This document shows positions 1 to 64,000 of a stretch of DNA of 64,000 nt, piece after piece. Numbering within the stretch: the first letter of the stretch is position 1; every line of letters starts with the position of its first letter. The position numbers and the translations under genes were made by a program. The notes below the pieces were generated by a model that ran no database searches, was not told where the DNA came from, and saw nothing but the letters and a program-made list of their open reading frames with translations. The stretch is from Roseimicrobium gellanilyticum. Lineage in GTDB: Bacteria > Verrucomicrobiota > Verrucomicrobiia > Verrucomicrobiales > Verrucomicrobiaceae. The DNA lies in contig NZ_QNRR01000007.1 in assembly GCF_003315205.1 (NCBI RefSeq), positions 124,001 to 188,000 of the forward strand. Reading direction: 5' to 3'.

Positions 1-781
1 GATGCAGATCCCCTGAGGTGGAGCAGCCGCAGTTCTTCAGCATGACGTGCGTGAGCTGCTCCTTCTCTTCCGGCGCCTCAAACGTTCGTAGCGCTACGTC
101 CCAGCCAGCCTTGCCAGGCGGAGCATCTCCGGCGGCGACGTCACCGCTCCCTGCCACGAGTGCTCGAGTGATCCCGTGCTCCTTCAAGACAGCCAGCGCG
201 GCATCTGCCGCGAAGCCTTTGCCGATGCCTCCAAGATCCAGGAGCAGACCTTCCTTCATCTTGGTCACGGTGCGTTCTTTCTCGTCGAGTTTGACGGCAC
301 TCCAATCCGTCATGGCGATCGCCCTTTGCGTCTGCTCTGCGGTGGGCAGTTTCTTCTGCCTCCGTGCGCGCCGCCAGTGCTGGATGGCATAGGTGGCCGT
401 GATATCGAAGGCGCCATCCGTCTGAGCTGAAATCTCAGATGAACGGGCAACGAGAACGAAGAGGTCTTCGCTTACCTTTATCGGCGAGTTCGCCGGCGCT
501 TTGTTCAACCGGCTGAGTTCACTCTCGGGGAGATAGTCCGACGCACATTGATTGAGCGCCTCAATGCGTTGGAATGCCGCCTCCGCTGCCTTCTCCGCCA
601 CGGTGGCGTCTTGTGCATAGAGCTCGATGCGAAACACCGAGCCCATCGCTGGCCTTGAGTAGGAATGGCGCTGCAGGTCACCCGCGTGCGCGGCAATGCC
701 GAACAGCGCAAGGCACGCGAAAATAAAAATGCCGCGTACTATCCCGGCACACCGGGGAGCACGCGGCATCTTCGAAAACAT
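1..781 (-). CDS. apbE: FAD:protein FMN transferase (ApbE family), 3' end cut by window edge
   Basis: ApbE enzymes attach FMN from FAD to Thr/Ser of exported flavoproteins. The reverse strand reads open from an ATG at 781 to the left edge (260 codons visible, no stop). After a hydrophobic segment near residues 15-32 (signal peptide or anchor) come family hallmarks: MGSVFRIE near 46-53, FDIT near 124, DLGGIGKGFAAD near 185-196 (the D-x3-G-x2-KG-x3-D nucleotide/Mg motif) and CSTSGD close to the edge. The start lies 7 bp past the stop of the cytochrome/FGE-like gene, whose final codons supply a GGAG, so the two are probably one transcript. The C-terminal part lies outside the window. The family call is strong; the substrate protein is unknown. 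Confidence 0.9.
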   Translation of the reverse strand, partial: MFSKMPRAPRCAGIVRGIFIFACLALFGIAAHAGDLQRHSYSRPAMGSVFRIELYAQDATVAEKAAEAAFQRIEALNQCASDYLPESELSRLNKAPANSPIKVSEDLFVLVARSSEISAQTDGAFDITATYAIQHWRRARRQKKLPTAEQTQRAIAMTDWSAVKLDEKERTVTKMKEGLLLDLGGIGKGFAADAALAVLKEHGITRALVAGSGDVAAGDAPPGKAGWDVALRTFEAPEEKEQLTHVMLKNCGCSTSGDLH

Positions 782-788
782 GGGAGGA

Positions 789-2537
789 CTACTCCTTCTC
801 CACGCCGTTGTTCCAGTACTTGTACATCTCCTCAGCCGTGGGGATCTCCAGCGGGCGGACGAGGCGGAAGCCGAGGAACTTGGCGTCAGTCAGGTACCAG
901 ATGCTCTTGGGAAGCTGGGGGTCCTGCTGCTTCCAATCAGCATGAGAGGCGCGACGGAAGGCGGCACGCAGCTTGTCCGGATCATCATCGAAGGAACCTC
1001 CGCGGGCCGTGTGAGGATAGGGCTTGGTGGAGGGCACATAGTAGCCCGTGGCCTTGTCACCCAGAGCCGCGAGGTTCTTGAGGTAGTCCGGCTGATACTG
1101 GTCAAGCGTCCACTCGGCCACGTTGCCCAGGATGTCATGCAGGCCCCAGGGATTGGGTCCCTTCTGGCCGACCTTCGCGTACTGGAAGTTCGGAGCGTTG
1201 TCGTAGTACCACTCGTGGTCCTTCGCCTTGGAGACGTCATCGCCCCAGTAGTAGGCGGTGGTGGTGCCGGCGCGTGCAGCGTACTCCCATTCTTCTTCGG
1301 TGGGCAGGCGGTAAAAGTGACCGGTCTGGGCGCTCAGCCACTGGCAGTATTTGTTCGCCGCGTGCTGGGTCATGGAGATGGCAGGATAGCCGTCCGTGCC
1401 CATGCCGAAGCTCATTTCCGTGTACGGCGTGGTGGGCTGGGAGGTGATCTCCGTGATGGCGTCGTCCGGATTGAACTTCTGCTTCGAGCCATCCTTGTTG
1501 CGGCCCACATCCGTGATCATGAAGGGGAGATACTCGTCCCACGTGACCTCGAACTTGCCCATCCAGAAGGGCTTCACCTTCACCTTCACCTGCGGACCTT
1601 CGTCGTCCTTGCGGTTCGCCTCGCTGGCCGGGCTGCCCATGAGGAACTCACCACCCTTGATGGCCACCATGCTGTAGGGCTTCTCGGTCTTCGGAACCTT
1701 GCTGTCGTAGGCCTTCATCTCCGCCTCGGCCTTTTCCTTCGAGGTCTGCACGATGAAGGCGTGAATCTTCTGCACCAGCGCCAGGTTGTCTGGATTGTTG
1801 GTGGCAGGGCCCTTCTTCTCCTTGGCCTTCAGGGTGATGTTCTCGGGCCAGACGGCGCCTTGCTCAATCCAGGCGCGCAAAAGATCCGTCTGCTCCTTCT
1901 TCAGCGGCCCGCCGCTCTTCTTGGGAGGCATGAGGTCATCGTCGTCAGCGTCGAGGGTCGTGAGACCGTAGAGGCCGGACTTTTCTGCTTCGAAGGGGAT
2001 GATGGCGGGCGCGTTGTCTCCCGTGGAGAAGGCGTCCTTCATGGTGGCGATGTTCAGCTCACCCTTGGCCTTCTCGGGATTGTGGCAGGTGACGCAGTTC
2101 TCTTCGAGGATGGGCTGGATGTGCTTCTCGAAGTTCACGCGTACGGTCTGTGCAAGCTTCACTTCCTTGGGCCAGTTGGCACCCTGCTGGATCCACAGCT
2201 TGAGGAGTTCCTGCTGCTCCTTGGAAAGAAGACCTTCCTTCTTGGGAGGCATCACTTCGTCTTCATCCACCCCAAGCGTCGTGGTCGTGTAAAGCGGGCT
2301 CTTGGCCGGGTCCCCGGGCACGAGAGAAGTGCCATTGTCCCCACCCTTGAGCGCCTCTTCCAGCGTGGTGAGCTTCAGCCCCCCCTTGTCGGACTTCTCC
2401 GAGTGGCAATGCACACAGGCCGCCTCAAGAATGGGCTTGATGTGCTTGTTGAAGTCCGGCTTTTCGATCTTGGCCGCCGCGCCCGAACAGAGGGCGGCGT
2501 TAAGCGTGGTCAGGGTGAGCAGGTGGGTGAGACGCAT
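789..2537 (-). CDS. Exported di-haem cytochrome c fused to a formylglycine-generating-enzyme-like (SUMF1) domain
   Basis: The 582-residue protein begins with a signal peptide (about 1-22). Two related planctomycete-type cytochrome c modules follow: CVHCH at 41-45 and CVTCH at 148-152 (covalent haem sites), each ending in an MPPKK segment and an L-W-I-QGA-WP helix. Residues about 290-570 are an FGE-sulfatase domain (GGEFLMGS, PFWMGKFEVT, RLPTEEEWEYAARAG, WGLHDILGNVAEWT, TARGGSF, LGFRLVRP). In true sulfatase-activating enzymes the stretch after GGSF carries the catalytic Cys; here it reads DDDPDKLRAAFRRAS with no Cys, so formylglycine synthesis is unlikely and a binding or structural role is more plausible. 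It is upstream of apbE in one likely operon. The partner of the haems is unknown. Confidence 0.9.
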   Translation of the reverse strand: MRLTHLLTLTTLNAALCSGAAAKIEKPDFNKHIKPILEAACVHCHSEKSDKGGLKLTTLEEALKGGDNGTSLVPGDPAKSPLYTTTTLGVDEDEVMPPKKEGLLSKEQQELLKLWIQQGANWPKEVKLAQTVRVNFEKHIQPILEENCVTCHNPEKAKGELNIATMKDAFSTGDNAPAIIPFEAEKSGLYGLTTLDADDDDLMPPKKSGGPLKKEQTDLLRAWIEQGAVWPENITLKAKEKKGPATNNPDNLALVQKIHAFIVQTSKEKAEAEMKAYDSKVPKTEKPYSMVAIKGGEFLMGSPASEANRKDDEGPQVKVKVKPFWMGKFEVTWDEYLPFMITDVGRNKDGSKQKFNPDDAITEITSQPTTPYTEMSFGMGTDGYPAISMTQHAANKYCQWLSAQTGHFYRLPTEEEWEYAARAGTTTAYYWGDDVSKAKDHEWYYDNAPNFQYAKVGQKGPNPWGLHDILGNVAEWTLDQYQPDYLKNLAALGDKATGYYVPSTKPYPHTARGGSFDDDPDKLRAAFRRASHADWKQQDPQLPKSIWYLTDAKFLGFRLVRPLEIPTAEEMYKYWNNGVEKE

Positions 2538-2656
2538 GACAGAGATGGCTTAGCACAGGGGGAGGGGGGCTCAAGCTGCAATCGCAGACTTGAGCCTGAC
2601 AGTTCGCCCTGCGCCAGGCCCTTATTTCATTCCATTCGATAAGAGAACCCGCCGCC

Positions 2657-3958
2657 TCAGGCAGTCACCCCAGGCCGGGGCATGGGGGTGGGCTGGAACT
2701 TGTCCCCCCACTTCAAAGTCTCCTCAGGAGCAAGGTCTTCCTCGCTCTTGATGGCCTCGTCCCACGTGATTTTCTTGCCGGTGTAGGCGGCCATGCGGCC
2801 CATGATGCCCACCATGGTGCTGTGGAGCATCCAGTCGCCGTCATTCACCATCTCGCCCTTGCGGATGGCAGCGAAGAGCTCGTCATGCTCCACCTGGTAC
2901 ATGTTCTTCTCTTCCCCACGGAAGCGCCAGCGCTTCTCGCCATCGATGAAGGGCTTGTCACCTTTTCCGATGATCAGCGTGCCCTTGGAGCCGCGGATGT
3001 AGTCCGAGTTCTCGTTGTAGCAGCCTTTGATCTGGCGGCAGCCGAGGTGGGCAAGGATGTTGCCCGGCCATTCATAGGCGATGTGGAAGTGATCGTAGAT
3101 GTTGCCCCCGGCATTGGGAAGCTGGCGGCCACCGGTGGCCACGCAGGAAATCGGCGCGGTGTCTTTCATGGCCCAGCACACCTTGTCCACACTGTGGATG
3201 GCCTGCTCCACGAGACCGTCGCCGGAGAGCCAGGAGAAGTTGTACCAGTTGCGGATCTGCCACTCTACATCACTCCATTCCGGCTTGCGGGCGGAGTCCT
3301 CTTGCATGGGCTTTACCGGACCGGTGTAGTAGGTGGAGAAGATGCCGTTCAGCTCGCCGACCTCGCCATCGTGCAGGCGCTTCATGGCCTCGATACGCGA
3401 GGCACTGCGGCGCCAGCAGTAGCCAGCCACCACGCTCAGTTTCTTTTCCTTCGCCTTGCGCACGGCCTCGAGCGCGACGCGGTAGCCTGCTGCGTCCACA
3501 GCCATGGGCTTCTCACAGAAGACGTGCTTCCCGGCATCCACGGCGGCCTGCAGATGGTGCGGACGGAATCCGGGAGGGCTGGCGAGAATGACGACGTCGC
3601 AGATGGCGATGACCTGCTTGTACGCCTCAAGGCCGATGAACTGGCGCTCTTCCGGGACGTCCACGCGCTTGGCAAAATCCTTCTCCAGGGCCTTCAGAGA
3701 ATTCTGCGCCCTTTCAGGAAACACTTCGGCCACGGCATGCAGCGTGGTGTTGTAGTCCGCGGAGAGCGCCTGCTGCGCTGCACCCGAACCACGTCCACCG
3801 CAACCCACGAGACCGATCTTCAGTGTGTCCTCATTCTTGGCCGCCGCCGGTGCACCCTTCAGCACGAAGGGGAAGGCAAGTGGGGACAGGGCCAGGCCAC
3901 TGCGGGTGAGGAAATGGCGGCGGGTGAGGGGCGACTGAGAAGGCGTGGGAGGATTCAT
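2657..3958 (-). CDS. TAT-exported Gfo/Idh/MocA-family NAD(P)-dependent oxidoreductase
   Basis: These periplasmic oxidoreductases act on sugars or sugar derivatives with a tightly bound dinucleotide. I chose the ATG at 3958 because a twin-arginine signal (RRHFLTRSGLALSPLAFPF) then begins at residue 13; a GTG at 4030 would add 24 residues before the signal. The Rossmann fingerprint GLVGCGGRG is at about 49-57 and the EKP motif (FCEKPMAVD), which carries the conserved Lys, at about 149-151. The C-terminal half has the usual substrate-domain features (HSVDKVCWAM, GGNIYDHF). Length (433) fits the exported subfamily common in Verrucomicrobia and Planctomycetes. It stands alone, 119 bp downstream of the cytochrome gene start. 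Substrate cannot be inferred. Confidence 0.9.
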   Translation of the reverse strand: MNPPTPSQSPLTRRHFLTRSGLALSPLAFPFVLKGAPAAAKNEDTLKIGLVGCGGRGSGAAQQALSADYNTTLHAVAEVFPERAQNSLKALEKDFAKRVDVPEERQFIGLEAYKQVIAICDVVILASPPGFRPHHLQAAVDAGKHVFCEKPMAVDAAGYRVALEAVRKAKEKKLSVVAGYCWRRSASRIEAMKRLHDGEVGELNGIFSTYYTGPVKPMQEDSARKPEWSDVEWQIRNWYNFSWLSGDGLVEQAIHSVDKVCWAMKDTAPISCVATGGRQLPNAGGNIYDHFHIAYEWPGNILAHLGCRQIKGCYNENSDYIRGSKGTLIIGKGDKPFIDGEKRWRFRGEEKNMYQVEHDELFAAIRKGEMVNDGDWMLHSTMVGIMGRMAAYTGKKITWDEAIKSEEDLAPEETLKWGDKFQPTPMPRPGVTA

Positions 3959-4099
3959 GGTGGGAAAATCCGAGTCCTGCAATTCCGGATCGGGAGAAAG
4001 GATGCGGGGTGAGGGGCCCCCTTGTTTCACGAAATACGCAGAAGAGAAGTTGAGGCGACAATCCTACCACTTGGCTATTTGGCTGCGCCTAATGCTGGG

Positions 4100-4621
4100 T
4101 CAGACTGCGGCACTTGCCGATGGGCCTAGTTCTAGCGACCCATTCAGCGATTCTCCGAAGAACCACGCTACGCGAACTCGTAGCGGCTCATCTCGATCTC
4201 GGAAGCGTCCAAGCTCCTTCTTGATCTGATCGCCCGTCAACACGCCGAAAAGCAGCTTTTGAATCCGCTCATTGAACTTCCTGCTCTCGCTTTGGTCTTC
4301 GATGGCGTCGATGGTTGCACGCATCCAGGACAGCAATCCGGCGCAGTCAGGAAACAGGTGCTTGGCTGTGTGATTCACACAACTCAATCTCCAGTCCGCC
4401 GTGGGCCAGTCATCTCCGTACTCTTCTGTGAATGGGTCAATATTCTGACGTTCGAGCTCTGGCTCGCGGTTGGTGAGAAGGCTGATGGAGATCTCAGTGT
4501 TGAAGGAGTCAAAGCCAACATGGACGGCGCGAAGTTGATCCCCACCGAGCCACATTCGCCAGTGGCTCAGGACACCATAGAGTCCCCAGTAGAATTCATT
4601 CTCAATTTCGGAGTCGGTCAT
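4100..4621 (-). CDS. Hypothetical soluble protein, 173 residues
   Basis: No family recognised. The protein has no signal peptide or membrane segment, is rich in Trp and acidic residues (NEFYWGLYGVLSHWRMW, DDWPTADWRL), and has a charged, probably helical stretch near 115-150. Its start codon overlaps the stop of the upstream Ala-Ile-Gly repeat gene by 4 bp (ATGA), so translation of the two is probably coupled. The overall appearance (small, soluble, Trp-rich, in an island of small orphan genes) resembles immunity-type or stress proteins, but nothing in the sequence proves that. Confidence 0.65.
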   Translation of the reverse strand: MTDSEIENEFYWGLYGVLSHWRMWLGGDQLRAVHVGFDSFNTEISISLLTNREPELERQNIDPFTEEYGDDWPTADWRLSCVNHTAKHLFPDCAGLLSWMRATIDAIEDQSESRKFNERIQKLLFGVLTGDQIKKELGRFRDRDEPLRVRVAWFFGESLNGSLELGPSASAAV

Positions 4622-4992
4622 GGGGCCTTGCTTGAGCCTTCAAGAGTCTGTCCTGTCTGAATGTCCTCTATGACGCGAAGTCGCCGGACAACAAGCTCGT
4701 CAATTTCGAGGCGCCGGATTTTGGCACGACCGATCACCAGTCGCCCAATGGCGAGGGCCCCGATGGCAATGGCACCGACCGCTACCGCGGAAAGCGCTAG
4801 CACGCCGATGGCCTGCGCCCCAATGGCCTCTGCCCCGATTCCCTGCCCTCCGATTTCGACTGCTTGGTAGCGGGTAACTTCGGCCTTGCAAGCGGCTCGC
4901 TCATCCAGGGCGTCATCTGCGTTGGACTCACGCGAGGGCTTCGATGAGTGTGCGATCATTGGTTTGATGGACGCGCTATCCGCGCGCATCAT
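4618..4992 (-). CDS. Small protein with tandem Ala-Ile-Gly hexad repeats
   Basis: About 124 residues. From about residue 48 the chain is an almost perfect periodic array, with steps such as IGAEAIGAQAIGVLALSAVA continuing as VGAIAIG, ALAIG, RLVIG, RAKIRRLEI and DELVVRRL. An aliphatic residue recurs every fifth or sixth position and the inter-repeat residues drift from small to charged. This pattern fits a short left-handed beta-helix or beta-roll rather than a membrane helix, because charged residues take over in the second half without breaking the period. Start is uncertain: in-frame ATGs lie at 4992, 4989 and 4959, and a TTG at 5016. It overlaps the next gene by 4 bp. Function unknown. Confidence 0.6.
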   Translation of the reverse strand: MMRADSASIKPMIAHSSKPSRESNADDALDERAACKAEVTRYQAVEIGGQGIGAEAIGAQAIGVLALSAVAVGAIAIGALAIGRLVIGRAKIRRLEIDELVVRRLRVIEDIQTGQTLEGSSKAP

Positions 4993-5038
4993 AGGTCCAA
5001 ATGGAGCGCGATGCAAATGGGGCGAGCTTGTTGCCCGC

Positions 5039-5497
5039 CTACACCATCACATTCGTCTGATTCGGATTCAGATTCGGCGGCTGTGGCAGCCAGGCTTCAT
5101 CTCCTTCAGCCTCGGTGTTCTCATTCGCCGGCGAGAGGGCGGCGGAGATGAGAAGCTGGGCGTCATTCAGGAAAGTCTTCACGATGCCCGTGATGAAGTC
5201 GGATTCTTCCTGGCGGGTGTGCAGGACGATGACGCTGATTTCCCCAGCAAAGATGCACATGGCGTGCACATCCAGGAAGCCCATCCACAGGGAGTCCAGC
5301 ATGCGATCACCGTTGCCCTGGAAGTGGTCACGCGCGTCGTGAAAGGTCTGCACGACCTGCTCGATGCGGAAGTCCTCAAAGGGCATGAGGCTCACCAGCA
5401 CCTGACGGCGCCAGGCGAGACAGAGGCCATTGATGGCGCCCGCGTGCTTCAGCCGTTCCATGCTGGCGCGGAGGGAGGGAGTGATGGCGTTGGCCAT
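5039..5497 (-). CDS. Hypothetical protein, possibly Roadblock/LC7-like fold
   Basis: A 152-residue soluble protein with no signal. Residues 1-115 form a compact alpha/beta-looking domain (LKHAGAINGLCLAWRRQVLV, MDSLW-type middle helix, CIFAGEISVIVLHTR), followed by a Pro/Asn-rich low-complexity tail (QPPNLNPNQTN). The alternation of helices and short strands, with an N-G turn before the first strand, is reminiscent of Roadblock/LC7 regulatory domains, which serve small GTPases and bacterial signalling proteins; this is a visual judgement only. It lies 23 bp downstream of a gene for a similar-sized protein, and both face a nucleotide cyclase, so a signalling role is plausible. Confidence 0.6.
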   Translation of the reverse strand: MANAITPSLRASMERLKHAGAINGLCLAWRRQVLVSLMPFEDFRIEQVVQTFHDARDHFQGNGDRMLDSLWMGFLDVHAMCIFAGEISVIVLHTRQEESDFITGIVKTFLNDAQLLISAALSPANENTEAEGDEAWLPQPPNLNPNQTNVMV

Positions 5498-5520
5498 GGT
5501 CGTGAATTGAGGAAAATGGT

Positions 5521-5850
5521 TCAGCCCTGTCCTTGCTGGGCGCGCAGGCTCACGAGGAGCTCGTTGTTGGAGACATTGGCCGAAATCATGGCACCCGTGG
5601 CCCGGCTGGGCTGGGCCTGGGCATCCGGAGGCAGCAGGAACATGAAGGTGAATTCCGGCTCATGCAGCGCGGCATAGAGGGAGTTGCCCAGCTCAAGCGA
5701 GGCACCCACGCGGTCAGCGAAGTGGCGCAACCCCTGGAAGTCGGCGGCAAAATCGTCCGCATCCTGCTGCCCCGTCTCGCTGATGACCAGACCGTTTTGA
5801 ATCTCAAATACCCGCAAAGTCTGCGGCATCGTCGCGTGTGGGAATTCCAT
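5521..5850 (-). CDS. Hypothetical small protein, possible signalling partner of the divergent cyclase
   Basis: A 109-residue soluble protein; an alternative ATG at 5829 gives 102. It has an opening strand with an N-G turn (RVFEIQNGLVISETG), an amphipathic helix (DDFAADFQGLRHFADRVG), a phenylalanine-rich strand (FTFMFLLPP) and a closing strand (NNELLVSLRA). The layout loosely parallels the next gene (5039-5497), so the two could be diverged relatives, but identity is too low to claim homology by eye. It heads the leftward group and is separated from the cyclase by the inverted-repeat region. Function unknown. Confidence 0.55.
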   Translation of the reverse strand: MEFPHATMPQTLRVFEIQNGLVISETGQQDADDFAADFQGLRHFADRVGASLELGNSLYAALHEPEFTFMFLLPPDAQAQPSRATGAMISANVSNNELLVSLRAQQGQG

Positions 5851-6201
5851 AAATCCGTAGAGGTTTTTGGTGTGCTCCCCTCTTTCCTCTCAAAAATGCC
5901 GATCGGAAGCAAGCACAAAAGGCGTTGATGGAGAGAAGATTCCGGGAAGCGGTGCGACGATGAGCGGTGGGACGGTAGGACGGTGGAGAGTAGCATCTAC
6001 AGCGTTGTTTCTGTGTGGGTTTGGGAAGAGAAAGTCCACGGACTGCCAGCCAGAGACGAGGTGGAAACTTCCACCCTCCTACTGTCGCACCGCTCACCGT
6101 CGCACCTTTTTCCCACGCCCTTTCATTCAAATACAACCATCACTCTTGCTCCGCGTGTACGCTCCTACTAGGATGCCTTCCCCCTCTCCGAAAAAATCCC
6201 C
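5851..6201. repeat. Intergenic region with a 36 bp imperfect inverted repeat (arms 5951-5986 and 6071-6106)
   Basis: This 351 bp gap separates the leftward small genes from the rightward cyclase. Positions 5951-5986 and the reverse complement of 6071-6106 match at 32 of 36 bases, with 84 bp between the arms. Each arm is itself made of short repeating units of the type GGTGNGAC/GGTAGGAC. I see no frame worth calling inside. It could form a long cruciform or hairpin transcript, or be a REP-like or small non-autonomous element. Promoters for both flanking genes should also lie here, but I could not pick convincing -35/-10 boxes. Confidence 0.6.
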
Positions 6202-7362
6202 ATGGAATTGCGTGCCATCATGTTCGTCGACATGGTGGACTCCACCGGTCTGAAACACCGGGAGTCCTCCGAAACCGCGCTGTTGCTGACCAAGGCGCTG
6301 TTTGAGCAGGTGAAGCATGCCACGAAAAAGCACGGCAGCCTCTTTGTGAAATTCACCGGGGACGGAGCCATGGTCACTTTTGCCGGAGACAATGCCGGCT
6401 GCTTCGCGGCGATTCAGGCCGCACGGGTGTTGGTACGGAGCATCGACGAATACAACCTCCAATTCAACCATCCCAGCCGCGCGCGTGAAGGGGCGTATGT
6501 GAACATTCGGGTGCGCATCGGCATCGCCTTTGGTCGCTGTGACCTCATCGAGGACCACAGTGGTGACGTGGTGGGCCTGCCCGCGGACCTCGCGGCACGC
6601 CTCTGCCGTGAGGCGGACATCAATCGCATCCTCTTGGACCGCGAAACCATGATGCGTTCCGGAATGGACCTCTCGGAGTTTGATTCCCTGGCAAGACGCC
6701 GGCTTGCCCTGAAGGGCATCCCGCTTCCGGGCGATCACGAACTGGAGCAGTTTTTCCACGTGAAGGTCCCGCGACTGGTGCAGGCACCGCTGGAGGAGGA
6801 CTTTCCCGGTGGCATGGTCGCGGTGTACACGAATCGCAACGAACTTCGCAAGGACTTCAGCCTTTCCCGTGTGCTGGATCGGGCCGTGTTCGAGTCACAG
6901 ATCCTGGTGGTGGGCCGCACTCTGGTGGGCTGGTCTCAGATGAGCGCGGACGACCTCGAGCTCATTCGCACCAAGAAGCTGCGCCTCAGACTGCTCGTCA
7001 GTTCACAGGAGGCCTGCAAGTTCCTCGCCGGTGCAGAAGTCACGACCATCGCCGCCGACAAGGCTGCGACTCTGCCGGCATTCGAGAGGCTCACGAAACT
7101 GATGCCATCTGTGGATTTCCATGAAATGGACATCCTGATTCCCGATGGCTTCACGTGTGTGGAGGTTTCTTCGGGAGGTGAGATGAAATCCGTGGTGCTG
7201 CGGGACATCAATTCAGGCGCGAAGACAGACAAGATCACGATGCTCTTTGCCTGCATCTGCGATCGTGATCCCAGCCGTCAGAGCCGCTGCATCACCTGCG
7301 GCATGCGCGAGCGTGCCCGCCGGCTTGCGGAGAGCCCGCGAGGAAGTGCCGCGCGGGTGTAG
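6202..7362 (+). CDS. Class III adenylate/guanylate cyclase domain protein with C-terminal Cys cluster
   Basis: Class III cyclases make cAMP or cGMP from ATP or GTP. Residues about 1-160 are the catalytic domain, placed at the very N-terminus: metal-binding Asp10 (FVDMVDSTG) and Asp54 (KFTGDGAMVTF), then VRIGIAFG near 104-111. In the last motif (VVGLPADLAARL) the transition-state Arg133 is kept, but the usual Asn three before it is Asp129, which may lower or alter activity. Residues about 200-345 form an unrecognised alpha/beta domain. The tail has Cys351, 353, 363 and 366 (CIC, nine residues apart from CITC), a likely zinc-ribbon-like site. There is no membrane segment. It diverges from two small possible signalling genes. 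Nucleotide specificity is not readable by eye. Confidence 0.85.
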   Translation: MELRAIMFVDMVDSTGLKHRESSETALLLTKALFEQVKHATKKHGSLFVKFTGDGAMVTFAGDNAGCFAAIQAARVLVRSIDEYNLQFNHPSRAREGAYVNIRVRIGIAFGRCDLIEDHSGDVVGLPADLAARLCREADINRILLDRETMMRSGMDLSEFDSLARRRLALKGIPLPGDHELEQFFHVKVPRLVQAPLEEDFPGGMVAVYTNRNELRKDFSLSRVLDRAVFESQILVVGRTLVGWSQMSADDLELIRTKKLRLRLLVSSQEACKFLAGAEVTTIAADKAATLPAFERLTKLMPSVDFHEMDILIPDGFTCVEVSSGGEMKSVVLRDINSGAKTDKITMLFACICDRDPSRQSRCITCGMRERARRLAESPRGSAARV

Positions 7363-7376
7363 ATAGCGGTGCTCTC

Positions 7377-7829
7377 CTACTTGCCGCTAGCTCCTGTCAG
7401 CCAATCCAAAGATCTTTTTTGAATCTTGAGCCTGGCATTGCCCCGAACTTTCCCATTGGAATATACTAAGACGTAGCAGCCATCTCTGTCGGTAGCGTCC
7501 TCAAAGCAAAGAATACTGAAGGTGTTGCCGTCATCCTCAAGAACAAGGTCGCCCAAGTTGTCTGAAGGATGAATTCTGTCTCCAGGTTGGACCATGGATC
7601 CAAGTTCTACCGTGCGGAGGAGGTTTTGCTGCCAGTCCCAGGACGTTGGACGATTGGCGAAATTTCCTCTCATTGAGACAACGCGGAGATGGTTGCCGGC
7701 AAGCGTTTTTCTCAAGGCATTCTTAACATCTTCGCTTGTGGAGAAGTTGGCCTTCCAAGGAAACGCAAGAAGCATAAGTATGCCTATCACTAACGCCATT
7801 GCACGCGGCGTGGACAGCCTCTTATTCAT
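7377..7829 (-). CDS. Hypothetical exported or membrane-anchored protein, 150 residues
   Basis: The protein starts with a positively charged segment and a hydrophobic stretch (MALVIGILMLLAFPW, about 11-25), so it is probably anchored or secreted. The remainder is soluble and mostly beta (SILCFEDATDRDGCYVLVYS; NARLKIQKRS), with two Cys that could form a disulfide. No family recognised. It is convergent with the cyclase (14 bp between stops) and ends a leftward stretch. Coding pattern and a clean start at an ATG support it as real, but function is unknown. Confidence 0.6.
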   Translation of the reverse strand: MNKRLSTPRAMALVIGILMLLAFPWKANFSTSEDVKNALRKTLAGNHLRVVSMRGNFANRPTSWDWQQNLLRTVELGSMVQPGDRIHPSDNLGDLVLEDDGNTFSILCFEDATDRDGCYVLVYSNGKVRGNARLKIQKRSLDWLTGASGK

Positions 7830-7886
7830 CTCGAAATCAGGTCGCTGTAAGCGCTAAAATACAACCGTCCCGAATGGACGCCAGTC

Positions 7887-9587
7887 CTACTCGGCTTTCT
7901 GCATCGAGGCTGCCGTCAGTGGTGTGACTGGTGGCTGCTTTCCGATGTGAAGGTAGAGGATACGGCGGATTTCTTCGATGGCCGCAGGATGCTGGTTGGA
8001 CCAGTGACCGCTTGGCACGATGATCTCGCTCTGCGCACCATCAATGTGGCTGCTCCAGTAGGGCACCACGCCGTCCGTGCTGACGGGCTTGGTGTGGTCC
8101 TTGTTTCCACCCTTGCCGCGGTCGCCGATGATCGAGTGGTAGGGAATGCCCTTCGTGGGCGGAATGCTGTTGATGGCCTTCAGGAAACGATTTCCGGGCA
8201 CCAGCGCATCGATTGCGGTGGGCATTTTGGCGAGAGGGTTGCCATCCTCGCTGGGCTTGGCGAGGCCCACGGCGGTTTCAGTGTCCTCCTTGTCTCCAAA
8301 TGCCGTGGAGATGGTGCCAATGATCTTGCGGCCCAACCTTCCGAAGAAGCTCTCAGCCATATCCGCACCTCCCAGCGAAGCGGAGGAGAAGATGACTCGG
8401 GACACTTCCGGACGATGATTGAAGATGAGGGTTCCGGTGATGAGCTTCCTGCCGGAATCGGAGACCGGAAGTTTTGCCGGGGGCACGTCGAAGTAGGCGT
8501 CCCAAATTTTCATGCCGCTGTCGGTGATCAGCTCGCGTGCGATCATGCCGCCCATGCTGTGGCCGATGACCACAAACTTTTTCCGGTCGGGATAAGTCTT
8601 GTGCATCTTGTCGAGCTGCTGCCGGAGATTCTCCGCCATGATGGGGTAGGGGTATCCGGTGGGGTAGCTGAAGAACCAGAACTGATAATTCTCCCGGATG
8701 ACAGGGTCACCGCGGAGAATCTCAAGCATCGGCGCCCACGTTGCCTGGGAGTCGCCCAGTCCGTGGATGCACAGGATGGGGATCTTCTTGGAATCCCAAG
8801 GCTGGAGACGTGCGAGGCGGCTGGTGCCGGCAAACTTGTCCGGCTTGAACATGCGCTGGAGCTCGGTCTTGCGCGGCTTGAGTTCCGCGAGAGCGAAGGC
8901 GATGGGCGCGGTGAAATCCGCCGCGAGTGGCACCGTGTGCCCGGCGAACTGCACATCTTCGACGGACAGGGGATCATAATACACCATGGTACAGTCATGT
9001 CCCTTGAAGTTGATGAGCACGGTGACGCCGTAGTAGGACGTCTTGCCCATCACAAACGGGTCCACCTTCGTGAAGTCGAACCCCTGGTTCGCCGTAATCA
9101 TGGGCGCGCCGATGCCCTTCTTCACCGTGCGTTCCTTCACGAGCTTCCCTTTGAACTCGAACCGGTCGGCAGGCAGCACGCGGAACATGCCGGGGTCGTA
9201 CTTGCCGTCTGTCTTGAGGACGAGCGTCCAGTCTTCCGTGGCACCCGGACACACGAGGGGGTTCAACCAGGGCTTGAGCTGGTTGTCATGAATGACTTCA
9301 AAGATGCGCGCGACCGCGAAGTTGTAGTCATTGCGAGCTTGCTCGTCCGCAGGGTTCTTTGCCAGCTGATCGGCCGAGTAGGAGGCGGCATTGAGGTATC
9401 TGCCAATTTGCTCCTCCGGTGTCTTGGCTGGTGTCTTGATGGCCCGCTGTAGCAGCGCGCTGCCAAGACCGACGGGTTTGACTTTGGGAGCTCTCTCACG
9501 CGCGGTGGAGTAGCCGTTGCAGCCCGCAAGGCTCACGGCCATGAGCCCGAGCATGAGGGGACGGAGCAGGAATGGGAGCTTCTCCAT
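7887..9587 (-). CDS. Lipoprotein alpha/beta-hydrolase (lipase/esterase-like)
   Basis: A 566-residue hydrolase. The N-terminus has a lipoprotein signal with lipobox LAGC (Cys23). The hydrolase core begins near residue 265 with PILCIHGLGDSQATW (oxyanion-hole segment HGLG) and carries the nucleophile elbow GHSMGG, the Ser near residue 343. A histidine near the C-terminus (SGHWSNQHP) is the probable catalytic His. The layout resembles PGAP1-like or lecithin-acyltransferase-like lipases that act on membrane lipids. The N-terminal 230 residues are an unrecognised domain containing a TPR-like helix pair. It is 72 bp downstream of the methyltransferase gene and may belong to that transcript. Substrate unknown. 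Confidence 0.85.
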   Translation of the reverse strand: MEKLPFLLRPLMLGLMAVSLAGCNGYSTARERAPKVKPVGLGSALLQRAIKTPAKTPEEQIGRYLNAASYSADQLAKNPADEQARNDYNFAVARIFEVIHDNQLKPWLNPLVCPGATEDWTLVLKTDGKYDPGMFRVLPADRFEFKGKLVKERTVKKGIGAPMITANQGFDFTKVDPFVMGKTSYYGVTVLINFKGHDCTMVYYDPLSVEDVQFAGHTVPLAADFTAPIAFALAELKPRKTELQRMFKPDKFAGTSRLARLQPWDSKKIPILCIHGLGDSQATWAPMLEILRGDPVIRENYQFWFFSYPTGYPYPIMAENLRQQLDKMHKTYPDRKKFVVIGHSMGGMIARELITDSGMKIWDAYFDVPPAKLPVSDSGRKLITGTLIFNHRPEVSRVIFSSASLGGADMAESFFGRLGRKIIGTISTAFGDKEDTETAVGLAKPSEDGNPLAKMPTAIDALVPGNRFLKAINSIPPTKGIPYHSIIGDRGKGGNKDHTKPVSTDGVVPYWSSHIDGAQSEIIVPSGHWSNQHPAAIEEIRRILYLHIGKQPPVTPLTAASMQKAE

Positions 9588-9659
9588 GAGTGAACGGAGT
9601 TAGCGAGAATCTCGCCCCTTCGTCAAGCTCTCCCTCTCTGGAGAAATGAGACGCTTCCT

Positions 9660-10766
9660 TTACACCACGAGAGGTGACTTGGAGTAAATCTCCACGTCGT
9701 ACACGTGTCCCGCGCCCATGTGCTTCTCCAGCTTGAAGCCGCCGGTCTCCATGAGCGCTTTCAGATTGTCGCGGTTGCGATAGTCAAAGCGTCTGCCGAA
9801 AACTTCCAGCAGTCGCGTGGCCGCATTGCGACGGTAGGTATTCACAATCAGGCTGCCACCTTCGGCGAGGAGGTGGTGCAGGCGCTGTACAAGATCCAGC
9901 GCTGACGCGGCATCCGGCGGGGGCTGCATGCCCATGCACTCCTCCGTGGTAGTGTAGGTGTGACCGTGGAAATACTCCAGGATGCCGATGGCCGTCACCA
10001 CGTCATACGTGGCCAGCACGTCTTCCGCATGGTCCATGAAGATGTCCTCCGCGCGGGCGGAGATGCCCTGGCCAGTGCCGGGCTTGGTGTGACGCTCCCG
10101 GGTGGTCGGCAGCTTGTCCATCAGGCGATTCGCCTTGTCAATGTTTGCCCGGTCGCGGTCCGTGACCTCCGCGGAGATGCGTGTGGGGTCGAAGCCATCG
10201 CGCACCAGCTTGTCGTACACCAGAATCATGCTGAGACCGGTGCCGGCGGCCACGGCCTTGAGCCGCACGGATTTGCCGGAGTCGAGACGGCGCTTCGCCT
10301 CGTCATAGGTCGCCAGTGTTTCCCAGACCATCCGGAGGCGCACATCCTTGGCCTGCACGGAGTCCAGGAACAGCCGGTCCCAGACTTCGCAATTGGCGCG
10401 AATCTCCGGGCAGATCATCATGTACTGGCTGTTCATGGGGTCGCCGCCTTCCACGAGTGACTCCGTAGTGTGGCAGCTGGAGCCCATGAGCGCGTGGGCG
10501 TAGCCGTGCCCGGAGCGCTCCAGAATGCGGTTGCTGTACCTGGTGGCCACGGCACCGTCGGCCGTTTCGGACTTGGTGGTCCGGGTGGTCCAACTCAGCA
10601 CGCGGTGGGACACGGTCGCCAGAATCTTTTTGGCGGGCCGGGCCGGTTCCAGCCCATGAGCACCGAAGATGGTGCGGCTCAGGCTCGCCACGATGGCTTC
10701 TGAGTCCGCCTCGTTCCCGCTCGCGTAGAGCGTGGCCACTGCTTCCATGGGCTTCAGATGCTTCAT
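9660..10766 (-). CDS. SAM-dependent methyltransferase-like protein
   Basis: A 368-residue soluble protein. The core from about 165 to 350 has a class I methyltransferase layout: KAVAAGTGLSMI as SAM motif I, an acidic strand end EVTDRD, YDVVTAIGILEYF as motif IV, and LLAEGGSLIVNTY as the motif V/VI strand. The N-terminal 150 residues have no recognised domain. Comparable motif-I variants occur in methyltransferases of unclear substrate. It sits 26 bp after the permease gene, at the end of the LolA-like/ATPase/permease group, which hints at a role in envelope lipid or lipoprotein handling. This context link is inference. Confidence 0.75.
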   Translation of the reverse strand: MKHLKPMEAVATLYASGNEADSEAIVASLSRTIFGAHGLEPARPAKKILATVSHRVLSWTTRTTKSETADGAVATRYSNRILERSGHGYAHALMGSSCHTTESLVEGGDPMNSQYMMICPEIRANCEVWDRLFLDSVQAKDVRLRMVWETLATYDEAKRRLDSGKSVRLKAVAAGTGLSMILVYDKLVRDGFDPTRISAEVTDRDRANIDKANRLMDKLPTTRERHTKPGTGQGISARAEDIFMDHAEDVLATYDVVTAIGILEYFHGHTYTTTEECMGMQPPPDAASALDLVQRLHHLLAEGGSLIVNTYRRNAATRLLEVFGRRFDYRNRDNLKALMETGGFKLEKHMGAGHVYDVEIYSKSPLVV

Positions 10767-10792
10767 AAGCGAAAACTGGTTCGTCGTTCCAA

Positions 10793-11908
10793 CTAGCCCT
10801 GGATGGCCACGGCAGGAGACATGCGGGAGGCGCGCCAGGACGGATACAGGCCGCTGATCAATCCGACCACCACAGCAATGGCCACGGAGAGAATCATCAG
10901 CTGGGGACTCAAATCAGGCTCCAGCAGACCGCGCACACTGGGCATGCGTTCCATGATTCTTACAGCCAGCGCGCCCAGTGCCACACCAACCACACCTCCC
11001 AAGAATCCCAACAGCGCGGATTCGCAGAGCACCATCTTCATGACGCGGTTCTTCTTCCAACCGACGGCCAGCAGAATGCCGATCTCATGCGTGCGCTCAA
11101 ACACGGTCATGAGCATGGTGTTCATCACACCGAAAACGCCCACGATGATGGCCAGCGTGGAGGTGCTCCAACTCATGGCCTTGACCACCTTGAACCCCTG
11201 GCTGGACTGTACTACGTCATTGGCACGGAGCGCGCGGCCTTGGGGGAAAACTTTTTTCACTTCGGCGGCGATGTTGTCGACGTCCTGCTGCGTCACATCA
11301 GGAGCGAAGCGCAGGTCCACGAAGTTCACCTTTCCTTCGTTCTGCGTGACCTTTTGCAGTACGGGAAGCGAGAGGATGATGGCGCCATTCTCCACGACAG
11401 AACCGCCGGAGACGATGCCTACAACAGCGAGTTCTTCGCTCTCTATCTGCACCGTGTCGCCCACCTTCTTGCTCATGGCGTCGGCTACGGTGACTCCCAG
11501 GACAACGGCCATTTCGTTGGCGTCATTCGGCATGCGGCCATCCACCACCTTGAGTTTATTCCAGGTAAATCCGCCCCATTCGCGCCCCGAGACCATGACC
11601 ATGTCCATGGTCTCCACGCTGATCATCTGCATCAGCACGGTGGTCGTCTCCTGCACCTTGGGGATCTTGGCGATCTCGTCCTCCAGCTTCTCGTCGAACA
11701 CCTTCGGGTTCACGGACCCGCTCATGTTGCTGACGATCATGTCGATGCCGATGCTATCAAGTTGCTCCTTGATGCTCTTTTCATAGCCGCCGGACATGCC
11801 CACGAGCGCCACCACGGCAGCAATGCCGATGGCGATGCCACACAAGGTGAGACCGGTGCGGATGGGGCGGCGCGTCAGACCGCGGCGAACGATGGTGAAA
11901 AAGGTCAT
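10793..11908 (-). CDS. ABC transporter permease, MacB/LolCE (FtsX) family
   Basis: FtsX-type permeases work mechanically from the inner membrane to move lipoproteins, peptides or lipids. The 371 residues follow the family plan: an N-terminal membrane helix (about 19-38, TLCGIAIGIAAVVALVGMS), a large periplasmic domain (about 40-240), then three membrane helices (about 252-275, 300-325, 335-360) and the closing motif PSWRASRMSPAVAIQG. It is a MacB-like permease without its own ATPase; its gene overlaps that of the ATPase by 4 bp. With a LolA-like protein encoded just upstream, lipoprotein or lipid export to the outer membrane is the best guess. Confidence 0.9.
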   Translation of the reverse strand: MTFFTIVRRGLTRRPIRTGLTLCGIAIGIAAVVALVGMSGGYEKSIKEQLDSIGIDMIVSNMSGSVNPKVFDEKLEDEIAKIPKVQETTTVLMQMISVETMDMVMVSGREWGGFTWNKLKVVDGRMPNDANEMAVVLGVTVADAMSKKVGDTVQIESEELAVVGIVSGGSVVENGAIILSLPVLQKVTQNEGKVNFVDLRFAPDVTQQDVDNIAAEVKKVFPQGRALRANDVVQSSQGFKVVKAMSWSTSTLAIIVGVFGVMNTMLMTVFERTHEIGILLAVGWKKNRVMKMVLCESALLGFLGGVVGVALGALAVRIMERMPSVRGLLEPDLSPQLMILSVAIAVVVGLISGLYPSWRASRMSPAVAIQG

Positions 11909-12630
11909 TTACTCAGGGAGATGGAAGATTCGGAGGTGCCATCGGAGACCACGCGGCCATCCTTCATGCGAATGGTGCGTCCTGCCATTTCGGCGATGGA
12001 GGGATCATGCGTCACCAACGTGAGCGTCACTTTGCGCTCCGAGTGCAGCTTCATGAGCAGCTCGAGGATTTGCTTGGCGTTCTCGCTATCGAGGTTGCCC
12101 GTGGGTTCATCAGCGAGCACGACCGAGGGACCATTGGCCAGGCCGCGGGCGATGGCGACGCGCTGACGTTCACCGCCAGAAAGCTCAGAAGGGAAATGCG
12201 TGAGGCGGTGGCCGAGGCCCACGGAGGTGAGCAGTTCCTTCGCGCGATCGGTGCGCTGAGCCACGGTAAGCCCGCCTTCAAACATGGGAATCTGCACATT
12301 CTCCAGTACCGTAAAGGTGGGCAGCAGATGGAAGGCCTGGAACACAAAACCGATGTCATGTGACCGGTAGTGTGAAGCGTCCTTCATGTCCGGAATCGAC
12401 TTGCCGCGGAACGTGAGGCTGCCTTCCGTGGGCGTCACAAAGGAGCCCAGCAACTGTAGCAGCGTACTCTTGCCGCAACCGCTCGGGCCGGTGATGGCTA
12501 CAAACTCACCCTCCCTGATTTGCAGATCCACGCCGCGCAGGGCGAGAACGTGGCCTCCGTCATAGCTTTTTTTCAGGCCCTTGGCCTCAAAGACGATGTT
12601 GTTGGAGCCGTCCGGCGATGATGCGGGCAT
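11905..12630 (-). CDS. ABC transporter ATP-binding protein, LolD/MacB type
   Basis: The 241 residues contain all nucleotide-binding motifs: Walker A GPSGCGKST at 48-56, Q-loop in the GFVFQAFHLLPTFTVLENV segment (the TVLENV hallmark of the LolD/MacB group), signature LSGGERQRVAIARGL near 150-164, Walker B VVLADEPTGNLD near 168-179, and the H-loop His in TLVTHDP. It pairs with the permease, whose start overlaps its stop by 4 bp. The homodimer would drive the FtsX-type permease. A LolA-like gene 70 bp upstream suggests one functional set. Confidence 0.93.
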   Translation of the reverse strand: MPASSPDGSNNIVFEAKGLKKSYDGGHVLALRGVDLQIREGEFVAITGPSGCGKSTLLQLLGSFVTPTEGSLTFRGKSIPDMKDASHYRSHDIGFVFQAFHLLPTFTVLENVQIPMFEGGLTVAQRTDRAKELLTSVGLGHRLTHFPSELSGGERQRVAIARGLANGPSVVLADEPTGNLDSENAKQILELLMKLHSERKVTLTLVTHDPSIAEMAGRTIRMKDGRVVSDGTSESSISLSK

Positions 12631-12700
12631 GGAGCAAACTTATGTGGGAGAGATGGAGGGAAACAGGGAAGAGAATGTGACCACCCGGGGCCGGGTGTGT

Positions 12701-13480
12701 TCAGTCTCCACCGCGTGGAGCGCTGACATTTTTCAGGCCTTCGGGTGAAAAATCAGCATCCGTGTAGCTCACCCCTCGCTTGATGCGGGAGCCGTCCAAT
12801 TCGGTGACGGTGGAGCCACGGCGTGCGCTGAGGTTGGCGGGGATGTGCTTGCCGTCATTCTGGACCACATCGGTGGTATCGATGCGCACCACGACCTCAC
12901 CAGAGGACGAGTACTTCTCCACGCGCATGGGCACCATGCGGCGCAGGTCAATCCATGTGCGCACCTTTGCGTAGGAACCCTTGCCGCCTTTGGACTCCAG
13001 GATGTGGCACTCCACCTTGTTGATGGTCTCGGTGCCGGCGAAAGCCTGGTTGTCCCAGGCAAAGAAGTTCTGTACCACATCCTCATAGGTGAGAGCACTG
13101 CCGAAGAGCGGCTGCTTCATCTGCGAGGACTCGATGGTCGTCAGCTTGTCGGGAGCAGTGAAGCTGGCTCCGCCACCACTGCTGCGCAGCAGCACGCCAT
13201 TGCCCTTCTGTTCCTTGGGAAACAGGATCTGATACACCACATCCGTGGAGGAGGCGGTCTTTCGGGACTTGATTTGCACCTGGAGGGAGGTGCCGCCGGT
13301 GTCCATCTTCAGTCGGATGAAGGTATTCCCATCCTGCTGCTGGGCGCTGAGCCTGGAGGCAAGCTCCTTGGCCGTGATGCCACCTTCCTGGGCACTGGCG
13401 GCTGGTGAAATCATTGCCGCGGCGGCGATGGCGGCGCCAAAAAAGACGGACCGGACGGGCGAGAAGAAGCTGGCTTTCAT
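12701..13480 (-). CDS. LolA-like outer-membrane lipoprotein-sorting protein
   Basis: I chose the ATG at 13480 because a clean signal peptide then leads (RSVFFGAAIAAAAMISPAASA); an upstream in-frame codon at 13555 would add 25 atypical residues. The mature part is a beta-rich domain of the LolA/LppX/VioE type: YQILFPKEQKG, VLLRSSGGG, QPLFGSALTYEDVVQNFFAWD (the S-LTYEDV segment typical of the outer-membrane lipoprotein-sorting family), VECHILESKG, RTWIDLRRMVPMRVEKYSSSGEVVV and GVSYTDADFSPEG at the end. Members carry hydrophobic molecules in the periplasm. Placed upstream of an LolD-type ATPase and LolCE-type permease. Cargo unknown. Confidence 0.82.
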   Translation of the reverse strand: MKASFFSPVRSVFFGAAIAAAAMISPAASAQEGGITAKELASRLSAQQQDGNTFIRLKMDTGGTSLQVQIKSRKTASSTDVVYQILFPKEQKGNGVLLRSSGGGASFTAPDKLTTIESSQMKQPLFGSALTYEDVVQNFFAWDNQAFAGTETINKVECHILESKGGKGSYAKVRTWIDLRRMVPMRVEKYSSSGEVVVRIDTTDVVQNDGKHIPANLSARRGSTVTELDGSRIKRGVSYTDADFSPEGLKNVSAPRGGD

Positions 13481-13636
13481 GCAGATAACTTTGTGGTCGG
13501 CTGACTGGGAATCCTCGACGGGGGCGCAAATCGTGCAACTTGAATTGATTAGCACGCCGCCGCCCCTGCTGACGAAATCGGCACCGGAACCCTTCAGGCA
13601 GGGCTCCGGTATCGTGGAAGGAGTGCGCGGTTTGGT

Positions 13637-14347
13637 TCAATCATCGTCATCGTCGTCGTCAGACTTGGTGGTGGTCGTGGTGGTTGTTTGTCGAATCACC
13701 GGTGCAGGTGACACCGCGGCCGCGGGTCTTGCGACAATCACCCGCGAAGCCACCAGTTCGTCGCCCTCGCGCACGTACTGCACGGTCACCGGCGCCCCGG
13801 GGGCGATTTGCCCCACCGCGATGGGAGTACCAGCATCATCCACATACGTGGTGCTTCCCGTCACCGCGTAGGTGAGCGGTTCGGCGCTTTCTGAGCGGAC
13901 AATCAATCGCGCACCCGGCGTGAAGTTGGTAATCACACCTCCGGCAGTGGTGGAGGCGGCTACGACCTTGCGTTCAGTCACTACAGGCGTGGATACCGCG
14001 ACGGGCGTGCTCACACTCTGCCGGACGACCACACGTGAGGCCAGCATGCGGCTGCCATCACGCACGTAGTGCACCGTGATGGGCATGCCGGAAGTCACCT
14101 TCTCGGCCAGCACGGGCGCGCCGGTTTCATCGATGAAGGTGGTTCTTTCTGTCAGGGCATAGCGAACGGGTGCGGAGCTCGATTCTTCACGCACGATGAT
14201 GGCTTCACCGCCGGGGACGTAGTCGGTGATGATGCCGCTGCCGGTGGTGGTTTCTGCGATGACGGTTTGTGCCGGGGCGATGTTGCTCCAACTAAAAAAC
14301 GTGGCCACGCTGAGAGCGCAGGCGATGGCTGACCAATGAGTTTTCAT
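13637..14347 (-). CDS. Exported two-repeat protein with poly-aspartate C-terminus
   Basis: The ATG at 14347 gives a signal peptide (KTHWSAIACALSVATFFSW...APAQ) and has AAGG-like bases (GAAAGG) upstream. The mature chain contains two copies of a roughly 75-residue module (about 32-108 and 117-195): each runs ITDYVPGG/ITNFTPGA, then a strand pair with an acidic turn, YALTERTTFIDETGAPV/YAVTGSTTYVDDAGTPI, and a VHYVRDGSRMLASRVVV/VQYVREGDELVASRVIV ending. The C-terminus is a run of Thr followed by Lys-Ser and seven Asp, the type of tail that could bind Ca2+ or a basic surface. No named family recognised. It is next to the LolA-like gene but 156 bp upstream of it. Confidence 0.7.
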   Translation of the reverse strand: MKTHWSAIACALSVATFFSWSNIAPAQTVIAETTTGSGIITDYVPGGEAIIVREESSSAPVRYALTERTTFIDETGAPVLAEKVTSGMPITVHYVRDGSRMLASRVVVRQSVSTPVAVSTPVVTERKVVAASTTAGGVITNFTPGARLIVRSESAEPLTYAVTGSTTYVDDAGTPIAVGQIAPGAPVTVQYVREGDELVASRVIVARPAAAVSPAPVIRQTTTTTTTKSDDDDDDD

Positions 14348-14648
14348 GGGGCCTTTCGGTGGGTTTGAGGGTGGTTTTAGCAAGCCCGTGCCCTGCAACC
14401 GCTGGCAGCAACAGGAGCCGCGGCGGTGCAAAGGCATCAGGCTTACTCCTCAGAATCGCCTTTGCGGAAAGCAGTGGCTGGAACCGCGCGGGAGTCCGTC
14501 GAGTGAGGAAGGGCTTTTTGGCATTCCTGCTTACGGCTGCATTTCACGTGGAGCAGTCCAAGTGTTGCGCAGTTCCGCCGCGAGCACAAAAAATGGGGAC
14601 AAGAATGTCCCCACCCCTTGAGAAGCTGTAGCTCTCAATGTGCGCAGT
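14348..14648. other. Intergenic region between poly-Asp protein gene and desaturase gene
   Basis: 301 bp without a gene. It holds the start region of the leftward poly-Asp protein gene (right of 14348) and, at 14588-14613, the terminator of the desaturase/PKS transcript. The reading frames that cross it are Arg/Pro-rich and start at unsupported codons, so I call none. Confidence 0.5.
14588..14613 (-). terminator. Rho-independent terminator of the desaturase/C-domain/PKS operon
   Basis: On the minus strand a perfect 8 bp stem (TGGGGACA, arms 14606-14613 and 14594-14601) with a 4-base loop is followed by six T. It lies 36 bp after the desaturase stop. Confidence 0.85.
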
Positions 14649-15647
14649 CTATTTCGCCGCCAGAGAAGTCTGTGCGCCCTTCAAGCCACGCCACTGCGCG
14701 CCCACTTTCGGGTCATACAAGCAGGTGACGAGATGTCCGATGGCGTGCGAGTAACTGCGGAACGGAGCCAGTTCCTCGTCATTGGTGGGATACAAATCCT
14801 TCTGGTAGCCGGGCAACTCCGCATGGGGGAGGCCGGCCCGCTGGTGGTGCACTCCATGGAAGGGCTCATGCAGCAGGGTGAAGGAAACGAGCTTTCCGGT
14901 CCAAGTGTCCGCGATGATGCTGCGGGTGGCGCTGCGAATGGTGGAGCCGGTCAGGCCCACATGTTCCACGTACTTGCGCCAGCTCTGGAGATTACCTGCA
15001 ATGAAGCCGGGGATGAAATACATCCACAGCCAGTATTTCCACCCTCCTGTGAGAGCTGCCGCAGTGAGCATCATGGCATGGAAGGCGACGATGCCAAACA
15101 GCTCCATCCACACGCGGCGACGCACCTTCTTGCTGCGGATCGGCGAGTTCTTCCTCAGGAAGGTCCTCAGGAACATGGCGGGCGTGTGGAAGAGCCCGAA
15201 GAACAATTCCGTGAACGCCATCAGTCGGCGGAACCAGCGGGGAGACTTGGGATCGTTGAAGGGCCAGAGCTCTTCATCGCGCTCAAGGCCCAGGTGCGCA
15301 TGGTGTGTCTGGTGCGAAGCGCGATAGAGCGTGAAGCTCATCAGGCTGAGGAAGCCGATGAACACACCATCAAGGTCATTGAGAAGACGGCTCTTGCGCA
15401 GCATGCCGTGAGACGCCTCATGGAAGCCGATGAGGTTCCCGTGCATCAGGTGGCTGGCGATGAGGGCCAGCGGTACCACGAGCCAGTAGTTGTTGTGATA
15501 GAGAGCCGCGAACAGCCCGCCCAAGGTCAAGGCCAGCATACCCACCATGATGGGGAACGCGGCACGGCTCACCCAGTGGGGTTCGTGTGGCTCGAAAAGG
15601 GGATTTTCAGCAGGGGCTGGTGCGGGGGCTTGAGTCGTGGCTTCCAT
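14649..15647 (-). CDS. Membrane fatty acid desaturase (three-His-box family)
   Basis: A 332-residue di-iron membrane oxygenase. The histidine boxes are complete: HEASH (76-80), HQTHH (112-116) and HGVHH (264-268), with an extra conserved-type His in YVEHVGL (229). Hydrophobic helices occur near 30-50, 55-68, 96-108, 185-200 and 203-220, the usual placement on either side of the boxes. It is the last gene of the PKS operon, 21 bp after the condensation-domain gene, and ends at a strong terminator. It probably introduces a double bond (or hydroxyl group) into the PKS-derived acyl chain. A role in general membrane lipids is possible, but the operon structure favours tailoring. Confidence 0.9.
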   Translation of the reverse strand: MEATTQAPAPAPAENPLFEPHEPHWVSRAAFPIMVGMLALTLGGLFAALYHNNYWLVVPLALIASHLMHGNLIGFHEASHGMLRKSRLLNDLDGVFIGFLSLMSFTLYRASHQTHHAHLGLERDEELWPFNDPKSPRWFRRLMAFTELFFGLFHTPAMFLRTFLRKNSPIRSKKVRRRVWMELFGIVAFHAMMLTAAALTGGWKYWLWMYFIPGFIAGNLQSWRKYVEHVGLTGSTIRSATRSIIADTWTGKLVSFTLLHEPFHGVHHQRAGLPHAELPGYQKDLYPTNDEELAPFRSYSHAIGHLVTCLYDPKVGAQWRGLKGAQTSLAAK

Positions 15648-15668
15648 TGCTGCTTCAGTCAGGACTGA

Positions 15669-17015
15669 CTAGGATTTGAAGTTGGCAATGCGGTCCTCTG
15701 GTGAGCGACAGGCTTCCGCGAGCACATTCTGGTACAGAGTGTTGAGGCTTTCAACCTCGGCATGAGTGAACAACGAGGCGCGTGAGAGCCATACGATCTC
15801 CAGTGTCTCGTTCTCCTCAGTTACTTCGCATCCCAGGTCAAATCTTGCTGTACCCGTCGAGCGCATACGCAGTTTTACCGACATGCCCGGAAGATTGACA
15901 TCGGGCACCGGGTGATTTTGCAATGCGAAGCGCACGTCAAAAATTGGATTGTGCCCTGATGCAGGTTTGTCCTGCATTGCAGCTGCGAGTTCCGCGAACG
16001 GCATGAAGTTGGCAAACGAGTCCATGGTGGACTCATGCACTTCGCGGAGGGCATCGACGAAACGCTGATCACCTTTCACCTGACCGCGCAGTGGCACCAC
16101 GCCGGCCACGTAGCCCATGGTTTCCTTCACTCCGGCACGGTTGCGATTCGCGAAGGGGGTGCCCACGGTGACGTCAGCCACCTTGGTCCACTTGTTCAGA
16201 GTGATTTGGAAAACGGTCAGCAGGGCGCTGAAGAGCGTGGCGTGCGTCTTCTTCACCACTTCGCGCACGGCGCTGGTGAGATCTGCAGGAATGTGTGTCA
16301 CCCACCGTTGCAGCGGTCCCGTGTGGGACGGCGAGGCGGGAGGGCTCCACAAACGGGGAGCGCCTTCAAGCTTCGGCTTCCAGAAGGAGGCACAGCGCTC
16401 GACTTCAGCAGGTGTCCAGAAGGCGCGCTCCGCAGCATCCCACGCCCCATAGGTCATGGGCACGGGAGGCATGGGCTCGGAGAGGCCCATGAGTTCCTGA
16501 ACATAGGCGGCGCAGAGGTCCTGCACGAACACACCAAGGGTCCATCCGTCTGCAATGGAGTGGTGCACGGCAAACACCAGCAGGAGTTCATCTGCGCTGC
16601 GGCGGACCATCTCCACGCGGTAGAGCGGTCCGTGCATCAGGTCGAAGGGCTCCAGGACGATTTCCTGGATGATCTCCTCGATGGCCTCATCACTGCGCTG
16701 CTCAGGTGCCAGTTCGCGAACCTTGAAGTTCGCCTCGCCTGTGTTGCGCACCATTTGCAGCGTCCTGTCCTTGCCGGGCAGGAAGGTGATGCGCAGGGCG
16801 GACTGCCGCTCCACCACCCGTTGGATGCTGGCGCGGCACAGTTCCGCCGGCAAACTGCCGCGGACATAGATCACGCTGCAGATGTGATTCGCCGGATCGC
16901 CGACCGGTACCGGCGTGGTCTCCCACAACTCGCGCTGGGGGAAGGAGAGGGGCTGGAGGCGGATTTCTCCGCTCTCCAGCATCTGTTTGAGCCGGGCACG
17001 TTTTTCTCCTGACAT
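15669..17015 (-). CDS. Stand-alone condensation-domain (acyltransferase) protein
   Basis: NRPS condensation and PapA-type enzymes join an acyl group on a carrier protein to an amine or alcohol. Here the 448-residue protein is a complete free C-domain: QRELWE at the start (C1-like), the catalytic HHSIADG at 151-157 (His152 and Asp156 intact), and later VGTPFANRNRAGVKETMGYVAG (C5-like, with the N-R pair) and NPIFDVRFALQNHP. There is no adenylation or carrier domain. It lies between the PKS (24 bp upstream) and the desaturase. As the PKS lacks a thioesterase, this protein is the likely chain-release enzyme, forming an ester or amide. The acceptor is unknown. Confidence 0.88.
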   Translation of the reverse strand: MSGEKRARLKQMLESGEIRLQPLSFPQRELWETTPVPVGDPANHICSVIYVRGSLPAELCRASIQRVVERQSALRITFLPGKDRTLQMVRNTGEANFKVRELAPEQRSDEAIEEIIQEIVLEPFDLMHGPLYRVEMVRRSADELLLVFAVHHSIADGWTLGVFVQDLCAAYVQELMGLSEPMPPVPMTYGAWDAAERAFWTPAEVERCASFWKPKLEGAPRLWSPPASPSHTGPLQRWVTHIPADLTSAVREVVKKTHATLFSALLTVFQITLNKWTKVADVTVGTPFANRNRAGVKETMGYVAGVVPLRGQVKGDQRFVDALREVHESTMDSFANFMPFAELAAAMQDKPASGHNPIFDVRFALQNHPVPDVNLPGMSVKLRMRSTGTARFDLGCEVTEENETLEIVWLSRASLFTHAEVESLNTLYQNVLAEACRSPEDRIANFKS

Positions 17016-17039
17016 GCGGGAAGGAATCGAACGTCTGGC

Positions 17040-20000
17040 TTAGGCGGATGGCTTCGCGGCGGCAGTGGCTTCCGCGGTGTCATCGTCATCTCCGAGCAAC
17101 CGGTCAAGGTCGTCATCCGAGATGGCATCCAGGTCCACATCTTCCACAGGAGCTGCGACCGGCTCAGCCACGGGGGCTGCGGCAGGAGCAGCGGCACCGG
17201 CGGCCTTGGCACCACCCACGCGTTCTGCGATGAGGGTGACGATCTGGCCGATGGTACGGGCACGCATGAGGCTGGTGGGCGGCAGGGCCACACCGATGGC
17301 GCTTTCCAGCGAGTTCTCGATTTCCACGCCCATGAGCGAGTCAAGGCCGAGGTCCGTGAGCGGCTGGTCGTTGCGCAGGGTATCGGGCTTCACGCGAAGC
17401 ACGCCACCCACCACGTCACGAACGGCTTCACCGATGACGCCTTCTTTCTCCTCCGCCGAGGCGGATTCGATCTTGAGACGCCAGTCGCTGCCACCGCTGC
17501 TGGCTTCACCACCTTCAAGACCGGAGGCAAAGATGCGCTCAAGCAGCGGGTTCTCCTGCATGTTGCGGAAGGACTGGCGCCACTTGTTCCAATCCACGCG
17601 GATGGCCACGCCCTGGGCGGAGCCTGCGACGAGGAAGGACTCGAGGAGGGTGACCACTTCACCCGGAGTGAGGGCTGCCGTACCCTGGCGGGCCAGGAAC
17701 TCGGCGACCTTCTCATTGCGGGCCACGTAGCCTTCGCCACCCAGCACACCCCAGTTGATGGTAAGTGCGGGCAGGCCGAGCGAGCGGCGATGATGAGCGA
17801 GGGAGTCGAGGAAGGCATTGGCCGCCGCGTAGTTGGCCTGCGCGGGGTTGCCGAAGATGCTCGACACGGAGGAGAACATCACAAAGGCATCGAGGTCCAT
17901 CTTCGCGGTCGCCTCGTGCAGCAGCCAGCCGCCAAACGCCTTGGGCGTCAGCACGGACTGCATGCGCTCGCGGGTGAGCGCGGCGAGCGGGGCGTCGTCG
18001 ATGACCATCGCGAGGTGGAACACACCCTTGATGGGGGTCTCTTCGGAATGGCTTTCGCTGATGAGGCGCTGCACATCCGCGGGCGAGCCCACGTCTGCGG
18101 CGATGGCTTTGACCTCCACACCACGAGCGGTGAGGTCATCCACGAACTCCTGCGCGCCGGGCGACTTGATGCCGCTGCGGCTGCTGAGCGTGAGGTGACG
18201 GGCACCTGCTTGCACGAGCCACTCGGCGAGCACCTTGCCGAAGCCACCGAAGGCTCCGGTGATGACGTAGCGACCATTCGACTTCACGTCGAAGGCAGGC
18301 ACAGGGGCCTCGCCACGGCGCGGCACGAAGGCCTCGGGGAAGGAGACCACCACCTTGCCGATGTGCTTGCCCTGCGCCATCTGGCGGAAGGCGGCATCCA
18401 CGCGGCATGCGGGGAAGGAACGGAAGGGAAGGGGATGCAGCGCGCCCTTTTCGACGAGCTTGTTCACCTCACCGAGGAGCTGGCGGGCGAGTTCACCGTC
18501 ACCGGAGAACACGGCGTCCATGGCCACGACGTGGAAGGACGCGTTGCGGCGCAGCGGCCACAGCGGGATGCGTGAGTTCTGGTAGATGTCGCGCTTGCCG
18601 ATTTCGATGAAGCGACCGAACTCCGCAAGGCAGGCCATGCCCATGGGGATGGCTTCGGCCGCGAGGGCGTTGATCACGACGTCAACACCGCGGCGGTTGG
18701 TGAGGTTCATCACCGCATCCACGAAGTCGCCACGACGGGAGTCGATGACGTGGGCCACGCCCATCGTTTCAAGGAGCGCGCGCTTGGAGGCGCTGCCGGC
18801 GGTGGCGATGACCTTGCAACCGAGATGGTGCGCGATCTGAATCGCTGCCATACCGACGCCACCAGCACCAGCGTGGACCAGGATGGTCTCACCCTTGCGC
18901 ATGCGGGCCACATTCTTCAGCGAGTGCCAGGAGGTCATGAAGACCACCGGGATGGTGGCCGCCTCTTCGAAGGAGAGACCGGCAGGAATCGGCAGCACGT
19001 CGCAGCCACGGGCCAGCGTCTGCGTGGCCAGGCCGAACACGGCCAGACCATACGCACGGTCGCCCACCTTCACGTGCTTCACGTTCTCACCCACCTGGGT
19101 GATGATGCCGCCCACTTCGTCACCGAAGATGCGGGCATCCGGAGCTTCACCCGGATAGAGGGCGAGCGCCTTGAGCACGTCACGGAAGTTCATGCCAGCG
19201 GCACGAGTATCGATGACCACCTGATCTGCTTCGCAGGGCGGGTTTTCGAATGGCGTGAAGCGCAGCGTGTCGAGGTGACCACGTTCGCGGGATTCGAGAC
19301 GCAGCGGGATGGTCTTCTGCAGCCACTGCTCTTTGACAGGGCGGCCGCGATCAAGGCGCTGCACGTAGCGGGCTTCGCCACGGAAGGCGACTTCACGCTC
19401 CACATCGGTGCGCTTCAGTTCGCTGATGAGAAGGTCCACATCCGCGTCGGAGGCGACGGTCGGAAGGTCGATCGCCTTGCAGGTGATGTCGGGGTGTTCG
19501 TTGTTGAACACGCGCACCATGCCGATGAGGGGAGCCTGCACCACGGTGGTGGCGCTGTTGTCGCGACCAATCGGCTGGGCGCCGCGGGTCACGAGGTCGA
19601 AGCGGCTCTTCACGGCAGGACGCACGGCATCTTCCGCATGGGAGAGGTGCAGCAGCGCATCGGTGCCGGCGATGACTTCGTCGGCATTGCTGGGCTTGGC
19701 GGGTTCGTCGAGCGTCCAGAAGTACACGCTGCGCTCAGGCGCGGCATCCTTCGTGACGGTTTCGAGAAGCGTCTTCCAGTCTTCACCGGCTTCCGCACGG
19801 AGGGTGAATTTGTCACCGCTGGCGCTGTAGCTGTCGCCCTTGTAGGCGAGGCGCACGCGGGCACCGCCTTCGCGGAGCTTCGTAGCGAGCTTCTCAGCGA
19901 AGCCACCCTTGTCGGCGTAGAGCAGCCAGGAGGACTCCAGCGCGGCTTCTTCGGCGGGTGCTTCAGTCGTGGGGGCAGCGGCTTTCTCGGACGCCTTGCG

Positions 20001-23000
20001 ACCGAAGAGGAGGATCTGGCCTTCGCCACCACGTGGACCGGTGAGGCCGGCGAGGGAGGCGGTTTCGGCGTAGCCGGCGGACTTGATGACTTTCTCCCAC
20101 TGGGCGCGCTCGATGAGCGGCTGCTCGGGGCGAAGCTCGCGGTCGGCGAATCTCCACCAGCCGCTCGTGAGGCCGAAAGTGGACTCGGTCCACAGCATCG
20201 GAGAGCCCGTGTCCATGAAGATGAGGCTGCCGCCGGGGGCGAGCAGGTCATGCACATGGCGCAGGGACGCGGTGACATCGCTCACGGCGTGCACGCAGTT
20301 GGTGCCGATGACGAAGTCGTAGCTGCCGACGTCGAGGCCCTGCTCGGCAGGGGATTTCTCAAGGTCGAAGATCTTGCACTCCACCTCGGGGAATCCGGCC
20401 AGCTTCTGCATGGCGCCGGGGAAGAAGCCCGCGGAGATGTCCGTGAAGGTGTAGGTGTGCAGACCGCGCTCAAGGAGCGGGAGCAGGTAGGAGGCGAGAC
20501 CGCCGGTACCGGCGCCGATTTCCAGGATGCGGAGGCCACGGCCTTCGGGAAGGGCGTTGGAAGCTTCCTGAAGGGCAGCCGCAATGGCGGCGAGCCACTG
20601 GCTGGTGTAGAGGCCGTCACCGTAGAACTGGTCCAGGTGTTCGGCGCCCGCACCGGCGAAGAGCACCTGCACGGCTTCCTTCTCACCACGGAGGATGGGG
20701 CCGAGTTCGGCACACGTCGCGTGGTTGATCAGGCCTTCAGAGAGGTGACCGGGGTTGTTCTCGATGTACTTGCGAAGCGTGGGCGTCGCGTTGCTGGCTG
20801 CCTTCTTGAAGAGCGGCGTGGTCTTGTAGATCGCGCCTTCCTTCTGGATGAGACCGCGACGCTCCAAGCCCGTCATCAGGGCGCCGAAGACCGGCATGAG
20901 TGCCTCGTCGATCTTCAGCTTCTTGGCGTCGATGGTGCTCTTCACACCCATGCTCTGGAGACCACGGGCGAGGTTCGCGGCGGCGAGTTCGTCACCAGCG
21001 GCGAGTGCTTCTTCAAGCTTCTTCTTGCCACGTGCTTCGACGACCTGGTCAAGCGCGGCACCTGCGGCCTTCTGAAGCTGCGCCAGCGGAAGCGGGGCAC
21101 CCACGGTGCTCGGTTCGGCGCTGGAGGGATTGGTACGTTCCCAGGCGACCTGATAAACAAGGTCGCGCTGGCCACCAGGCGTGCCGGAGCGGCGGGCGCC
21201 GGCCACAGCGATGGCGCGGAAGCCGTCCACGAGCACGCAGGGGTTGCCTGCTTCATCGTAGAGGCCGAGTTCGCCTTCGAGGTAGTCGTCGTTGAAGCCC
21301 TGAACGCTGGCGCGGACCTGGCTGGAGGCGCCGGGCGAGCGGAGGAAGAGGATGCGCTGGAAGCGCACCGGGAGCTTGAGCTTGGCCTTGCGGCTTTCCA
21401 CCGTCTTCGCGCCTGCGGAGAATACGTGCAGGGCGGCGTCCATGAGGACGGGGTGGAGCTGGTATTCACCAGCGCGCTTGGCGGACTCCTCGGTGAGGGC
21501 CACCTTGCCATGGGACACGCCACCGGCGGCGGCGAGTTCCTTCACGCCACGGAACTCTTCGCCGTAGCGAAGGCCCATGTCGCTCATGTGCTGGTAGAAT
21601 CCGGTCAGGTCCTGCGCTGGCAGGTCCTTCGGCTTCACGTCTTCCCACTTGGTGTGCGCGAAGGTGGTTTCCGTGCGCTCACCGCGCATGGAACCGACCA
21701 CGTGCACCGACCAGGAGGCGGCGTTTTCAAACTTACTCTGGATGGAGAATGTGCGCTCGCCGGTTTCGTAGGTGATTTCGATCTGCAGACCCGCGGTGGA
21801 GTCCGGAAGGATCAGCGGCTTGCGGATTTCGAAGTCTTCCACCACGAACGGGCGGCCTTCGAAGTACTGGGCGCCTGCTTCGAGGATGAGCTCGATGAAG
21901 CCGGCGGCCGGGAAGATGACGTGGCTCTCGACCTTGTGATCCTTGAGGTACGCCATGTGGCGGTTGTCGAGGCGTGCCACCCAGGTCGGGGTGGCACGGG
22001 GCAGGCGGATGTCCAGCATGCCGCGTCCACCGTTCATGAGACGGCCATCGCGCCAGTCGGGGGACTCACTCCACCAGCGGGCCTTATCCCACGCGTACGA
22101 GGGGAGGGAAAGCTGGCGGCGGGAGGGCGTCATCGCCGCGAAGTCGAGCTCGACCGCAGCGCGGTGGAGGCCCATCACGGTGTCGAGGATGGTCTCATGC
22201 TCCTTCTCACGACGGACGGAGGAGAGCACGGGAGCCTTGATGTTCCGGGCGCCGAGGCATTCCTGGATGTTGCGGGCCAGGGCGGGGTGCGAGCTGATTT
22301 CCAGCCACACGTCCACGCCGAAGTCAGCCATCGCGTCCACGGCAGGTGCGAAGCGCACCGATTGGCGGATGCCTTTGCCCCAGTGGGTGGCGTCGCAGGA
22401 GTCACCGGCGCAGCGGTCACCCGTGACGGTGCTGAAGAAGGGAACGGTGTCCGGCAGCGGCTTGAGCTCGGCGAGCGCCTTCTCGAGCGCTTCCGAAGCG
22501 GGCTGCATGAGCGGGTGGTGGAAGGGATGGTCCACCTTCACGAGGCGGGCGAAGACGCCCTGCTCTTCCAGCTCATTCATCATCTTGGTCAGTGAAGCCG
22601 CGTTGCCCGCGAGGGTCAGCGACTTCGGACCGTTGAAGGCCGCGATGGTCACGGTGCGGTCATGACGAGCGATGAGCGCGCGAGCGTCTTCCTCGGTGAT
22701 GCCCACGGCGAGCATGGTGCCGTCACCCTTGGCGCACTCTTCCATGAAGCGCGCACGCTGCACGATGATGCGGGCGCCGTCTTCCACACTGAAGATACCC
22801 GCCACACAGGCGGCGGCGATTTCACCGACGGAGTGACCCACGATGGCCGCAGGCTCCACACCCCAAGACTTCCAGAGGGCGCAAAGGGATACCTGCATCG
22901 CGAAGATGGCCGGCTGGCCCACTTCGGTGCGCATGACTTGGGAGTCTGCCTCGGACTTGGCGAGTTCTTCGAGAAGGCCAAAGCGAGCCCAGGGACGCAT

Positions 23001-24734
23001 GGCGGCGTCGCAGCGCTCCATCATCTGGCGGAACACAGGCTCGTACTTCATGAGCTCGCGGCCCATGCCCCACCACTGGGGACCCTGGCCGCTGAGCACG
23101 AAACCGACGCGGGGCGCGGTTTCCGGGCGAGGAGTGAAGACGCTCTGCAGCTTCGGTCCGGGATTGCCGGTGGCGAAGCCGTTGAGTTCTTCGATCAAGT
23201 CATTGATGGAATTCGCCACCACCGTGGCGCGGTACTGGTGGTGGTTGCGACGAGCACCCAGGGTGTAGGTCAGGTCGGGCAGGACAGGAGAGCTGCCGTT
23301 GGCATTTGCCTTGGAGGTGAGCCAGGCGCCGAGGCGTTCCGCCGTGCCACGCAAAGCTTCTTCGGAGCGTGCGGAAATCGTCACCGGCCAGGAGCGGCCT
23401 TCGGGGACTTCCAGGTACTCACGCTGGGTGGTGTGGGGAGCTTCCGCGAGGATGACGTGGGCATTCGCGCCACCGAAACCGAAGGAGTTCACACCCACCA
23501 TGCGGGGGCCTTCTGCCGGGGCAGGGAAGGCTTCCATGGAGGTCGGGATACGAAGCTTCAGTGCTTCGAAATCGATGTGCGGGCTCGGGTTTTCGAAGTG
23601 CAGGCTCGCGGGGATCTGCTTGTGCTTCAGCACGAGGAGGGCCTTGACGAGGCCAGCCACACCAGCGGCGGTTTCAAGGTGACCAAGATTGGTCTTCACT
23701 GAACCGATGGGCAGTGGCTGGTCGGCAGGGCGATCGACGCAAAGGGCATTGGCAAGAGCGGTCGCTTCGATGGGGTCACCGACGGCGGTGCCGGTGCCGT
23801 GGGCTTCCACGAAACCGATCTGCTTCGGATCAATGCCGGCGTCCTTGCAGGCGTCACGCACGAGGCGGGCCTGGGCTTCCGGGCTGGGAAGGGAGATGCC
23901 GTTCGTATGGCCGTCCTGGTTCAAGGACGTGCCGATGACGACCGCGTGGATGGGGTCGCCATCCTTGATGGCCTGCGAGAGGCGCTTCATGAGCACCACG
24001 CCGGCACCTTCGCCGCGCACGAAGCCATTGGCTTCAGCTGCGAAGGCCTTGCAGTGGCCATCCGGGGAGAGCATGCCCGCCTGGGAGAAGCCAATGAAGC
24101 CGCCAGGGGTGACCATGATGGTCACACCACCAGCCATGGCCACGTCGCCACGATTGGTCCAGATGTGCTCACATGCCGCATGCACTGCAGTCAGAGCGGA
24201 GGAGCAGGCGGTGTCCATCGCCACGCTCGGGCCGAGCAGGTTCAGGCTGTAAGAAATGCGGTTTGCCGCGATGCTGTGCGCACTTCCGGTGGGCGAGTGG
24301 GGACTGATGCCTGCTGAGTCCCAAGGCGTGCCCTGGATGATCTGATAGTCATTGTGGGACACCCCCATGAATACGGCGATGTCCGTGCCCTTTTCGAGGT
24401 CCAGCACGATGCCGGCGTCTTCAATCGCTTCCCAAGCCGTCTCCAAAAGCAGACGCTGCTGGGGGTCGATGTAGGGGGCTTCACGTGGAGAGATCCCGAA
24501 GAACTGGGGGTCGTACTGATCGAGGCCGTCGATAAATCCACCGCGCTTGGCAATAGATTTTCCAACCAGGCCGGGTTCCTCGTCGTAATACCGATCAGCA
24601 TTCCAACGATCGGCAGGAACCTCCACCACAGCTTCACGGCCCTCGGCCAGTAGTTTCCAGTAGGACTCTACGTCATCCACTTTTCCTGGAAAACGGCAAC
24701 CGACTCCGATGATGGCAATTCCTTCTTTGGTCAT
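17040..24734 (-). CDS. Type I reducing polyketide synthase, KS-AT-DH-MT-ER-KR-ACP
   Basis: One 2564-residue module. KS (about 4-430): Cys177 in DTACSSA, EAHGTGT and KTNLGHLE histidines. AT (about 545-860): nucleophile GHSVGE near 634; HPFH in the specificity position suggests malonyl-CoA. DH (about 920-1200): HKVESHVIFP near 935 (Gly of HxxxGxxxxP replaced by Ser) and DAALH. MT (about 1400-1560): ILEIGAGTGG, so alpha-methylation is likely. ER (about 1830-2130): HAGAGGVGMAAIQIA. KR (about 2150-2340): GAFGGFGK and SSVSS...YAAAN. ACP: LGLDSLM near 2463. After it come an Ala/Pro linker and an acidic tail with DDLDRLL. There is no thioesterase or reductase domain. All reductive domains present implies a saturated, methylated chain, probably made iteratively like fungal highly reducing synthases or mycobacterial Mas. 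Confidence 0.95.
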   Translation of the reverse strand: MTKEGIAIIGVGCRFPGKVDDVESYWKLLAEGREAVVEVPADRWNADRYYDEEPGLVGKSIAKRGGFIDGLDQYDPQFFGISPREAPYIDPQQRLLLETAWEAIEDAGIVLDLEKGTDIAVFMGVSHNDYQIIQGTPWDSAGISPHSPTGSAHSIAANRISYSLNLLGPSVAMDTACSSALTAVHAACEHIWTNRGDVAMAGGVTIMVTPGGFIGFSQAGMLSPDGHCKAFAAEANGFVRGEGAGVVLMKRLSQAIKDGDPIHAVVIGTSLNQDGHTNGISLPSPEAQARLVRDACKDAGIDPKQIGFVEAHGTGTAVGDPIEATALANALCVDRPADQPLPIGSVKTNLGHLETAAGVAGLVKALLVLKHKQIPASLHFENPSPHIDFEALKLRIPTSMEAFPAPAEGPRMVGVNSFGFGGANAHVILAEAPHTTQREYLEVPEGRSWPVTISARSEEALRGTAERLGAWLTSKANANGSSPVLPDLTYTLGARRNHHQYRATVVANSINDLIEELNGFATGNPGPKLQSVFTPRPETAPRVGFVLSGQGPQWWGMGRELMKYEPVFRQMMERCDAAMRPWARFGLLEELAKSEADSQVMRTEVGQPAIFAMQVSLCALWKSWGVEPAAIVGHSVGEIAAACVAGIFSVEDGARIIVQRARFMEECAKGDGTMLAVGITEEDARALIARHDRTVTIAAFNGPKSLTLAGNAASLTKMMNELEEQGVFARLVKVDHPFHHPLMQPASEALEKALAELKPLPDTVPFFSTVTGDRCAGDSCDATHWGKGIRQSVRFAPAVDAMADFGVDVWLEISSHPALARNIQECLGARNIKAPVLSSVRREKEHETILDTVMGLHRAAVELDFAAMTPSRRQLSLPSYAWDKARWWSESPDWRDGRLMNGGRGMLDIRLPRATPTWVARLDNRHMAYLKDHKVESHVIFPAAGFIELILEAGAQYFEGRPFVVEDFEIRKPLILPDSTAGLQIEITYETGERTFSIQSKFENAASWSVHVVGSMRGERTETTFAHTKWEDVKPKDLPAQDLTGFYQHMSDMGLRYGEEFRGVKELAAAGGVSHGKVALTEESAKRAGEYQLHPVLMDAALHVFSAGAKTVESRKAKLKLPVRFQRILFLRSPGASSQVRASVQGFNDDYLEGELGLYDEAGNPCVLVDGFRAIAVAGARRSGTPGGQRDLVYQVAWERTNPSSAEPSTVGAPLPLAQLQKAAGAALDQVVEARGKKKLEEALAAGDELAAANLARGLQSMGVKSTIDAKKLKIDEALMPVFGALMTGLERRGLIQKEGAIYKTTPLFKKAASNATPTLRKYIENNPGHLSEGLINHATCAELGPILRGEKEAVQVLFAGAGAEHLDQFYGDGLYTSQWLAAIAAALQEASNALPEGRGLRILEIGAGTGGLASYLLPLLERGLHTYTFTDISAGFFPGAMQKLAGFPEVECKIFDLEKSPAEQGLDVGSYDFVIGTNCVHAVSDVTASLRHVHDLLAPGGSLIFMDTGSPMLWTESTFGLTSGWWRFADRELRPEQPLIERAQWEKVIKSAGYAETASLAGLTGPRGGEGQILLFGRKASEKAAAPTTEAPAEEAALESSWLLYADKGGFAEKLATKLREGGARVRLAYKGDSYSASGDKFTLRAEAGEDWKTLLETVTKDAAPERSVYFWTLDEPAKPSNADEVIAGTDALLHLSHAEDAVRPAVKSRFDLVTRGAQPIGRDNSATTVVQAPLIGMVRVFNNEHPDITCKAIDLPTVASDADVDLLISELKRTDVEREVAFRGEARYVQRLDRGRPVKEQWLQKTIPLRLESRERGHLDTLRFTPFENPPCEADQVVIDTRAAGMNFRDVLKALALYPGEAPDARIFGDEVGGIITQVGENVKHVKVGDRAYGLAVFGLATQTLARGCDVLPIPAGLSFEEAATIPVVFMTSWHSLKNVARMRKGETILVHAGAGGVGMAAIQIAHHLGCKVIATAGSASKRALLETMGVAHVIDSRRGDFVDAVMNLTNRRGVDVVINALAAEAIPMGMACLAEFGRFIEIGKRDIYQNSRIPLWPLRRNASFHVVAMDAVFSGDGELARQLLGEVNKLVEKGALHPLPFRSFPACRVDAAFRQMAQGKHIGKVVVSFPEAFVPRRGEAPVPAFDVKSNGRYVITGAFGGFGKVLAEWLVQAGARHLTLSSRSGIKSPGAQEFVDDLTARGVEVKAIAADVGSPADVQRLISESHSEETPIKGVFHLAMVIDDAPLAALTRERMQSVLTPKAFGGWLLHEATAKMDLDAFVMFSSVSSIFGNPAQANYAAANAFLDSLAHHRRSLGLPALTINWGVLGGEGYVARNEKVAEFLARQGTAALTPGEVVTLLESFLVAGSAQGVAIRVDWNKWRQSFRNMQENPLLERIFASGLEGGEASSGGSDWRLKIESASAEEKEGVIGEAVRDVVGGVLRVKPDTLRNDQPLTDLGLDSLMGVEIENSLESAIGVALPPTSLMRARTIGQIVTLIAERVGGAKAAGAAAPAAAPVAEPVAAPVEDVDLDAISDDDLDRLLGDDDDTAEATAAAKPSA

Positions 24735-24968
24735 AGGCTAGCAATAAATTCCGAAACAGGGGCAGCTTTATGTGGTTTGCCCCGCACCACAAGTTATTTG
24801 CAAGGGCAACCTGATGGAAGCAAAAAGCACGATCTGCAAGTAGGCCCTTGGGGCACTGAGTATCGACTCAGGACCACTGTCCGCGTGAACTGTGCCGCGA
24901 CTAATTTTGCTTAATCTTTTTGCCAGAAGACGCATCCTCACCACACTCGCTGGGGCGAACTATAATTT
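24735..24968. promoter_or_regulatory. Divergent promoter region between PKS operon and asparagine synthetase
   Basis: This 234 bp gap must hold the promoters of both the leftward PKS operon and the rightward asnB-like gene. It is locally AT-richer than its surroundings. A TATAAT sits at 24961-24966, only 2 bp before the asnB start, too close to serve as the -10 box of a normal leader. No riboswitch or operator palindrome stands out. Confidence 0.45.
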
Positions 24969-26942
24969 ATGTGTGGCATTGCAGGCATGCTGGATTTGGC
25001 CGGGGAACGGGACGCGCCGGTGGACGTCGTTCGAAGCATGGCGCGTGCCATCTTCCATCGAGGCCCTGATGAAGAAGGCTTTCTTTGGCGGCCAGGGCTT
25101 GGAATGGCCTCTCGAAGGCTGAGCATCGTGGGTCTCGCAGATGGCCAACAGCCCATGTCCAATGAGGACCGCAGCGTTCATGTGGTCTTCAATGGGGAGC
25201 TGTTTGATCACCTTGAGAAGCGCGCCGAGCTCCGGGATCGGGGCCATGTACTGACCACTCATTGCGACACGGAAATCATTCCCCATATGTGGGAAGACCA
25301 CCGGGAGGGCATGTTTGAGCGATTGCGGGGACAGTTTGCCATCGCCCTGTGGGACGAGAAAAAGAAGCAACTCACCATGGGGCGTGATCGCTTTGGCATT
25401 GCGCCCCTCTACTGGAGCCGGCAGGGAGATTGGCTGCTCTTCGCATCGGAAATCAAGGGGCTGCTGGCCTCCGGCATGGTGCCTGCCCGGCCCGACCGGA
25501 GGGGCATTGATCATGTCTTCACCTTCTCAGCGATGCCGGGGCCGGTGACTTGCTTCGAAGGGGTGAACTGCCTCCCGCCTGCGCGATATCTGCAGATCAC
25601 GAAGGGCAATCGTGGCGATAATGTCACCATCCAGGAGCGAGCCTACTGGAAGATGGATTTCCCCGATGCGGGACAGGAAAGGGACGGCGATGCCAAGACT
25701 CTGGTGGATGAGTTTGAGCAGCTCATGCTCAAGGCTGTGGAGAAACGCCTGCGCGCGGATGTGCCGGTTGGCTCCTATCTCTCAGGCGGAGTGGATTCCA
25801 GCATGATTCTGGCGCTCGCCAGCCACGTCAAAGGCAAGGACATTCATACCTACACCGTGCAGGTGGATGAACCTGGTTTGGACGAACTGGATGCAGCCAG
25901 CATGGTAGCCAAGCACATTGGGACGGCGCCTCCCATCGTTCAGAAGTTTCGCACAGAGGACGCTCTCAGCACCTATCCCAGCCTCATCCGGGCGGCTGAG
26001 TGCCCGGTCATTGACACCTCCTGCGCATCGCTCCTGCAACTGGCTCACAAGGTCCACTCCAACGGACAAAAGGTCGTGCTGACGGGGGAGGGAGCAGACG
26101 AGTGGCTCATTGGTTACCCATGGTACAAGATCTCCAAGGCACTTGGTTTCCTTGACAAGATTCCAGGCGTGGAACTCAGCGACAATGTCCGTCGCGCCTT
26201 CTTGAGAATGAGCAATGTGCCGAATTTCCCAGCGCAGGTTCGGAGGGATATCGAAAAAGTCATCGGGGGCACCAATCCCTGGATTGATTCCTACGGAGTG
26301 CTTTGTGTTTCCAAACTGCGCTTTTACAGCCCGGACATGCTGGCACAGATGGACGCCACGGCACCGTGGGCCATGCTGGACATGGATCTCGATCGAGCCA
26401 CCCAATGGCATCCATTGAATCGAGGGGTCTGGATGGCGGGAAGGGTGAACCTCGCGGGCCACCTGCTCCAGGCCAAGGGTGACCGCGTGGCCATGCACTC
26501 CTCCGTGGAGGTGCGCTATCCTTTTCTGGATGAGGATGTCTTCGATTTCACGGCGAAACTCCATCCTCGCTGGAAGTTGCGTGGGTTCCGCGACAAGCAT
26601 CTGCTCCGTCTGCTGGCGGAGCGTTGGGTGCCACCGTTCGTGTATAAGCGGGGGAAGGTCATCTTCCGTGCTCCGCTGGACAGCTTTCACCTTGAGCCGG
26701 AACCCGCGTTTGTCGCTCAACTCCTCAGCGAAGAGTCGCTGCAGCGCACCGGCTACTTTGATGCCCAAGCCGTGCGGCATTGGAGGAAGGCCTATACCAG
26801 CATGCGAGCAGGGTCCCTGCCGCGCCTGTCGATCGAGATGGGTTTGGCGGCTGTCGTGGCGACGCAACTCTGGCACCATCTCTACATTGATGGCTCCCTG
26901 TGCGAGTTGCCCACGGTCGGAAGTGCTCCGGCCGCTACCTGA
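24969..26942 (+). CDS. asnB: Asparagine synthetase (glutamine-hydrolysing)
   Basis: AsnB converts aspartate, glutamine and ATP to asparagine and glutamate; relatives amidate other carboxylates in antibiotic pathways. The start is fixed by the Ntn nucleophile: MCGIAGML, Cys2. The glutaminase domain (about 1-210) has RGPDEEGF, RLSIVGLADGQQPM and FNGELFDH. The synthetase domain has the PP-loop SGGVDSS near 271-277, LTGEGADEW and EVRYPFLDEDVFDF. At 657 residues it is of standard length for the long form. It is divergent from the PKS operon by 234 bp; shared regulation is likely, so it may amidate the PKS product, but a plain amino-acid role is the alternative. No clear Shine-Dalgarno precedes the start. 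Confidence 0.92.
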   Translation: MCGIAGMLDLAGERDAPVDVVRSMARAIFHRGPDEEGFLWRPGLGMASRRLSIVGLADGQQPMSNEDRSVHVVFNGELFDHLEKRAELRDRGHVLTTHCDTEIIPHMWEDHREGMFERLRGQFAIALWDEKKKQLTMGRDRFGIAPLYWSRQGDWLLFASEIKGLLASGMVPARPDRRGIDHVFTFSAMPGPVTCFEGVNCLPPARYLQITKGNRGDNVTIQERAYWKMDFPDAGQERDGDAKTLVDEFEQLMLKAVEKRLRADVPVGSYLSGGVDSSMILALASHVKGKDIHTYTVQVDEPGLDELDAASMVAKHIGTAPPIVQKFRTEDALSTYPSLIRAAECPVIDTSCASLLQLAHKVHSNGQKVVLTGEGADEWLIGYPWYKISKALGFLDKIPGVELSDNVRRAFLRMSNVPNFPAQVRRDIEKVIGGTNPWIDSYGVLCVSKLRFYSPDMLAQMDATAPWAMLDMDLDRATQWHPLNRGVWMAGRVNLAGHLLQAKGDRVAMHSSVEVRYPFLDEDVFDFTAKLHPRWKLRGFRDKHLLRLLAERWVPPFVYKRGKVIFRAPLDSFHLEPEPAFVAQLLSEESLQRTGYFDAQAVRHWRKAYTSMRAGSLPRLSIEMGLAAVVATQLWHHLYIDGSLCELPTVGSAPAAT

Positions 26943-26957
26943 CCGCCAGCAGAAGAA

Positions 26958-26998
26958 ACAAAAGCGCCGCGGAACCACTCATGGGTCGCGCGGCGCTT
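26958..26998 (-). terminator. Rho-independent terminator of the amidase/TPR operon
   Basis: A 10 bp GC-rich stem (arms 26962-26971 and 26989-26998), with further pairing of GAACC/GGGTC inside, is followed on the minus strand by TTTTGTTTC. It is 46 bp past the stop of the TPR gene and could also stall transcription arriving from asnB. Confidence 0.75.
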
Positions 26999-27043
26999 GT
27001 GCTCTACAATTCGGTCAGGATACCAATCTTGCCATCAACCGCC

Positions 27044-27835
27044 TTACTTCAGGCTTGCGAGAAGTTCCTTCGCGGCAGCTTTCGCGTCCGCATCGTCTTT
27101 CTCCACGCTGGGCATCGCAATGCCTTTCTCGAGATACTTGCAGGCTTCGGAGGTGCGGCCCACCTGGGCGTACACGCGACCGAGTTCTACGTAGTGCATG
27201 AGGCGGCCTGGATTGAGCTTCACTGCCTTCTCAAGGCAGTTCACGGCCTCATCATTGGAGGCTTCCGGCAGCTTGTCATAGATCATGGAGGCGAGCATTT
27301 TCTTCACGCCGCCCACATTTGCCACATTCCGGTGCCAGCGGCCCAGAATATGCCAGGCCAGATCATTGGAGGAATTCAGCTTCACGGCCTTCTCCGCACC
27401 CGCTTTGATGGCCTTGGAGCAGGCCACCTGTTCCTTGTTGCTCATGAAGGGGACCATCTTTCCGTAGCTGATGGCGCAGGAGAGCTGGGCATCCGAGTTC
27501 TTGGGATCGGCGGCTGCAGCACGCTTTCCGTACTGCAGAGCAATGTTCCCGAGCTTCAGCTTTTGGTCGTTGGAGGAAGCGTCCGCCATGAGGTGCCGGT
27601 ACTGCCGGGCGATCCGCACCAGCACATCAGCATTGTCCGGCTGGAGTTTCTCGAGTTCCAGATAGATCTGGAGGGCTTCCTTGGCCTCGAGCTTTACATC
27701 AAGGGCGTCTGCTTTTTGGAGCAGCTCTTCCGGGGATTGGGCCTGGACGCTGACGCTGGCTATACACAGCGCCGCAGCGGAGAGGAGGGCCTTGGCCGAA
27801 GCACGAAGGCGGAGGGGTTTCGGGCAAAACATCAT
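27044..27835 (-). CDS. Exported TPR-repeat protein
   Basis: A 263-residue protein with a signal peptide (about 10-33, AKALLSAAALCIASVSVQAQ). The mature part is made of TPR-like helix pairs: ALQIYLELEKLQPDNADVLV, ALQYGKRAAAADPKNSDAQL, AIKAGAEKAVKLNSSNDLAW, AVNCLEKAVKLNPGRLMHYV and ACKYLEKGIAMP. Similar proteins of bacteria resemble the eukaryotic RMDN (regulator of microtubule dynamics) type of TPR fold. Its start overlaps the amidase stop (ATGA), so the two are co-translated. It probably acts as a periplasmic scaffold; partner unknown. Confidence 0.85.
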   Translation of the reverse strand: MMFCPKPLRLRASAKALLSAAALCIASVSVQAQSPEELLQKADALDVKLEAKEALQIYLELEKLQPDNADVLVRIARQYRHLMADASSNDQKLKLGNIALQYGKRAAAADPKNSDAQLSCAISYGKMVPFMSNKEQVACSKAIKAGAEKAVKLNSSNDLAWHILGRWHRNVANVGGVKKMLASMIYDKLPEASNDEAVNCLEKAVKLNPGRLMHYVELGRVYAQVGRTSEACKYLEKGIAMPSVEKDDADAKAAAKELLASLK

Positions 27836-29151
27836 CGCTTCGACGCGAGGATTCTTGCCGCGTTCAAAAGTTTTGCCTCACTTAATCTTGGGCCGACAAG
27901 TTGGAGACTGGTCAGGGGTATCTTTTTGTCATCCATGGGTACGGGCATGGCCACTGCCGGGTTGCCCGCATAGTTCACGGAAACGGTGTTTTGCAAGGCC
28001 AGGGCTTGGGCTTCGAAAAGGACGAAGCGGCTGAAGATGGGAACCTTCATGGGGTGGTGGCGCAGCGTGGGCAGGGCAATGAAATCCACTCGTTGGAAGA
28101 TCCGGTCGAGTTGTCGCTGCCATACCTTCTTCATGGCCAGTGCTTTGCGATAGTCCTCGCTGTCGTACTTGAACTCTCCCAGAAGGATGGCGGCCTTGGT
28201 GGTGGAGGTTACTCCACGGGCTTTCAGCAGTTCCTTGTCCGTCACGTAGCCGTCCGCCACGGCGATGGTGTTCCCGTTTTTCATGGCTTCCTTCCAAGCC
28301 TCGGAGAACCACCGGGGAAGGCGGACCACTTTCACATTCGCTGACGCCAGAGCGTCGTCGATGGCCTTGTCGATTTTCGGATCCGTATTCTCGATGTAGA
28401 GGCGTCCGATGGTGAGGCTCCGTGGGCCGGGCTCGGAGGCCATGGCATTCATGTACTGGCTGCGGAAACCCGGCTTCAGCAGGTCCATGCCCTCCACGAG
28501 GTTGGGAACATCCTTGGCAATGGGTCCCACGGTGTCCAGATGCCGGGGCGAGATGGGGTGGATGCCTTTCGTGGAAATCAGGCCGAAGGTTGTCTTCAAC
28601 CCATACACACCGCAGCAGGCGGCCGGGGTGCGGATGGACCCGGCGGTATCCGTGCCGATGGCGACGTCCGCTCGCTCATTCAAAACCGCAACCGCTGAGC
28701 CGCTGGAGGAGCCTCCCGGCATGAGTCGCTTGGAGTCACCCATGCGGTTTCTCGGCGTGCCGAAGTAGCCGTTTATCCCGGTGGCCCCGAGGGCGAGTTC
28801 GTTGAGATTGGTCCGGCCCACGATGTGGACTCCCCGGGCACGGACCGGAGCGAGACAGGCAGCGTCTTCTTCCGCAGGCGGATTGGTCTTCAGCAGGTAC
28901 TCGGAGCCAGCGGCGGTGACCACGCCCTTCATGTCGATGTTGTCCTTCACCGCCACGCGGAGCTGGGTACTGCCTTCGGGCGGCGGCCAATAGCGGATGA
29001 AGGCCTTGTCACCCCTGAGCTTGGGGAAGGGGTTGGAAAAGCTGGGCAGGGAGCTGGTGCAGCCGCTCAGCAGGCTGACGGCGGTCAGGGCAGCTACGCC
29101 ACGGCGGAGGGGGAGGCTTTGAAACCACATGGTTTTCTTATGGAATCGCAT
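27832..29151 (-). CDS. Lipoprotein amidase (amidase-signature family)
   Basis: Amidase-signature enzymes hydrolyse carboxamides with a Ser-cisSer-Lys triad. All three are visible: Lys69 (VAVKDNIDMKG), cis-Ser148 in PGGSSSGSAVAV, and nucleophile Ser172 in GTDTAGSIRTPAACCGVYGLK. The N-terminus is a lipoprotein signal (LTAVSLLSGC, Cys31), so the enzyme is attached to a membrane facing the periplasm, unlike GatA, which is cytosolic. An ATG at residue 8 is an alternative start. At 439 residues it is of usual length. It overlaps the TPR gene by 4 bp. The substrate (peptide, nicotinamide-like or cell-wall amide) is not evident. Confidence 0.88.
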   Translation of the reverse strand: MRFHKKTMWFQSLPLRRGVAALTAVSLLSGCTSSLPSFSNPFPKLRGDKAFIRYWPPPEGSTQLRVAVKDNIDMKGVVTAAGSEYLLKTNPPAEEDAACLAPVRARGVHIVGRTNLNELALGATGINGYFGTPRNRMGDSKRLMPGGSSSGSAVAVLNERADVAIGTDTAGSIRTPAACCGVYGLKTTFGLISTKGIHPISPRHLDTVGPIAKDVPNLVEGMDLLKPGFRSQYMNAMASEPGPRSLTIGRLYIENTDPKIDKAIDDALASANVKVVRLPRWFSEAWKEAMKNGNTIAVADGYVTDKELLKARGVTSTTKAAILLGEFKYDSEDYRKALAMKKVWQRQLDRIFQRVDFIALPTLRHHPMKVPIFSRFVLFEAQALALQNTVSVNYAGNPAVAMPVPMDDKKIPLTSLQLVGPRLSEAKLLNAARILASKR

Positions 29152-29385
29152 CGCCGGGCACCCTTAACCGTGTGTCAGGGTGTCGACCGGGAGGAAGGGC
29201 AGGGGCACTGTCGGCTTGGAGATGGAGGACCTCCGCCTTGTGCTGAAAAATTCCTTGCCTCTCCGCCGCAGCCGTGCATTGTCCCTGCCCCCTGCGAGCC
29301 CGTCAATCGCCGTTGGTCTTCGGGTCCACCTCTTCCGAGGTAGAACCGCTCGCCCCGAAGGCAACCCGGCCACCCATCAGAATAC

Positions 29386-30507
29386 ATGTCCATCCGTCTT
29401 GCCCGTTTTGAAATGCCGAACCGCCTCGTGAAGAACGATGCGACGGCCACCGAAACCTTCGCGCAGTTCGTTGCCGAACCCTTTGACCGTGGTTACGGCC
29501 ACACCATCGGCAACAGCCTCCGCCGCGTGCTGCTTTCCTCCCTGGAAGGAGCCTCCATCACGAGCGTCCGCATCAAGGGCGCTGAGCATGAGTTCCAGAC
29601 CCTCCCCGGAGTGGTGGAAGACGTGACGCAGATCGTGCTGAACCTGAAGAAGGTGAAGTTCCAGCACTTCGAAAACAAGGAGTCCCGCACCCTTTTTCTC
29701 AACGCCGACAAGGAAGGCGTCGTCACCGCCGGTGACATCAAGGACGACCAGCACTACCAGGTCATCAACAAGGACCAGGTCATCTGCACCCTCGACCGCA
29801 AGGGCAAGCTGGAAATCGAAATCGAAGTGAAGGTGGGCCGCGGCTTCGCCACCAACGAGGACAACAAGCGTCCTGACATGTCCATCGGTGTCATCCCGAT
29901 TGACTCCATTTTCTCCCCGGTGACCCGCGTGAAGTACGCCGTGGAAGCCACCCGCGTGGGCCAGAACACGGACTACGACAAGCTCATCCTCGATATCTGG
30001 ACAGACGGCCGCATCGCCCCACAGGACGCCCTCCTGCAGGCTTCCGCCATCCTTCGTCGCCACCTTGATGTCTTCGTGAACTACGACGACAGCCAGGTCG
30101 AATTCGACGCGGCTCCCGAAGCCCAGAGCGAAGAAAACCTCGAGCTGCGCAAGCTGCTCAACATGTCCGTCAACGAAATCGAGCTGTCCGTCCGTGCGGC
30201 GAACTGCCTCAACAACGCGAACATCACCACGGTGGGCCAGCTTGCCCAGAAGACCGAGGCCGAAATGCTGCGCTACCGCAACTTCGGCAAGAAGTCCCTC
30301 ACCGAGATTCGCGAAAAGCTCGGCGAGCTTGGCCTCACTCTTGGCATGAAGCTCGACCCCTCGCTGCTTGAACCCCTTCCCGGCGGTATCTCCATGATCC
30401 GTCAGGGTGGCTTCCGCCGTGAGGACGACGAAGACGCCGATGCCGACAGCTTCTCCCGCCTGATCAGCGCCAACCTCGGCGGTGACGACGATGAGGACGA
30501 GGAATAA
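29386..30507 (+). CDS. rpoA: RNA polymerase alpha subunit
   Basis: The alpha subunit dimerises to start RNA polymerase assembly, and its C-terminal domain contacts UP elements and activators. The N-terminal domain (about 1-235) has the dimer motif GYGHTIGNSLRRVLLSSLEGA, GVVEDVTQIVLNLK and LDIWTDGRIAPQDALLQAS. The C-terminal domain (about 255-330) has the paired helix-hairpin segment ELSVRAANCLNNANITTVGQL ending in LTEIREKLGELGL. The last 45 residues are an acidic extension (DDEDADADS, DDDEDEE). rplQ follows after 51 bp. The genes usually upstream in the alpha operon (rpsM, rpsK, rpsD) are absent; a divergent amidase occupies that side. Confidence 0.97.
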   Translation: MSIRLARFEMPNRLVKNDATATETFAQFVAEPFDRGYGHTIGNSLRRVLLSSLEGASITSVRIKGAEHEFQTLPGVVEDVTQIVLNLKKVKFQHFENKESRTLFLNADKEGVVTAGDIKDDQHYQVINKDQVICTLDRKGKLEIEIEVKVGRGFATNEDNKRPDMSIGVIPIDSIFSPVTRVKYAVEATRVGQNTDYDKLILDIWTDGRIAPQDALLQASAILRRHLDVFVNYDDSQVEFDAAPEAQSEENLELRKLLNMSVNEIELSVRAANCLNNANITTVGQLAQKTEAEMLRYRNFGKKSLTEIREKLGELGLTLGMKLDPSLLEPLPGGISMIRQGGFRREDDEDADADSFSRLISANLGGDDDEDEE

Positions 30508-30558
30508 ACCTCCTCATCAGCCAAGCACCACTGAACGAATTAACAGGAAACCTGAGAA

Positions 30559-31095
30559 ATGAGACACCGGAACAAGACCGTCAAGCTGCAGCGCAAAAAG
30601 CCCCACCGCGAAGCGTTGCTCAAGAACCTCTGCAAGAGCCTGATCGAGCACCGTCGCATCAAGACCACCCTGGCCAAGGCCAAGGCGCTGCGTCCGGTGG
30701 CTGAAAAGCTGCTCACGCTCGGCAAGAAGAATACCCTGCACAGCCGCCGCCTCGCGTTCGCGAAGCTTCGCAGCGAGACCCTCGTGAAGAAGCTTTTTGA
30801 TGAAATCGCCGTGGCTTCCGCCGACCGCAAGGGTGGCTACACCCGCATCACCAAGCTCGGTCAGCGCATGAGCGACTCCGCTCCGATGGCCTTCATCGAG
30901 TGGGTGGACTATTTCGTGCCCGCCGCTCCGGCTGCTGCTGAAGCTGCTCCTGCCGCTGAAGAAGCCAAGACGGAAGAAAAGCCCGCCAAGGCCAGCAAGT
31001 CCAAGAAGGCTGCTGCTTCCTCCGAAGCGTCCGAAGAGAAGCCCGCTAAGAAGGCTTCGAAGAAGACCGCCAAGAAGGCTGAGACCGCAGAATAA
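30559..31095 (+). CDS. rplQ: Large ribosomal subunit protein bL17 with Lys/Ala tail
   Basis: bL17 binds 23S rRNA near the peptide exit region. Residues 1-116 are the standard domain (MRHRNKTVKLQRKKPHREALL, LCKSLIEHRRIKTTLAKAKALRP, ADRKGGYTRITKLGQRMSDSAPM). After that about 60 residues of Ala, Lys and Glu (AAEAAPAAEEAKTEE, SKKAAASSEASEEKPAKKAS) form a lysine-rich tail, not found in the roughly 120-residue E. coli protein. It is co-transcribed with rpoA and ends in a strong terminator. Confidence 0.97.
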   Translation: MRHRNKTVKLQRKKPHREALLKNLCKSLIEHRRIKTTLAKAKALRPVAEKLLTLGKKNTLHSRRLAFAKLRSETLVKKLFDEIAVASADRKGGYTRITKLGQRMSDSAPMAFIEWVDYFVPAAPAAAEAAPAAEEAKTEEKPAKASKSKKAAASSEASEEKPAKKASKKTAKKAETAE

Positions 31096-31126
31096 GTTTC
31101 TCAGGTTTTCACATCCCCATCCTGGA

Positions 31127-31160
31127 AGCGCGAAGGAGCCATCCTTCGCGCTTTTTCTTT
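31127..31160 (+). terminator. Rho-independent terminator of rpoA-rplQ
   Basis: A perfect 11 bp stem (arms 31127-31137 and 31142-31152), 4-base loop and a T-rich tail (TTTTTCTTTTC) lie 31 bp after the rplQ stop. Confidence 0.92.
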
Positions 31161-31241
31161 TCAGCCAGGAGGTTGGGTCTCCTGACCCGACAGTGGATGG
31201 TGGGTTTTCCGACCCGCCAGGAACAAGTTGCCGATTGGCTC

Positions 31242-31799
31242 CTACAGCTTGGCCATGTTAAGCACGATTGGCACTGCCGTCAGAAATGCGGCATGGATGT
31301 CATCGATATCGGGTACTCGAGCGCCGGCAACTGCTGTCTCGATCGCTTCCCGTGTTAGCTGCTCTGATTCAATGATGAACTGAGCGTCGATCATGTCCTG
31401 CGGGTCAGTTCCGCGCATCATCTTGGTGAGAAGCAAATCCACGCCATGAGGACGCGACAGCGACAACCGCTGGCACCCCATCACTGGAAGCGGCACCAGA
31501 TGCTGTTTCCAATCTGGACGCAGAATGACCTGGCTCTCTTCGAAGAGGTGCGTGACATACAGACCAGATGGGGCGAGTTCGCCGTTCGCGGCCTCCAGGG
31601 CCATCCAGAAAGACTCGTCTTGGTCCAATTCAGAAGACTGCTCTGTCGTCAAAATGACATCGACATCCAACGAGAGGGCCGCGTCTGGCGGGGATCCTGA
31701 AAAACCCAGTACCAAAGCAGCGCGTCCGTAAAGGACAAGCGCAGTATGCTTCGTCAGGTGCTTGTCCAGTGTTGTGAGGATCTTTAAGGCGTTGCTCAT
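31242..31799 (-). CDS. Nucleotidyltransferase-like protein (DUF6036/AbiEii-like), possible toxin
   Basis: About 185 residues from the ATG at 31799, which overlaps the upstream stop by 4 bp; a longer frame to 31829 exists. The core LVLYGRAALVLGF followed by LSLDVDVILT matches the start of the nucleotidyltransferase fold in AbiEii/DUF6036-type proteins (a G-x-A-A helix and a D-x-D strand carrying metal ligands). A later HGVDLLLTKMMRGTDPQDMIDAQFII segment fits the family's K-x-x-R-x-x-x-x-D-x-x-D pattern. In known type IV systems the toxin gene follows its antitoxin gene with overlap, as here. The family match is by eye and moderate. Confidence 0.65.
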   Translation of the reverse strand: MSNALKILTTLDKHLTKHTALVLYGRAALVLGFSGSPPDAALSLDVDVILTTEQSSELDQDESFWMALEAANGELAPSGLYVTHLFEESQVILRPDWKQHLVPLPVMGCQRLSLSRPHGVDLLLTKMMRGTDPQDMIDAQFIIESEQLTREAIETAVAGARVPDIDDIHAAFLTAVPIVLNMAKL

Positions 31800-32344
31800 C
31801 CGGCAGGAAGCATACGGGGGCGAACCCATTGAGCCTTCCCTGTGGCGCCTGGGCGCACCTTGCCAGGTATCACCATGTATCGGGAGGGATGGGGCATGAC
31901 TCCCGCAGGCACCGGAAGGTCAAAGGGGATGTGAGACAACAATGTGGTCCAGAATTTCACCCCAGGTTCAGCAGCCTTTCCGGCCCGCCCTATGTCGGCC
32001 AAGGGAAGAACAGCGCGTTCATGTACGGCCAGATTTGCCAACAATACTGGGTCGACCCCGGGTGCTGCCATGAGTGCCGCCGCAAGACGAAAACGTTGTG
32101 GCTCCCAAGGCAGGCAGGGATGGATGAGTGCCACGACTAGCTCCTCCAAACCCACGTCAGAAGTTGGCGAGCCTGTGCCTCCTTCGGTATTTCCTGTTGG
32201 TATGTAGTAGTCGAGTCCCCGCCGTTGAGCCTCTCTGGCTACGCTATCCGCGGTTTTCAACCCGCGTCGTGCAAGACTACGAAGCAGCACCGACTTATGC
32301 ACCGTGGTGCCAAGGCGCGCTGCGAGTGTCTCAGTGCCCGTCAT
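31796..32344 (-). CDS. Hypothetical protein, possible antitoxin partner
   Basis: The 182-residue protein has no signal. Residues 1-45 look like a DNA-binding helix set (TVHKSVLLRSLARRGLKTADSVAREAQRRG), the kind of N-terminal winged helix seen in AbiEi-type antitoxins. The rest is unrecognised (LEELVVALIHPCLPWEPQRFRLAAALMAAPG; ERAVLPLADIGRAGKA). Its stop overlaps the start of the nucleotidyltransferase-like gene by 4 bp, so the genes are coupled. It is preceded by the 78 bp gap to the release-factor-like gene. The antitoxin role is inference from arrangement. Confidence 0.55.
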   Translation of the reverse strand: MTGTETLAARLGTTVHKSVLLRSLARRGLKTADSVAREAQRRGLDYYIPTGNTEGGTGSPTSDVGLEELVVALIHPCLPWEPQRFRLAAALMAAPGVDPVLLANLAVHERAVLPLADIGRAGKAAEPGVKFWTTLLSHIPFDLPVPAGVMPHPSRYMVIPGKVRPGATGKAQWVRPRMLPAG

Positions 32345-32422
32345 GTTTTCAGTATGCCATTTTTCAATCTGCGGCGCATCTGAAGAAATTTAGCGCGCAG
32401 TCCGTGCCTTTCGCTGTAGCTG

Positions 32423-32836
32423 CTACTCCTCTCCGCGTCCGCCGCGCACCTTTGCCCGCTTCTTCTTCACGTCGCTGCGCTTGTGCTTGCTCTGGAGGAT
32501 GCGTTCCTTCACGCCGCGGGGACGCTTGCGGTTCTGGCGCTTTTTCTTTTCCACGGCATCGCGTTTCTCCTGGCGCACGGCCTGCAGCTTCTGCTCGAGT
32601 TTGGAGCACAACTCTTCACGTGCCACGAGACGGTTCACACTCTGGCTGCGCTCACGTTGGCAACGCACTTCAACACCCGTTGGCACATGCACGAGCACCA
32701 CGGTGCTGCTGGTCTTGTTAATCTTTTGCCCGCCGACACCGGTGCCGCGGATGAACGTCTCCTCAATGTCCTCGTCCCGCAGGCCAATCTTGGCCATGCG
32801 CTTGAGCAGGGATTCGTCTTCGATGGGAAAGGCCAT
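32423..32836 (-). CDS. Peptide chain release factor-like protein (GGQ domain only)
   Basis: Codon-independent release factors of this type hydrolyse peptidyl-tRNA on stalled ribosomes. Start ATG at 32836 chosen because the catalytic domain begins right after it; the frame extends upstream to 32914 with hydrophobic, unrelated residues overlapping a terminator hairpin. The 137-residue product has the GGQ loop RGTGVGGQKINKTSS near 33-47, then VEVRCQRERSQSVNRLVAR, and a very basic C-terminal tail (KKKRQNRKRPRG, KHKRSDVKKKRAK), as in ArfB and mitochondrial mtRF-R. No stop-codon-recognition domain (PXT/SPF) is present. Confidence 0.9.
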   Translation of the reverse strand: MAFPIEDESLLKRMAKIGLRDEDIEETFIRGTGVGGQKINKTSSTVVLVHVPTGVEVRCQRERSQSVNRLVAREELCSKLEQKLQAVRQEKRDAVEKKKRQNRKRPRGVKERILQSKHKRSDVKKKRAKVRGGRGEE

Positions 32837-32886
32837 GGGGATGAGCGCGCAATATGCCGTGAAACCAGCAAAGCCCCAAGCAAAAG

Positions 32887-32921
32887 AAAAACCGGATACC
32901 CCGCTGAGGGGCATCCGGTTT
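32887..32921 (-). terminator. Rho-independent terminator after the peroxiredoxin gene
   Basis: A stem of 14 positions with one mismatch (arms 32889-32902 and 32908-32921) and a short loop is followed on the minus strand by TTTTTCTTTT. It lies 28 bp beyond the peroxiredoxin stop and upstream of the release-factor-like start. Confidence 0.88.
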
Positions 32922-32949
32922 GATTCAAATCAAAGCGAAAGAGCGCAGC

Positions 32950-33471
32950 TTACTTCAGCTCTTTCAGCGCGGCCTTCACTTCATCCGCCTGGGTTTCGGT
33001 GGCGCCCTTCGGGTCATGCCACACGACCTTGCCACCTTTGATGATGAAGCACTGGCGGGTGGCCATGCCCTTGGCGTTCTTCTGCACCTTGAAGGCGTCC
33101 ACCACTTTGCCTTCCTTGTCGGCCAGCAGGGTGAAGGGGAACTTCTGACCATCGGCGAACTTCTTCTGAGCTTCCACGGTGTCGGTGCTCACGCCGATGA
33201 CCTTCACACCTTCCTTGGTGAGATCCGCGTTGGCATCGCGAAGAGAGCAGCCTTGCTTGGTGCAGCCGGGGGTGTCGGCCTTCGGGTAGAAGTAGACCAC
33301 CACATAGGGGTTGGCCTTGTAGACATCGGCGAGATTCACGGCTTTGCCGTCCTGGTCGACGCTTTCCACAGCGGGGGCGTCATAAGGGGGATTCACCTTG
33401 GCCCCTTGGCCGGCGAAAGCGGTGCTGGTGGCGAGAAGAGCGAGGGTAAGGGCAGAAAACAGAAGTTTCAT
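32950..33471 (-). CDS. Exported peroxiredoxin, Bcp/PrxQ type
   Basis: Reduces hydrogen or organic peroxides with a peroxidatic Cys. A signal peptide (LLFSALTLALLATSTAFAG) precedes the thioredoxin-fold domain. YFYPKADTPGCTKQGCSLRD holds Cys70 (peroxidatic; P-G-C) and Cys75 (resolving, five residues later), the arrangement of atypical two-Cys PrxQ. Later motifs are VIGVSTDTVEAQKKFADGQKF and FTLLADKEGKV. At 173 residues with signal it is of normal size. Single gene with its own terminator; export suggests periplasmic peroxide defence. Confidence 0.92.
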   Translation of the reverse strand: MKLLFSALTLALLATSTAFAGQGAKVNPPYDAPAVESVDQDGKAVNLADVYKANPYVVVYFYPKADTPGCTKQGCSLRDANADLTKEGVKVIGVSTDTVEAQKKFADGQKFPFTLLADKEGKVVDAFKVQKNAKGMATRQCFIIKGGKVVWHDPKGATETQADEVKAALKELK

Positions 33472-33577
33472 GGGACGACAAGAACGCAGCCTCCCCCTGC
33501 AGTCTAGCGGGAAAGAAACGGCCGCCTGCTCGCTTGCCCTGCGTTTCGTGCTAAGGGTGAAGGCTCACCTCACCTCA

Positions 33578-34465
33578 ATGCCCGTCACGCTTCCCGTCAT
33601 TCTTTATCCCTCCCTCGCGGCCCTCATCTATACCTTCAGTGCCCTTTTGCTGAAACGCTCCAGCCAGCTGGGGGTGGGACTGTGGCGGACGACGTTTGTG
33701 GCAAACATAGTGGTGGCAGGACTGTTCTCCCTGCTGTGGCTCCTGGGTGGGAAGGCTGTGCAGGTGGAATTGTTGTGGCAGCCAGCCATCATCGCAGGTT
33801 GCCTTTTCTTCGGTCAGATCAGCCAGTTCCTCGCACTGGAGAAAGGGGATGTGTCCATTGCAGTGCCTGTCTTCGGGCTCAAGGTGGTGCTCATTGCGTT
33901 CTTCACACCGTTGGTCATCGGAGATGGGGTGAGCATGAAGCTCTGGGGGGCAGCGCTGCTGAGCGTGTTGGGTGTGGCGTTTCTCAATAAGAAGGATGGC
34001 GATAGCCCGGCGCGCAATGTGGGTATCACCCTCATGGCAGGTGGCGCGGGTGCCATCTTCTTCGCGATGTTCGACGTGCTGGTGCAGAAGTGGGGGCCGA
34101 ACTGGGGTGTGGGCAGATTGCTGCCTATGATTTTCTGGATGAACGGGCTCCTTTCCTTCTCGCTCATCTTCATGTTCAAGGCGCCGCTGCGTCAGGTGAC
34201 AAAGGGGGCCTGGCCCTGGTTGCTGATGGGCTCGCTGCTTCTCGGCACCCAGAGCATCATTTTCGTCAGCGCGATCGCTCTGCACGGGCAGGCGACCGCA
34301 GCGAACGTCATTTACGCCTCACGCGGTCTGCTCAGCGTGGTGATGGTCTGGCTGGTAGGGCATTGGTTTGCCAACCAGGAGCAGCACCTCGGCGCCAGCG
34401 TCCTGCGCTGGCGCTTGTTCGGTGCGGCCATGATGCTGACGGCGATTGTGCTCGTGATTAAGTGA
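33578..34465 (+). CDS. DMT-superfamily (EamA-like) membrane transporter
   Basis: I took the ATG at 33578 (MPVTLPVILYPSLAALIYTF), because an earlier start would add 60 charged residues before the first helix. The 295-residue protein consists of about ten hydrophobic helices, with Lys/Arg in loops, and the family-typical early motif ALIYTFSALLLKRSSQLGVG. Likely helices: 5-24, 35-55, 65-85, 92-112, 122-140, 150-168, 180-200, 210-232, 240-258, 270-292. Such proteins export metabolites or amino acids. Nothing shows the substrate. A PhyH gene follows 47 bp later and may be co-transcribed. Confidence 0.85.
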   Translation: MPVTLPVILYPSLAALIYTFSALLLKRSSQLGVGLWRTTFVANIVVAGLFSLLWLLGGKAVQVELLWQPAIIAGCLFFGQISQFLALEKGDVSIAVPVFGLKVVLIAFFTPLVIGDGVSMKLWGAALLSVLGVAFLNKKDGDSPARNVGITLMAGGAGAIFFAMFDVLVQKWGPNWGVGRLLPMIFWMNGLLSFSLIFMFKAPLRQVTKGAWPWLLMGSLLLGTQSIIFVSAIALHGQATAANVIYASRGLLSVVMVWLVGHWFANQEQHLGASVLRWRLFGAAMMLTAIVLVIK

Positions 34466-34512
34466 GATTCCACCGATGAAACAAGACACACGTCAGGGGC
34501 GTTGGGGTCCCC

Positions 34513-35253
34513 ATGACAGCATTGGATACCCGGGGCATTCTTGATGCGTATGAGCGCGATGGAGTTGTGCGTGTGCCAGGACTCTTCAATCGCGAACAGG
34601 TGGCGGCGTTTCGCACGGAAATTGAGAGATACATCCGTGAGGATCTCAGTCAGAAGCCGGCGGATGCACGTACCTTGGAGCCCGATGGAGTGACAGTGCG
34701 AAACCTGTGGCGCATGGAACTGCACCATCCCGAGTTTTGCAAGATGGTGGAGAATGAGCAGATCGTGGCGCTGGCCGGTCAGCTTGTGCACGGTGAGCCG
34801 ATCCTCATGGCAGTGGAGACGTTCAACAAACCCGCGCGGGTGGGTTCAGGTGTCCCGTATCATCAGGACAACGCTTATTTCTGCCAGACGCCACCGGACA
34901 TGCTCACCATCTGGATTGCCATGGATCCCGTGACGCTGCAGAACGGGCCAGTGTACTACATCCGTGGCTCGCACAGGGAGGGCATGCTGCCCACCAAGCT
35001 CTCCGGAGTAAAAGGAAATTCCATCGGCCTGGCTGAAGCGCCTGACGTTGCGCTTTCAGAGCAGTTCTGCGGACTGCTGGAGCCGGGGGACGCGCTCATT
35101 CATCAGTGCCAGACGATCCATCACTCCGCACCAAACACGAGCGAGCATCCGCGCCTGGGGTTGCTGCTGGTGTATCGCGGTTCCCATACCCAGACGGATC
35201 CGCAACTCAGGGCCGCGTACAGCGTGGCGGCAGCCGCCACGCCTCCGGCCTGA
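34513..35253 (+). CDS. Phytanoyl-CoA dioxygenase (PhyH) family protein
   Basis: Fe(II)/2-oxoglutarate-dependent oxygenases hydroxylate lipids or small molecules. The facial triad is present: His117 and Asp119 in PYHQDNAYF, and the distal His203 or His204 in QTIHHSAPN; Arg214 (EHPRLG) is placed to bind 2-oxoglutarate. The N-terminal portion (GVVRVPGLFNREQVAAFRTEI) matches the family's opening helix. Length 246 is typical. It follows the DMT transporter gene and is convergent with the DUF1501 gene (9 bp between stops). The substrate is unknown. Confidence 0.9.
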   Translation: MTALDTRGILDAYERDGVVRVPGLFNREQVAAFRTEIERYIREDLSQKPADARTLEPDGVTVRNLWRMELHHPEFCKMVENEQIVALAGQLVHGEPILMAVETFNKPARVGSGVPYHQDNAYFCQTPPDMLTIWIAMDPVTLQNGPVYYIRGSHREGMLPTKLSGVKGNSIGLAEAPDVALSEQFCGLLEPGDALIHQCQTIHHSAPNTSEHPRLGLLLVYRGSHTQTDPQLRAAYSVAAAATPPA

Positions 35254-35262
35254 CCTGCGAGC

Positions 35263-36708
35263 TCACCCCAGCACCTTCTTCACAAATTTGCCCTCGTTCT
35301 GGTCAATGCGCTCGGGGCGGCCCTTGTGATGGTAGATCATGCGGGTGTGGTCAACGCCCAGCAGGTTCATGATGGTCGCGTGGAAGTCGTGCACGTGCAC
35401 CTTGTCCTTGATGGCGTGCAGACCCAGCTCATCGGTCTCGCCCACCACGGAGCCGCCTTTCACGCCGCCGCCAGCCATCATCATGCTGAAGCCGGTGGGG
35501 TTGTGGTCGCGGCCGTCGCCCTTCTCAGACATCGGTGTACGGCCGAATTCACCGCCCCAGATGACGAGTGTTTCATCCAGCAGGCCTCGCTGCTTCAGGT
35601 CGCGGATGAGACCCGCAACGGGCTTGTCCATCTGGCCGCAGTACTTGGTGTGGTTGGACTCGATCTTGTCGTGCGCGTCCCACTTGCTGCCAGCGCCGTG
35701 GTAGAGCTGTACGAAACGCACGCCGCGCTCGACGAGACGGCGGGCATGCAGGCACATGCGGCCGAAGTTTTCCGTCTCCGGCGTGTCCATGCCGTAGAGC
35801 TTTTTGGTGTCTTCAGATTCCTGACTGAGGTCCACGGCGCCGGGAGCCTCGGCCTGCATGCGGAAGGCGAGCTCGTAGCTGCGAATGCGCGCATCGAGCT
35901 CGGAGTTCTCCTTGCGGCTCATGGCGTGCTGATGGTTCAGCGAGTTCAGGAAGGCGAGCTTGCCCTGCTGGCGATCCTCCTTGATACCCTTCGGGGTGTA
36001 GAGGTTCGCGATGGGTTGCGGGCCATCATCAAACAGTACACCCTGATATACCGCAGGCATGAAGCCCGCGCTCCAGTTGCGCACGCCATTCACCACATCA
36101 GTGTCGCTGTCCTTCATGACCACGAAGGCGGGCATGTTTTGATTTTCCGTGCCGAGACCGTAGCTGACCCAGCTTCCCAGAGAGGGTCGCCCGCCGAAGA
36201 TGGCGCCGGTGTTCATCTGGCACACACCGCCGGCGTGGTTGATGCCGTCGCTCATGCAGGAGCGCACCACGCACCAGTCATCCGCGAGTTCCGCCATGTT
36301 GGGAATCCAGTCGGAGAACCAGAGGCCGCTCTCGCCATGCTGCTTCCAGGTCCGCTTGGACTCGAGCAGGGGAGCATTCGCCTCACCCATGGCGGTGATG
36401 ACCTTGCCAAAACTCTCTGGCAGGGGCTGGCCCGCGAGTTTGTTCAGCAACGGCTTGGGGTCGCAGATGTCGAGGTGGCTGGGGCCGCCCTCCATGAAGA
36501 GGAAGATCACATTCTTCGCACGACCGGCCACGTGCGGCACCTTGTCCGACATCGGATTGGCTGGACTGCCACCCGCATCGCCAAGAGCGGCCATCAGCGG
36601 GCTGTCGCCCATGAGCGAAGCCAGAGCCATGGCGCCAAAGCCCGCACCTCCACGGCGGAGGAAGTCGCGACGGTTGGTGAGGATTTCGTGGTGGGGGACC
36701 AGGTTCAT
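35263..36708 (-). CDS. DUF1501 family protein, TAT-exported, sulfatase-like fold
   Basis: DUF1501 proteins belong to the alkaline-phosphatase superfamily and always accompany PSCyt1/PSD1 proteins in Planctomycetes and Verrucomicrobia. The twin-arginine signal is NRRDFLRRGGAGFGAMALASL (Arg13-Arg14). Typical segments: KNVIFLFMEGGPSHLDICDPK near the N-terminus, SCMSDGINHAGGVCQMNTGAIFGGRPSLGSWVSYGLG, GVRFVQLYHGAGSKWDAHDKIE, ETLVIWGGEFGRTPM, GRDHNPTGFSMMMAGGGVKGG and HDFHATIMNLLGVDHTRM. Residues DPKP near 82 and the HN/H pairs are likely metal ligands. The start overlaps the upstream stop by 4 bp. The enzymatic activity of the family is unproven. Confidence 0.92.
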   Translation of the reverse strand: MNLVPHHEILTNRRDFLRRGGAGFGAMALASLMGDSPLMAALGDAGGSPANPMSDKVPHVAGRAKNVIFLFMEGGPSHLDICDPKPLLNKLAGQPLPESFGKVITAMGEANAPLLESKRTWKQHGESGLWFSDWIPNMAELADDWCVVRSCMSDGINHAGGVCQMNTGAIFGGRPSLGSWVSYGLGTENQNMPAFVVMKDSDTDVVNGVRNWSAGFMPAVYQGVLFDDGPQPIANLYTPKGIKEDRQQGKLAFLNSLNHQHAMSRKENSELDARIRSYELAFRMQAEAPGAVDLSQESEDTKKLYGMDTPETENFGRMCLHARRLVERGVRFVQLYHGAGSKWDAHDKIESNHTKYCGQMDKPVAGLIRDLKQRGLLDETLVIWGGEFGRTPMSEKGDGRDHNPTGFSMMMAGGGVKGGSVVGETDELGLHAIKDKVHVHDFHATIMNLLGVDHTRMIYHHKGRPERIDQNEGKFVKKVLG

Positions 36709-39700
36709 TGGAGGTAGAGGAACTCGTTCGAATTGATCAAGGCGTGGCAGAAGTCAGCAAGGGCTTCGAGCCTCGGGGAGATGGTGGCGCCGGTGGGGGA
36801 CTTCACCGGCTGCTTCTCCCACACAAACTTGGGCTCACTGGTGTTGGTCAGTGTTTCCGCCTGGGCGTCGAAAAGGCAGCGCGGGGCGCTCTGGACACCA
36901 CCAATGAGGAGTTGCTTGCCTTCGAGGAGCTGGTTGGTCATCATCACGCGGCTGATGGCGCCGTCCCACAGGCTGCGGCTGTCACGTTCGCGGCCACCGA
37001 TGGTGAGCTGGCGTTCGGGATTGGCATAGCCGCCCACGACAGGATGCTGCACGGTCACCTTCTCCAGTGGGGCATTCGGATCCGCGAGGTTGCGGGTGTA
37101 GAAGGTCACAGTACCGCCAAACTTCTGGTCCGGAGCCAGCTTGTGCGAGAGCACGGCTGCCACGTAGTAGGGAGTTTTCACCGGAATGCGCAACCCGGAG
37201 GCCACCACCTCATAGATGACCGAGCCCTGGAAGTCATCTCCACAGAGCTGGAGGATGAGGTTGTTGGGCTGGTGCTTGGACTTCTCACTGGTCACACCGA
37301 AGGCCCAGCCCTTGCTGGCCTTGTCGTTGTTCCAGCGGGCCGCGATGGTGCGCACGGAGGCATCAGGATATAGGGAATCCAGATACACCACGGCCTCCAC
37401 GGTGAATTCGTCGCTTTCGTTGTCGAGGGTCTGCACGCGCATCTTTTCAAATGCGGTGCCGGGTTTGAAAGCCACGGTCTTCGTGCCTGCCAGCGGATGG
37501 GTGCCGAAGAGAGACTTCGCGTCCACCAGAGGTCCAGCAAGGATGGGCTCCGGCGGCAGTTCCTTGTCGAGCAGCTTCTTCTGGTGATTGATGAAGGTGG
37601 TGGCCGCTTTCATCTCCGCCTTCGTGGGAGGGCGGGAGAAGGCGAGCTCATACGCACGCTGCACGTGCTGCTCCGTGGTGGCGTCGGGCATCTTCAGGAG
37701 CTTGGCGGCCATGGCGCGGGCGCGGTTCAGTGGCCAGTCGCCATTGATGAGCAGGAGGCTCTGCAACGCGGTGGTGGTGCTGTCGCGGCGGGCCACGCTG
37801 GCGAATCCAGGAGGCGCATCGAAGCTGCGCAGGAAGTCGTCCTGCGAGTTGCGCACCTTGCGCGTGTAGATGGTGCGGCGGGGCTGGGCGGACTCCTCGC
37901 TCTTGCCGCCCATGTCCGGCTTGAGCTCGCCGCTGATGGCCAGCACGGCATCGCGCGCTTGTTCCGCATCGAGGCGGATCGGATTCATGCGCCACAGCAG
38001 GCGATTCTCCGGGTCCACGTTCATCAGGGAGCGGCCCTTGCTGTCTTTCGCAGTGGGATTCAAGCGGGCAGTCTGCTGATAGGTGGCGGACATGAGGATT
38101 TCCTTGTGCAGCCACTTGAGGCTCCAGCCGTGCTTCACGAACTCCTGGGCCAGATAGTCGAGCAATTCGGGATGTGTGGGCTTCTCACCCAGGCGTCCGA
38201 AGTCACTCGCACTGCCGGCAAGGCCCCGGCCGAAGTGGTACTGCCACACCCGGTTTGCGATGACACGGGTGCTCAGGGGATTGTCCGGACGCGTGATCCA
38301 ATCCGCCAGGGCGGTGCGGCGGCCGGTGCTGTTTTTGTCCTTGAGAGGAGCGATCTTGGGCTCGCTGGGATCGAGAATCGTGAGGAAGCCCGGCTGCACC
38401 TCCTCAGAACCACGGCGCGTCTTCATGATCGTTGGCGGGGCTTCGGTCCCCACGTCCGAGGCGGAGAACGCGACTTGAAGGGGTTTCGGCTTGAATTCTT
38501 CGAAGGGTTTCAGCGGCTCCAACGTGGCTTCGAGCTTCGCTTTGAATTCACCCTTTTGCTTGGAAGGTGTAAGCTTGTTGTACTCCTCGATGATCTGGCG
38601 CTCCACGAGGTAGCTGATGATCTTGTCGTAGGGCTTTTTCTCGGCCGCAGGTCTGTTCATCATGACCTGCACTTCATCCGGGAACTTTTCCACGGCACTT
38701 CTGTGCATGCCTGCCTTCTTCGCAGCGATCAATTCATCGTACGGTTTGCGCGCTTCAGCCGTCATGTCCTCCCACGCCTTTTGTCTGGCGGCATGTGAGG
38801 CCAGCTCCTCCTTGTTGGCGAGGGTGAGGTCATCCCGCCATACCACGGGCGCAAAGAAAGCCTGGAGGCGGTAATAGTCCTTCTGCAGGATGGGGTCGAA
38901 CTTGTGATCGTGACAGCGCGCACAGCCGAAGCTGAGGCCCAGGAAGAGTTCGCCGCTTACATCCGTGACTTCGTTGAGAATCACGGTGCGCTGGCCTTCG
39001 GCATCGCGCTGGTTGTATTCATAGATGCCATTGCGCAGGTAGGCGGTGGCGATGAGCACATCTGGATTCGTGGGATCGATCTCATCTCCGGCAAGCTGCT
39101 CACGCACGAACTGGTCGTACGGCTTGTCGTTGTTGAAGGAACGAATGACGTAGTCGCGGTACGGCCAGGCATCGGGACGATAGGCATCCTGGCGATAGCC
39201 ATCGCTCTCCGCATAGCGGGTGAGATCCAGCCAGTGCTGTGCCCAGCGCTCGCCATAGCGCGGATGGTTCAGCAGGGACTCGATGAGTTTTTCGTACGCA
39301 TCCGGGCGCTTGTCTTCCACGAAGGCCTTCACCTGCTCCGGGGTGGGTGGCAGACCATGAAGGTCAAAGTACACGCGGCGCACGAGTTCATAGCGGTCGG
39401 CCGGCGCGGATGCGGACAGGCCTTCGTTTTTCAGACGGGCCCGGACGAAGAGATCGATGGGGCGGAGCGAGCCCGATTTTTGATTGGAGAGTGTGGGCGG
39501 AGCAACCGGCTTCAACGGTTGGAAGGCCCACCAAGAGCGGTCTTCGTTGGAGAATTCGCCGGATTTTTCCACCTTGGCGGACTTCACCTCGTGCTCGGGC
39601 CAGGGAGCACCCATCTCCACCCACTTCTTCAGGTCGGCGATCTGCTCGTCTTCGAGCTTGCCGTCCGGGGGCATCTGCATGTCCTGGTCCTCGTAGGACA

Positions 39701-40010
39701 CGGCCTTCAGGATGAGAGAGGCGTCGGCATCATGGGGCACCAGGGCCGGACCGCTGTCGCCGCCCTGGAGCATGTAGGCGAGGTTGTCGAGGCGCAGGTT
39801 GTGCTTCTGCTTCTTCTCGCCGTGGCACTCCGTGCAGTGATTCACCAAGAGGGGGCGGATCTTGGTCTCGAAGAACTTGAGCGCTGCCGGGTCAGGCTTT
39901 TCCGAGGTGGCGCCGTGGGCCGCCAGGACAGTGGCGAGCAGGCAGGAAGCCACCGCACCAATGCGGACGGAGGCAGTCTGGAAACGGGAGGAGCGATGCC
40001 GGAAATCCAT
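36705..40010 (-). CDS. PSCyt1-DUF1549-DUF1553 (PSD1) giant periplasmic protein with LamG domain
   Basis: A 1101-residue exported protein. After a signal (GAVASCLLATVLAAHG) comes a cytochrome c domain with CTECH at 59-63 and MQMPPDGKLEDEQIADLKKWVEMGAPWP. DUF1549 (PSCyt2) spans about 180-390 (PIDLFVRARLKNEGLS, RRVYFDLHGLPPTPEQV, RYGERWAQHWLDLTRYAESDG, GCARCHDHKFDPI, a second CxxCH). DUF1553 (PSD1) spans about 580-830 (RVWQYHFGRGLAGSASDFG, HPELLDYLAQEF, RRTIYTRKVRNSQDDFLRSFD, SLLLINGDWPLNRARAMA). A LamG-like sandwich occupies about 850-1040, inserted before the C-terminal SNEFLYLQ. Such systems are thought to act on complex glycans. It is the first gene of the DUF1501 operon and divergent from an ECF sigma gene. 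Confidence 0.93.
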   Translation of the reverse strand: MDFRHRSSRFQTASVRIGAVASCLLATVLAAHGATSEKPDPAALKFFETKIRPLLVNHCTECHGEKKQKHNLRLDNLAYMLQGGDSGPALVPHDADASLILKAVSYEDQDMQMPPDGKLEDEQIADLKKWVEMGAPWPEHEVKSAKVEKSGEFSNEDRSWWAFQPLKPVAPPTLSNQKSGSLRPIDLFVRARLKNEGLSASAPADRYELVRRVYFDLHGLPPTPEQVKAFVEDKRPDAYEKLIESLLNHPRYGERWAQHWLDLTRYAESDGYRQDAYRPDAWPYRDYVIRSFNNDKPYDQFVREQLAGDEIDPTNPDVLIATAYLRNGIYEYNQRDAEGQRTVILNEVTDVSGELFLGLSFGCARCHDHKFDPILQKDYYRLQAFFAPVVWRDDLTLANKEELASHAARQKAWEDMTAEARKPYDELIAAKKAGMHRSAVEKFPDEVQVMMNRPAAEKKPYDKIISYLVERQIIEEYNKLTPSKQKGEFKAKLEATLEPLKPFEEFKPKPLQVAFSASDVGTEAPPTIMKTRRGSEEVQPGFLTILDPSEPKIAPLKDKNSTGRRTALADWITRPDNPLSTRVIANRVWQYHFGRGLAGSASDFGRLGEKPTHPELLDYLAQEFVKHGWSLKWLHKEILMSATYQQTARLNPTAKDSKGRSLMNVDPENRLLWRMNPIRLDAEQARDAVLAISGELKPDMGGKSEESAQPRRTIYTRKVRNSQDDFLRSFDAPPGFASVARRDSTTTALQSLLLINGDWPLNRARAMAAKLLKMPDATTEQHVQRAYELAFSRPPTKAEMKAATTFINHQKKLLDKELPPEPILAGPLVDAKSLFGTHPLAGTKTVAFKPGTAFEKMRVQTLDNESDEFTVEAVVYLDSLYPDASVRTIAARWNNDKASKGWAFGVTSEKSKHQPNNLILQLCGDDFQGSVIYEVVASGLRIPVKTPYYVAAVLSHKLAPDQKFGGTVTFYTRNLADPNAPLEKVTVQHPVVGGYANPERQLTIGGRERDSRSLWDGAISRVMMTNQLLEGKQLLIGGVQSAPRCLFDAQAETLTNTSEPKFVWEKQPVKSPTGATISPRLEALADFCHALINSNEFLYLQ

Positions 40011-40110
40011 GAGTTGCGCCTAGAGTGCAAAAGTGGGTACGAGTTGGACACAAAAATTTTTCTGTCCGAAACTGCCCCTGAGCCGCCTCTAGGGCGTAAT
40101 CTGGCTCCTC

Positions 40111-40638
40111 ATGTCCGAACCCGACCGTACCACCGAATTCCTCACCCTGCTCACCCAGCACGACCGTGCGCTGGGCGGGTACGTGGGCGCGCTCGTGCAT
40201 GCCAGCGCGGATGCGGATGACATCCTCCAGCAGACGAAGCTGGTCATGTGGCGTGAATTCGGCAACTTCGAAACGGGCACGAACTTCCTCGCATGGGCCC
40301 GAAAGATCGCCTTCCACCAGATTCTGACGTACCGCCGGACCAAGAAAAAGGAACACCTGCCGCTGGATGAGGATGTGCTGGAAGCCCTGCACCATGAGGT
40401 GTCCCGCCTTTCCGACACGCATGACGATCGCCGCGAGGCCTTGCAGGCCTGCCTGCACAAGCTGCCCACGGAACATCGCCAGCTCGTGCTGCTGCGTTAT
40501 TACGAGGATCTGGATATTGACCAGGTGGCCGAGCGCATTCGCAGCACGGCGGGTGCCGTCTATCGCGCTCTCAGCCGGGTGCGGTACACGTTGATGGATT
40601 GCGTGGAGAAGGAACTCGCGAAGGGAGGTGCCGCGTGA
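40111..40638 (+). CDS. ECF-type RNA polymerase sigma factor
   Basis: The 175-residue protein has sigma region 2 (about 12-75: HASADADDILQQTKLVMWREFGNF, WARKIAFHQILTYRR) and region 4 (about 115-165: LPTEHRQLVLLRYYEDLDIDQVAERI with the helix-turn-helix RSTAGAVYRALSRVRYTL). This is the planctomycete/verrucomicrobial ECF subtype. The next gene starts inside its stop codon and encodes a FecR-like membrane protein, the usual anti-sigma or sensor partner. It diverges from the PSD1/DUF1501 operon by 100 bp, so that operon is a probable target. Confidence 0.93.
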   Translation: MSEPDRTTEFLTLLTQHDRALGGYVGALVHASADADDILQQTKLVMWREFGNFETGTNFLAWARKIAFHQILTYRRTKKKEHLPLDEDVLEALHHEVSRLSDTHDDRREALQACLHKLPTEHRQLVLLRYYEDLDIDQVAERIRSTAGAVYRALSRVRYTLMDCVEKELAKGGAA

Positions 40639-42098
40639 GCATGAGCCCGCAGGAGAACTGGAACTTGCTCGAACTCGTGGAGAAATCGCTCGCTGGGGCG
40701 CTCTCTGAGTCCGAACGCACCGAGCTGAATGCGCTGCTGCGTGAGAATGCCGGCGCCCGGAGACTCTTCGCTGAGGCGATGCATCAGCACGCCACGTTGT
40801 GCCTCGATGAGCGGTTGACGCGTGAACTGGCGCAGCCAGGACCATCGGTTGTGGCAAAGCCTTCGCCCACGATTCAGAGGCTTTCGTCATGGTATCCGAC
40901 CGCAGCCGCTGCTGCGGTGGTGGCCATGGGGCTGGTGGCTTGGAAGCTTCTTGAGCAGCCATCCTCGCCGACGGTGCACAGTGGGCCTGCCGCCATTGCC
41001 ACGGTGGTGAAGGCGCGTGGTTGCAAGTGGGCAGGCAGCACCCTGCCTACTGCCGAAGGTTCACGGGTCACTCCCGGTACACTGGAACTCGTGGAAGGCA
41101 TTGCCACAGTGAAGTTCGATAGCGGCGCAGAAGTCGTGATGGAAGCACCTGCCACGCTGGATCTGGTGGATGCCATGGCCTGCCGTCTGGTGAAAGGCAC
41201 GCTCGTGGCCGATGTGCCTCCGAGCGCAATTGGCTTCACCGTCGATACTCCAGATGCCAAGGTCGTGGACTACGGCACGCGCTTCGGCGTGAGCGCGGGT
41301 GAAGATGGCAAGTATCTCGTGCAGGTGCTGGAAGGTCTCGTGGAGGTGAATCCCAAGGCCACAAACGAACCCCAGAAGCTCAGGGCAGGGGAGAAGGTGG
41401 ACACGGGTGTGCGTGCCAGCCAGCTTCGCCCCCAGCAGCCCGGCCAGGAACCGCCGCGCTGGCAGCCGCAGACCATTCTCGATGCCGGTGGCGGATGGAA
41501 GGTCCTCTCCACGGCATACGGACGTGGCAAGGACGCCTACATCCAGAGCAGTCCCAAGTCGAAGAACTTCGGCGATGACGCCTTCTTCCGTGTGAAGCAC
41601 TCCAGCCTCGCGCCGGAGCTGAATCGCAAGGGATACGTCGCCTTTGACCTCAGCAAGTTCTCCGGCGCACAGGTTGAAGACGTCGAGCTGGTGCTGAGCA
41701 TTGAGCCCAGCGATCTGGGTTTTGCCACATTGGTTCCCGACAGCACCTTTGCGGTGTACGGCGTGACGGACGAATCCAGCGATGATTGGGACGAGCACGA
41801 AATCACCTGGAAGGAGGCACCGGCGCACCATCCTGAGCAGGTTGACCGCCATCTTCCGGACACCTCACGCGCCGTGCTGCTGGGCAAGTTCCAGGTGGAC
41901 CAGGGTGTGAGCCGTGGCTCGCGCACCATCCGTGGCCAGGCCATTCTGGATTTCGTGAAGCAGGATACCAATGGCATGGTGACCTTCATCATCTGCCGCG
42001 AAACGGATGAGACGACTCGCGATGGCCTCGTGCATGCCTTCTCCACGAAGGAGAACGGCAGCAATATGCCGCCGCTGCTAAGGGTGAAGGCGAAGTAA
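40635..42098 (+). CDS. FecR-like membrane sensor/anti-sigma protein with CBM96 (DNRLRE) domain
   Basis: GTG at 40635 overlaps the sigma stop (GTGA); an ATG two codons on (40641) is equally possible. The N-terminal 75 residues are a cytosolic helical domain (WNLLELVEKSLAGALSESER, LNALLRENAGARRLFAEAMHQHATL). A single membrane helix follows near 90-105 (AAAAAVVAMGLVAWKLL). The periplasmic FecR domain (about 150-255) contains ASLDL-type and TPDAKVVDYGTRFGVS segments. The C-terminal 200 residues (GKDAYIQSSPKSKNFGDDAF, YVAFDLSKFSGAQVEDVELVL, WDEHEITWKEAPAH) match the DNRLRE/CBM96 carbohydrate-binding fold. A glycan-sensing regulator of the sigma factor is the natural reading. Confidence 0.85.
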   Translation: MSMSPQENWNLLELVEKSLAGALSESERTELNALLRENAGARRLFAEAMHQHATLCLDERLTRELAQPGPSVVAKPSPTIQRLSSWYPTAAAAAVVAMGLVAWKLLEQPSSPTVHSGPAAIATVVKARGCKWAGSTLPTAEGSRVTPGTLELVEGIATVKFDSGAEVVMEAPATLDLVDAMACRLVKGTLVADVPPSAIGFTVDTPDAKVVDYGTRFGVSAGEDGKYLVQVLEGLVEVNPKATNEPQKLRAGEKVDTGVRASQLRPQQPGQEPPRWQPQTILDAGGGWKVLSTAYGRGKDAYIQSSPKSKNFGDDAFFRVKHSSLAPELNRKGYVAFDLSKFSGAQVEDVELVLSIEPSDLGFATLVPDSTFAVYGVTDESSDDWDEHEITWKEAPAHHPEQVDRHLPDTSRAVLLGKFQVDQGVSRGSRTIRGQAILDFVKQDTNGMVTFIICRETDETTRDGLVHAFSTKENGSNMPPLLRVKAK

Positions 42099-42185
42099 CA
42101 AAGTGGCTTCGACTTCACTCGAAGGAACACGTGAAAGCGCGTGTTGACGCAATCATTCGGCTGAAGCCGAACCTACTTTGGTGGC
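42099..42185. terminator. Convergent gap with two short hairpins
   Basis: Between the FecR-like and VOC genes there are two hairpins: AACACG/CGTGTT (42126-42145) and TTCGGCT/AGCCGAA with a 2-base loop (42156-42171). Neither is followed by a strong T run, so termination is plausible but weakly supported. Confidence 0.35.
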
Positions 42186-42572
42186 TCACGCCACTTTCGT
42201 CGCAATCCACCACGTGGTGCCGCCGGCATCCTTGAAACCGCCGCGCTTGTCGGCATCCTGTTTCTTCACCGGTTCTTGCACGGATTCGGCACCGGCTTTG
42301 AGGCCCTTCTGATAGGTCGCGTCCACATCAGGAACGTACACGTGCACATGCGCCGGCATCACGGGCCAGCCTTCGGCGGAGTCCGCGATCATGAGTACTG
42401 TGTCATCCAGCCGGATCTCCGAGTGCATGATTTTTCCATCGGGCGTGGGGAAGCGGCGAATCTCCTGCGCGCCGAAGACTTCGGTCAGGAACTTGAGCGT
42501 CTGGTCAGCTCCCGAGACGATGAGGTAGGGGGAGACGGAGTTGTAGCCAGCGGGTTTGTAAGCGAAGCTCAT
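42186..42572 (-). CDS. VOC-family protein (PhnB/glyoxalase-like)
   Basis: A 128-residue protein with the vicinal-oxygen-chelate fold: SVSPYLIVSGADQTLKFLTEVFGA, IMHSEIRLDDTVLMIADS, HVHVYVPDVDATYQKGLKAGAES, and closing RGGFKDAGGTTWWIATK. One module of such a fold normally dimerises. Members bind metals and act as glyoxalases, dioxygenases or antibiotic-binding proteins; the metal ligands His48 (MHSE) and Glu are only partly evident. It is a single gene between convergent neighbours, 62 bp from the NfeD gene, with no clue to substrate. Confidence 0.85.
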   Translation of the reverse strand: MSFAYKPAGYNSVSPYLIVSGADQTLKFLTEVFGAQEIRRFPTPDGKIMHSEIRLDDTVLMIADSAEGWPVMPAHVHVYVPDVDATYQKGLKAGAESVQEPVKKQDADKRGGFKDAGGTTWWIATKVA

Positions 42573-42634
42573 GGGTTCAGAGAATATGGGTTCCTGATGG
42601 GTTGTCTGAGAGACTGCATGAAGCAGGGAGTTGG

Positions 42635-44338
42635 CTACACCTTCTCCACCACGATCTTCCCACCCTGCACCTCGCGCACGCGGACTTCGGTGCCAAAGGG
42701 CAGATAGTCTCCCACCACCATGGCTTCGAGCTGGGTGCCGCTGAAATCGACGTGGCCATAGGGGCGCATCGCGCTGCGCGTCGTGCCCGTCATGCCGGGG
42801 CTGATGGCGGAGGCCTTGGCCTGGCCCTGACCTTCAATGGCCACCTGATCACCGCCCACGGTGGACTTCAGCACGAGCCACGCAAAGGGACCGGAAGTGG
42901 GGAAGAAGCGCATGAGCAGCAGGATGATGGCAATCGCCCCACCGAAGGCGATGGCCAGATTCCAAATGGCCGCCGTGTAGTCGGTGAATTTCACGGGGAA
43001 GGTCTTGCCATCCGGAACGGTGATGTCCCAACCGGCCATGGTGTAGATGAGCGCTCCAAAGAGACACGCGAGCCCCAGCAAGCCGGGAAGGATATGGCCG
43101 GGGAAGACAAAGAGCTCCACGATAATCAAGGCCACTCCGATCACAAAGATCACCACGGTCTCATAGCCCACGAGGCTGCCTGCCACATAATGGCCGAAGA
43201 AGAACAAGCCGAAGGCAATCGTGGCGATGACGGCGGGAATGCCCATGCCGGGGCTTTGCATTTCCAGATAGCCTGCCGCGAGACCAATGAGCAGCAGGAT
43301 GGCCGCATACTGGGTGATCAAGATGGCGACGAGTTCGAAGCCCTTCGGCTCCGCGGTGACCACTTCTCCTTTGAATCCCTCTTTGGTGATGAGTTCGTTC
43401 AGGTCATTCACGATGCCTTTTGCCAGCAGGGGCTTGCCCTCATAGATGGCGGTGGCCTGGTTCTGGTCCAGCGTCATGATGGTGCCCTTGGGCCACACCT
43501 GCACGTCACCCAGCTTGAATCCCACATCCTTGTCGATCATGGCATCGACCACGCCGCCGTGGTGTCCCTTTGCCACCGCGGCGGCACGAGCCATTGCCAT
43601 GAATGCGGAGTTGGTCTTCGCGCGTTCGGCTTCGTCCAGTTGCATGCCGGGGGCGCCTCCTACAGGCGTGGCTGCTCCGATGGCGCTGCGTGGGCTCATG
43701 TAGATGGCGTCCGTGCCCAAGGCGATGAGCGCGCCCGCGGAAATGGCGCGGGTATTCACAAAGGCAGCGCTGGGGCAGCCGAGCTTCTGCAGGTCCTCCA
43801 TGATGAGAGTGGCAGTGTCCCAGGCCAGGCCACCTGGAGTGTCCAGGTTGAAAACGACCGCTTCCGCCCGCTGGGCAGTGGCGCGCTTCAGCGTGCGCGA
43901 CATGAATTCAAATCTTGCCGGATTGATGAGGTCTTCCTTCCCGACGGGAATGATCACAATCTTGCCCTTGTATGGTCCATCCTCTGGAAGCGATGTCGGT
44001 TTGGGGGCAGTTGCAGGTGGAAGAGCTCCGCTGGTAGTCACCTCCTTCTTGGGGGCGGCCGCCGGCGTGGACGTGGGCGTGGGCGCAGATGCAGGAGCAT
44101 CCGCAGGTTTTCCCGCGGCAGCAGCCTCTGGCTTGGCTTCAGGTTTTGCCGGTTCTGCTGCCTTGGGAGCCGCGGCAGCCGTGGTCTCCGATGTTGCGGG
44201 AGCCGTTGTGGCAGGCGCAGGCGGCGGAGATGTAGGCTCCTGCGTCTGCGCTCTCAGCATGAGTGAGAAGGCAGCGCTTGCGAGTGCAGGAAACCACAGG
44301 AAAAGGAGCGGACGGAAGCGACGGGGAAGCGCGTTCAT
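42635..44338 (-). CDS. NfeD-family membrane serine protease, long form
   Basis: A 567-residue protein: signal or anchor (LLFLWFPALASAAFSLML), a Pro/Ala/Thr-rich linker (about 30-115), a ClpP-like serine protease domain (about 125-330), membrane helices (about 335-470), and a C-terminal OB-fold NfeD domain (about 490-567, ending in VRVREVQGGKIVVEKV). The catalytic Ser lies in NTRAISAGALIALGTDAIYM; the partner Lys is probably in the ARAAAVAKGH helix. NfeD proteins often work with stomatin-like (SPFH) proteins in membrane quality control, but no stomatin gene is next to this one. It diverges from the DinG gene. Confidence 0.9.
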   Translation of the reverse strand: MNALPRRFRPLLFLWFPALASAAFSLMLRAQTQEPTSPPPAPATTAPATSETTAAAAPKAAEPAKPEAKPEAAAAGKPADAPASAPTPTSTPAAAPKKEVTTSGALPPATAPKPTSLPEDGPYKGKIVIIPVGKEDLINPARFEFMSRTLKRATAQRAEAVVFNLDTPGGLAWDTATLIMEDLQKLGCPSAAFVNTRAISAGALIALGTDAIYMSPRSAIGAATPVGGAPGMQLDEAERAKTNSAFMAMARAAAVAKGHHGGVVDAMIDKDVGFKLGDVQVWPKGTIMTLDQNQATAIYEGKPLLAKGIVNDLNELITKEGFKGEVVTAEPKGFELVAILITQYAAILLLIGLAAGYLEMQSPGMGIPAVIATIAFGLFFFGHYVAGSLVGYETVVIFVIGVALIIVELFVFPGHILPGLLGLACLFGALIYTMAGWDITVPDGKTFPVKFTDYTAAIWNLAIAFGGAIAIILLLMRFFPTSGPFAWLVLKSTVGGDQVAIEGQGQAKASAISPGMTGTTRSAMRPYGHVDFSGTQLEAMVVGDYLPFGTEVRVREVQGGKIVVEKV

Positions 44339-44469
44339 AGTGAGGAATCCAGCGTGTTGTACCTACGATTCCGCAGAATCGGGTGGGATGCAACCTGCAC
44401 CGGACGCGTAAGGTTCGCCGCCTGCTTGCGCGCCATGCCATCCGCAGGTATCTGAAAGGCTCCCCCTCC

Positions 44470-46491
44470 ATGATTCACCTCGCCTCGGACGCCGAAAGCA
44501 CCCCCAGCCAGACACTGCTGGACCGCATGGCGCAGGCATTCTCACCGGAAGGCGTGCTCGCGAAGTCGCCGGATTTTGAGTATCGCCCACAGCAGCAGCG
44601 CATGGCGAAAATCGTGGGGAAGGCGCTCGAAACCACTCGTGCCGTGGTCATTGAAGCCGCCACGGGGGTCGGCAAGTCCCTGGCATATCTCCTGCCTTCC
44701 GTGACCTTTGCCCTGGAGCACAATCGCAAGGCCATCATCACCACCCACACGATCAACCTTCAGGAGCAGCTCATCCAGAAGGACCTGCCCATCGTGCAGA
44801 AGCTGGTGCCACGAACCTTCCGTGCGGAACTGCTGAAAGGACGTGGCAACTACCTGTGCCCGCAGCGCCTTGAGCGTGCGGTGAAAGGGGCTCCGGACCT
44901 TTTCACCAGCAGTGAGCAGGCGGAGCTGCAGCTCATCTGGGAGTGGAGCCAGAAGACGCAGGACGGCAGCCTCAGCACACTCGATTTCACTCCGACTCCC
45001 AAGGTGTGGTCCATGGTGTGCAGTGAGGCGCATGTGTGCACCCCGCGCCGCTGTGGCTCAACACGCTGCTTTTACCAGGCCGTGCGGCGTCGCATGGCGG
45101 AGGCGGATGTGCTGGTCATGAATCATTCGCTTTTCTTCTCCATGCTGTCCTCTTCTGAGGAAACCCTGCCGGAGGATGCGAACTTCCTTTTCCCGAATGA
45201 CTTCCTCATCGTGGATGAAGCGCACACGATTGAGAACGTGGCGTCTCGCGCGTATGGACTGGCTGTTTCGGAGAGCAACATCCGCTTCGAGCTGCAACGC
45301 CTCTACAATCCCAAGACGCGCAAGGGATACTTCCCGCATCAGGGGGACTCCGTGGGCTCTCGTGCGGTGACGGACGCGATGGATGCCGCGGACATTTTTT
45401 TCCGCGCAGTGGAGGCGTCGAGTGTCTTCACCCACCAGCAGTCGCGTGAGTTCCGCGTGCGTGAACCGGGCCTGGTGGAGGATACGCTGAGTGTGCCGCT
45501 GCATCGTGTGATGGAGCGTGCCCGTGCTGCGGGCGATGGCGCATCGAGCGAAAACTCCCGGCTGGAGTTGCACGACCTTGCGCGCCGTCTCATCGCGTTG
45601 CGCCAGAGCATTGCCACCTTCCTGGACCAGAGCGAGGAAGATCACGTGTACTGGGTGGAGCGCAACCAGGGGGATACACGTCACTCCATGACGTTGCGGA
45701 GCGCGCCCATCGATGTGAGCCGTCAGCTTGGCACGCTCTTCTTCCGCGGTGATCGTCCCTGCATCCTCACCAGCGCCACGCTCGGTACGGGCGGCAGCAA
45801 TGGGCTCGATTATTTCAAGAAACGCGTGGGTGCAGACACCACCGTGGGCGTGAGCATCGCGAGTCCCTTCGACTTCGAGAAGCAGATGAAGCTCTACCTC
45901 GTGAAGAGCATCCCGCCGCCCGGGTCGAAGGAGCACGAGGCCGCGCTGCCGAAGTGGATCAGCCACTTCCTGGACATCTCCAAGGGCCGCGCCTTTGTGC
46001 TCTTCACCAGCTTCGCGCAGATGAACCGCGTGGCGGAGGAGATGGAGGAGTACTTCGAGGACCGGGGCTGGACCCTGCTCGTGCAGGGGAAACAGCTTTC
46101 ACGCTCACGCCTGCTGGAGGAATTCCGCAAGGACACCCACAGCGTGCTCTTTGGCACGGAGAGTTTCTGGACCGGAGTGGACGTGCCAGGCGAGGCGCTG
46201 AGCAATGTCATCATCACGAAGCTGCCCTTCGCCGTGCCGGATCATCCGCTGACCGCCGCACGTCTGGAGCACATCGAGGAGAATGGCGGAAACTCCTTCA
46301 TGGAGTACTCCGTGCCCGAGGCCATCTTGAAGCTACGCCAGGGCATTGGCCGCCTCATCCGCTCGAAGCGTGACAGCGGCATTTGCGCCATCCTCGACAA
46401 CCGTGTGCTCACGAAGCCCTACGGCCGCACTTTCCTGAGCGCACTTCCCCAGTGCCCGGTGGAAGTGGTCAGTGATGCCAAGTCCAAGTAG
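44470..46491 (+). CDS. DinG/XPD-type ATP-dependent DNA helicase
   Basis: A 673-residue superfamily 2 helicase. Start ATG 44470 chosen: it leads directly into the Q-motif region (EYRPQQQRMAKIV), whereas the longer frame from 44383 adds 29 unlikely residues. Walker A is ATGVGKS at 64-70, the Walker B/DEAH box is FLIVDEAHTIENV, and motifs V-VI are ESFWTGVDVPGEALSNVIITKLPF and LRQGIGRLIRSKRD. Between motifs I and II are Cys130, 184, 190, 195 and 200 (CTPRRCGSTRC), enough for the [4Fe-4S] cluster of DinG and XPD. It removes R-loops and D-loops during damage repair. It is followed convergently by the ACP gene at 10 bp. Confidence 0.9.
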   Translation: MIHLASDAESTPSQTLLDRMAQAFSPEGVLAKSPDFEYRPQQQRMAKIVGKALETTRAVVIEAATGVGKSLAYLLPSVTFALEHNRKAIITTHTINLQEQLIQKDLPIVQKLVPRTFRAELLKGRGNYLCPQRLERAVKGAPDLFTSSEQAELQLIWEWSQKTQDGSLSTLDFTPTPKVWSMVCSEAHVCTPRRCGSTRCFYQAVRRRMAEADVLVMNHSLFFSMLSSSEETLPEDANFLFPNDFLIVDEAHTIENVASRAYGLAVSESNIRFELQRLYNPKTRKGYFPHQGDSVGSRAVTDAMDAADIFFRAVEASSVFTHQQSREFRVREPGLVEDTLSVPLHRVMERARAAGDGASSENSRLELHDLARRLIALRQSIATFLDQSEEDHVYWVERNQGDTRHSMTLRSAPIDVSRQLGTLFFRGDRPCILTSATLGTGGSNGLDYFKKRVGADTTVGVSIASPFDFEKQMKLYLVKSIPPPGSKEHEAALPKWISHFLDISKGRAFVLFTSFAQMNRVAEEMEEYFEDRGWTLLVQGKQLSRSRLLEEFRKDTHSVLFGTESFWTGVDVPGEALSNVIITKLPFAVPDHPLTAARLEHIEENGGNSFMEYSVPEAILKLRQGIGRLIRSKRDSGICAILDNRVLTKPYGRTFLSALPQCPVEVVSDAKSK

Positions 46492-46501
46492 GCTGCTGCG
46501 C

Positions 46502-46762
46502 CTACGCTTTCGCGGCCACCGCTTCCGCAATGGTGTCCACTGAGCGCAGGGTTTCACGAGCGGCGGCGGCATCCGGGAGCTTCAGGCCGAAGCGCTTCTC
46601 CAGGGCGACCACGAGTTGCAGGGCGTCCACGCTGTCGAGGCCGAGGCCCTGGGGGCTGAAGATGAGGGCGTCATCGGCGATCTCTTCCGCGGTCTGGGGG
46701 AGCATGAGTTCTTCCACCATTGCCTGTTTGATCTGCAACTTGATCGCGTCGAGGTCTGCCAT
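46502..46762 (-). CDS. Discrete acyl carrier protein
   Basis: From the ATG at 46762 (the frame is open to 46945) the 86-residue product is a standard four-helix ACP: LDAIKLQIKQAMVEELMLP, LIFSPQGLGLDSVDALQLVVALEKRFG. Ser44 in GLGLDSVDAL takes the phosphopantetheine arm. It is last in a leftward group with a ketoreductase and two ketosynthase-type genes, so it probably serves that pathway rather than primary fatty acid synthesis. The EKRFGLKLPDAAAARETLRSVDTIAEAV end is typical of ACPs of ape/pks-like type II loci. Confidence 0.92.
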   Translation of the reverse strand: MADLDAIKLQIKQAMVEELMLPQTAEEIADDALIFSPQGLGLDSVDALQLVVALEKRFGLKLPDAAAARETLRSVDTIAEAVAAKA

Positions 46763-46796
46763 GCTGGGAAATCGGATGAAATGAGAAGGGTGGGCG

Positions 46797-47531
46797 TCAG
46801 AGAATGCCGCCGTCGATTTTGAGAGTGGCCCCGGTGATATACGAAGCCTGCGCCGATGCAAGGAAAAGCACGGCGGCGGCCACCTCTTCCGGCCTGCCGA
46901 GGCGACGCATGGGGATGCGCTGGATGGCGGCGCGCTTTTGGTCATCGGTCATGGCGGAGAGGGCATCGGTTTCGACGTAACCAGGGCAGACTGCATTCAC
47001 CGTGATGCCGGCGCGGGCCACTTCCTTGGCGAAGCTCTGAGTGAGGCCCACCATGCCGGACTTCGCGGCGGCGTAGTTGGCCTGGCCCGCTGGGGACATG
47101 AGCGCGCTGAGGGAGGAGATATTGATGATGCGGCCGAAACGCTGGCCCATCATGGTGCGCGTGACGGCACGGCAGCCGAGGAAGGTGCCGCTGAGATTGC
47201 TCTGCAGCACGTCGTTCCACTGCGCATCCGTCATGGTCGCGAGCAGGGCATCTTCGTGATGGCCTGCGTTGTTCACCAGCACGTCGAGTCTGCCACTGAC
47301 CTTCGTGATGGTCTCGACGGCAGTGGTCCATTGCTCGCTGTTCGTGACATCGAGCGGGATGACCTGACAGCGCTCTGCATGCGCTGTGGCGAGGGCTTCC
47401 GCCTTCTCTCTGCGCGAGCGCACACCCAGCCACACGTGATTGCCTTCGTCTGCTTTCAGGAAGGCCTCGCCCAAGGCCAGACCGAGTCCGCCATTTCCGC
47501 CCGTGATGAGTATCGATGCTGTGCCCGACAT
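46797..47531 (-). CDS. fabG: 3-oxoacyl-ACP reductase (FabG-like SDR)
   Basis: The 244-residue short-chain dehydrogenase reduces beta-ketoacyl-ACP with NADPH. The cofactor loop is TGGNGGLGLA at about 10-19, NNAGHH near 88, and the catalytic set Ser (INISSLSALM), Tyr and Lys (ANYAAAKSG) around 137-157. The closing VAAAVLFLASAQASYITGATLKIDGGI is the standard FabG end. It lies 47 bp downstream of the ketosynthase-like gene and 34 bp upstream of the ACP gene; it is expected to reduce the first beta-keto intermediates of this pathway. Confidence 0.92.
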   Translation of the reverse strand: MSGTASILITGGNGGLGLALGEAFLKADEGNHVWLGVRSRREKAEALATAHAERCQVIPLDVTNSEQWTTAVETITKVSGRLDVLVNNAGHHEDALLATMTDAQWNDVLQSNLSGTFLGCRAVTRTMMGQRFGRIINISSLSALMSPAGQANYAAAKSGMVGLTQSFAKEVARAGITVNAVCPGYVETDALSAMTDDQKRAAIQRIPMRRLGRPEEVAAAVLFLASAQASYITGATLKIDGGIL

Positions 47532-47578
47532 TCATCAAACATGGCGGTGATGCGGGCCAGCACAAGTCTGCCTTCGCA

Positions 47579-48643
47579 TCAGGCGGCCTTGCCCAGCACG
47601 GCACCCACGGCCTGCTCGCTGAGACCCACGGCGCTGATGGCCACCTGGGTGCTGTCTCCTCGCGCAATCGATTCGCAGGCCGCCACCGTCTGCCATCCGG
47701 CGATGCATCCGTAGGCTTCACCCAGCACAGGGCGGAGACGCATTTTTTTTCCTTTCCAACCCTTCCACGCCGCGTGTTCAGCCGCGTCAGCCCGGGGAGC
47801 TGCACCGAGTCCGCTGCATAGCAGCACATTGGAGAAGTCTTCGGTGAGCAGGGATTGCATTTCGGCCTGCATGCCAATCGCGGCATTCGCTAGACTCAGG
47901 TCGGTTCCATAGGTCCATGCGTCTGTGATGCCAAGCAGTGCGACGCCCTTCTGACCATTGGCCGTGTCCCTATGGACTTTTTCCATCACCACTGCCGCGG
48001 CACCTTCAGCCGTCGCGCCATCGCGGTCGAAGAACAACAGGGCTTCATCCGTGAGCCAGTCGAGTTCCTCAGCGGCCACCACGAGCACGGCGTCCACTTC
48101 GCCGTCCTCCAGCCATTGCGCGCCGAGATCCATGCCGCGGAGGAACTGGCTGGAGTCACCGACCAATGTGCAATTGAGCTCAGGTGACCCTGCCAGCGCG
48201 GCGATGTGGCTGGCGGGGGCGTTGTAAACCGTTTCAGGAAACAAGATGGGACTTGCGAGTGCAGGATCCTTCAGGGCCTCTGCAAAGAAGCGCCGGCTGA
48301 ATTGCACGCAGCCATTGGTGGTGCAGAAGACGACTCCAGCTTTCCACTGTCCGGCCTGTGCGGCAGCAAGGCGCTCCGCTCCCATGGCCTCCATGGCAGC
48401 ACCCACCGCGTGGCGCGCCGCGGCGGTGGTGCGGCGGATGCGGTTGTGCTTCATCCAATCGGGCGCCGGTGTGGGCGCAGGCACTTTGCGAGTGCAGCAC
48501 TTCGGTGCGCTTTCTCCACGGTGTGATGCGGAGCAGGGCAGGGGTACACCTTCCTTGATGGCATCAAAGAGAAAAGCTGAGCCCCAGCCCGCCGGTGATA
48601 CGGCGCCCCAGCCCGTGATGTGGATGCGGCTGTCTGTGCTCAT
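47579..48643 (-). CDS. Ketosynthase-like protein lacking the active-site Cys (chain-length-factor-like)
   Basis: About 354 residues from the ATG at 48643, which overlaps the upstream stop by 4 bp (ATGA). The fold is recognisable (RIHITGWGAVSPAGWG at the start; NGCVQFSRRFFAEALKDP; EGAAAVVMEKVH; LLCSGLGAAPRADAAEHAAW), but at the nucleophile position the sequence reads LVGDSSQFLRGMD instead of DTACASG, so no Cys is available, and the C-terminal His motifs are degenerate. This parallels the KS-beta or chain-length-factor partner of type II polyketide synthases and aryl-polyene systems. It probably pairs with the intact ketosynthase encoded just upstream. Confidence 0.8.
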   Translation of the reverse strand: MSTDSRIHITGWGAVSPAGWGSAFLFDAIKEGVPLPCSASHRGESAPKCCTRKVPAPTPAPDWMKHNRIRRTTAAARHAVGAAMEAMGAERLAAAQAGQWKAGVVFCTTNGCVQFSRRFFAEALKDPALASPILFPETVYNAPASHIAALAGSPELNCTLVGDSSQFLRGMDLGAQWLEDGEVDAVLVVAAEELDWLTDEALLFFDRDGATAEGAAAVVMEKVHRDTANGQKGVALLGITDAWTYGTDLSLANAAIGMQAEMQSLLTEDFSNVLLCSGLGAAPRADAAEHAAWKGWKGKKMRLRPVLGEAYGCIAGWQTVAACESIARGDSTQVAISAVGLSEQAVGAVLGKAA

Positions 48644-49896
48644 GCGGCCAGCTTCTTGAAGATGAGCGTGGCATTCGCGCCACCGAAGCCGAACGAATTC
48701 GTGAGCGTGCAATCCAACTGCGCTTCACGCGGCTCGCGCACCAGGTCGAAGGTGCAAATCGGGTCCGCAGTTCGCACGCTGCAACTGGCCGGTACAAATC
48801 CCTCCCGCATGGCGATGAGGCAGATGACCGCCTCCACTGCGCCCGCGCCTCCAAGGAGGTGACCGATGGCAGACTTGGTGCTGCTCACCATGATCTTCCC
48901 CACATGCCCGCCCGCCCAGCGCTGGATGGCCGCGCCCTCCGCCACGTCATTCAGCGGAGTGCCGGTGCCGTGGGAGTTGATATACTGTATCATGTCCGGT
49001 GTCACCCCGGCCTCCTCGCATGCGCGGGTCATGCTGAGCAATGCCGCGTCTCCTTGCGGATGCGGCTGGGTGAGGTGATGCAGGTCGGTGCTTGCGCCGT
49101 AGCCGGAGATTTCAGCGAGGATGTTTGCGCCACGCGCAAGAGCGTCCTCCAGACGTTCCAGCGTCACGATGGCGGCGCCTTCACCGAGTGCGAGGCCATC
49201 GCGATTCGCATCGAATGGTCGTGGCAGCGTGGTGCTCAAAGCTTGCAGGGAATCGAAGCCCGCGAAGACCATGTGCGCGAGCGCATCATAGCCACCCGCC
49301 AGAGCGCGGCGCGTGCGGCCGGACTTCACCAGTCGGAATGCCTGCCCGATGGCATTGGCTCCCGAGGCGCAGGCATTGGCAATGATGGTCAGCGGCCCGT
49401 GAATGCCGAGCGCGCTCTGCAAATGCTGGGCCTGTGTGTGCGGGAGATACAGGATGACCTTTTCCGCGAGGCTGGTCTTCGTGGCAGGCGCATTCGTCTT
49501 CGCAAGGTAATAGGCCTCACCCGTGGCCATGGCACCCGCACTGGTGCCGAGGCAGAGCGGCACGGGTTCCCCAGACAACGCATCGGCATTCCACCCGCTT
49601 TGCTGGATGGCCTCCACTCCTGCATGGACGAGCAGGCGGGAAGCGCGATCGAGGCGTTTGCGCTGACTGCGCGTGAGGCGGGTTTGCGGGAATGCGTCTG
49701 GAAACACCACCTCCCCGGCACGCTGCACCCGCTGACGGCTGGCATCGAAGACAGTGATGTCGCGGAAGGCGAGCCTGCCAGCGCGGAAACCCTCGGCATT
49801 CTCCTGCCAGTTGTTCCCCATGCTCGTGATGATGCCCGCCCCGGTGATGACCACCCGGTGCGTCTCTTCACGTGTCTGGCCTGCGCGATACGGCAT
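48640..49896 (-). CDS. Beta-ketoacyl-ACP synthase (FabF-like)
   Basis: The 418-residue enzyme condenses acyl-thioesters with malonyl-ACP. Catalytic residues are intact: Cys176 in IANACASGANAIG, His near 311 in NSHGTGTPLND and His near 346 in KSAIGHLLGGAGAVEAV. The C-terminal GFGGANATLIFK loop is standard. The start VVITGAGIITSMGNNW is preceded by 13 unlikely-looking residues; the true start may be a little downstream. It leads the leftward KS/KS-like/FabG/ACP group and faces the acyl-activating gene across 125 bp. Confidence 0.93.
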   Translation of the reverse strand: MPYRAGQTREETHRVVITGAGIITSMGNNWQENAEGFRAGRLAFRDITVFDASRQRVQRAGEVVFPDAFPQTRLTRSQRKRLDRASRLLVHAGVEAIQQSGWNADALSGEPVPLCLGTSAGAMATGEAYYLAKTNAPATKTSLAEKVILYLPHTQAQHLQSALGIHGPLTIIANACASGANAIGQAFRLVKSGRTRRALAGGYDALAHMVFAGFDSLQALSTTLPRPFDANRDGLALGEGAAIVTLERLEDALARGANILAEISGYGASTDLHHLTQPHPQGDAALLSMTRACEEAGVTPDMIQYINSHGTGTPLNDVAEGAAIQRWAGGHVGKIMVSSTKSAIGHLLGGAGAVEAVICLIAMREGFVPASCSVRTADPICTFDLVREPREAQLDCTLTNSFGFGGANATLIFKKLAA

Positions 49897-50021
49897 GATC
49901 TGGTGTAGCCCAGCGTCACACTCTCTGGCAAACGATTAGTCACCATGCATTTGGCCTGAGGCACGTGCGGGAGTCCGGGCCGGGGCGCATCCATGCTTGC
50001 GCCGTCCGCTGGGTGGTCTAG

Positions 50022-51314
50022 ATGACAGGAATGCTCTATGCCCGCTGGCAGCAAACTCTCTCCCAGCATCGCGATGAAGTCGCGGTGATGGACGCGGTTT
50101 CGGGCGCCTCCTGGACCTTTGCCGCCCTGCAGCGGTCTTTGGATTCGCTGCCTGCGCTGGCGGTGGGCGCTTTGCACGTGGCCTCCATAGCGGATGGCGT
50201 GCTGGCCTTTGTGATTCAGACGCTCTGGGCGTGGAGAGATGGCGCGGTGCTCTGCCCCATGGAGCGTGAAGGGGGACGCGTGCCGGATGTGCGTGGCATG
50301 CCGACAGGCATTGCGCATTTGAAGATGACCTCGGGCAGCACGGGGGAACCGCGCACCGTGATGTTCCGCGGAGAGCAGCTCGCGGCGGACGCGGACAACA
50401 TCCGCTCCACCATGGAACTCGACCGAGCCTGTCCGAACGTGGCCGTCATCAGCGTGGCGCACAGTTACGGCTTCTCCAATCTGGTGCTGCCGCTGCTCTT
50501 GCAGGGGCACCCGCTGGTGATGGTGCCGGATGCGTTGCCCTCCTCCCTGCGTGCGGCGTGTGCCGTAGGCCATCGTGTTACCCTTCCTGCGGTGCCTGCC
50601 ATGTGGCGCGCGTGGTGGCAGAGCGGCCTCATCAAGGAGATGCCCGTCGCGCTGGCCATCTCGGCGGGTGCGCCACTGCCGTTGGACGTGGAGCGTGGTG
50701 TGTATGAGGAGACCGGCATCAAGATTCACAATTTCTTCGGCAGCAGTGAATGTGGCGGCATCGCCTATGACCGTGCTACGACGCCTCGTGATGATGCCTC
50801 CCTCGCCGGTACTGCGATGGACGGGGTCACGCTCAGCATCGCTGAAGGTGGCCGCCTCGTGGTGGAGAGCGCTGCTGCGGGACAGGGCTACTGGCCTGCC
50901 GATGATGAAGCGCTCGGCGGTGGCAAGTTTTTCACCAGTGACCTCGTGGAGATTCAAGAGGGACGTGTGCTCATGCGTGGCCGTGTGAGTGACGCCATCA
51001 ACATCGCCGGTCGCAAGCTCAATCCCGCCGATGTGGAGGCCGCGCTGCTTTCATGTGAAGGCGTGAAGCACTGTGTGGTCTTTGGTGTGGCGAGCGCGGA
51101 CCCCGCGCGGTGCGAGGATACCATTGCGTGTGTGAACGCGGCAGAAGACCTCACCCCCGCGCGGCTCTCGGCCTGGCTCGGGGAGCGTCTCCAGACGTGG
51201 CAGCTTCCGAGGAAGTACTGGCTTTGCTCCGAACTGGTTCCGAATACCCGGGGAAAGATTTCCCGCGCGGAATGGCGCGAGAAATGGTTGAGTGCCCAGC
51301 CAGTGAAAGTGTGA
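50022..51314 (+). CDS. Acyl-activating enzyme (AMP-binding, ANL superfamily)
   Basis: ANL enzymes adenylate a carboxylic acid and load it on CoA or ACP. The 430 residues contain A3 MTSGSTGEP (102-110), A5 NFFGSSECGGIAYD, A7/A8 GRVSDAINIAGRKLNPADVEA, and the C-terminal catalytic Lys412 in PNTRGKISR. It is 70-100 residues shorter than fatty acyl-CoA ligases, missing part of the N-terminal subdomain, a pattern seen in the small adenylation proteins that load starter units in aryl-polyene and dialkylresorcinol loci. Divergent from the ketosynthase group, so it probably activates the starter acid. Confidence 0.88.
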   Translation: MTGMLYARWQQTLSQHRDEVAVMDAVSGASWTFAALQRSLDSLPALAVGALHVASIADGVLAFVIQTLWAWRDGAVLCPMEREGGRVPDVRGMPTGIAHLKMTSGSTGEPRTVMFRGEQLAADADNIRSTMELDRACPNVAVISVAHSYGFSNLVLPLLLQGHPLVMVPDALPSSLRAACAVGHRVTLPAVPAMWRAWWQSGLIKEMPVALAISAGAPLPLDVERGVYEETGIKIHNFFGSSECGGIAYDRATTPRDDASLAGTAMDGVTLSIAEGGRLVVESAAAGQGYWPADDEALGGGKFFTSDLVEIQEGRVLMRGRVSDAINIAGRKLNPADVEAALLSCEGVKHCVVFGVASADPARCEDTIACVNAAEDLTPARLSAWLGERLQTWQLPRKYWLCSELVPNTRGKISRAEWREKWLSAQPVKV

Positions 51315-51441
51315 ATCAGCACCCGCATCTCGCATGAACGACGAGCCGATTTCCATTGGAGGATTCCGCGAACTCTGCTGTTCTGGCAGCATGACATCCA
51401 GCGTCCGTCTCGCGCCTCGAATTGAAAGCGTGCTACAGCCC

Positions 51442-52098
51442 ATGAGGCGTGCACTGGGGCTGGTGCTGGTCGCTGCATTCAGTGTGCTCATCCCTCTCAC
51501 GGCATGCGCCCTTCCTGATCCCATCACGGTGAGCATGAGTTCAGATGGGAAGCTCTCCGTGGATGGCTCGGAAGTCACCACTCTGGAGTCGCCAGCCGCC
51601 TTCGTGAAGCGGGTGGAGGAGATCAATGGCAGCGCTCCCTCCAAGTGGTCGGATCCGAAGCGTGACTTCTACATGTTCTCCCGGCTCGGCATCACGGTGT
51701 ATCACGATCGTGGCGATGCCGACGTGGTGAATGTGCTCATGTCGATGCGTGAGGGCAAGGACCTCCCCATGGAGGCCTTCGTGGGCAGGCTGTCGATGGA
51801 GGGCATTGATGTGCCCCGGAATGCCTCGGGACAGTTTCAGGCCCAGGACGTACGCAAGGCGCTCAAGGCCCTGAATCCCGAGCCGAATGACAAAATCGAT
51901 GGGCCGAATGCCGCCGTGGTCATCGGCCACCTGCCGTACTACGACTACCTGTACTTCAGCGCTGAGCCGAATGGCCGCATCAAGGAAGTCTCCCTCGGCA
52001 TTGTGCTCAGCAAGGGGCGGCTGGCGTGGATGCGCGAGAATGGCGACCAGCTCAAGCGCGAAGCTCTGAAGCGGGCGATGGAAAAGGCAAAGCCATAA
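51442..52098 (+). CDS. Exported hypothetical protein (DUF7738-like)
   Basis: The frame is open from 51334, but I favour the ATG at 51442 because a signal peptide follows it (RRALGLVLVAAFSVLIPLTACA); another ATG lies at 51391. The mature 190 residues are a beta-rich domain opening with PITVSMSSDGKLSVDGSEVT and containing SDPKRDFYMFSRLGITVYHDRG, VIGHLPYYDYLYFSAEPNGRIKEVSLGIVL and a basic C-terminal helix. The pattern resembles a small exported family of unknown function. It is 20-130 bp after the acyl-activating gene and may be in the same transcript. Confidence 0.65.
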   Translation: MRRALGLVLVAAFSVLIPLTACALPDPITVSMSSDGKLSVDGSEVTTLESPAAFVKRVEEINGSAPSKWSDPKRDFYMFSRLGITVYHDRGDADVVNVLMSMREGKDLPMEAFVGRLSMEGIDVPRNASGQFQAQDVRKALKALNPEPNDKIDGPNAAVVIGHLPYYDYLYFSAEPNGRIKEVSLGIVLSKGRLAWMRENGDQLKREALKRAMEKAKP

Positions 52099-52143
52099 AC
52101 GGCATTGCTTGAGCGGCGGGGAGGGGAGTGCTTTCATGCCTCC

Positions 52144-53421
52144 ATGCAGCGTCGTTCCTTTCTCCGTACCGCAGCCGCTTCCGCCGGACTGTCCTCGCTT
52201 CCCTCCTTTTTGTGTTCGCAGGAGGCGGCGGCAGAAAATTTCCCTCCCGTGCGTGCCCTGACGAAGGGGCCGAAGTTTCACTGGTTCGGCTACTATGACA
52301 AACTGGAGTTCGACCCCACGGACCGCTACATCCTCACGAATCAAGTCGAATTCGAAGGGCGCACGCCATCTCCGGAAGATGTCATCAAGGTTGGCATGAT
52401 CGACACCGGCGAAGGAGACAAGTGGACCGAGCTGGGCTCTTCGTCTGCGTGGGGCTGGCAACAGGGTTGCATGTTCCAGTGGCTCCCGGGCAGCCAGAGC
52501 AAAGTCATCTGGAACGATCGTGAGAATGGCAAGTACGTGAGCCGCGTGCTCGATGTGAAGACCGGTGAGAAGCGCACCCTGCCGATGCCGGTGTACTCCA
52601 TCAGCCCGGACGGTAAATGGGCCGTGACACCCGACTTCGCGCGCATCGACTACTGCCGCAGCGGCTACGGCTATCCCGGCATCGAGGACCCCTGCAAGAA
52701 TGACAAGGCGCCGGACAAGAGCGGTGTGTGGCGCATGAACATCGAGACAGGCGAAACCCAGCTCGTGTTCTCCATCGCCCAGGCGGTGGCCATCAAGCAC
52801 CCCACCATCGATCTCACGGAAAAGTGGAACTGGTTCAATCACCTCCTCATTTCACCCGATGGCAAGCGCCTCATCTTCCTGCATCGCTGGCGTGATCGTG
52901 TGGACATTCCGCGTGAGCAGAAGGCGGGCGGATTCACCACGCGCATGTTTACGGTGAATCTCGATGGCTCGGATCCCTACGTGTTGGAGCCTAGCGGCAT
53001 CGTGAGCCATTTCATCTGGCGCGATGGTCAGACACTGGTGGCCTGGGCCAAGCCGGATGCCGAGGAGAAGGCGCGCGTGATCGTCTACAAGGACCAGACA
53101 CGTGAGTACACGAAGATTGGCGAGGAGAAGATTCCCGTGGATGGCCATATGACGTACGTGCCACACACGAACAACGAATGGCTGCTCATGGATACCTATC
53201 CGGATCCGGTGCGTCGCATGCAGGTGCCGTTCCTCTATCACATCCCCACGGACAAGAAGGTGCCCATCGGTTCCTTCTTCGAACCGCGGGAGTACAAGGG
53301 CGAGTTCCGCTGCGACCTGCATCCGCGTGCCAGCAATGATGGACGCAAGGTGGTCGTGGACTCCGTGCACGGTGGCAATGGACGCCAGATGTACCTCATC
53401 GACATCAAGGGGCTGGTGTAG
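52144..53421 (+). CDS. TAT-exported beta-propeller protein (oligogalacturonate-lyase-like)
   Basis: The ATG at 52144 gives a twin-arginine signal at the N-terminus (QRRSFLRTAAASAGLSSLP). The mature domain is built of repeated strand pairs with turn motifs of the WD40-like/TolB type: FDPTDRYILTNQVEFEGR, MFQWLPGSQSKVIWNDRENGK, YSISPDGKWAVTPDF, LISPDGKRLIFLHRWRD, GHMTYVPHTNNEWLLMDTYPD, HPRASNDGRKVVVDSVHGG. Similar seven-bladed propellers of Verrucomicrobia and Planctomycetes are annotated as oligogalacturonate lyase-like. The His/Asp ligands of a lyase are only partly visible, so I do not claim activity. Confidence 0.75.
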   Translation: MQRRSFLRTAAASAGLSSLPSFLCSQEAAAENFPPVRALTKGPKFHWFGYYDKLEFDPTDRYILTNQVEFEGRTPSPEDVIKVGMIDTGEGDKWTELGSSSAWGWQQGCMFQWLPGSQSKVIWNDRENGKYVSRVLDVKTGEKRTLPMPVYSISPDGKWAVTPDFARIDYCRSGYGYPGIEDPCKNDKAPDKSGVWRMNIETGETQLVFSIAQAVAIKHPTIDLTEKWNWFNHLLISPDGKRLIFLHRWRDRVDIPREQKAGGFTTRMFTVNLDGSDPYVLEPSGIVSHFIWRDGQTLVAWAKPDAEEKARVIVYKDQTREYTKIGEEKIPVDGHMTYVPHTNNEWLLMDTYPDPVRRMQVPFLYHIPTDKKVPIGSFFEPREYKGEFRCDLHPRASNDGRKVVVDSVHGGNGRQMYLIDIKGLV

Positions 53422-53613
53422 CCGCAGTCGCAGAGCCGGGACGCCCCTCATCCAACAAGGCTCCGCCTTGTTCAAGGGTCGGGGGCACTCCTGCCCCTGT
53501 GGTGGCGGTGCCCCTGAGTCAGCTTTGAGATGAAGCGCTGCCCGAATAAGAGAGCCAGTCGAGTATTTCTCACCCTGAAGGGGGAGGGAGTGCCATAGGC
53601 GACTCCAGAGCTC
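53422..53613. other. Intergenic hairpin region
   Basis: A short hairpin AACAAGGC/GCCTTGTT (53454-53472) and a GGGGCA/TGCCCC pair near 53482-53500 lie between the convergent propeller and PAP2-GT39 genes. They may terminate transcription from either side; no long T run is present. Confidence 0.35.
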
Positions 53614-55833
53614 TCACTCCGCTCTACTGTCTGCGCTCGCGGACGCCTGCAAGCTGCCGACTGGGGCATGCACCGGAGGTGTGCCGGGCAGGGGACGCAG
53701 GCCATGGCAGGCGAAAATCTGCACCTGCTGGCACACCGCGCCTTCATGCCGGATTTTGAAGATGCCGAGGCTCTGCACCTGCTCGAACTCTTCACGCAGG
53801 CGTTTGGGCGCTTTCTTCTCCACGGCGCCTTGCCGCACGAAGATGGCATTCTCTCCAGTGCGTGAGGTGTAGGTGGGCCAGAACCAGTATTGATTCTGCG
53901 GCTTGTCCGCGCTGAGCACGTAGGAAAGCTGTCGCTCTGGAAGCATGGTACGCGCCGCAGGATTGTAGAAATTCATCAGGCTAGCGCGACCATAGTGATC
54001 CGCGAGGAGGAAGGTGGGTACGCCAGTCTCCTGCTCCAGCTTGAGGCGCTGCTCTTCCATCACACGTGCCAGATCGCTGCCACCACGCACACGGCACAGG
54101 GGATCTGCACCGGGCTTCAAATCGATGCGCACGGCCTTTTTCATGAGGCCAGTGTCGTGAATGAAAATCACCGCGGGCAGACCGAGGATGAATCCCGCCG
54201 CCAGCCAGCGTGCCGGCATGCGTGCACCGTTCTTCGCGCGGAGATGCCACCAGATTGCCGCAAACAAGAACAACATCGGAGCTGCTGGTGCGATCCAGTT
54301 CGGTTGCGCCTTGGCCTGCACAGACAGGGCAAGGTAGACTGCAAACACCGGCGCGCTCATGCAGACGAGGAAGGAGAGCAGGGCTGGCTTCTCCTTCATG
54401 CGGAACCAACCCCACATGGCAAACGCTGCCGCGATGAAGAATACCGGATTCAGCAGACCCGTGATGGAGCCCGCGAATTCACCGAGCGTGGCAAAATTCA
54501 GGTGCGCCGAGCCATCCAGACCGCCGCGCTCCTTGAGGTGCGTCACCGTCACCCAATCGTGTGTGATGTTCCAGTAGAGCACCGGGAAGGCGGCAGCCAC
54601 ATTCATGAAGAGGGCCAGCCACGGACCGGGCCTGCGAAGTTGATGCCGGTAGGAGCGGTTGAACGCGAGGAAGAGGAACAGGCCGGCCCAAAGGAAGGGA
54701 GAGAAGAACTTGCTGAGGAAGCCCAGAGCTGCGGCCACGCCTGCGAACGCCCACCACTGGGTGCTGTCCTGCTCCATCGCTTTCCACATGGCCATTGCTG
54801 CCGCGGTGTAGAAAAGTACCGTGGGAGCATCCACCGTGAGAAGCACCCCGCCCACGGCGAACAATGGCGTCACGGCAAAGGCTGCCACCACCCAGAAGGC
54901 GGTGCGTTCATCCGTGCGCTTACGGACAAAGCACCACACCAGGACATTGCAAAGCAACGCGAGCACCGGCGACATGAAGCGCACGCCGAAGGTGGTGTCT
55001 CCCCAGAGATTCGTGCCCAGCCATTGCAGCCAGGCGATGAGTGGCGGCTTGCTGTAGTACGCCCAGTCCAGCCGCTGGCTCCACATCCACTGATACGCTT
55101 CATCTTCACTGAGCTCGATGGTGCCGCTCGCGATGTAGACCAAACGCTCGATGAGCAGACCCAGCATCAGCACCCACGCCGCATGGCGCCAGCTCACGCG
55201 TGATGCTTCGTTTGTGAGCCATTCCGGTCGCGGAGGGATGTCACGATAGAGCGAAGGGCAACGCGCCCACAGTGCGGGAAAGGCGATGCGTCCCAGTGCC
55301 TGCCACAGCCATTCCAATGCACGGATGAGCATCCACGTGGAGACGCCACCAAGGATGAATCCCGCGAGGACATCCGAAGGATAGTGCACGCCTGTGTACA
55401 CCCGTGAAAAGCCCACCAGCAACGCAAGCGGTACCATGAAACGCCAGGTGCGCCGGAAGAACATCCACGTCACCACGACCAGCGCACCCCAGTTCGCCGC
55501 ATGACAAGAGGGCATCGCGTGGGAGCCGGAGCCGTTCCCCGCCAGCAAGCGCACATCAGTCATGGTGACGAAGGGGCGGGGTCTTTCGATGAGGTCCTTC
55601 AGTGGTCCGCACACCCAGTTGCTTGCGACGAGTGCGGCTAGAATCGCCAACAAGACGAAGGCCCAGCCGCGCCGCTGCCAGCGCCAGATGACGAACACCG
55701 CCACTGCGAGCAGCAGCGGGTAGAAGAGCGCATTGCCACTGGCATACGGAATGGCCGCGTCAAAGACGGGATTGGCCAGACCGTGATTGATGCCGTGGAA
55801 GAGGAAGGTATCGAGTGCTTGCAGGGATGCCAT
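53614..55833 (-). CDS. PAP2 phosphatase fused to GT39-type glycosyltransferase (ArnT-like)
   Basis: The ATG at 55833 gives 739 residues; the frame is open to 55881. The first about 215 residues are a PAP2 lipid phosphatase: KDLIERPRP (C1), PSCHAANWG (C2, catalytic His) and RVYTGVHYPSDVLAG (C3). Residues about 235-739 are a GT-C/GT39 domain with the motif ELSEDEAYQWMWSQ (the catalytic Asp-Glu) followed by YYSKPPLIAWLQWLG and about ten membrane helices, then a C-terminal soluble tail. ArnT-type enzymes move a sugar from an undecaprenyl carrier to lipid A. The fusion would couple glycosyl transfer to dephosphorylation of the carrier or lipid A. Confidence 0.9.
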   Translation of the reverse strand: MASLQALDTFLFHGINHGLANPVFDAAIPYASGNALFYPLLLAVAVFVIWRWQRRGWAFVLLAILAALVASNWVCGPLKDLIERPRPFVTMTDVRLLAGNGSGSHAMPSCHAANWGALVVVTWMFFRRTWRFMVPLALLVGFSRVYTGVHYPSDVLAGFILGGVSTWMLIRALEWLWQALGRIAFPALWARCPSLYRDIPPRPEWLTNEASRVSWRHAAWVLMLGLLIERLVYIASGTIELSEDEAYQWMWSQRLDWAYYSKPPLIAWLQWLGTNLWGDTTFGVRFMSPVLALLCNVLVWCFVRKRTDERTAFWVVAAFAVTPLFAVGGVLLTVDAPTVLFYTAAAMAMWKAMEQDSTQWWAFAGVAAALGFLSKFFSPFLWAGLFLFLAFNRSYRHQLRRPGPWLALFMNVAAAFPVLYWNITHDWVTVTHLKERGGLDGSAHLNFATLGEFAGSITGLLNPVFFIAAAFAMWGWFRMKEKPALLSFLVCMSAPVFAVYLALSVQAKAQPNWIAPAAPMLFLFAAIWWHLRAKNGARMPARWLAAGFILGLPAVIFIHDTGLMKKAVRIDLKPGADPLCRVRGGSDLARVMEEQRLKLEQETGVPTFLLADHYGRASLMNFYNPAARTMLPERQLSYVLSADKPQNQYWFWPTYTSRTGENAIFVRQGAVEKKAPKRLREEFEQVQSLGIFKIRHEGAVCQQVQIFACHGLRPLPGTPPVHAPVGSLQASASADSRAE

Positions 55834-56082
55834 GCGGTGGTGCGGGGCGAGCAGTGCTGCGCGTGGGCTCCACTGAAGCATCCCGGCTGTTTCCCGCGAT
55901 GTGCAGAGAATGACATTCCTGCCACGATGAGCTGCCTCACGTGTGACTCAAAGGTTGCAGCAGAGAGGTTGCACAGTCGCTGGCATGGATCTTTCCGGCC
56001 TTGCGCAAAGGTTCACAAAGTTTGCTTGGAGCATTGCGCGTGCGTTCGCTATGCTTCCTGTGAAAACGTTCCGACACAAGCC

Positions 56083-57207
56083 ATGGCGAATACGACACCG
56101 CAGGCGTTCACGGGAGAGGTCGTCTACTTGTTCGCCATTGATGTGGCTTATGAGTTGAAGCGCCCCATTCCAGAAACATTGCTGGGCCAGCCTCTGCTGC
56201 CACATCAGGTGGGACCCGCGAAGCGCAGCCCGAAGCAGCATCTCTTCCAGCACTTGCGCGCCGCGAAGCTGGAGCCGGTGAAGATGAACTCACCCATGGG
56301 CGAGGTCACGGTGCAGCGCATGGTGAAGGTGCTGCCCATCGGCGCGGTGAGCATCATGCTGAGGGTGCCGTTTGCGATTTCGCGGTTGGAGCAGCTGGGC
56401 GCCTTTGATGCCCCGGCCTTTGCCAAGGCGGTCATTCATGCGCACCTCGTCTCACTCACCAAAGCGATCCATGAAGAGCTGGCTCCCTACGCCGTGAGAC
56501 CTGCGGTGGCGCTCCCGGAGGGGGAGGCGTACACGGTCTTCTGCATCGAAACTCCAAAGGCCAATGGCGATGGTCCCGCCTTCCACGCGGAGGCATGGTT
56601 TGAGTCGAATCGCCGCGACATTGCTGCCATCCTCACGCAGGAACCGGATGGCAGCCTGCTCTCGCAACAGGAAGCCGAGGAGTCCACGAGCCAGTTTCTC
56701 TCCTACTACCGTACCGACCTTGTGGTGGTGGACTGGGATGCGGCACTCGTGATGGATCAAGCGGCGGACATGGAGGAGACGCTGCACGTGCTGGAACTGG
56801 CGAATCTCCAGCTTGAGGAACTCATTGCCTACGACCGCCTGCTGGATGCCGCCCTGGAGCGCTCCTACGCGGATCTGCTGCATCCGCCGAAGCTCTTCAG
56901 CAGGACCACGCTCATGAATCGCCTTCGTGAGGTGCGCATCGATCTCGCACGTTTCAGTGACGAACTCTCGAACATCACCAAATTTTTCGGCGACTGGCAT
57001 CTTGCGCGTCTCTATGAAGCCGTGTCACGCCGCTTCCACCTCGCTGACTGGCATCGTACCATCGACGACAAGCTCAAGACGCTGGATGACCTTTATGAGA
57101 TGCTGAAACAGGAGCAGAACCACCGCCTCATGGTGTTCCTGGAGGCGTCCATCGTGGTGATGTTCCTCATCGACATCATCGTGTTGTTTGGCGGGTTGCG
57201 GCACTAG
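56083..57207 (+). CDS. RMD1/YagE family (DUF155) protein with C-terminal membrane helix
   Basis: The 374-residue protein starts at the ATG 56083; the frame is open from 55783 but those residues are not coding-like. It opens with EVVYLFAIDVAYELKRPIPE and continues with VMVKVLP-type strands and the family feature of a single hydrophobic segment at the extreme C-terminus (LMVFLEASIVVMFLIDIIVLFGG, about 348-370). The DUF155/RMD1 family includes yeast Rmd1 and mammalian RMND1, both mitochondrial; bacterial members are not characterised. The helical region 220-340 (LELANLQLEELIAYDRLLDAALERSYADLL) is probably coiled. It is a lone gene ahead of a repeat cluster. Confidence 0.82.
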   Translation: MANTTPQAFTGEVVYLFAIDVAYELKRPIPETLLGQPLLPHQVGPAKRSPKQHLFQHLRAAKLEPVKMNSPMGEVTVQRMVKVLPIGAVSIMLRVPFAISRLEQLGAFDAPAFAKAVIHAHLVSLTKAIHEELAPYAVRPAVALPEGEAYTVFCIETPKANGDGPAFHAEAWFESNRRDIAAILTQEPDGSLLSQQEAEESTSQFLSYYRTDLVVVDWDAALVMDQAADMEETLHVLELANLQLEELIAYDRLLDAALERSYADLLHPPKLFSRTTLMNRLREVRIDLARFSDELSNITKFFGDWHLARLYEAVSRRFHLADWHRTIDDKLKTLDDLYEMLKQEQNHRLMVFLEASIVVMFLIDIIVLFGGLRH

Positions 57208-57612
57208 TTTGGTGCCGTGGAGTTTGTCCAAGTGAACGCCACGAAAATATCGCCATGGCTCATGGATGCTCCTACACCGAAGGTGTTGTACACGCATAGC
57301 CCGGGGTCAGCTCGCGAAGCGGGCGCCACCCCGGGATGGCATGATGATTCAGGAACGCCGAAGGTGTTCCACAAAGGCGGATTATCGGTAAGCCACATCG
57401 TCCGGCTCCGGCGCCCGTTTGTGGAACACCTTCGGTGTTCGATACGTTTCGCATCACCACCCAAGGTGGCGCTTGCTTCGCAAGCTGACCTTGGGCTGGA
57501 CAATGTTCAACGCCTCCGGCGTAGGAGGGCGCCCGTTCTTCTTGGAAGAAAAAAGCCCGCCTCATGAGAGGCGGGCCTTTTGACAAAGTCTGTCTGACGG
57601 AGGCTGGCTGCC
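57208..57612. repeat. Intergenic cluster of palindromic repeats
   Basis: The 405 bp between the RMD1 gene and the TIGR03943-like gene has no credible gene. It holds a run of palindromes: a CACCGAAGGTG core at 57274-57288; CCCGGGGT/ACCCCGGG (57300-57307 and 57328-57335) with an inner GCTCGC/GCGGGC hairpin; a 20 bp inverted repeat with 19 matches (57353-57372 and 57421-57440); CCAAGGT/ACCTTGG (57461-57467 and 57488-57494) with an inner GCTTGC/GCAAGC; and an AACGCCTCCGGCGT hairpin near 57509. The GAA/TTC-looped units recur several times, as in REP/BIME-type elements. It ends in a bidirectional terminator. Confidence 0.75.
57549..57581. terminator. Bidirectional rho-independent terminator
   Basis: A 9 bp stem (57555-57563 and 57568-57576, loop ATGA) is flanked by A residues on the left and TTTT on the right, so it can terminate both the rightward RMD1 transcript and the leftward TIGR03943-like/permease operon. 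It lies 37 bp past the leftward stop. Confidence 0.9.
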
Positions 57613-59082
57613 TCAGTAGATCATCTGATTCTCTGGCGCGGCGGTTTCCTCGATCTTGGTGGCCTCCAGTACCGGAACGGTCTGGCCGCCCTCTTGAGTG
57701 AAGGACATCTTGCCGACTACTTTCACCCAGGTCATTTCCTTGAAGTGAGGAGCTTCCTTTCCGAATTCCACCGGGATGGAGTAAGGACGGGCGTCTGCCG
57801 CGCAGCACTGCACCAGCATGCGGAAGAGGCGCAGGCGGGTTCCCTTTTCATTGTTCACCTTTTCAGGAAGCACCTGCGCGATGGTTTCCACCGGCTGACC
57901 AGTGAGCACGGACTGCACCTCTTTGTCGCCCGCGGTGTAGTAGAGCTCGGTCACTTCCAGCATGAAGTTGCCGTCCTTGCTCTTGGGCACCTGGGCCTCG
58001 AGGTCTGCGAGGGTGAAGGAGCCGTAGCTCTTCGTCTCGGCACCCTTGGCGGCCTGCTTCTCCACCTCGGCCACATTCACCTTGGGCATCACATCTTGTC
58101 CGCCGGGAGTCGAGGAGGGTGGGGTGCCTGTGGCGGCAACGGGCTTGTCCGGGGCAGGGGCGGTGGTCACTGCATTGGTGTTGCCGGTGCCGGGGCGTTC
58201 TCTCTTCAGCGAGTACTGCTCGGCCCGGGCGCCCTGGCCGTAGTTCTGCGCGTACACGCCCTTGTTCACCACCGCATTGGCGCTGAACTTGTCTGGCGTG
58301 TGCATGGCCGCGTAGCTCACCGGCACGGCCAGGAGGCAGATGGCCACAACACGGCCGACCATTCCGCTCTCTTCCAGGATGCCGTGGGAGTGACCCGCAT
58401 GGCTGTGCTCGTGGTCGTGGTCGTCGTGCTCATCCTTGTGCACGTGGTCAACGCCAACGCCACCACCTCCGCAGCAGCCGTGGGCGTGGTCGTGATGGTG
58501 GTGACCGTGGCCATGATCGTGCCCGCAGCCGGGACCATGCACATGTCCATTGTCGGGCTTGTGCCCGTGATCGTGGGAGTGGCTGTGGCCGCCGCAGCAT
58601 CCGTCCTTGTGCTCGTGGCTGTGGGAATGGCCATGACCGTGGTCATGCTCATGCTCATGCTCGTGAGCGTGGGAGTGCGCATGGGCATCTTCATGCTTGT
58701 GCCCATGGTCATGGGAGTGTCCGTGGCCACCGCAGCATCCGTCCTTGTGCTCATGGGAGTGACCGTGTCCGTGGGCATGCGCATGGCCGTGGTCGTGCTT
58801 GTGCGCGTGGTCATGGTGATGGTCATGCCCGCAGTGGTCGTGATCATGATCATGTCCATCGTCAGCGCAGCAGGCGGCTTCCTTCGCCTTCATGGTGGCC
58901 AGATTGAAAAGCGCCAGCACGATCAACCCGATGCTGCTCCAGAGCACCATGGGCCGGAAGATGCCGTCCGGAGGCAGGTAGTGGGTGATGCGTCCGCTGG
59001 TGTAGAAATACAGCATGATGCCACCCCACAGGAGGAGCAGGGACACGCTGATGAGATGGATGCCGATGCGCTTGGAAGTCAT
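57613..59082 (-). CDS. TIGR03943-like membrane protein with large His-rich insert
   Basis: The 489-residue protein follows the TIGR03943 (YcgQ) plan: two N-terminal membrane helices (about 8-27 and 45-63), a third near 243-262, and a C-terminal domain with [19 protein letters not shown] (the family's paired Cys) around 425-445. Between helix 2 and helix 3, residues about 77-237, lies a His-rich array of HDH, HGHSH and CCGG units. It includes two near copies of a block running [13 protein letters not shown]...HSHDHGHK. Such a domain can bind many Zn, Ni or Cu ions. Translated with the permease upstream (14 bp gap), which is the standard partner of this family. Metal trafficking is the likely role. 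Confidence 0.88.
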
Positions 59083-59096
59083 GACACGGAGGGGGC

Positions 59097-60227
59097 TCAG
59101 GGATTCGTGGCAGGCGGAGTCGCCGTCTGGCTGGTGGTGGCGGCAGGGATGACTTTGCTATTGTCCGAGGGGAAGAAGACCTTTTCCCAGGGCTTGCTCA
59201 GCAGCGCCACCAGAAGGAACAGCGCGACGCACAGGCCCATGAGGAACTTCCTACGGAAGATGGAAGCATACATGAATACGAGCTTCACGTCCAGCATGGG
59301 GCCGAAAACGAGGAAGGCCAGCTTCGCCGCGCTCGGGAAGCCCGCTTCCGGCATGGCCATGGGAGCGGCAATGAAGGCGTCTGACGTACTGCAGAGTGCC
59401 AGAATGAACGCCAGACCCATCATGGAGGGCACGGCAAAGAAGTCGTTCGAGGAGACTGCCTCGATGCGGGTCTGGTCCACCTGCGTGTTGAAGACGCTGG
59501 TGATCATCACGCCGATGGCGAAGTACATCGCGGTATCCAGGAAGTCCCGCATGCTGGTGCGCATGGCGTGGGTCAGCTTGGAGTCAAAGCCATCTGGCGG
59601 AGCATGGCTGTGGCCACCGCCACCATTCGCGGCTTCAATGCCTGCCGCCACAGAGGGGTGCAGGATGTCGCCCGGTCTTTTGCGCATGAGCACGAGGCCG
59701 ATGAGTACCGCGACCGTGTAGCCGAGGGAAAGTCGTGCAAAGGTCATGCCCGTCTGGCTCAGGGCATTTTGAATGGCAGCCGCATGGTCGGAGACGCCGC
59801 CTGTGCCGCCGTTGGCCTTGCGCTCCGCCAGCTCATCGTTGTAGGCGGTTCCGTAGCCTTTGTGCTGGAATTCCTTGAAGGCCGTGAGCGTGCTCACGAT
59901 CACAATGGGATTCACAATCGGCGCGGAGAGCAGGTAGGCCAGCGCGCAGGAGAGGGGCAGGCCCTTCTGCACCAGTCGCCGCACCACCGGTACCACGGCA
60001 CACTCGCACACGGGAAAGATGAGACCCAGGAAACCGGCTGCCAGTGTGGAGAGCACCTTGTTCTTCGGCAGCATCCGGTCCAGGAGCTTGGCGGGAAGGA
60101 AAGCGTCGATGAAGCCTGAAAGCAAAGTGCCTACTAGAATGTAGGGCGCACCCTCAAAGAGGATGCTGAGGAAGGCCATTAGTACGTCGCCGCTGCGGCT
60201 GGGTTCAGGAAGGGCTGCGAGGATCAT
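59097..60227 (-). CDS. Permease (DUF318/YcgR family), partner of the His-rich protein
   Basis: A 376-residue polytopic protein of the permease family that includes ArsP-like and YcgR proteins: [20 protein letters not shown] at the start, then [34 protein letters not shown] (the conserved ECxxxP half-motif) and [22 protein letters not shown] (the second half, DAFIA). About eight membrane helices surround a hydrophilic middle loop (about 120-155 and 175-230). Such proteins form a channel or carrier for metals or organic arsenicals. Its 14 bp spacing to the TIGR03943 gene, and the latter's metal-binding domain, favour a metal role. Confidence 0.88.
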
Positions 60228-60525
60228 TTCGTGGGAGCCCCCTGTAAACGCGCTTCGCCCACGGGTTCAAGCAGGGAATGCGACTTCGCAGCGAGGTAAT
60301 CCACCGGTTACGTACCGATTCAGTCTGCGGGTTGCGGGACTTTCCGGTCTTCCGTGACATTCACGACTCCTTCCGAGGATGGTCGCGTCGCGATTCGCGG
60401 CCCTTGCAGGATGCACAAGATCCATGCCACCAACCGCTTGCCCGCGTGCGTATCCTCTGCCAGTCTGTGGCTCGCATTCGCGAGTCTCAATACCAAAACC
60501 GAGAACCGTATACCAATCCCATCGT
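60228..60525. promoter_or_regulatory. Divergent intergenic region between permease and superoxide dismutase genes
   Basis: 298 bp holding the promoters of the leftward permease operon and the rightward dismutase. I looked for a Zur- or Fur-type palindrome to link the two metalloproteins and found no convincing one; a short GTAATCCACCGGTTAC element at 60296-60311 is an imperfect dyad only. Nothing else is evident. Confidence 0.3.
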
Positions 60526-61134
60526 ATGGCACACACCCTCCCTCCTCTTCCCTATGACAAGGCGGCTCTGGAACCGCACATTGATGCCACCACCATGGAG
60601 ATTCACCACGGCCGGCATCACAACGCCTACGTGACGAACCTGAACAACGCCATCGCGGGCAAGGCCGATCTCGAAGCCCTGAGCATCGATGAATTGGTGA
60701 AGAACCTCGACAAGGTGCCCAAGGACATCGCTGGCCCTGTGCGCAACAACGGTGGCGGCCACTGGAACCACACCTTCTTCTGGAACATCATGGCCCCCAA
60801 CGCGGGCGGCGCTCCCACGGGCGACCTCGCCAAGGCGATTGATGAAGCGTTCGGCAGCTTCGATGCCTTCAAGGAAGCTTTCGCCAAGGCTGGCGTGGGC
60901 CGTTTCGGCTCCGGCTGGGCCTGGCTGGTGAAGAAGGATGGCAAGCTCGCCATCACCTCCACCCCCAATCAGGACAATCCGCTCATGGACGGCTCCGGCA
61001 CCCCGCTGCTGGGCATCGACGTCTGGGAACACGCCTACTACCTCAAGTACCAGAACAAGCGCCCTGACTACATCGCTGCCTGGTGGAATGTGGTGAACTG
61101 GAAGGCCGTGGCAGACCTGTACGCGAAGGCGTAA
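60526..61134 (+). CDS. Superoxide dismutase, Fe/Mn family
   Basis: The start is the ATG at 60526 ([18 protein letters not shown], the canonical opening); the frame extends upstream without sense. At 202 residues it has the four metal ligands in their usual contexts: His27 ([13 protein letters not shown]), His near 83 (GHWNHTFFW), and the Asp and His of [21 protein letters not shown]. The [11 protein letters not shown] and W-W-N-VVNW segments fit the Mn/Fe-cambialistic group; the metal cannot be fixed by eye. It removes superoxide in the cytosol and ends in a strong terminator. Confidence 0.96.
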
Positions 61135-61180
61135 GCAGCCTGCTTCTGGATCGGCATTGATTCATTCAATCAATTGAAAA

Positions 61181-61212
61181 GCCCGGGGCATGTGCTCCGG
61201 GCTTTTTGTTTT
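61181..61212 (+). terminator. Rho-independent terminator of the superoxide dismutase gene
   Basis: A 9 bp stem with one mismatch (61181-61189 and 61194-61202; GCCCGGGGC/GCTCCGGGC), loop ATGT, followed by TTTTTGTTTT, 46 bp past the stop. Confidence 0.9.
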
Positions 61213-61337
61213 GGGGTGAAATGAGGGGAGAGGGTCAGTGGGTCAGACCGGGTGGCAGACTTTTCATCCAGTAGTCAGCCAATGGAGAAGGCGGAGCCTT
61301 CTTTGAGGGGCCGGATGTGGCAAGGTGAATGGGTCTC

Positions 61338-61844
61338 CTAAAAACCCGCGCCAAACTCCGCAGGGAGTTCCACATCATTGATGGAGGTCTGCCGGGGTTC
61401 GCGAAGTTTTTCGATTCGCCATTGGAGTGCCCCGGGGACATATCCGATCAGGCCGGAGGCGGCGCTGCTGGTTTTCTCCCGCAAGGGAAAGGACCAGAAA
61501 TAGTAGACGTGGGCTTTGCCGCCGGGGAAGGGGCGGTCTCGCTCCAGGAAGTACTGGCCTTCAAAGACCTCGCCGGGTTTCAGGTCCCCGGCCTGCATGA
61601 AGGGAGGATCCCAGGCGGCGTCATGGTCTGCCGCGTCCGGACGGTCCAGAATCCCGCTGAAAAGAATCACCGTGAACCAGGAGGTGTTCTTCACCTCATA
61701 GCGCAGCATGCGCCGCCCAGACAGTTCGGGCGCCACCTCCACGGCGCGGAACTCCACGGGATGGTGCGATACCCAAGGCAGCAGCAGGTAGCCGACCAAG
61801 GCCATCACTGCGATGGCGAGAAGCACGAGGAAGCCCCGCTTCAT
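61338..61844 (-). CDS. Hypothetical membrane-anchored protein, 168 residues
   Basis: The protein begins with a hydrophobic helix (FLVLLAIAVMALVGYLLLPWV, about 5-25), so it is anchored in the membrane with the remainder outside. That part is beta-rich (RRMLRYEVKNTSWFTVILFS; VFEGQYFLERDRPFPGGKAHVYYFW), like small immunoglobulin-type domains, but I recognise no family. It is the downstream neighbour of the DUF1080 gene, separated by a strong hairpin, so it is probably transcribed alone. Confidence 0.6.
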   Translation of the reverse strand: MKRGFLVLLAIAVMALVGYLLLPWVSHHPVEFRAVEVAPELSGRRMLRYEVKNTSWFTVILFSGILDRPDAADHDAAWDPPFMQAGDLKPGEVFEGQYFLERDRPFPGGKAHVYYFWSFPLREKTSSAASGLIGYVPGALQWRIEKLREPRQTSINDVELPAEFGAGF

Positions 61845-61911
61845 CTAACTGTCAGGGTGGGGGGAGTGGAGTGCAGTACAGGCAGTTCTTCTGCGCACTC
61901 CGCCATTTTCT

Positions 61912-61945
61912 GGGGCGCGAATCCATACGGTGAGATTCGCGCCCC
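61912..61945 (-). terminator. Hairpin after the DUF1080 gene
   Basis: A perfect 12 bp stem (61912-61923 and 61934-61945) with a 10-base loop lies directly after the DUF1080 stop. No strong T run follows on the minus strand, so it may be an RNA-stability element or a weak terminator. Confidence 0.6.
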
Positions 61946-61954
61946 TGGCAATGC

Positions 61955-62722
61955 TTACTTCTTGCTCAGGTCCTTCACCCGGATGTTGCGATACCGCACG
62001 AAGCTCTTCGTCCAGTCACCGCCGCCATGCACTTGCAGGGCGATGCTGCCCTTGGCGGGGAGGCGCGCTTCCGTTTCGGTCCATTCCATGATCTTCAGGC
62101 CATTGATCCAGGTGGTGATGGTGGGCTTGTCTCCACCGGTGATGCGCATCTTGAATTCATTCCAGTCGCCCGCCTTCCAGAAGGTCTTCCATTTCTCCGG
62201 AGTCATGTCGACCACCTGAGGCTTGCCATCGGCACCCGGAGGGGTGCGGTCGGGAGTGAGGGTGATGTCGGACTCGGTCGCGCCGAAGTTGAAGAAGCGG
62301 AAGTGCGGCTTGCCGCCGAGACCTTCGCCATAGAGACCCATGAGGCTGCCGTCCTTGTGGAAGTCGATGAGGCCCTGGTAGCACTTGCCATCCTCCGTGC
62401 TGCGGAGGAAGAGACCGCTGTCCGGACCGAAGTCGTTTTTCATTTCCACGATGACTTCGAACTCGCTGTACTGCTCGTCCGTGAGGATGAGACCGCCGTT
62501 TCCGGGGACGTCCTGGGAGCCGGTGATGGCGCCATCCACGACTTCCCACTTGCCGCCGCTGGTGTTCTTGCTGGTGCGGCTGTGGCCGGACTTGGCGCTG
62601 ACGTGCCAGCCTTTGAGCGTCTTGCCGTCGAAGATGGAGACGAAGCCGGATTCATCCGCCGCTTGGGACGGAAGGGCCTGGCAGAGAAGCAGGGAGAGGA
62701 GAAATGCGGTACGCGTTTTCAT
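61955..62722 (-). CDS. 3-keto-disaccharide hydrolase (DUF1080) family protein
   Basis: DUF1080 proteins are LamG-like jelly rolls; some members hydrolyse 3-keto-glycosides made by Gfo/Idh/MocA-type oxidoreductases. The 255-residue protein has a signal peptide (FLLSLLLCQALPSQAA) and the standard motifs FVSIFDGKTLKGWHV, VEMKNDFGPDSGLFLRST, WNEFKMRITGGDKPTITTWINGLKIMEW and GSIALQVHGGGDWTKSFVRYRNIRVKDL. An oxidoreductase of the relevant family is present in the window (2657-3958) but 58 kb away. It stands alone in its strand context. Confidence 0.9.
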   Translation of the reverse strand: MKTRTAFLLSLLLCQALPSQAADESGFVSIFDGKTLKGWHVSAKSGHSRTSKNTSGGKWEVVDGAITGSQDVPGNGGLILTDEQYSEFEVIVEMKNDFGPDSGLFLRSTEDGKCYQGLIDFHKDGSLMGLYGEGLGGKPHFRFFNFGATESDITLTPDRTPPGADGKPQVVDMTPEKWKTFWKAGDWNEFKMRITGGDKPTITTWINGLKIMEWTETEARLPAKGSIALQVHGGGDWTKSFVRYRNIRVKDLSKK

Positions 62723-63045
62723 GGAGGCGGATTCTGTACCGGGAGAGTACAGGGGTGCCAGCGGAAAACTTTCCGCCCGCGTCCTTCCGGGGTGGCATGT
62801 GGTTGTGCAGGAGGTGCAGGTGCCTCATGATTGCTTAAGCCGGGCTTCATTGAGGAATGCCCCCGGGAACTGAACTTGCACCGCCAGCCAAATGGGTGTA
62901 TCAGAGCGCTTCTGGCTAAACATCTGTTAAGTTCAAGGCATGGTAATTTCCACGGAACAGCACAAGGGAGCATTCGGTGGGGATTTGAAAACCCGGTGAT
63001 CGGGCACAGTCGAAGAAATTGCAGTCGTCGAGCTGATACGACAAA
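62723..63045. other. Gap upstream of the RRM gene; no gene seen
   Basis: 323 bp between the divergent DUF1080 and RRM genes. A CTGTAC/GTACAG dyad (62734-62739 and 62747-62752) lies 12 bp upstream of the DUF1080 start and could be an operator. The RRM leader is probably long and AT-richer toward its end, but I see no defined motif or hairpin. Confidence 0.35.
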
Positions 63046-63438
63046 ATGAGCAATACGAAAATGTACGTGGGCAACCTGTCTTGGACAGCCACTGAAACCG
63101 ATGTCCGTGCCCTCTTCGAGCAGTACGGCGATGTCACGGATATTCATCTTCCTTCCGATCGTGAAACGGGCCGCCCGCGTGGTTTTGCCTTCGTGACCAT
63201 GGGTACCAAGGAAGCCATGGAAGCTGCGATCAAGGCATTGGATGGTTCCGAATGGATGGGTCGTCCCCTCAAGATCAATGAAGCCCGTCCTCGTGAAGAG
63301 CGCGCTGGCGGCGGCGGTGGTTATGGTGGTGGCGGCGGCGGCTACGGCGGTGGCGGCGGTCGCAAGGGTGGTGGCGGCGGCTACGGCGGCGGCGGTGGTG
63401 GTGGCTATGGCGGCGGTGGCCGTCGTGATCGCTACTAA
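63046..63438 (+). CDS. Glycine-rich RNA-binding protein (RRM domain)
   Basis: The 130-residue protein has one RRM: RNP2 KMYVGNLSW at about 5-13 and RNP1 RGFAFVTM at about 45-52, with [15 protein letters not shown] and [26 protein letters not shown] between and after. The C-terminal 45 residues are Gly-rich with YGGGGGG units and Arg at the end (GGRRDRY), a flexible RNA-binding tail. Such proteins are widespread in cyanobacteria, Planctomycetes and Verrucomicrobia, often cold-inducible. The Gly-rich DNA is a run of GGC/GGT and may be prone to slippage. A terminator follows. Confidence 0.94.
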
Positions 63439-63861
63439 GCATCCCTGACTCACCAGAGTCCGATTCAAATTTGAGGAGCAGCATCGCGAGATGCTGCTCT
63501 TTTTCTTTTGTGGGAGGGTGGAGATTGAAACTGCCGGGTACTTGGGGGCAGGATAGACCTCTTGAGCGTCCCTCTGGTCTCTCTGAACCGGTGGGGAGCC
63601 GCTGCGCCGGCTTCCTTACTAGAGCGGGCGGAGGTGGGGCGGAGCTTCCCGGTGATACCGGCTTGTGAGGCACCAGTTCCACACCGCCTCTGCCCACCTG
63701 ATTAGGAAGCCGACGCGGCGGCTCCCCACCGGGTTATCAGGTATGCCACGATGCATACCGGAAGATTGCTCCAGAGTACTACCTCGATTGCAGTGGCTCT
63801 GAGGCGATACACTTTCTCGCCTCCACTGTGCCAGCTCACGGCCAGTCCGTTCAATTCGCGC
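63439..63861. repeat. Intergenic region with a roughly 50 bp imperfect inverted repeat (63588-63637 and 63683-63732)
   Basis: The gap between the RRM gene and prs has no gene. After the RRM terminator, 63588-63616 and the reverse complement of 63704-63732 match at 27 of 29 bases; pairing continues imperfectly with one gap to about 63637/63683. The arms bracket about 45 bp. No transposase or target duplication is visible. It may be a REP/MITE-like element or a hairpin RNA. Confidence 0.6.
63475..63509 (+). terminator. Rho-independent terminator of the RRM gene
   Basis: A 9 bp stem (63475-63483 and 63491-63499; GAGCAGCAT/ATGCTGCTC) is followed by TTTTTCTTTT, 36 bp past the stop. Confidence 0.9.
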
Positions 63862-64000
63862 TCAGCCCACATTGAAGAGCGAGGTCACCGACTCGTCATC
63901 GTGAATGCGCTTGATGGCTTCGCTCAGGAGTGGCGCCACACTGAGCGCGGTCACTTTGCTGCCATAGGCCTGCGGCACGGAGTTCGTGGTGAAGACTTCC
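63862..64000 (-). CDS. prs: Ribose-phosphate pyrophosphokinase, C-terminal end (cut by window edge)
   Basis: The reverse strand reads open from the right edge to a TGA at 63862-63864, giving a 45-residue C-terminus: VFTTNSVPQAYGSKVTALSV, then APLLSEAIKRIHDDESVTSL and FNVG. This is the end of PRPP synthetase (the T-N-[ST]-[IV]-P strand, then SVAPLL-EAI-RIH--ESV-SLF). The enzyme makes PRPP from ribose 5-phosphate and ATP for nucleotide synthesis. Catalytic parts lie outside the window. Confidence 0.9.
   Translation of the reverse strand, partial: EVFTTNSVPQAYGSKVTALSVAPLLSEAIKRIHDDESVTSLFNVG

Follow-up and report, generated by a model that had tools for sequence, protein, structure and literature searches.

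The 64,000-nucleotide stretch of Roseimicrobium gellanilyticum DNA analysed here, which we call the window, carries a type I polyketide synthase (PKS) gene followed by genes for a stand-alone NRPS-type condensation (C) protein and a membrane di-iron desaturase/hydroxylase-like protein (Des), with intergenic gaps of 24 nt (PKS-C) and 21 nt (C-Des), and an AsnB-type glutamine amidotransferase gene running divergently from the PKS (Table 1). A prediction made earlier from the sequence alone had named these four genes as one unit, and all four lie where it placed them, with their motifs intact. The tight linkage of PKS, C and Des likewise holds, but the unit as drawn is too short and omits an ABC ATPase, a permease and a LolA-like carrier. 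In the window, these export genes are located at 10793-13555, behind a putative terminator, and the gene order is Des, h266, LolA-like protein, ATPase and permease, such that the LolA-like gene is ahead of the ATPase and permease genes, which overlap by 4 nt. The export genes, the methyltransferase-like gene at 9660-10766 and a docking-like tail on the PKS were all absent from the original prediction.

Table 1. Genes and features at the locus, with positions counted from the first letter of the window.
Feature	Position	Strand	Remarks
Alpha/beta hydrolase gene	7887-9587		After the methyltransferase-like gene
Methyltransferase-like protein	9660-10766	-	Common, not universal neighbour; weak Methyltransf_23 match, below cut-off
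FtsX/MacB-type permease	10793-11908	-	371 aa; MacB_PCD and FtsX (Pfam)
LolD-like ABC ATPase	11905-12630	-	TIGR02211, sub-cut-off
LolA-like periplasmic lipid/lipoprotein carrier	12701-13555	-	PF17131; profile and model
h266, small exported repeat protein	13637-14437	-	Between Des and the LolA-like gene
Putative intrinsic terminator 3' of Des	14596-14617	-	GGGGACATTCTTGTCCCC, then T run; pattern scan
Des, membrane di-iron fatty-acid desaturase/hydroxylase-like	14649-15647	-	Pfam FA_desaturase 111.6 bits; His boxes
C protein, stand-alone NRPS-type condensation protein	15669-17015	-	448 aa; HHSIADG; Pfam Condensation 215.5 bits
Type I PKS	17040-24734	-	2564 aa; KS-AT-DH-cMT-ER-KR-ACP (Pfam domains)
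AsnB-type glutamine amidotransferase	24969-26942	+	Divergent from PKS; optional partner; TIGR01536
TPR protein	27044-27835	-	Signal peptide-like start; optional neighbour

Each domain of the predicted KS-AT-DH-MT-ER-KR-ACP synthase scores above its Pfam cut-off, and the KS, AT, DH, ER, KR and ACP domains, all in one protein, have intact active sites. The active-site motifs of KS, AT, MT, ER, KR and ACP are kept in up to 39 PKS orthologues. In the window PKS, the DH motif reads HxxxSxxxxP, with the usual Gly position being variable among orthologues. The AT domain contains HPFH, which we take to be malonyl-like, and either HPFH or HPYH is found across orthologues. Since methylmalonyl ATs have YASH at this position, methyl branches should come from SAM via the C-MT domain. 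The ER motif NFRDV and the KR motif IDD (at the LDD position), which presumably report on methyl configuration and reduction type, suggest 2R methyl groups and B-type ketoreduction in the product. No thioesterase domain was found in the PKS with Pfam, and its organization as a single module with no loading module suggests that it works iteratively. The domains and motifs thus agree with the prediction of a fully reducing, C-methylating PKS without a thioesterase, for which iterative use is probable. It is the only PKS of type I that we saw in the genome; the remaining ketoacyl-synthase matches correspond to open frames 431-493 aa long, and phosphopantetheinyl-transferase-family genes are present elsewhere. 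Among solved proteins, Mas is the best match to the KS-AT-DH part. With HPFH in its AT and a C-MT domain, the PKS differs from a Mas-type synthase, which has a methylmalonyl-specific AT and no C-MT.

Behind the ACP, the PKS ends in an Ala/Pro-rich linker and an acidic, docking-like motif, VDLDAISDDDLDRLL. The approximate pattern V-D-L-D-A-[LI]-S-D-[DE]-[DE]-[LI]-D-x-L-L occurs in 38/38 readable PKS tails, the same tails from which it was derived, after a variable and often Ala/Pro-rich linker. By eye, the motif looks like docking elements of the SLiM class, which bind beta-hairpin docking domains (PMC9113145). We infer that the tail is a docking element and that the C protein is its most likely partner. 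Approximately 21 residues lie ahead of the C domain in the C protein, and no beta-hairpin docking domain was found among them; instead, the alignment and the AF2 model show a conserved helix and strand. The absence of an N-terminal beta-hairpin, the known SLiM binding partner, from the C proteins makes the C protein a conjectural partner and counts against the interpretation given below.

The C protein is a stand-alone C domain with HHxxxDG intact, as predicted, and it exceeds the Pfam Condensation cut-off of 30.6 bits by a wide margin. Residues H151, H152, D156 and G157 are invariant in 16 orthologues. The AF2 model (pLDDT 84.9) superimposes on the C domain of TomB with a VIA-align Z of 39.7 and an rmsd of 2.2 over 413 aligned residues, and the best matches are elongation-type, carrier-dependent NRPS C domains (TycC, 209 bits; Txo2, 205). 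We considered a PapA-type acyltransferase, for which the PapA5 model gives 19.9 bits versus a cut-off of 396, and a LovD-type esterase, in place of which we find an elongation-type NRPS C domain. Other NRPS C domains are present in the genome. We propose that the C protein is a chain-release enzyme acting in trans. There is precedent in OaaC, a stand-alone C domain that couples ACP-bound acyl chains to free amines; C domains of this fatty acid amide type have DHxxxDS and work with separate A and ACP proteins (PMC13142362). The C protein here has HHxxxDG, and no linked A domain is seen among the annotated neighbours.

Des matches FA_desaturase (PF00487) well above its cut-off of 29.7 bits and contains all of the expected His boxes (HEASH, HQTHH and HGVHH), the histidines of which are invariant in 16 orthologues. 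Its sequence is compatible with desaturase or hydroxylase activity and has no real match among PDB sequences. Directly 3' of Des, at 14617-14596, a pattern scan picks up a terminator-like hairpin, although the scan is weak, with 3 sites in the region versus 1.4 expected. As there is a hairpin in the window and none at the same place in a congener, cotranscription with the export genes is uncertain in the source genome, and transcription of PKS-C-Des may stop beyond Des. Together with the extra gene h266, the putative terminator splits synthesis from export genes and counts against a single operon here. h266 has no Pfam or NCBIfam match, and an orthologue lies between Des and the LolA-like gene in four other loci from the same genus and a neighbouring one. 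The window gene order itself is shared with the congener and one neighbouring genus (loci L027-L030).

Among the export proteins, the LolA-like protein passes the PF17131 cut-off (72.4 versus 30 bits), and its profile matches PDB 3bk5 and 9tp6. Its AF2 model, which is of moderate confidence (pLDDT 60.7), aligns with LolA3 (9tp6) with a VIA-align Z of 21.1 and an rmsd of 2.9 over 217 residues. Translation probably starts at ~13480, before a signal peptide. The ATPase reaches 243.1 bits with the LolD model TIGR02211, under its cut-off of 307.75, and the permease reaches 68.5 bits with LolCE versus a cut-off of 362.45; because both fall below the thresholds for true Lol proteins, we name them Lol-like. 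Against PDB sequences, the permease scores 102.5 bits with MacB, 61.9 with LolC and 41.7 with LolF. The sub-cut-off Lol scores of the ATPase and permease count against a Lol-like route, as does the fact that no LolB-like receptor was identified. In an unrelated setting of the source genome, next to genes for PEPCK and queuosine, lies another ABC-FtsX pair with 56% and 41% identity, and further LolA-like genes are also present; for this reason, the export copy in the operon looks dedicated.

To place the locus in context, we compared 62 non-redundant verrucomicrobial neighbourhoods, 49 of which extend for 5.5 kb or more beyond the C gene on the downstream side and 45 of which have enough DNA upstream. 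The PKS lies beside the C protein in 45/45 loci; downstream, Des, the LolD-like ATPase and the FtsX/MacB-type permease are each found in 47/49 loci, and the LolA-like protein is found in 44/49. The conserved unit is thus one of six genes: PKS, C, Des, LolD-like ATPase, FtsX/MacB-type permease and LolA-like carrier. Where these genes are neighbours, the median gaps, which rest on mechanically called starts, are 3 nt for PKS-C, 2 for C-Des, 3 for Des-ABC, -4 for ABC-FtsX and 13 for FtsX-LolA. The core gene order is strongly conserved, and most loci have no lineage-specific tailoring enzymes between core genes. Exceptions that count against a fixed set are three loci that keep PKS-C but have neither the desaturase nor the export genes close by (L051, L059 and L063), one without export genes (L104) and one without Des (L114).

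Orthologues of the C protein were found only in Verrucomicrobiota, both in a search of relatives and in a scan of ~85,000 prokaryotic species, with one genome per species and patterns built from verrucomicrobial sequences, such that distant relatives elsewhere are possible. The genera include Verrucomicrobium, Prosthecobacter and Brevifollis, and the orthologues, which are separated from ordinary NRPS C domains by a clear score gap, occur in 43/289 sampled genomes of the order and 17/384 of the class. Among those listed, plasmid matches to the C protein are NRPS-like C domains of ~30% identity. Relative to the congener, dN/dS is 0.03-0.12 in the parts tested, indicating purifying selection. 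With conservation in up to 62 loci in addition, the locus is far more than a chance assembly, and what had been described as an unfamiliar set in one verrucomicrobium is instead a conserved operon of many Verrucomicrobiota. Pairwise-distance correlations between operon genes (0.36-0.74) fit joint inheritance without being decisive.

The genes around this core are more variable. AsnB, with Cys2 and SGGVDSS intact, scores 400 bits with TIGR01536 (cut-off 267) and adjoins the PKS divergently in 30/45 loci. Its linkage is real yet optional, and the inclusion of AsnB in the predicted set is therefore justified for a tailoring or accessory enzyme at best. The evidence on a housekeeping role for AsnB is mixed: its score exceeds the threshold for asparagine synthase, yet close orthologues (at least 65%) are confined to operon-bearing relatives (13/19 versus 0/19 operon-lacking relatives, as raw counts that ignore kinship). 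The TPR gene is nearby in 23/45 loci and, in some genera, immediately precedes the PKS gene. The methyltransferase-like protein belongs to a conserved family, is variable in position among relatives and has no match in the PDB. Other accessory neighbours are lineage-specific (Ig-like surface protein, GH1, PLD, patatin, glycosyltransferase and APP1), and comparison of accessory genes with PHROGs and PADLOC gave nothing useful. Among the annotated neighbours, there is no conserved acceptor-making gene and no A or PCP domain near the operon.

We interpret the operon as one for the biosynthesis and export of a PKS-derived, SAM-methyl-branched envelope lipid in Verrucomicrobiota, to which we assign a probability of roughly 60%. 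The PKS would iteratively assemble a reduced chain from malonyl units, with SAM supplying the methyl branches, and as the PKS has no thioesterase, the acyl chain would remain on its ACP. The acidic tail motif could then recruit a partner, most likely the C protein, which would release the chain by condensing it with an amine or alcohol, either free or carrier-bound. Desaturation or hydroxylation of the acyl chain by the membrane di-iron enzyme would follow. For export, we envisage that the LolD-like ATPase and the MacB/LolC-type permease pull the product out of the inner membrane and load it onto the LolA-like carrier, which would take it towards the outer membrane. Where present, AsnB may amidate a carboxylate of the acceptor or product. 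The data establish what the enzymes are, that their motifs are intact, and how the genes are ordered and conserved; iteration, the acceptor, the docking partner, the succession of steps and the destination are deduced. A methyl-branched acyl ester or amide, as originally predicted, is a reasonable candidate product for a C-methylating PKS with a linked C domain and desaturase. The larger idea, that the operon provides a Lol-type route specific to the phylum and reserved for a polyketide lipid instead of lipoproteins, and that Verrucomicrobiota independently make a mycobacteria-like envelope lipid, is one that we hold tentatively, as somewhat short of an even bet.

MacB is the best solved relative of the permease, and MacB-like permeases serve in non-lipid export too, so the product could be a secreted small molecule (a signal, surfactant or antibiotic) that a MacB-type pump exports to the medium, with the LolA-like protein as a shuttle only. 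PKS/C/desaturase sets elsewhere yield diffusible products, and a patchy spread (43/289 genomes of the order) fits secondary metabolism. However, MacB pumps need a membrane-fusion protein and a TolC-type partner, and no gene for either is linked to the operon; LolA-fold carriers are known for binding acyl chains in the service of the outer membrane, and the gene order is well conserved, mostly without lineage-specific tailoring enzymes between core genes. We therefore regard a secreted product as unlikely, though it is the strongest competitor. Conversely, the export genes might be an adjacent lipoprotein-sorting unit with no part in handling the PKS product, given the LolD/LolA similarity and the putative terminator between the two gene groups in the window. 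Against this, the genes are linked in 47/49 loci and the gaps in relatives are close to zero, and as the genome has another ABC-FtsX pair and further LolA-like genes, the operon copy is not needed for housekeeping, which leaves a separate sorting unit very improbable.

A further alternative concerns the C protein, which might, without releasing the chain, hand it to the aminoacyl carrier of an NRPS whose genes lie elsewhere, to give a lipopeptide. Its top scores are indeed with elongation C domains that depend on carriers (TycC and Txo2), its motif is HHxxxDG where free-amine OaaC-type domains have DHxxxDS, and the genome contains other NRPS C domains. On the other hand, no A or PCP domain lies near the operon among annotated neighbours, and many operon-bearing relatives gave no other C-domain match in the search of relatives, making a lipopeptide improbable, though less so than a separate lipoprotein-sorting unit.

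If the larger idea is correct, Verrucomicrobiota would own a mycobacteria-like specialised envelope lipid, arrived at independently. Envelope lipids of this phylum are poorly known, and the operon is a direct genetic handle on one; it also allows one to ask whether Lol-type machinery can specialise for non-protein lipids. The component types are known, while their combination in one tight, phylum-wide operon was not found described in the literature searched. Genes of this kind go unmentioned in the main text of the V. spinosum essential-genome paper.

When compared to known systems, the Mas/PapA and LovF/LovD pairs invoked in the original prediction fit loosely, given HPFH in the AT, the C-MT domain and a C protein that is neither PapA- nor LovD-type. 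Fungal LovF/LovD and other highly reducing PKSs share the domain order KS-AT-DH-MT-ER-KR-ACP and a separate release enzyme, whereas the release partner here is an NRPS C domain, from which LovD differs in fold. The Mas/PapA5 system with PDIM export (DrrABC, MmpL7 and LppX) is alike in function: a reducing PKS and a C-superfamily transferase are combined with an ABC exporter and a LolA/LppX-fold carrier for a branched outer-envelope lipid (PDIM export: PMC11539658). The operon described here differs in its PKS C-MT domain and malonyl-like AT motif, its non-PapA-like C protein and its MacB/FtsX permease, with no MmpL in the operon.

The DevBCA exporter of heterocyst glycolipids includes a membrane-fusion protein, and to our knowledge, the Flavobacterium flexirubin locus has no type I PKS or C protein. 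In the heterocyst system, as here, a PKS-made lipid has its own ABC exporter (PMC8064123), though HglB carries a thioester reductase. At the flexirubin locus, LolA2/LolB2 are encoded beside the genes for a pigment lipid thought to reside in the outer membrane, a lipid role for them being suggested rather than shown (PMC11885536); a LolA-like protein is thus encoded with lipid genes, as here, whereas our operon includes the ATPase and permease and no LolB is seen. Bamb_5915 of enacyloxin biosynthesis, which acts through a SLiM docking element (PMC9113145), and OaaC of fatty acid amide biosynthesis likewise use a separate C-domain protein to transfer a carrier-bound acyl chain to a small acceptor (PMC9113145; PMC13142362). 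In contrast to these, the C protein here lacks a beta-hairpin docking domain, has HHxxxDG instead of DHxxxDS and is nearer to elongation C domains, and it is associated with a single iterative-type PKS and linked export genes. These stand-alone release C domains, together with LolA2/LolB2 beside the flexirubin genes, are the closest precedents for the operon.

When compared to its counterpart in the congener (locus L027), the PKS gene has a dS of only 0.22, clearly below that of the flanking genes, for which dS ranges from 0.46 to 0.97. Between 10 and 29% of its four-fold sites differ, and its GC3 falls within the usual range despite the low synonymous divergence, which could be explained by interspecies recombination or by selection on synonymous sites.

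Among verrucomicrobial relatives, three loci (L051, L059 and L063) keep the PKS and the condensation (C) protein with neither desaturase nor export genes nearby; in L059, genes resembling an RND efflux pair follow the C gene in their place. Three others carry a gene inserted between the desaturase and the ATPase (see table), and the hydrolase found there in L121 and L122 is distantly related (26%) to the window's own hydrolase. In L111 (G781:C10), the C-protein gene may be a pseudogene because it contains one in-frame TGA, which may also be a sequencing error.

Elsewhere in the R. gellanilyticum genome, a paralogue of the operon's ABC ATPase/FtsX pair (56% and 41% identity, respectively) adjoins PEPCK and queuosine genes.

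Coordinates of the features discussed (window unless a locus is named)
Feature	Locus	Position	Remark
PKS gene	window	17040-24734	
PKS gene, congener	L027	3782-11473	
Alpha/beta hydrolase	window	7887-9587	
Alpha/beta hydrolase	L121	4536-6119	inserted
Alpha/beta hydrolase	L122	13755-15362	inserted
Repetitive Ig-like/YDG surface protein	L074	12421-17124	inserted; 1567 aa
ABC ATPase/FtsX unit	L132 (G000:C6:19000-34000)	6267-8087	two genes
SDR	window	46797-47531	
KS/FabH-like protein	window	47579-48712	weaker match
FabF-type KS	window	48640-49896	
AMP-binding enzyme	window	50022-51314	divergent

Apart from the PKS operon, the window holds a further lipid-like gene group (46797-51314), which may be a type II fatty-acid cluster or an aryl-polyene-like one.

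Follow-up and report, generated by a model that had tools for sequence, protein, structure and literature searches.

A conserved acidic tail motif as a putative docking element between a single-module polyketide synthase and a stand-alone condensation protein in Verrucomicrobiota

A highly reducing type I polyketide synthase (PKS) encoded in the window, the 64,000-nucleotide stretch of Roseimicrobium gellanilyticum DNA analysed here, carries behind its acyl carrier domain (ACP) a conserved acidic motif that probably captures, as a helix on a flexible tether, the condensation (C) protein encoded by the next gene, so that release by condensation would replace a fused thioesterase. In the proposed mechanism, the motif VDLDA(L/I)SDxx(I/L)DxLL would act as a short helical docking element, flexibly tethered, that holds the stand-alone C protein encoded by the tightly coupled next gene, most likely through the basic N-terminal helix of that protein and the adjoining start of its C fold. 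The docked C protein would then reach the ACP-bound acyl chain and bring it to the C active site, where the chain would be released by condensation onto a nucleophile instead of by a fused thioesterase. What we infer in this scheme is that the two proteins bind directly, which surface serves as the receptor, that one helix recognises the other, and that the chain leaves by condensation.

The PKS consists of a single module with the order KS-AT-DH-MT-ER-KR-ACP, read from its open reading frame (17040-24734, minus strand) and Pfam matches, and is probably iterative. The frame encodes 2564 amino acids with the C-terminus ...VEDVDLDAISDDDLDRLLGDDDDTAEATAAAKPSA*, and the KS match begins at residue 4, without a KS-type N-terminal docking head. 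As the first-pass annotation had recognised, no thioesterase is fused to the enzyme (Pfam, 20 families listed). The same annotation had described an Ala/Pro linker and an acidic tail behind the ACP, both of which are present in the translation, and had placed the tail at 17040-17360; since the ACP match (PF00550, residues 2436-2502, 17229-17429, minus strand) reaches down to 17229, the tail proper is 17040-17228, the remainder of that range being the end of the ACP. Behind the carrier follow, all on the minus strand, a variable Ala/Pro/Val linker (17139-17228, 30 residues here), the conserved acidic motif VDLDAISDDDLDRLL (residues 2533-2547, 17094-17138), a putative docking element delimited by sequence conservation and pLDDT, and an acidic, Ala-containing end, GDDDDTAEATAAAKPSA, with the stop codon (17040-17093), which is unconserved according to the translation and the ortholog comparison. 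The motif has the 15-residue form VDLDA(L/I)SD(E/D)(E/D)(I/L)DxLL; a DDDD run directly after this core belongs to the variable end and is not conserved. Inspected by eye over up to 220 residues downstream, the genome's other 7 of 8 carrier domains are not followed by the tail motif. Elsewhere in the window, positions 46502-49896 (minus strand) encode a second, separate carrier protein (147 amino acids, PF00550) together with a stand-alone ketosynthase (PF00109/PF02801); this may be a cluster for type II fatty-acid synthesis or of aryl-polyene-like type.

The C gene (15669-17015, minus strand) starts 24 nucleotides beyond the PKS stop, the spacing already given by the first-pass annotation. Its product, P0002, is a stand-alone protein of 448 amino acids with a PF00668 match at residues 21-445 (Pfam E 1.6e-63) and the sequence HHSIADG (16545-16565, minus strand), which we take to be the C-domain catalytic motif HHxxxDG. 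The protein thus combines the PF00668 fold with HHxxxDG, as in NRPS-type condensation domains, and a search of its relatives recognised HHxxxDG in 69 of the 71, the exceptions being L028 and the shortened frame of L124. In L124, from Chthoniobacter flavus Ellin428, the C-protein frame shuts after 49 codons while similarity runs on, which may reflect a sequencing error or a pseudogene.

Across relatives, the computed comparisons establish that the motif and the C-protein N-terminal helix are conserved, that the gene pairing is constant and that the catalytic motif is present in nearly all cases. From 110 loci, 71 PKS/C pairs were retained once exact duplicates were dropped, near-identical loci being kept; L054, L066 and L111 stand outside this set because they do not contain the anchor required for extraction, L066 nevertheless having the motif, and no ACP was obtained from L071, L105, L118, L120, L123, L024, L048 or L055. 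The core motif is present in 71/71 of these orthologous loci under a pattern that was widened after variants had been seen, while within L059-L124 a stricter pattern, fixed beforehand, matches 56 of the 61 loci that have an ACP, missing the variants L097, L112, L113 and L119 and the interrupted frame L111. In the metagenome-assembled genome G065, to which both L111 and L054 belong, a stop codon lies in the PKS frame before the ACP, and ACP and tail still match beyond it. The surroundings of the motif drift across the 71 loci: the linker ahead of it, counted from 12 residues past the T-x-G-Q anchor, varies in sequence and in length (20-33 amino acids), as does the stretch of 11-29 amino acids that leads from it to the PKS C-terminus.

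Within the motif, column information reaches 3.6, 4.2 and 3.3 bits at V/I/L-D-L, 4.0 and 3.8 at S-D, and 4.3 and 4.2 at L-L. The aligned sequences thus preserve one particular amphipathic acidic pattern, hD[LVI]xx[LI]S[DE]xx[ILV]xxLL, and not general acidity. The earlier description of an acidic tail therefore holds for the motif and fails for overall acidity and for the DDDD run, neither of which is conserved. The same pattern bears on the idea that the tail is a solubilising or anti-aggregation extension in which acidity rather than sequence matters. An average net charge of about -8 over motif plus end is what such an extension would carry, but the hydrophobic positions (V/I/L, L/I, I/L, LL) and S-D are kept and residues outside the core are not, which leaves this explanation with a very slight probability.

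The partner gene is as constant as the motif. A survey of 386 genomes of the order, queried with the C protein and with an ACP-plus-tail profile, placed C orthologues in 47 genomes at E < 1e-100 (open frames of 325-566 amino acids) and the ACP-plus-tail profile at 48 places in 45 genomes, all below 1e-64 and none between 1e-64 and the limit of 1e-18. All 45 genomes with the ACP-tail match contain a C orthologue, and 45 of the 47 C-bearing genomes contain the ACP-tail; in the remaining two, G153 and G199, the C gene lies on contigs shorter than 4 kb. Three genomes (G041, G096, G209) hold two copies of each. Each of the 71 motif-bearing PKS ends is followed by a stand-alone C protein, with an intergenic gap of -28 to +29 nucleotides in 70 of the 71 pairs. 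This co-occurrence ties the PKS and C genes together, not the tail itself. A contig profile search with the C-family alignment yielded 66 loci, many of them the same places, including Verrucomicrobium sp. BvORR106 (L059), BvORR034, Brevifollis, Chthoniobacter flavus and many metagenome-assembled genomes; the contig search with a single C sequence returned no loci. One genome (L024, identical to L071) has an intact C protein with no PKS end in the 470 nucleotides upstream on its contig. Positions 1-200 of L071 hold short direct repeats upstream of this C gene, whose PKS is lost or separated.

Further genes surround the pair. Next in the operon comes a fatty-acid desaturase/hydroxylase-like protein (PF00487, 14649-15647, minus strand), and the same operon encodes a LolA-like protein, an ABC ATPase and an FtsX/MacB-type permease (10793-13555, minus strand, Pfam), while an asparagine synthase-like gene runs divergently from the PKS (24969-26942, plus strand). 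Counted by tblastn at E no higher than 1e-8 and at any position of the locus, over the 47 of 66 loci longer than 15 kb, matches were obtained in 43 neighbourhoods for the desaturase-like protein, 44 for the ABC ATPase, 42 for the FtsX-type permease, 39 for the LolA-like protein and 26 for the asparagine synthase-like protein. These operon neighbours suggest that the product may be an exported amide- or ester-capped lipid. The asparagine synthase-like protein may provide the nucleophile for release or alter it. Between these genes, positions 13637-14437 (minus strand) encode a protein without a Pfam match that ends in a C-terminal KSDDDDDDD run, with matches in 3 of the 47 neighbourhoods; its acidic end is unlike the docking motif.

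The neighbourhood also supplies the strongest competitor for the motif, since it may dock another ACP-acting partner, such as the desaturase/hydroxylase-like protein, the C protein finding the ACP unaided. The frequency of the desaturase-like match, given above, speaks for such a partner; the gene coupled directly to the PKS, however, is not that of the desaturase, the motif becomes ordered in a model that offers the C protein as its only partner, and in three distant gene pairs the same tail type stands ahead of a C protein. Taken with these points, docking of another partner is improbable.

The C protein has only about 20 residues ahead of its C fold. They form a conserved, helix-like start of the type xDxRxRLKQWLxSGExRLQPL, represented here by the basic N-terminal helix SGEKRARLKQMLESG (16968-17012, minus strand), which is proposed as the receptor of the motif from its conservation, its charge and the structure model. 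One Leu and one Gly are invariant in this stretch in all 70 aligned loci, and its net charge is at least +1 in 68 of the 70, opposite a charge of -2 to -6 on the motif.

A search of the literature for comparable junctions turned up the beta-hairpin/SLiM class and the class 2 PKS docking domains. In the full-text literature, with most subscription papers outside this scope, neither a description of docking for this PKS family nor a helical carrier/C-domain docking pair was found. For enacyloxin, the primary docking paper is reportedly Kosol 2019. According to PMC9113145 and PMC13324335, the PCP-SLiM of Bamb_5917 recruits the betaHD-C domain of Bamb_5915 for chain release in enacyloxin IIa, and a SLiM of this beta-hairpin docking class is bound in the form of a beta-strand. 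The junction described here resembles that of enacyloxin in its terminal carrier, its flexible tether, its short motif and its separate releasing C domain, and a short linear motif does stand behind the carrier on a flexible linker, as seen in its low-pLDDT flanks; it differs in that the partner has a short basic helix only, without a detected beta-hairpin domain, and in that the motif is predicted to be helical. Membership of the beta-hairpin docking domain/SLiM class was rejected, the partner having no detectable TubC_N domain (PF18563) by Pfam at E up to 1.

A related possibility makes the tail an enacyloxin-type SLiM, with its beta-hairpin domain on another protein. The architecture is the same as that of Bamb_5917/5915 as described in PMC9113145 and PMC13324335. 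TubC_N, however, has no match above the cut-off of 26 bits anywhere in the genome, where the best score is 13.8 bits, and it is missing from P0002 even at the permissive threshold just given; the profile detects TubC_N in the C proteins of the positive-control loci L131, L189, L205 and L215, from the same phylum, at 39-58 bits. The few residues ahead of the C fold, the predicted helicity of the motif and its distance of 11-29 residues from the PKS end also count against this reading, which is left with only a marginal chance of being correct.

A second known interface, in the FR-901375 proteins PcdC/PcdK of the depsipeptide HDAC inhibitor line, relies on a beta-hairpin domain that clasps the ACP directly, and the tail there contributes modestly in vitro and is reported to be dispensable in vivo (PMC13324335). 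The present pair shares with PcdC/PcdK an interface of ACP-tail and C domain spanning two proteins and differs from it in that no beta-hairpin domain is detected on the C protein.

The preferred reading, capture of the C protein by the helical motif, was further addressed by structure modelling. An AlphaFold2 model of ACP, tail and C protein was built as a single chain, in which the PKS stop, being in frame with the C start, was read as glycine, from an alignment of 122 sequences, 69 of them with tails (L090 and L124 left out). The control, containing ACP and tail alone, used 63 sequences and also omits L060, L062, L063, L087, L096 and L104. In the joined model, pLDDT reaches 81, 90 and 78 at the blocks 111-120, 121-130 and 131-140, which hold the motif at residues 122-136, compared with 42, 60 and 59 in the control, and contact between tail and C protein is favoured in the former because reading the stop as a residue creates a 26-residue tether. 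In these models, the tail gains order, as judged by pLDDT, only with the C protein present. The flanks of the motif blocks remain at 39 and 42-46, one clear helix is predicted in the tail, at residues 129-136, and the N-terminal helix of the C protein (model residues 160-177) follows with blocks of 46 (151-160), 81 and 91. The confidence of the ACP is lower in the joined model than in the control (72 vs 89 at residues 51-60; 64 vs 82 at 71-80). In a structure comparison with the joined model, 8 of the 50 matches listed start at model residues 108-118, inside the tail; judged by their end points only, these starts would fit a tail lying in place of the N-terminal extension of some C domains. 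A Foldseek search returned nothing further on the tail.

Over 67 pairs (40 effective sequences), a test for covariation of the motif with the C protein gave no excess at the N-terminal helix (Mann-Whitney p = 0.13); the top covarying pair, D4-D281, links two columns that hardly vary and seems to be fortuitous. The proposal of the first-pass annotation that the tail recruits the C protein is accordingly unsupported by covariation; it is still the best-supported reading, because the motif is conserved, the partner gene is constant, the basic helix is conserved and the tail becomes ordered in the model.

Acidic tails facing basic C-protein starts recur in three distant PKS or NRPS gene pairs of the phylum. 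The tail ADELSDAQVDALLEKMKG (LSDAQVDALL) is paired with the C-protein start SSQAKRELLKQLARGK (KRELLKQL) in L130, SMSDDEVETLYEKLF (MSDDEVETLY) with SQAKRDALKAIL (KRDALKAIL) in L134, and QTLSDEEAARLV (LSDEEAARLV) with LTGAQRALLEKRLQGA (QRALLEKRL) in L180, and TubC_N was not found in these three C proteins at E up to 1. The TubC_N-bearing C proteins of L131, L205 and L215 come after different tails (EEFVV, KIFEL and EEEGDL, respectively), and no upstream carrier was seen for that of L189. In L178/L207 the C protein has a basic helix, yet the tail is not of the LSD type. In five cases (L137/L226, L138/L238, L186/L241, L217 and L218) a C protein begins with a basic-helix-like stretch although the gene directly upstream does not encode a carrier, so the basic helix is not specific to such junctions.

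Outside the PKS-C family, where a carrier lies directly upstream, an LSD-type tail occurs in 3 of 4 junctions whose C protein has the basic helix and in 0 of the 13 remaining ones (Fisher p = 0.006), the classes having been assigned by hand, post hoc and with the data in view, over 116 loci (L130-L135 and L137-L246) in which some places appear twice and many C domains are internal. The 13 others are L131, L151, L183, L205, L208, L210, L212, L214, L215, L216, L220, L222 and L228; they leave out 16 closely similar NRPS junctions, counted by hand, whose tails end in NRDAYRR, none of the LSD type, and the five C proteins without an upstream carrier gene were likewise left out of the test. At the NRPS junctions L214, L222 and L228, basic SPEEK-type tails (MSPEEKARLAATLRA) face acidic LLxxLL-type C-protein starts, a polarity that, going by the sequences, looks reversed relative to the PKS-C family. 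A further class of carrier-condensation docking, in which a short acidic helix and a short basic helix complement each other without a beta-hairpin domain, can be put forward tentatively, although we consider its existence doubtful. In the PKS-C family, the tail of the PKS would provide the acidic helix and the C protein the basic helix, with what looks like the opposite polarity at other NRPS junctions of the phylum.

The phylum also contains tails that precede KS heads rather than C proteins, and these bring in the class 2 PKS docking domains. In class 2 (CurG/CurH, CurK/CurL, Bamb_5925/5924), coiled-coil heads assemble into a dimeric eight-helix bundle, each partner contributing two helices and the interfaces being mainly hydrophobic with salt bridges, as described in PMC9113145 (section 7). 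The C-terminal tail here, in which the model predicts one clear helix against the two of class 2, may recall that class; the partner that follows it, unlike class 2, is a C domain bearing a single short helix, instead of an N-terminal coiled-coil head before a KS. By eye, the LSD-type tails KLSDEQLAAMVQEEM (L251) and GMSEAEMDALITQHL (L248) resemble the motif, and the KS heads at those junctions have TPLQ-type helices (TPLQNAVYLLKQAQAKL in L251 and TPLQRAVFALKQTQARL in L248), which the author's reading would assign to class 2. Sequence searches of the PDB with a class-2-like tail and head from L135 gave nothing at E up to 10, and the tie to solved class 2 structures therefore rests on by-eye reading of sequences.

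That the phylum has such look-alike tails ahead of KS heads would agree with the tail being a leftover class 2 docking tail from a modular PKS with a KS head, now without a partner. Of the six KS matches in the genome, however, the only one in a long multidomain frame is that of the PKS at 17040-24734, which starts at the KS without a head, and conservation in 71/71 loci amid drifting flanks is not expected of a partnerless relic; this reading is highly unlikely.

If the motif does capture the C protein, a compact handle of about 15 residues per side would bring a releasing C domain to a single-module PKS, a handle simpler than the beta-hairpin pair known from published docking systems. Such capture would further account for product release by a conserved Verrucomicrobiota PKS family that has no thioesterase.
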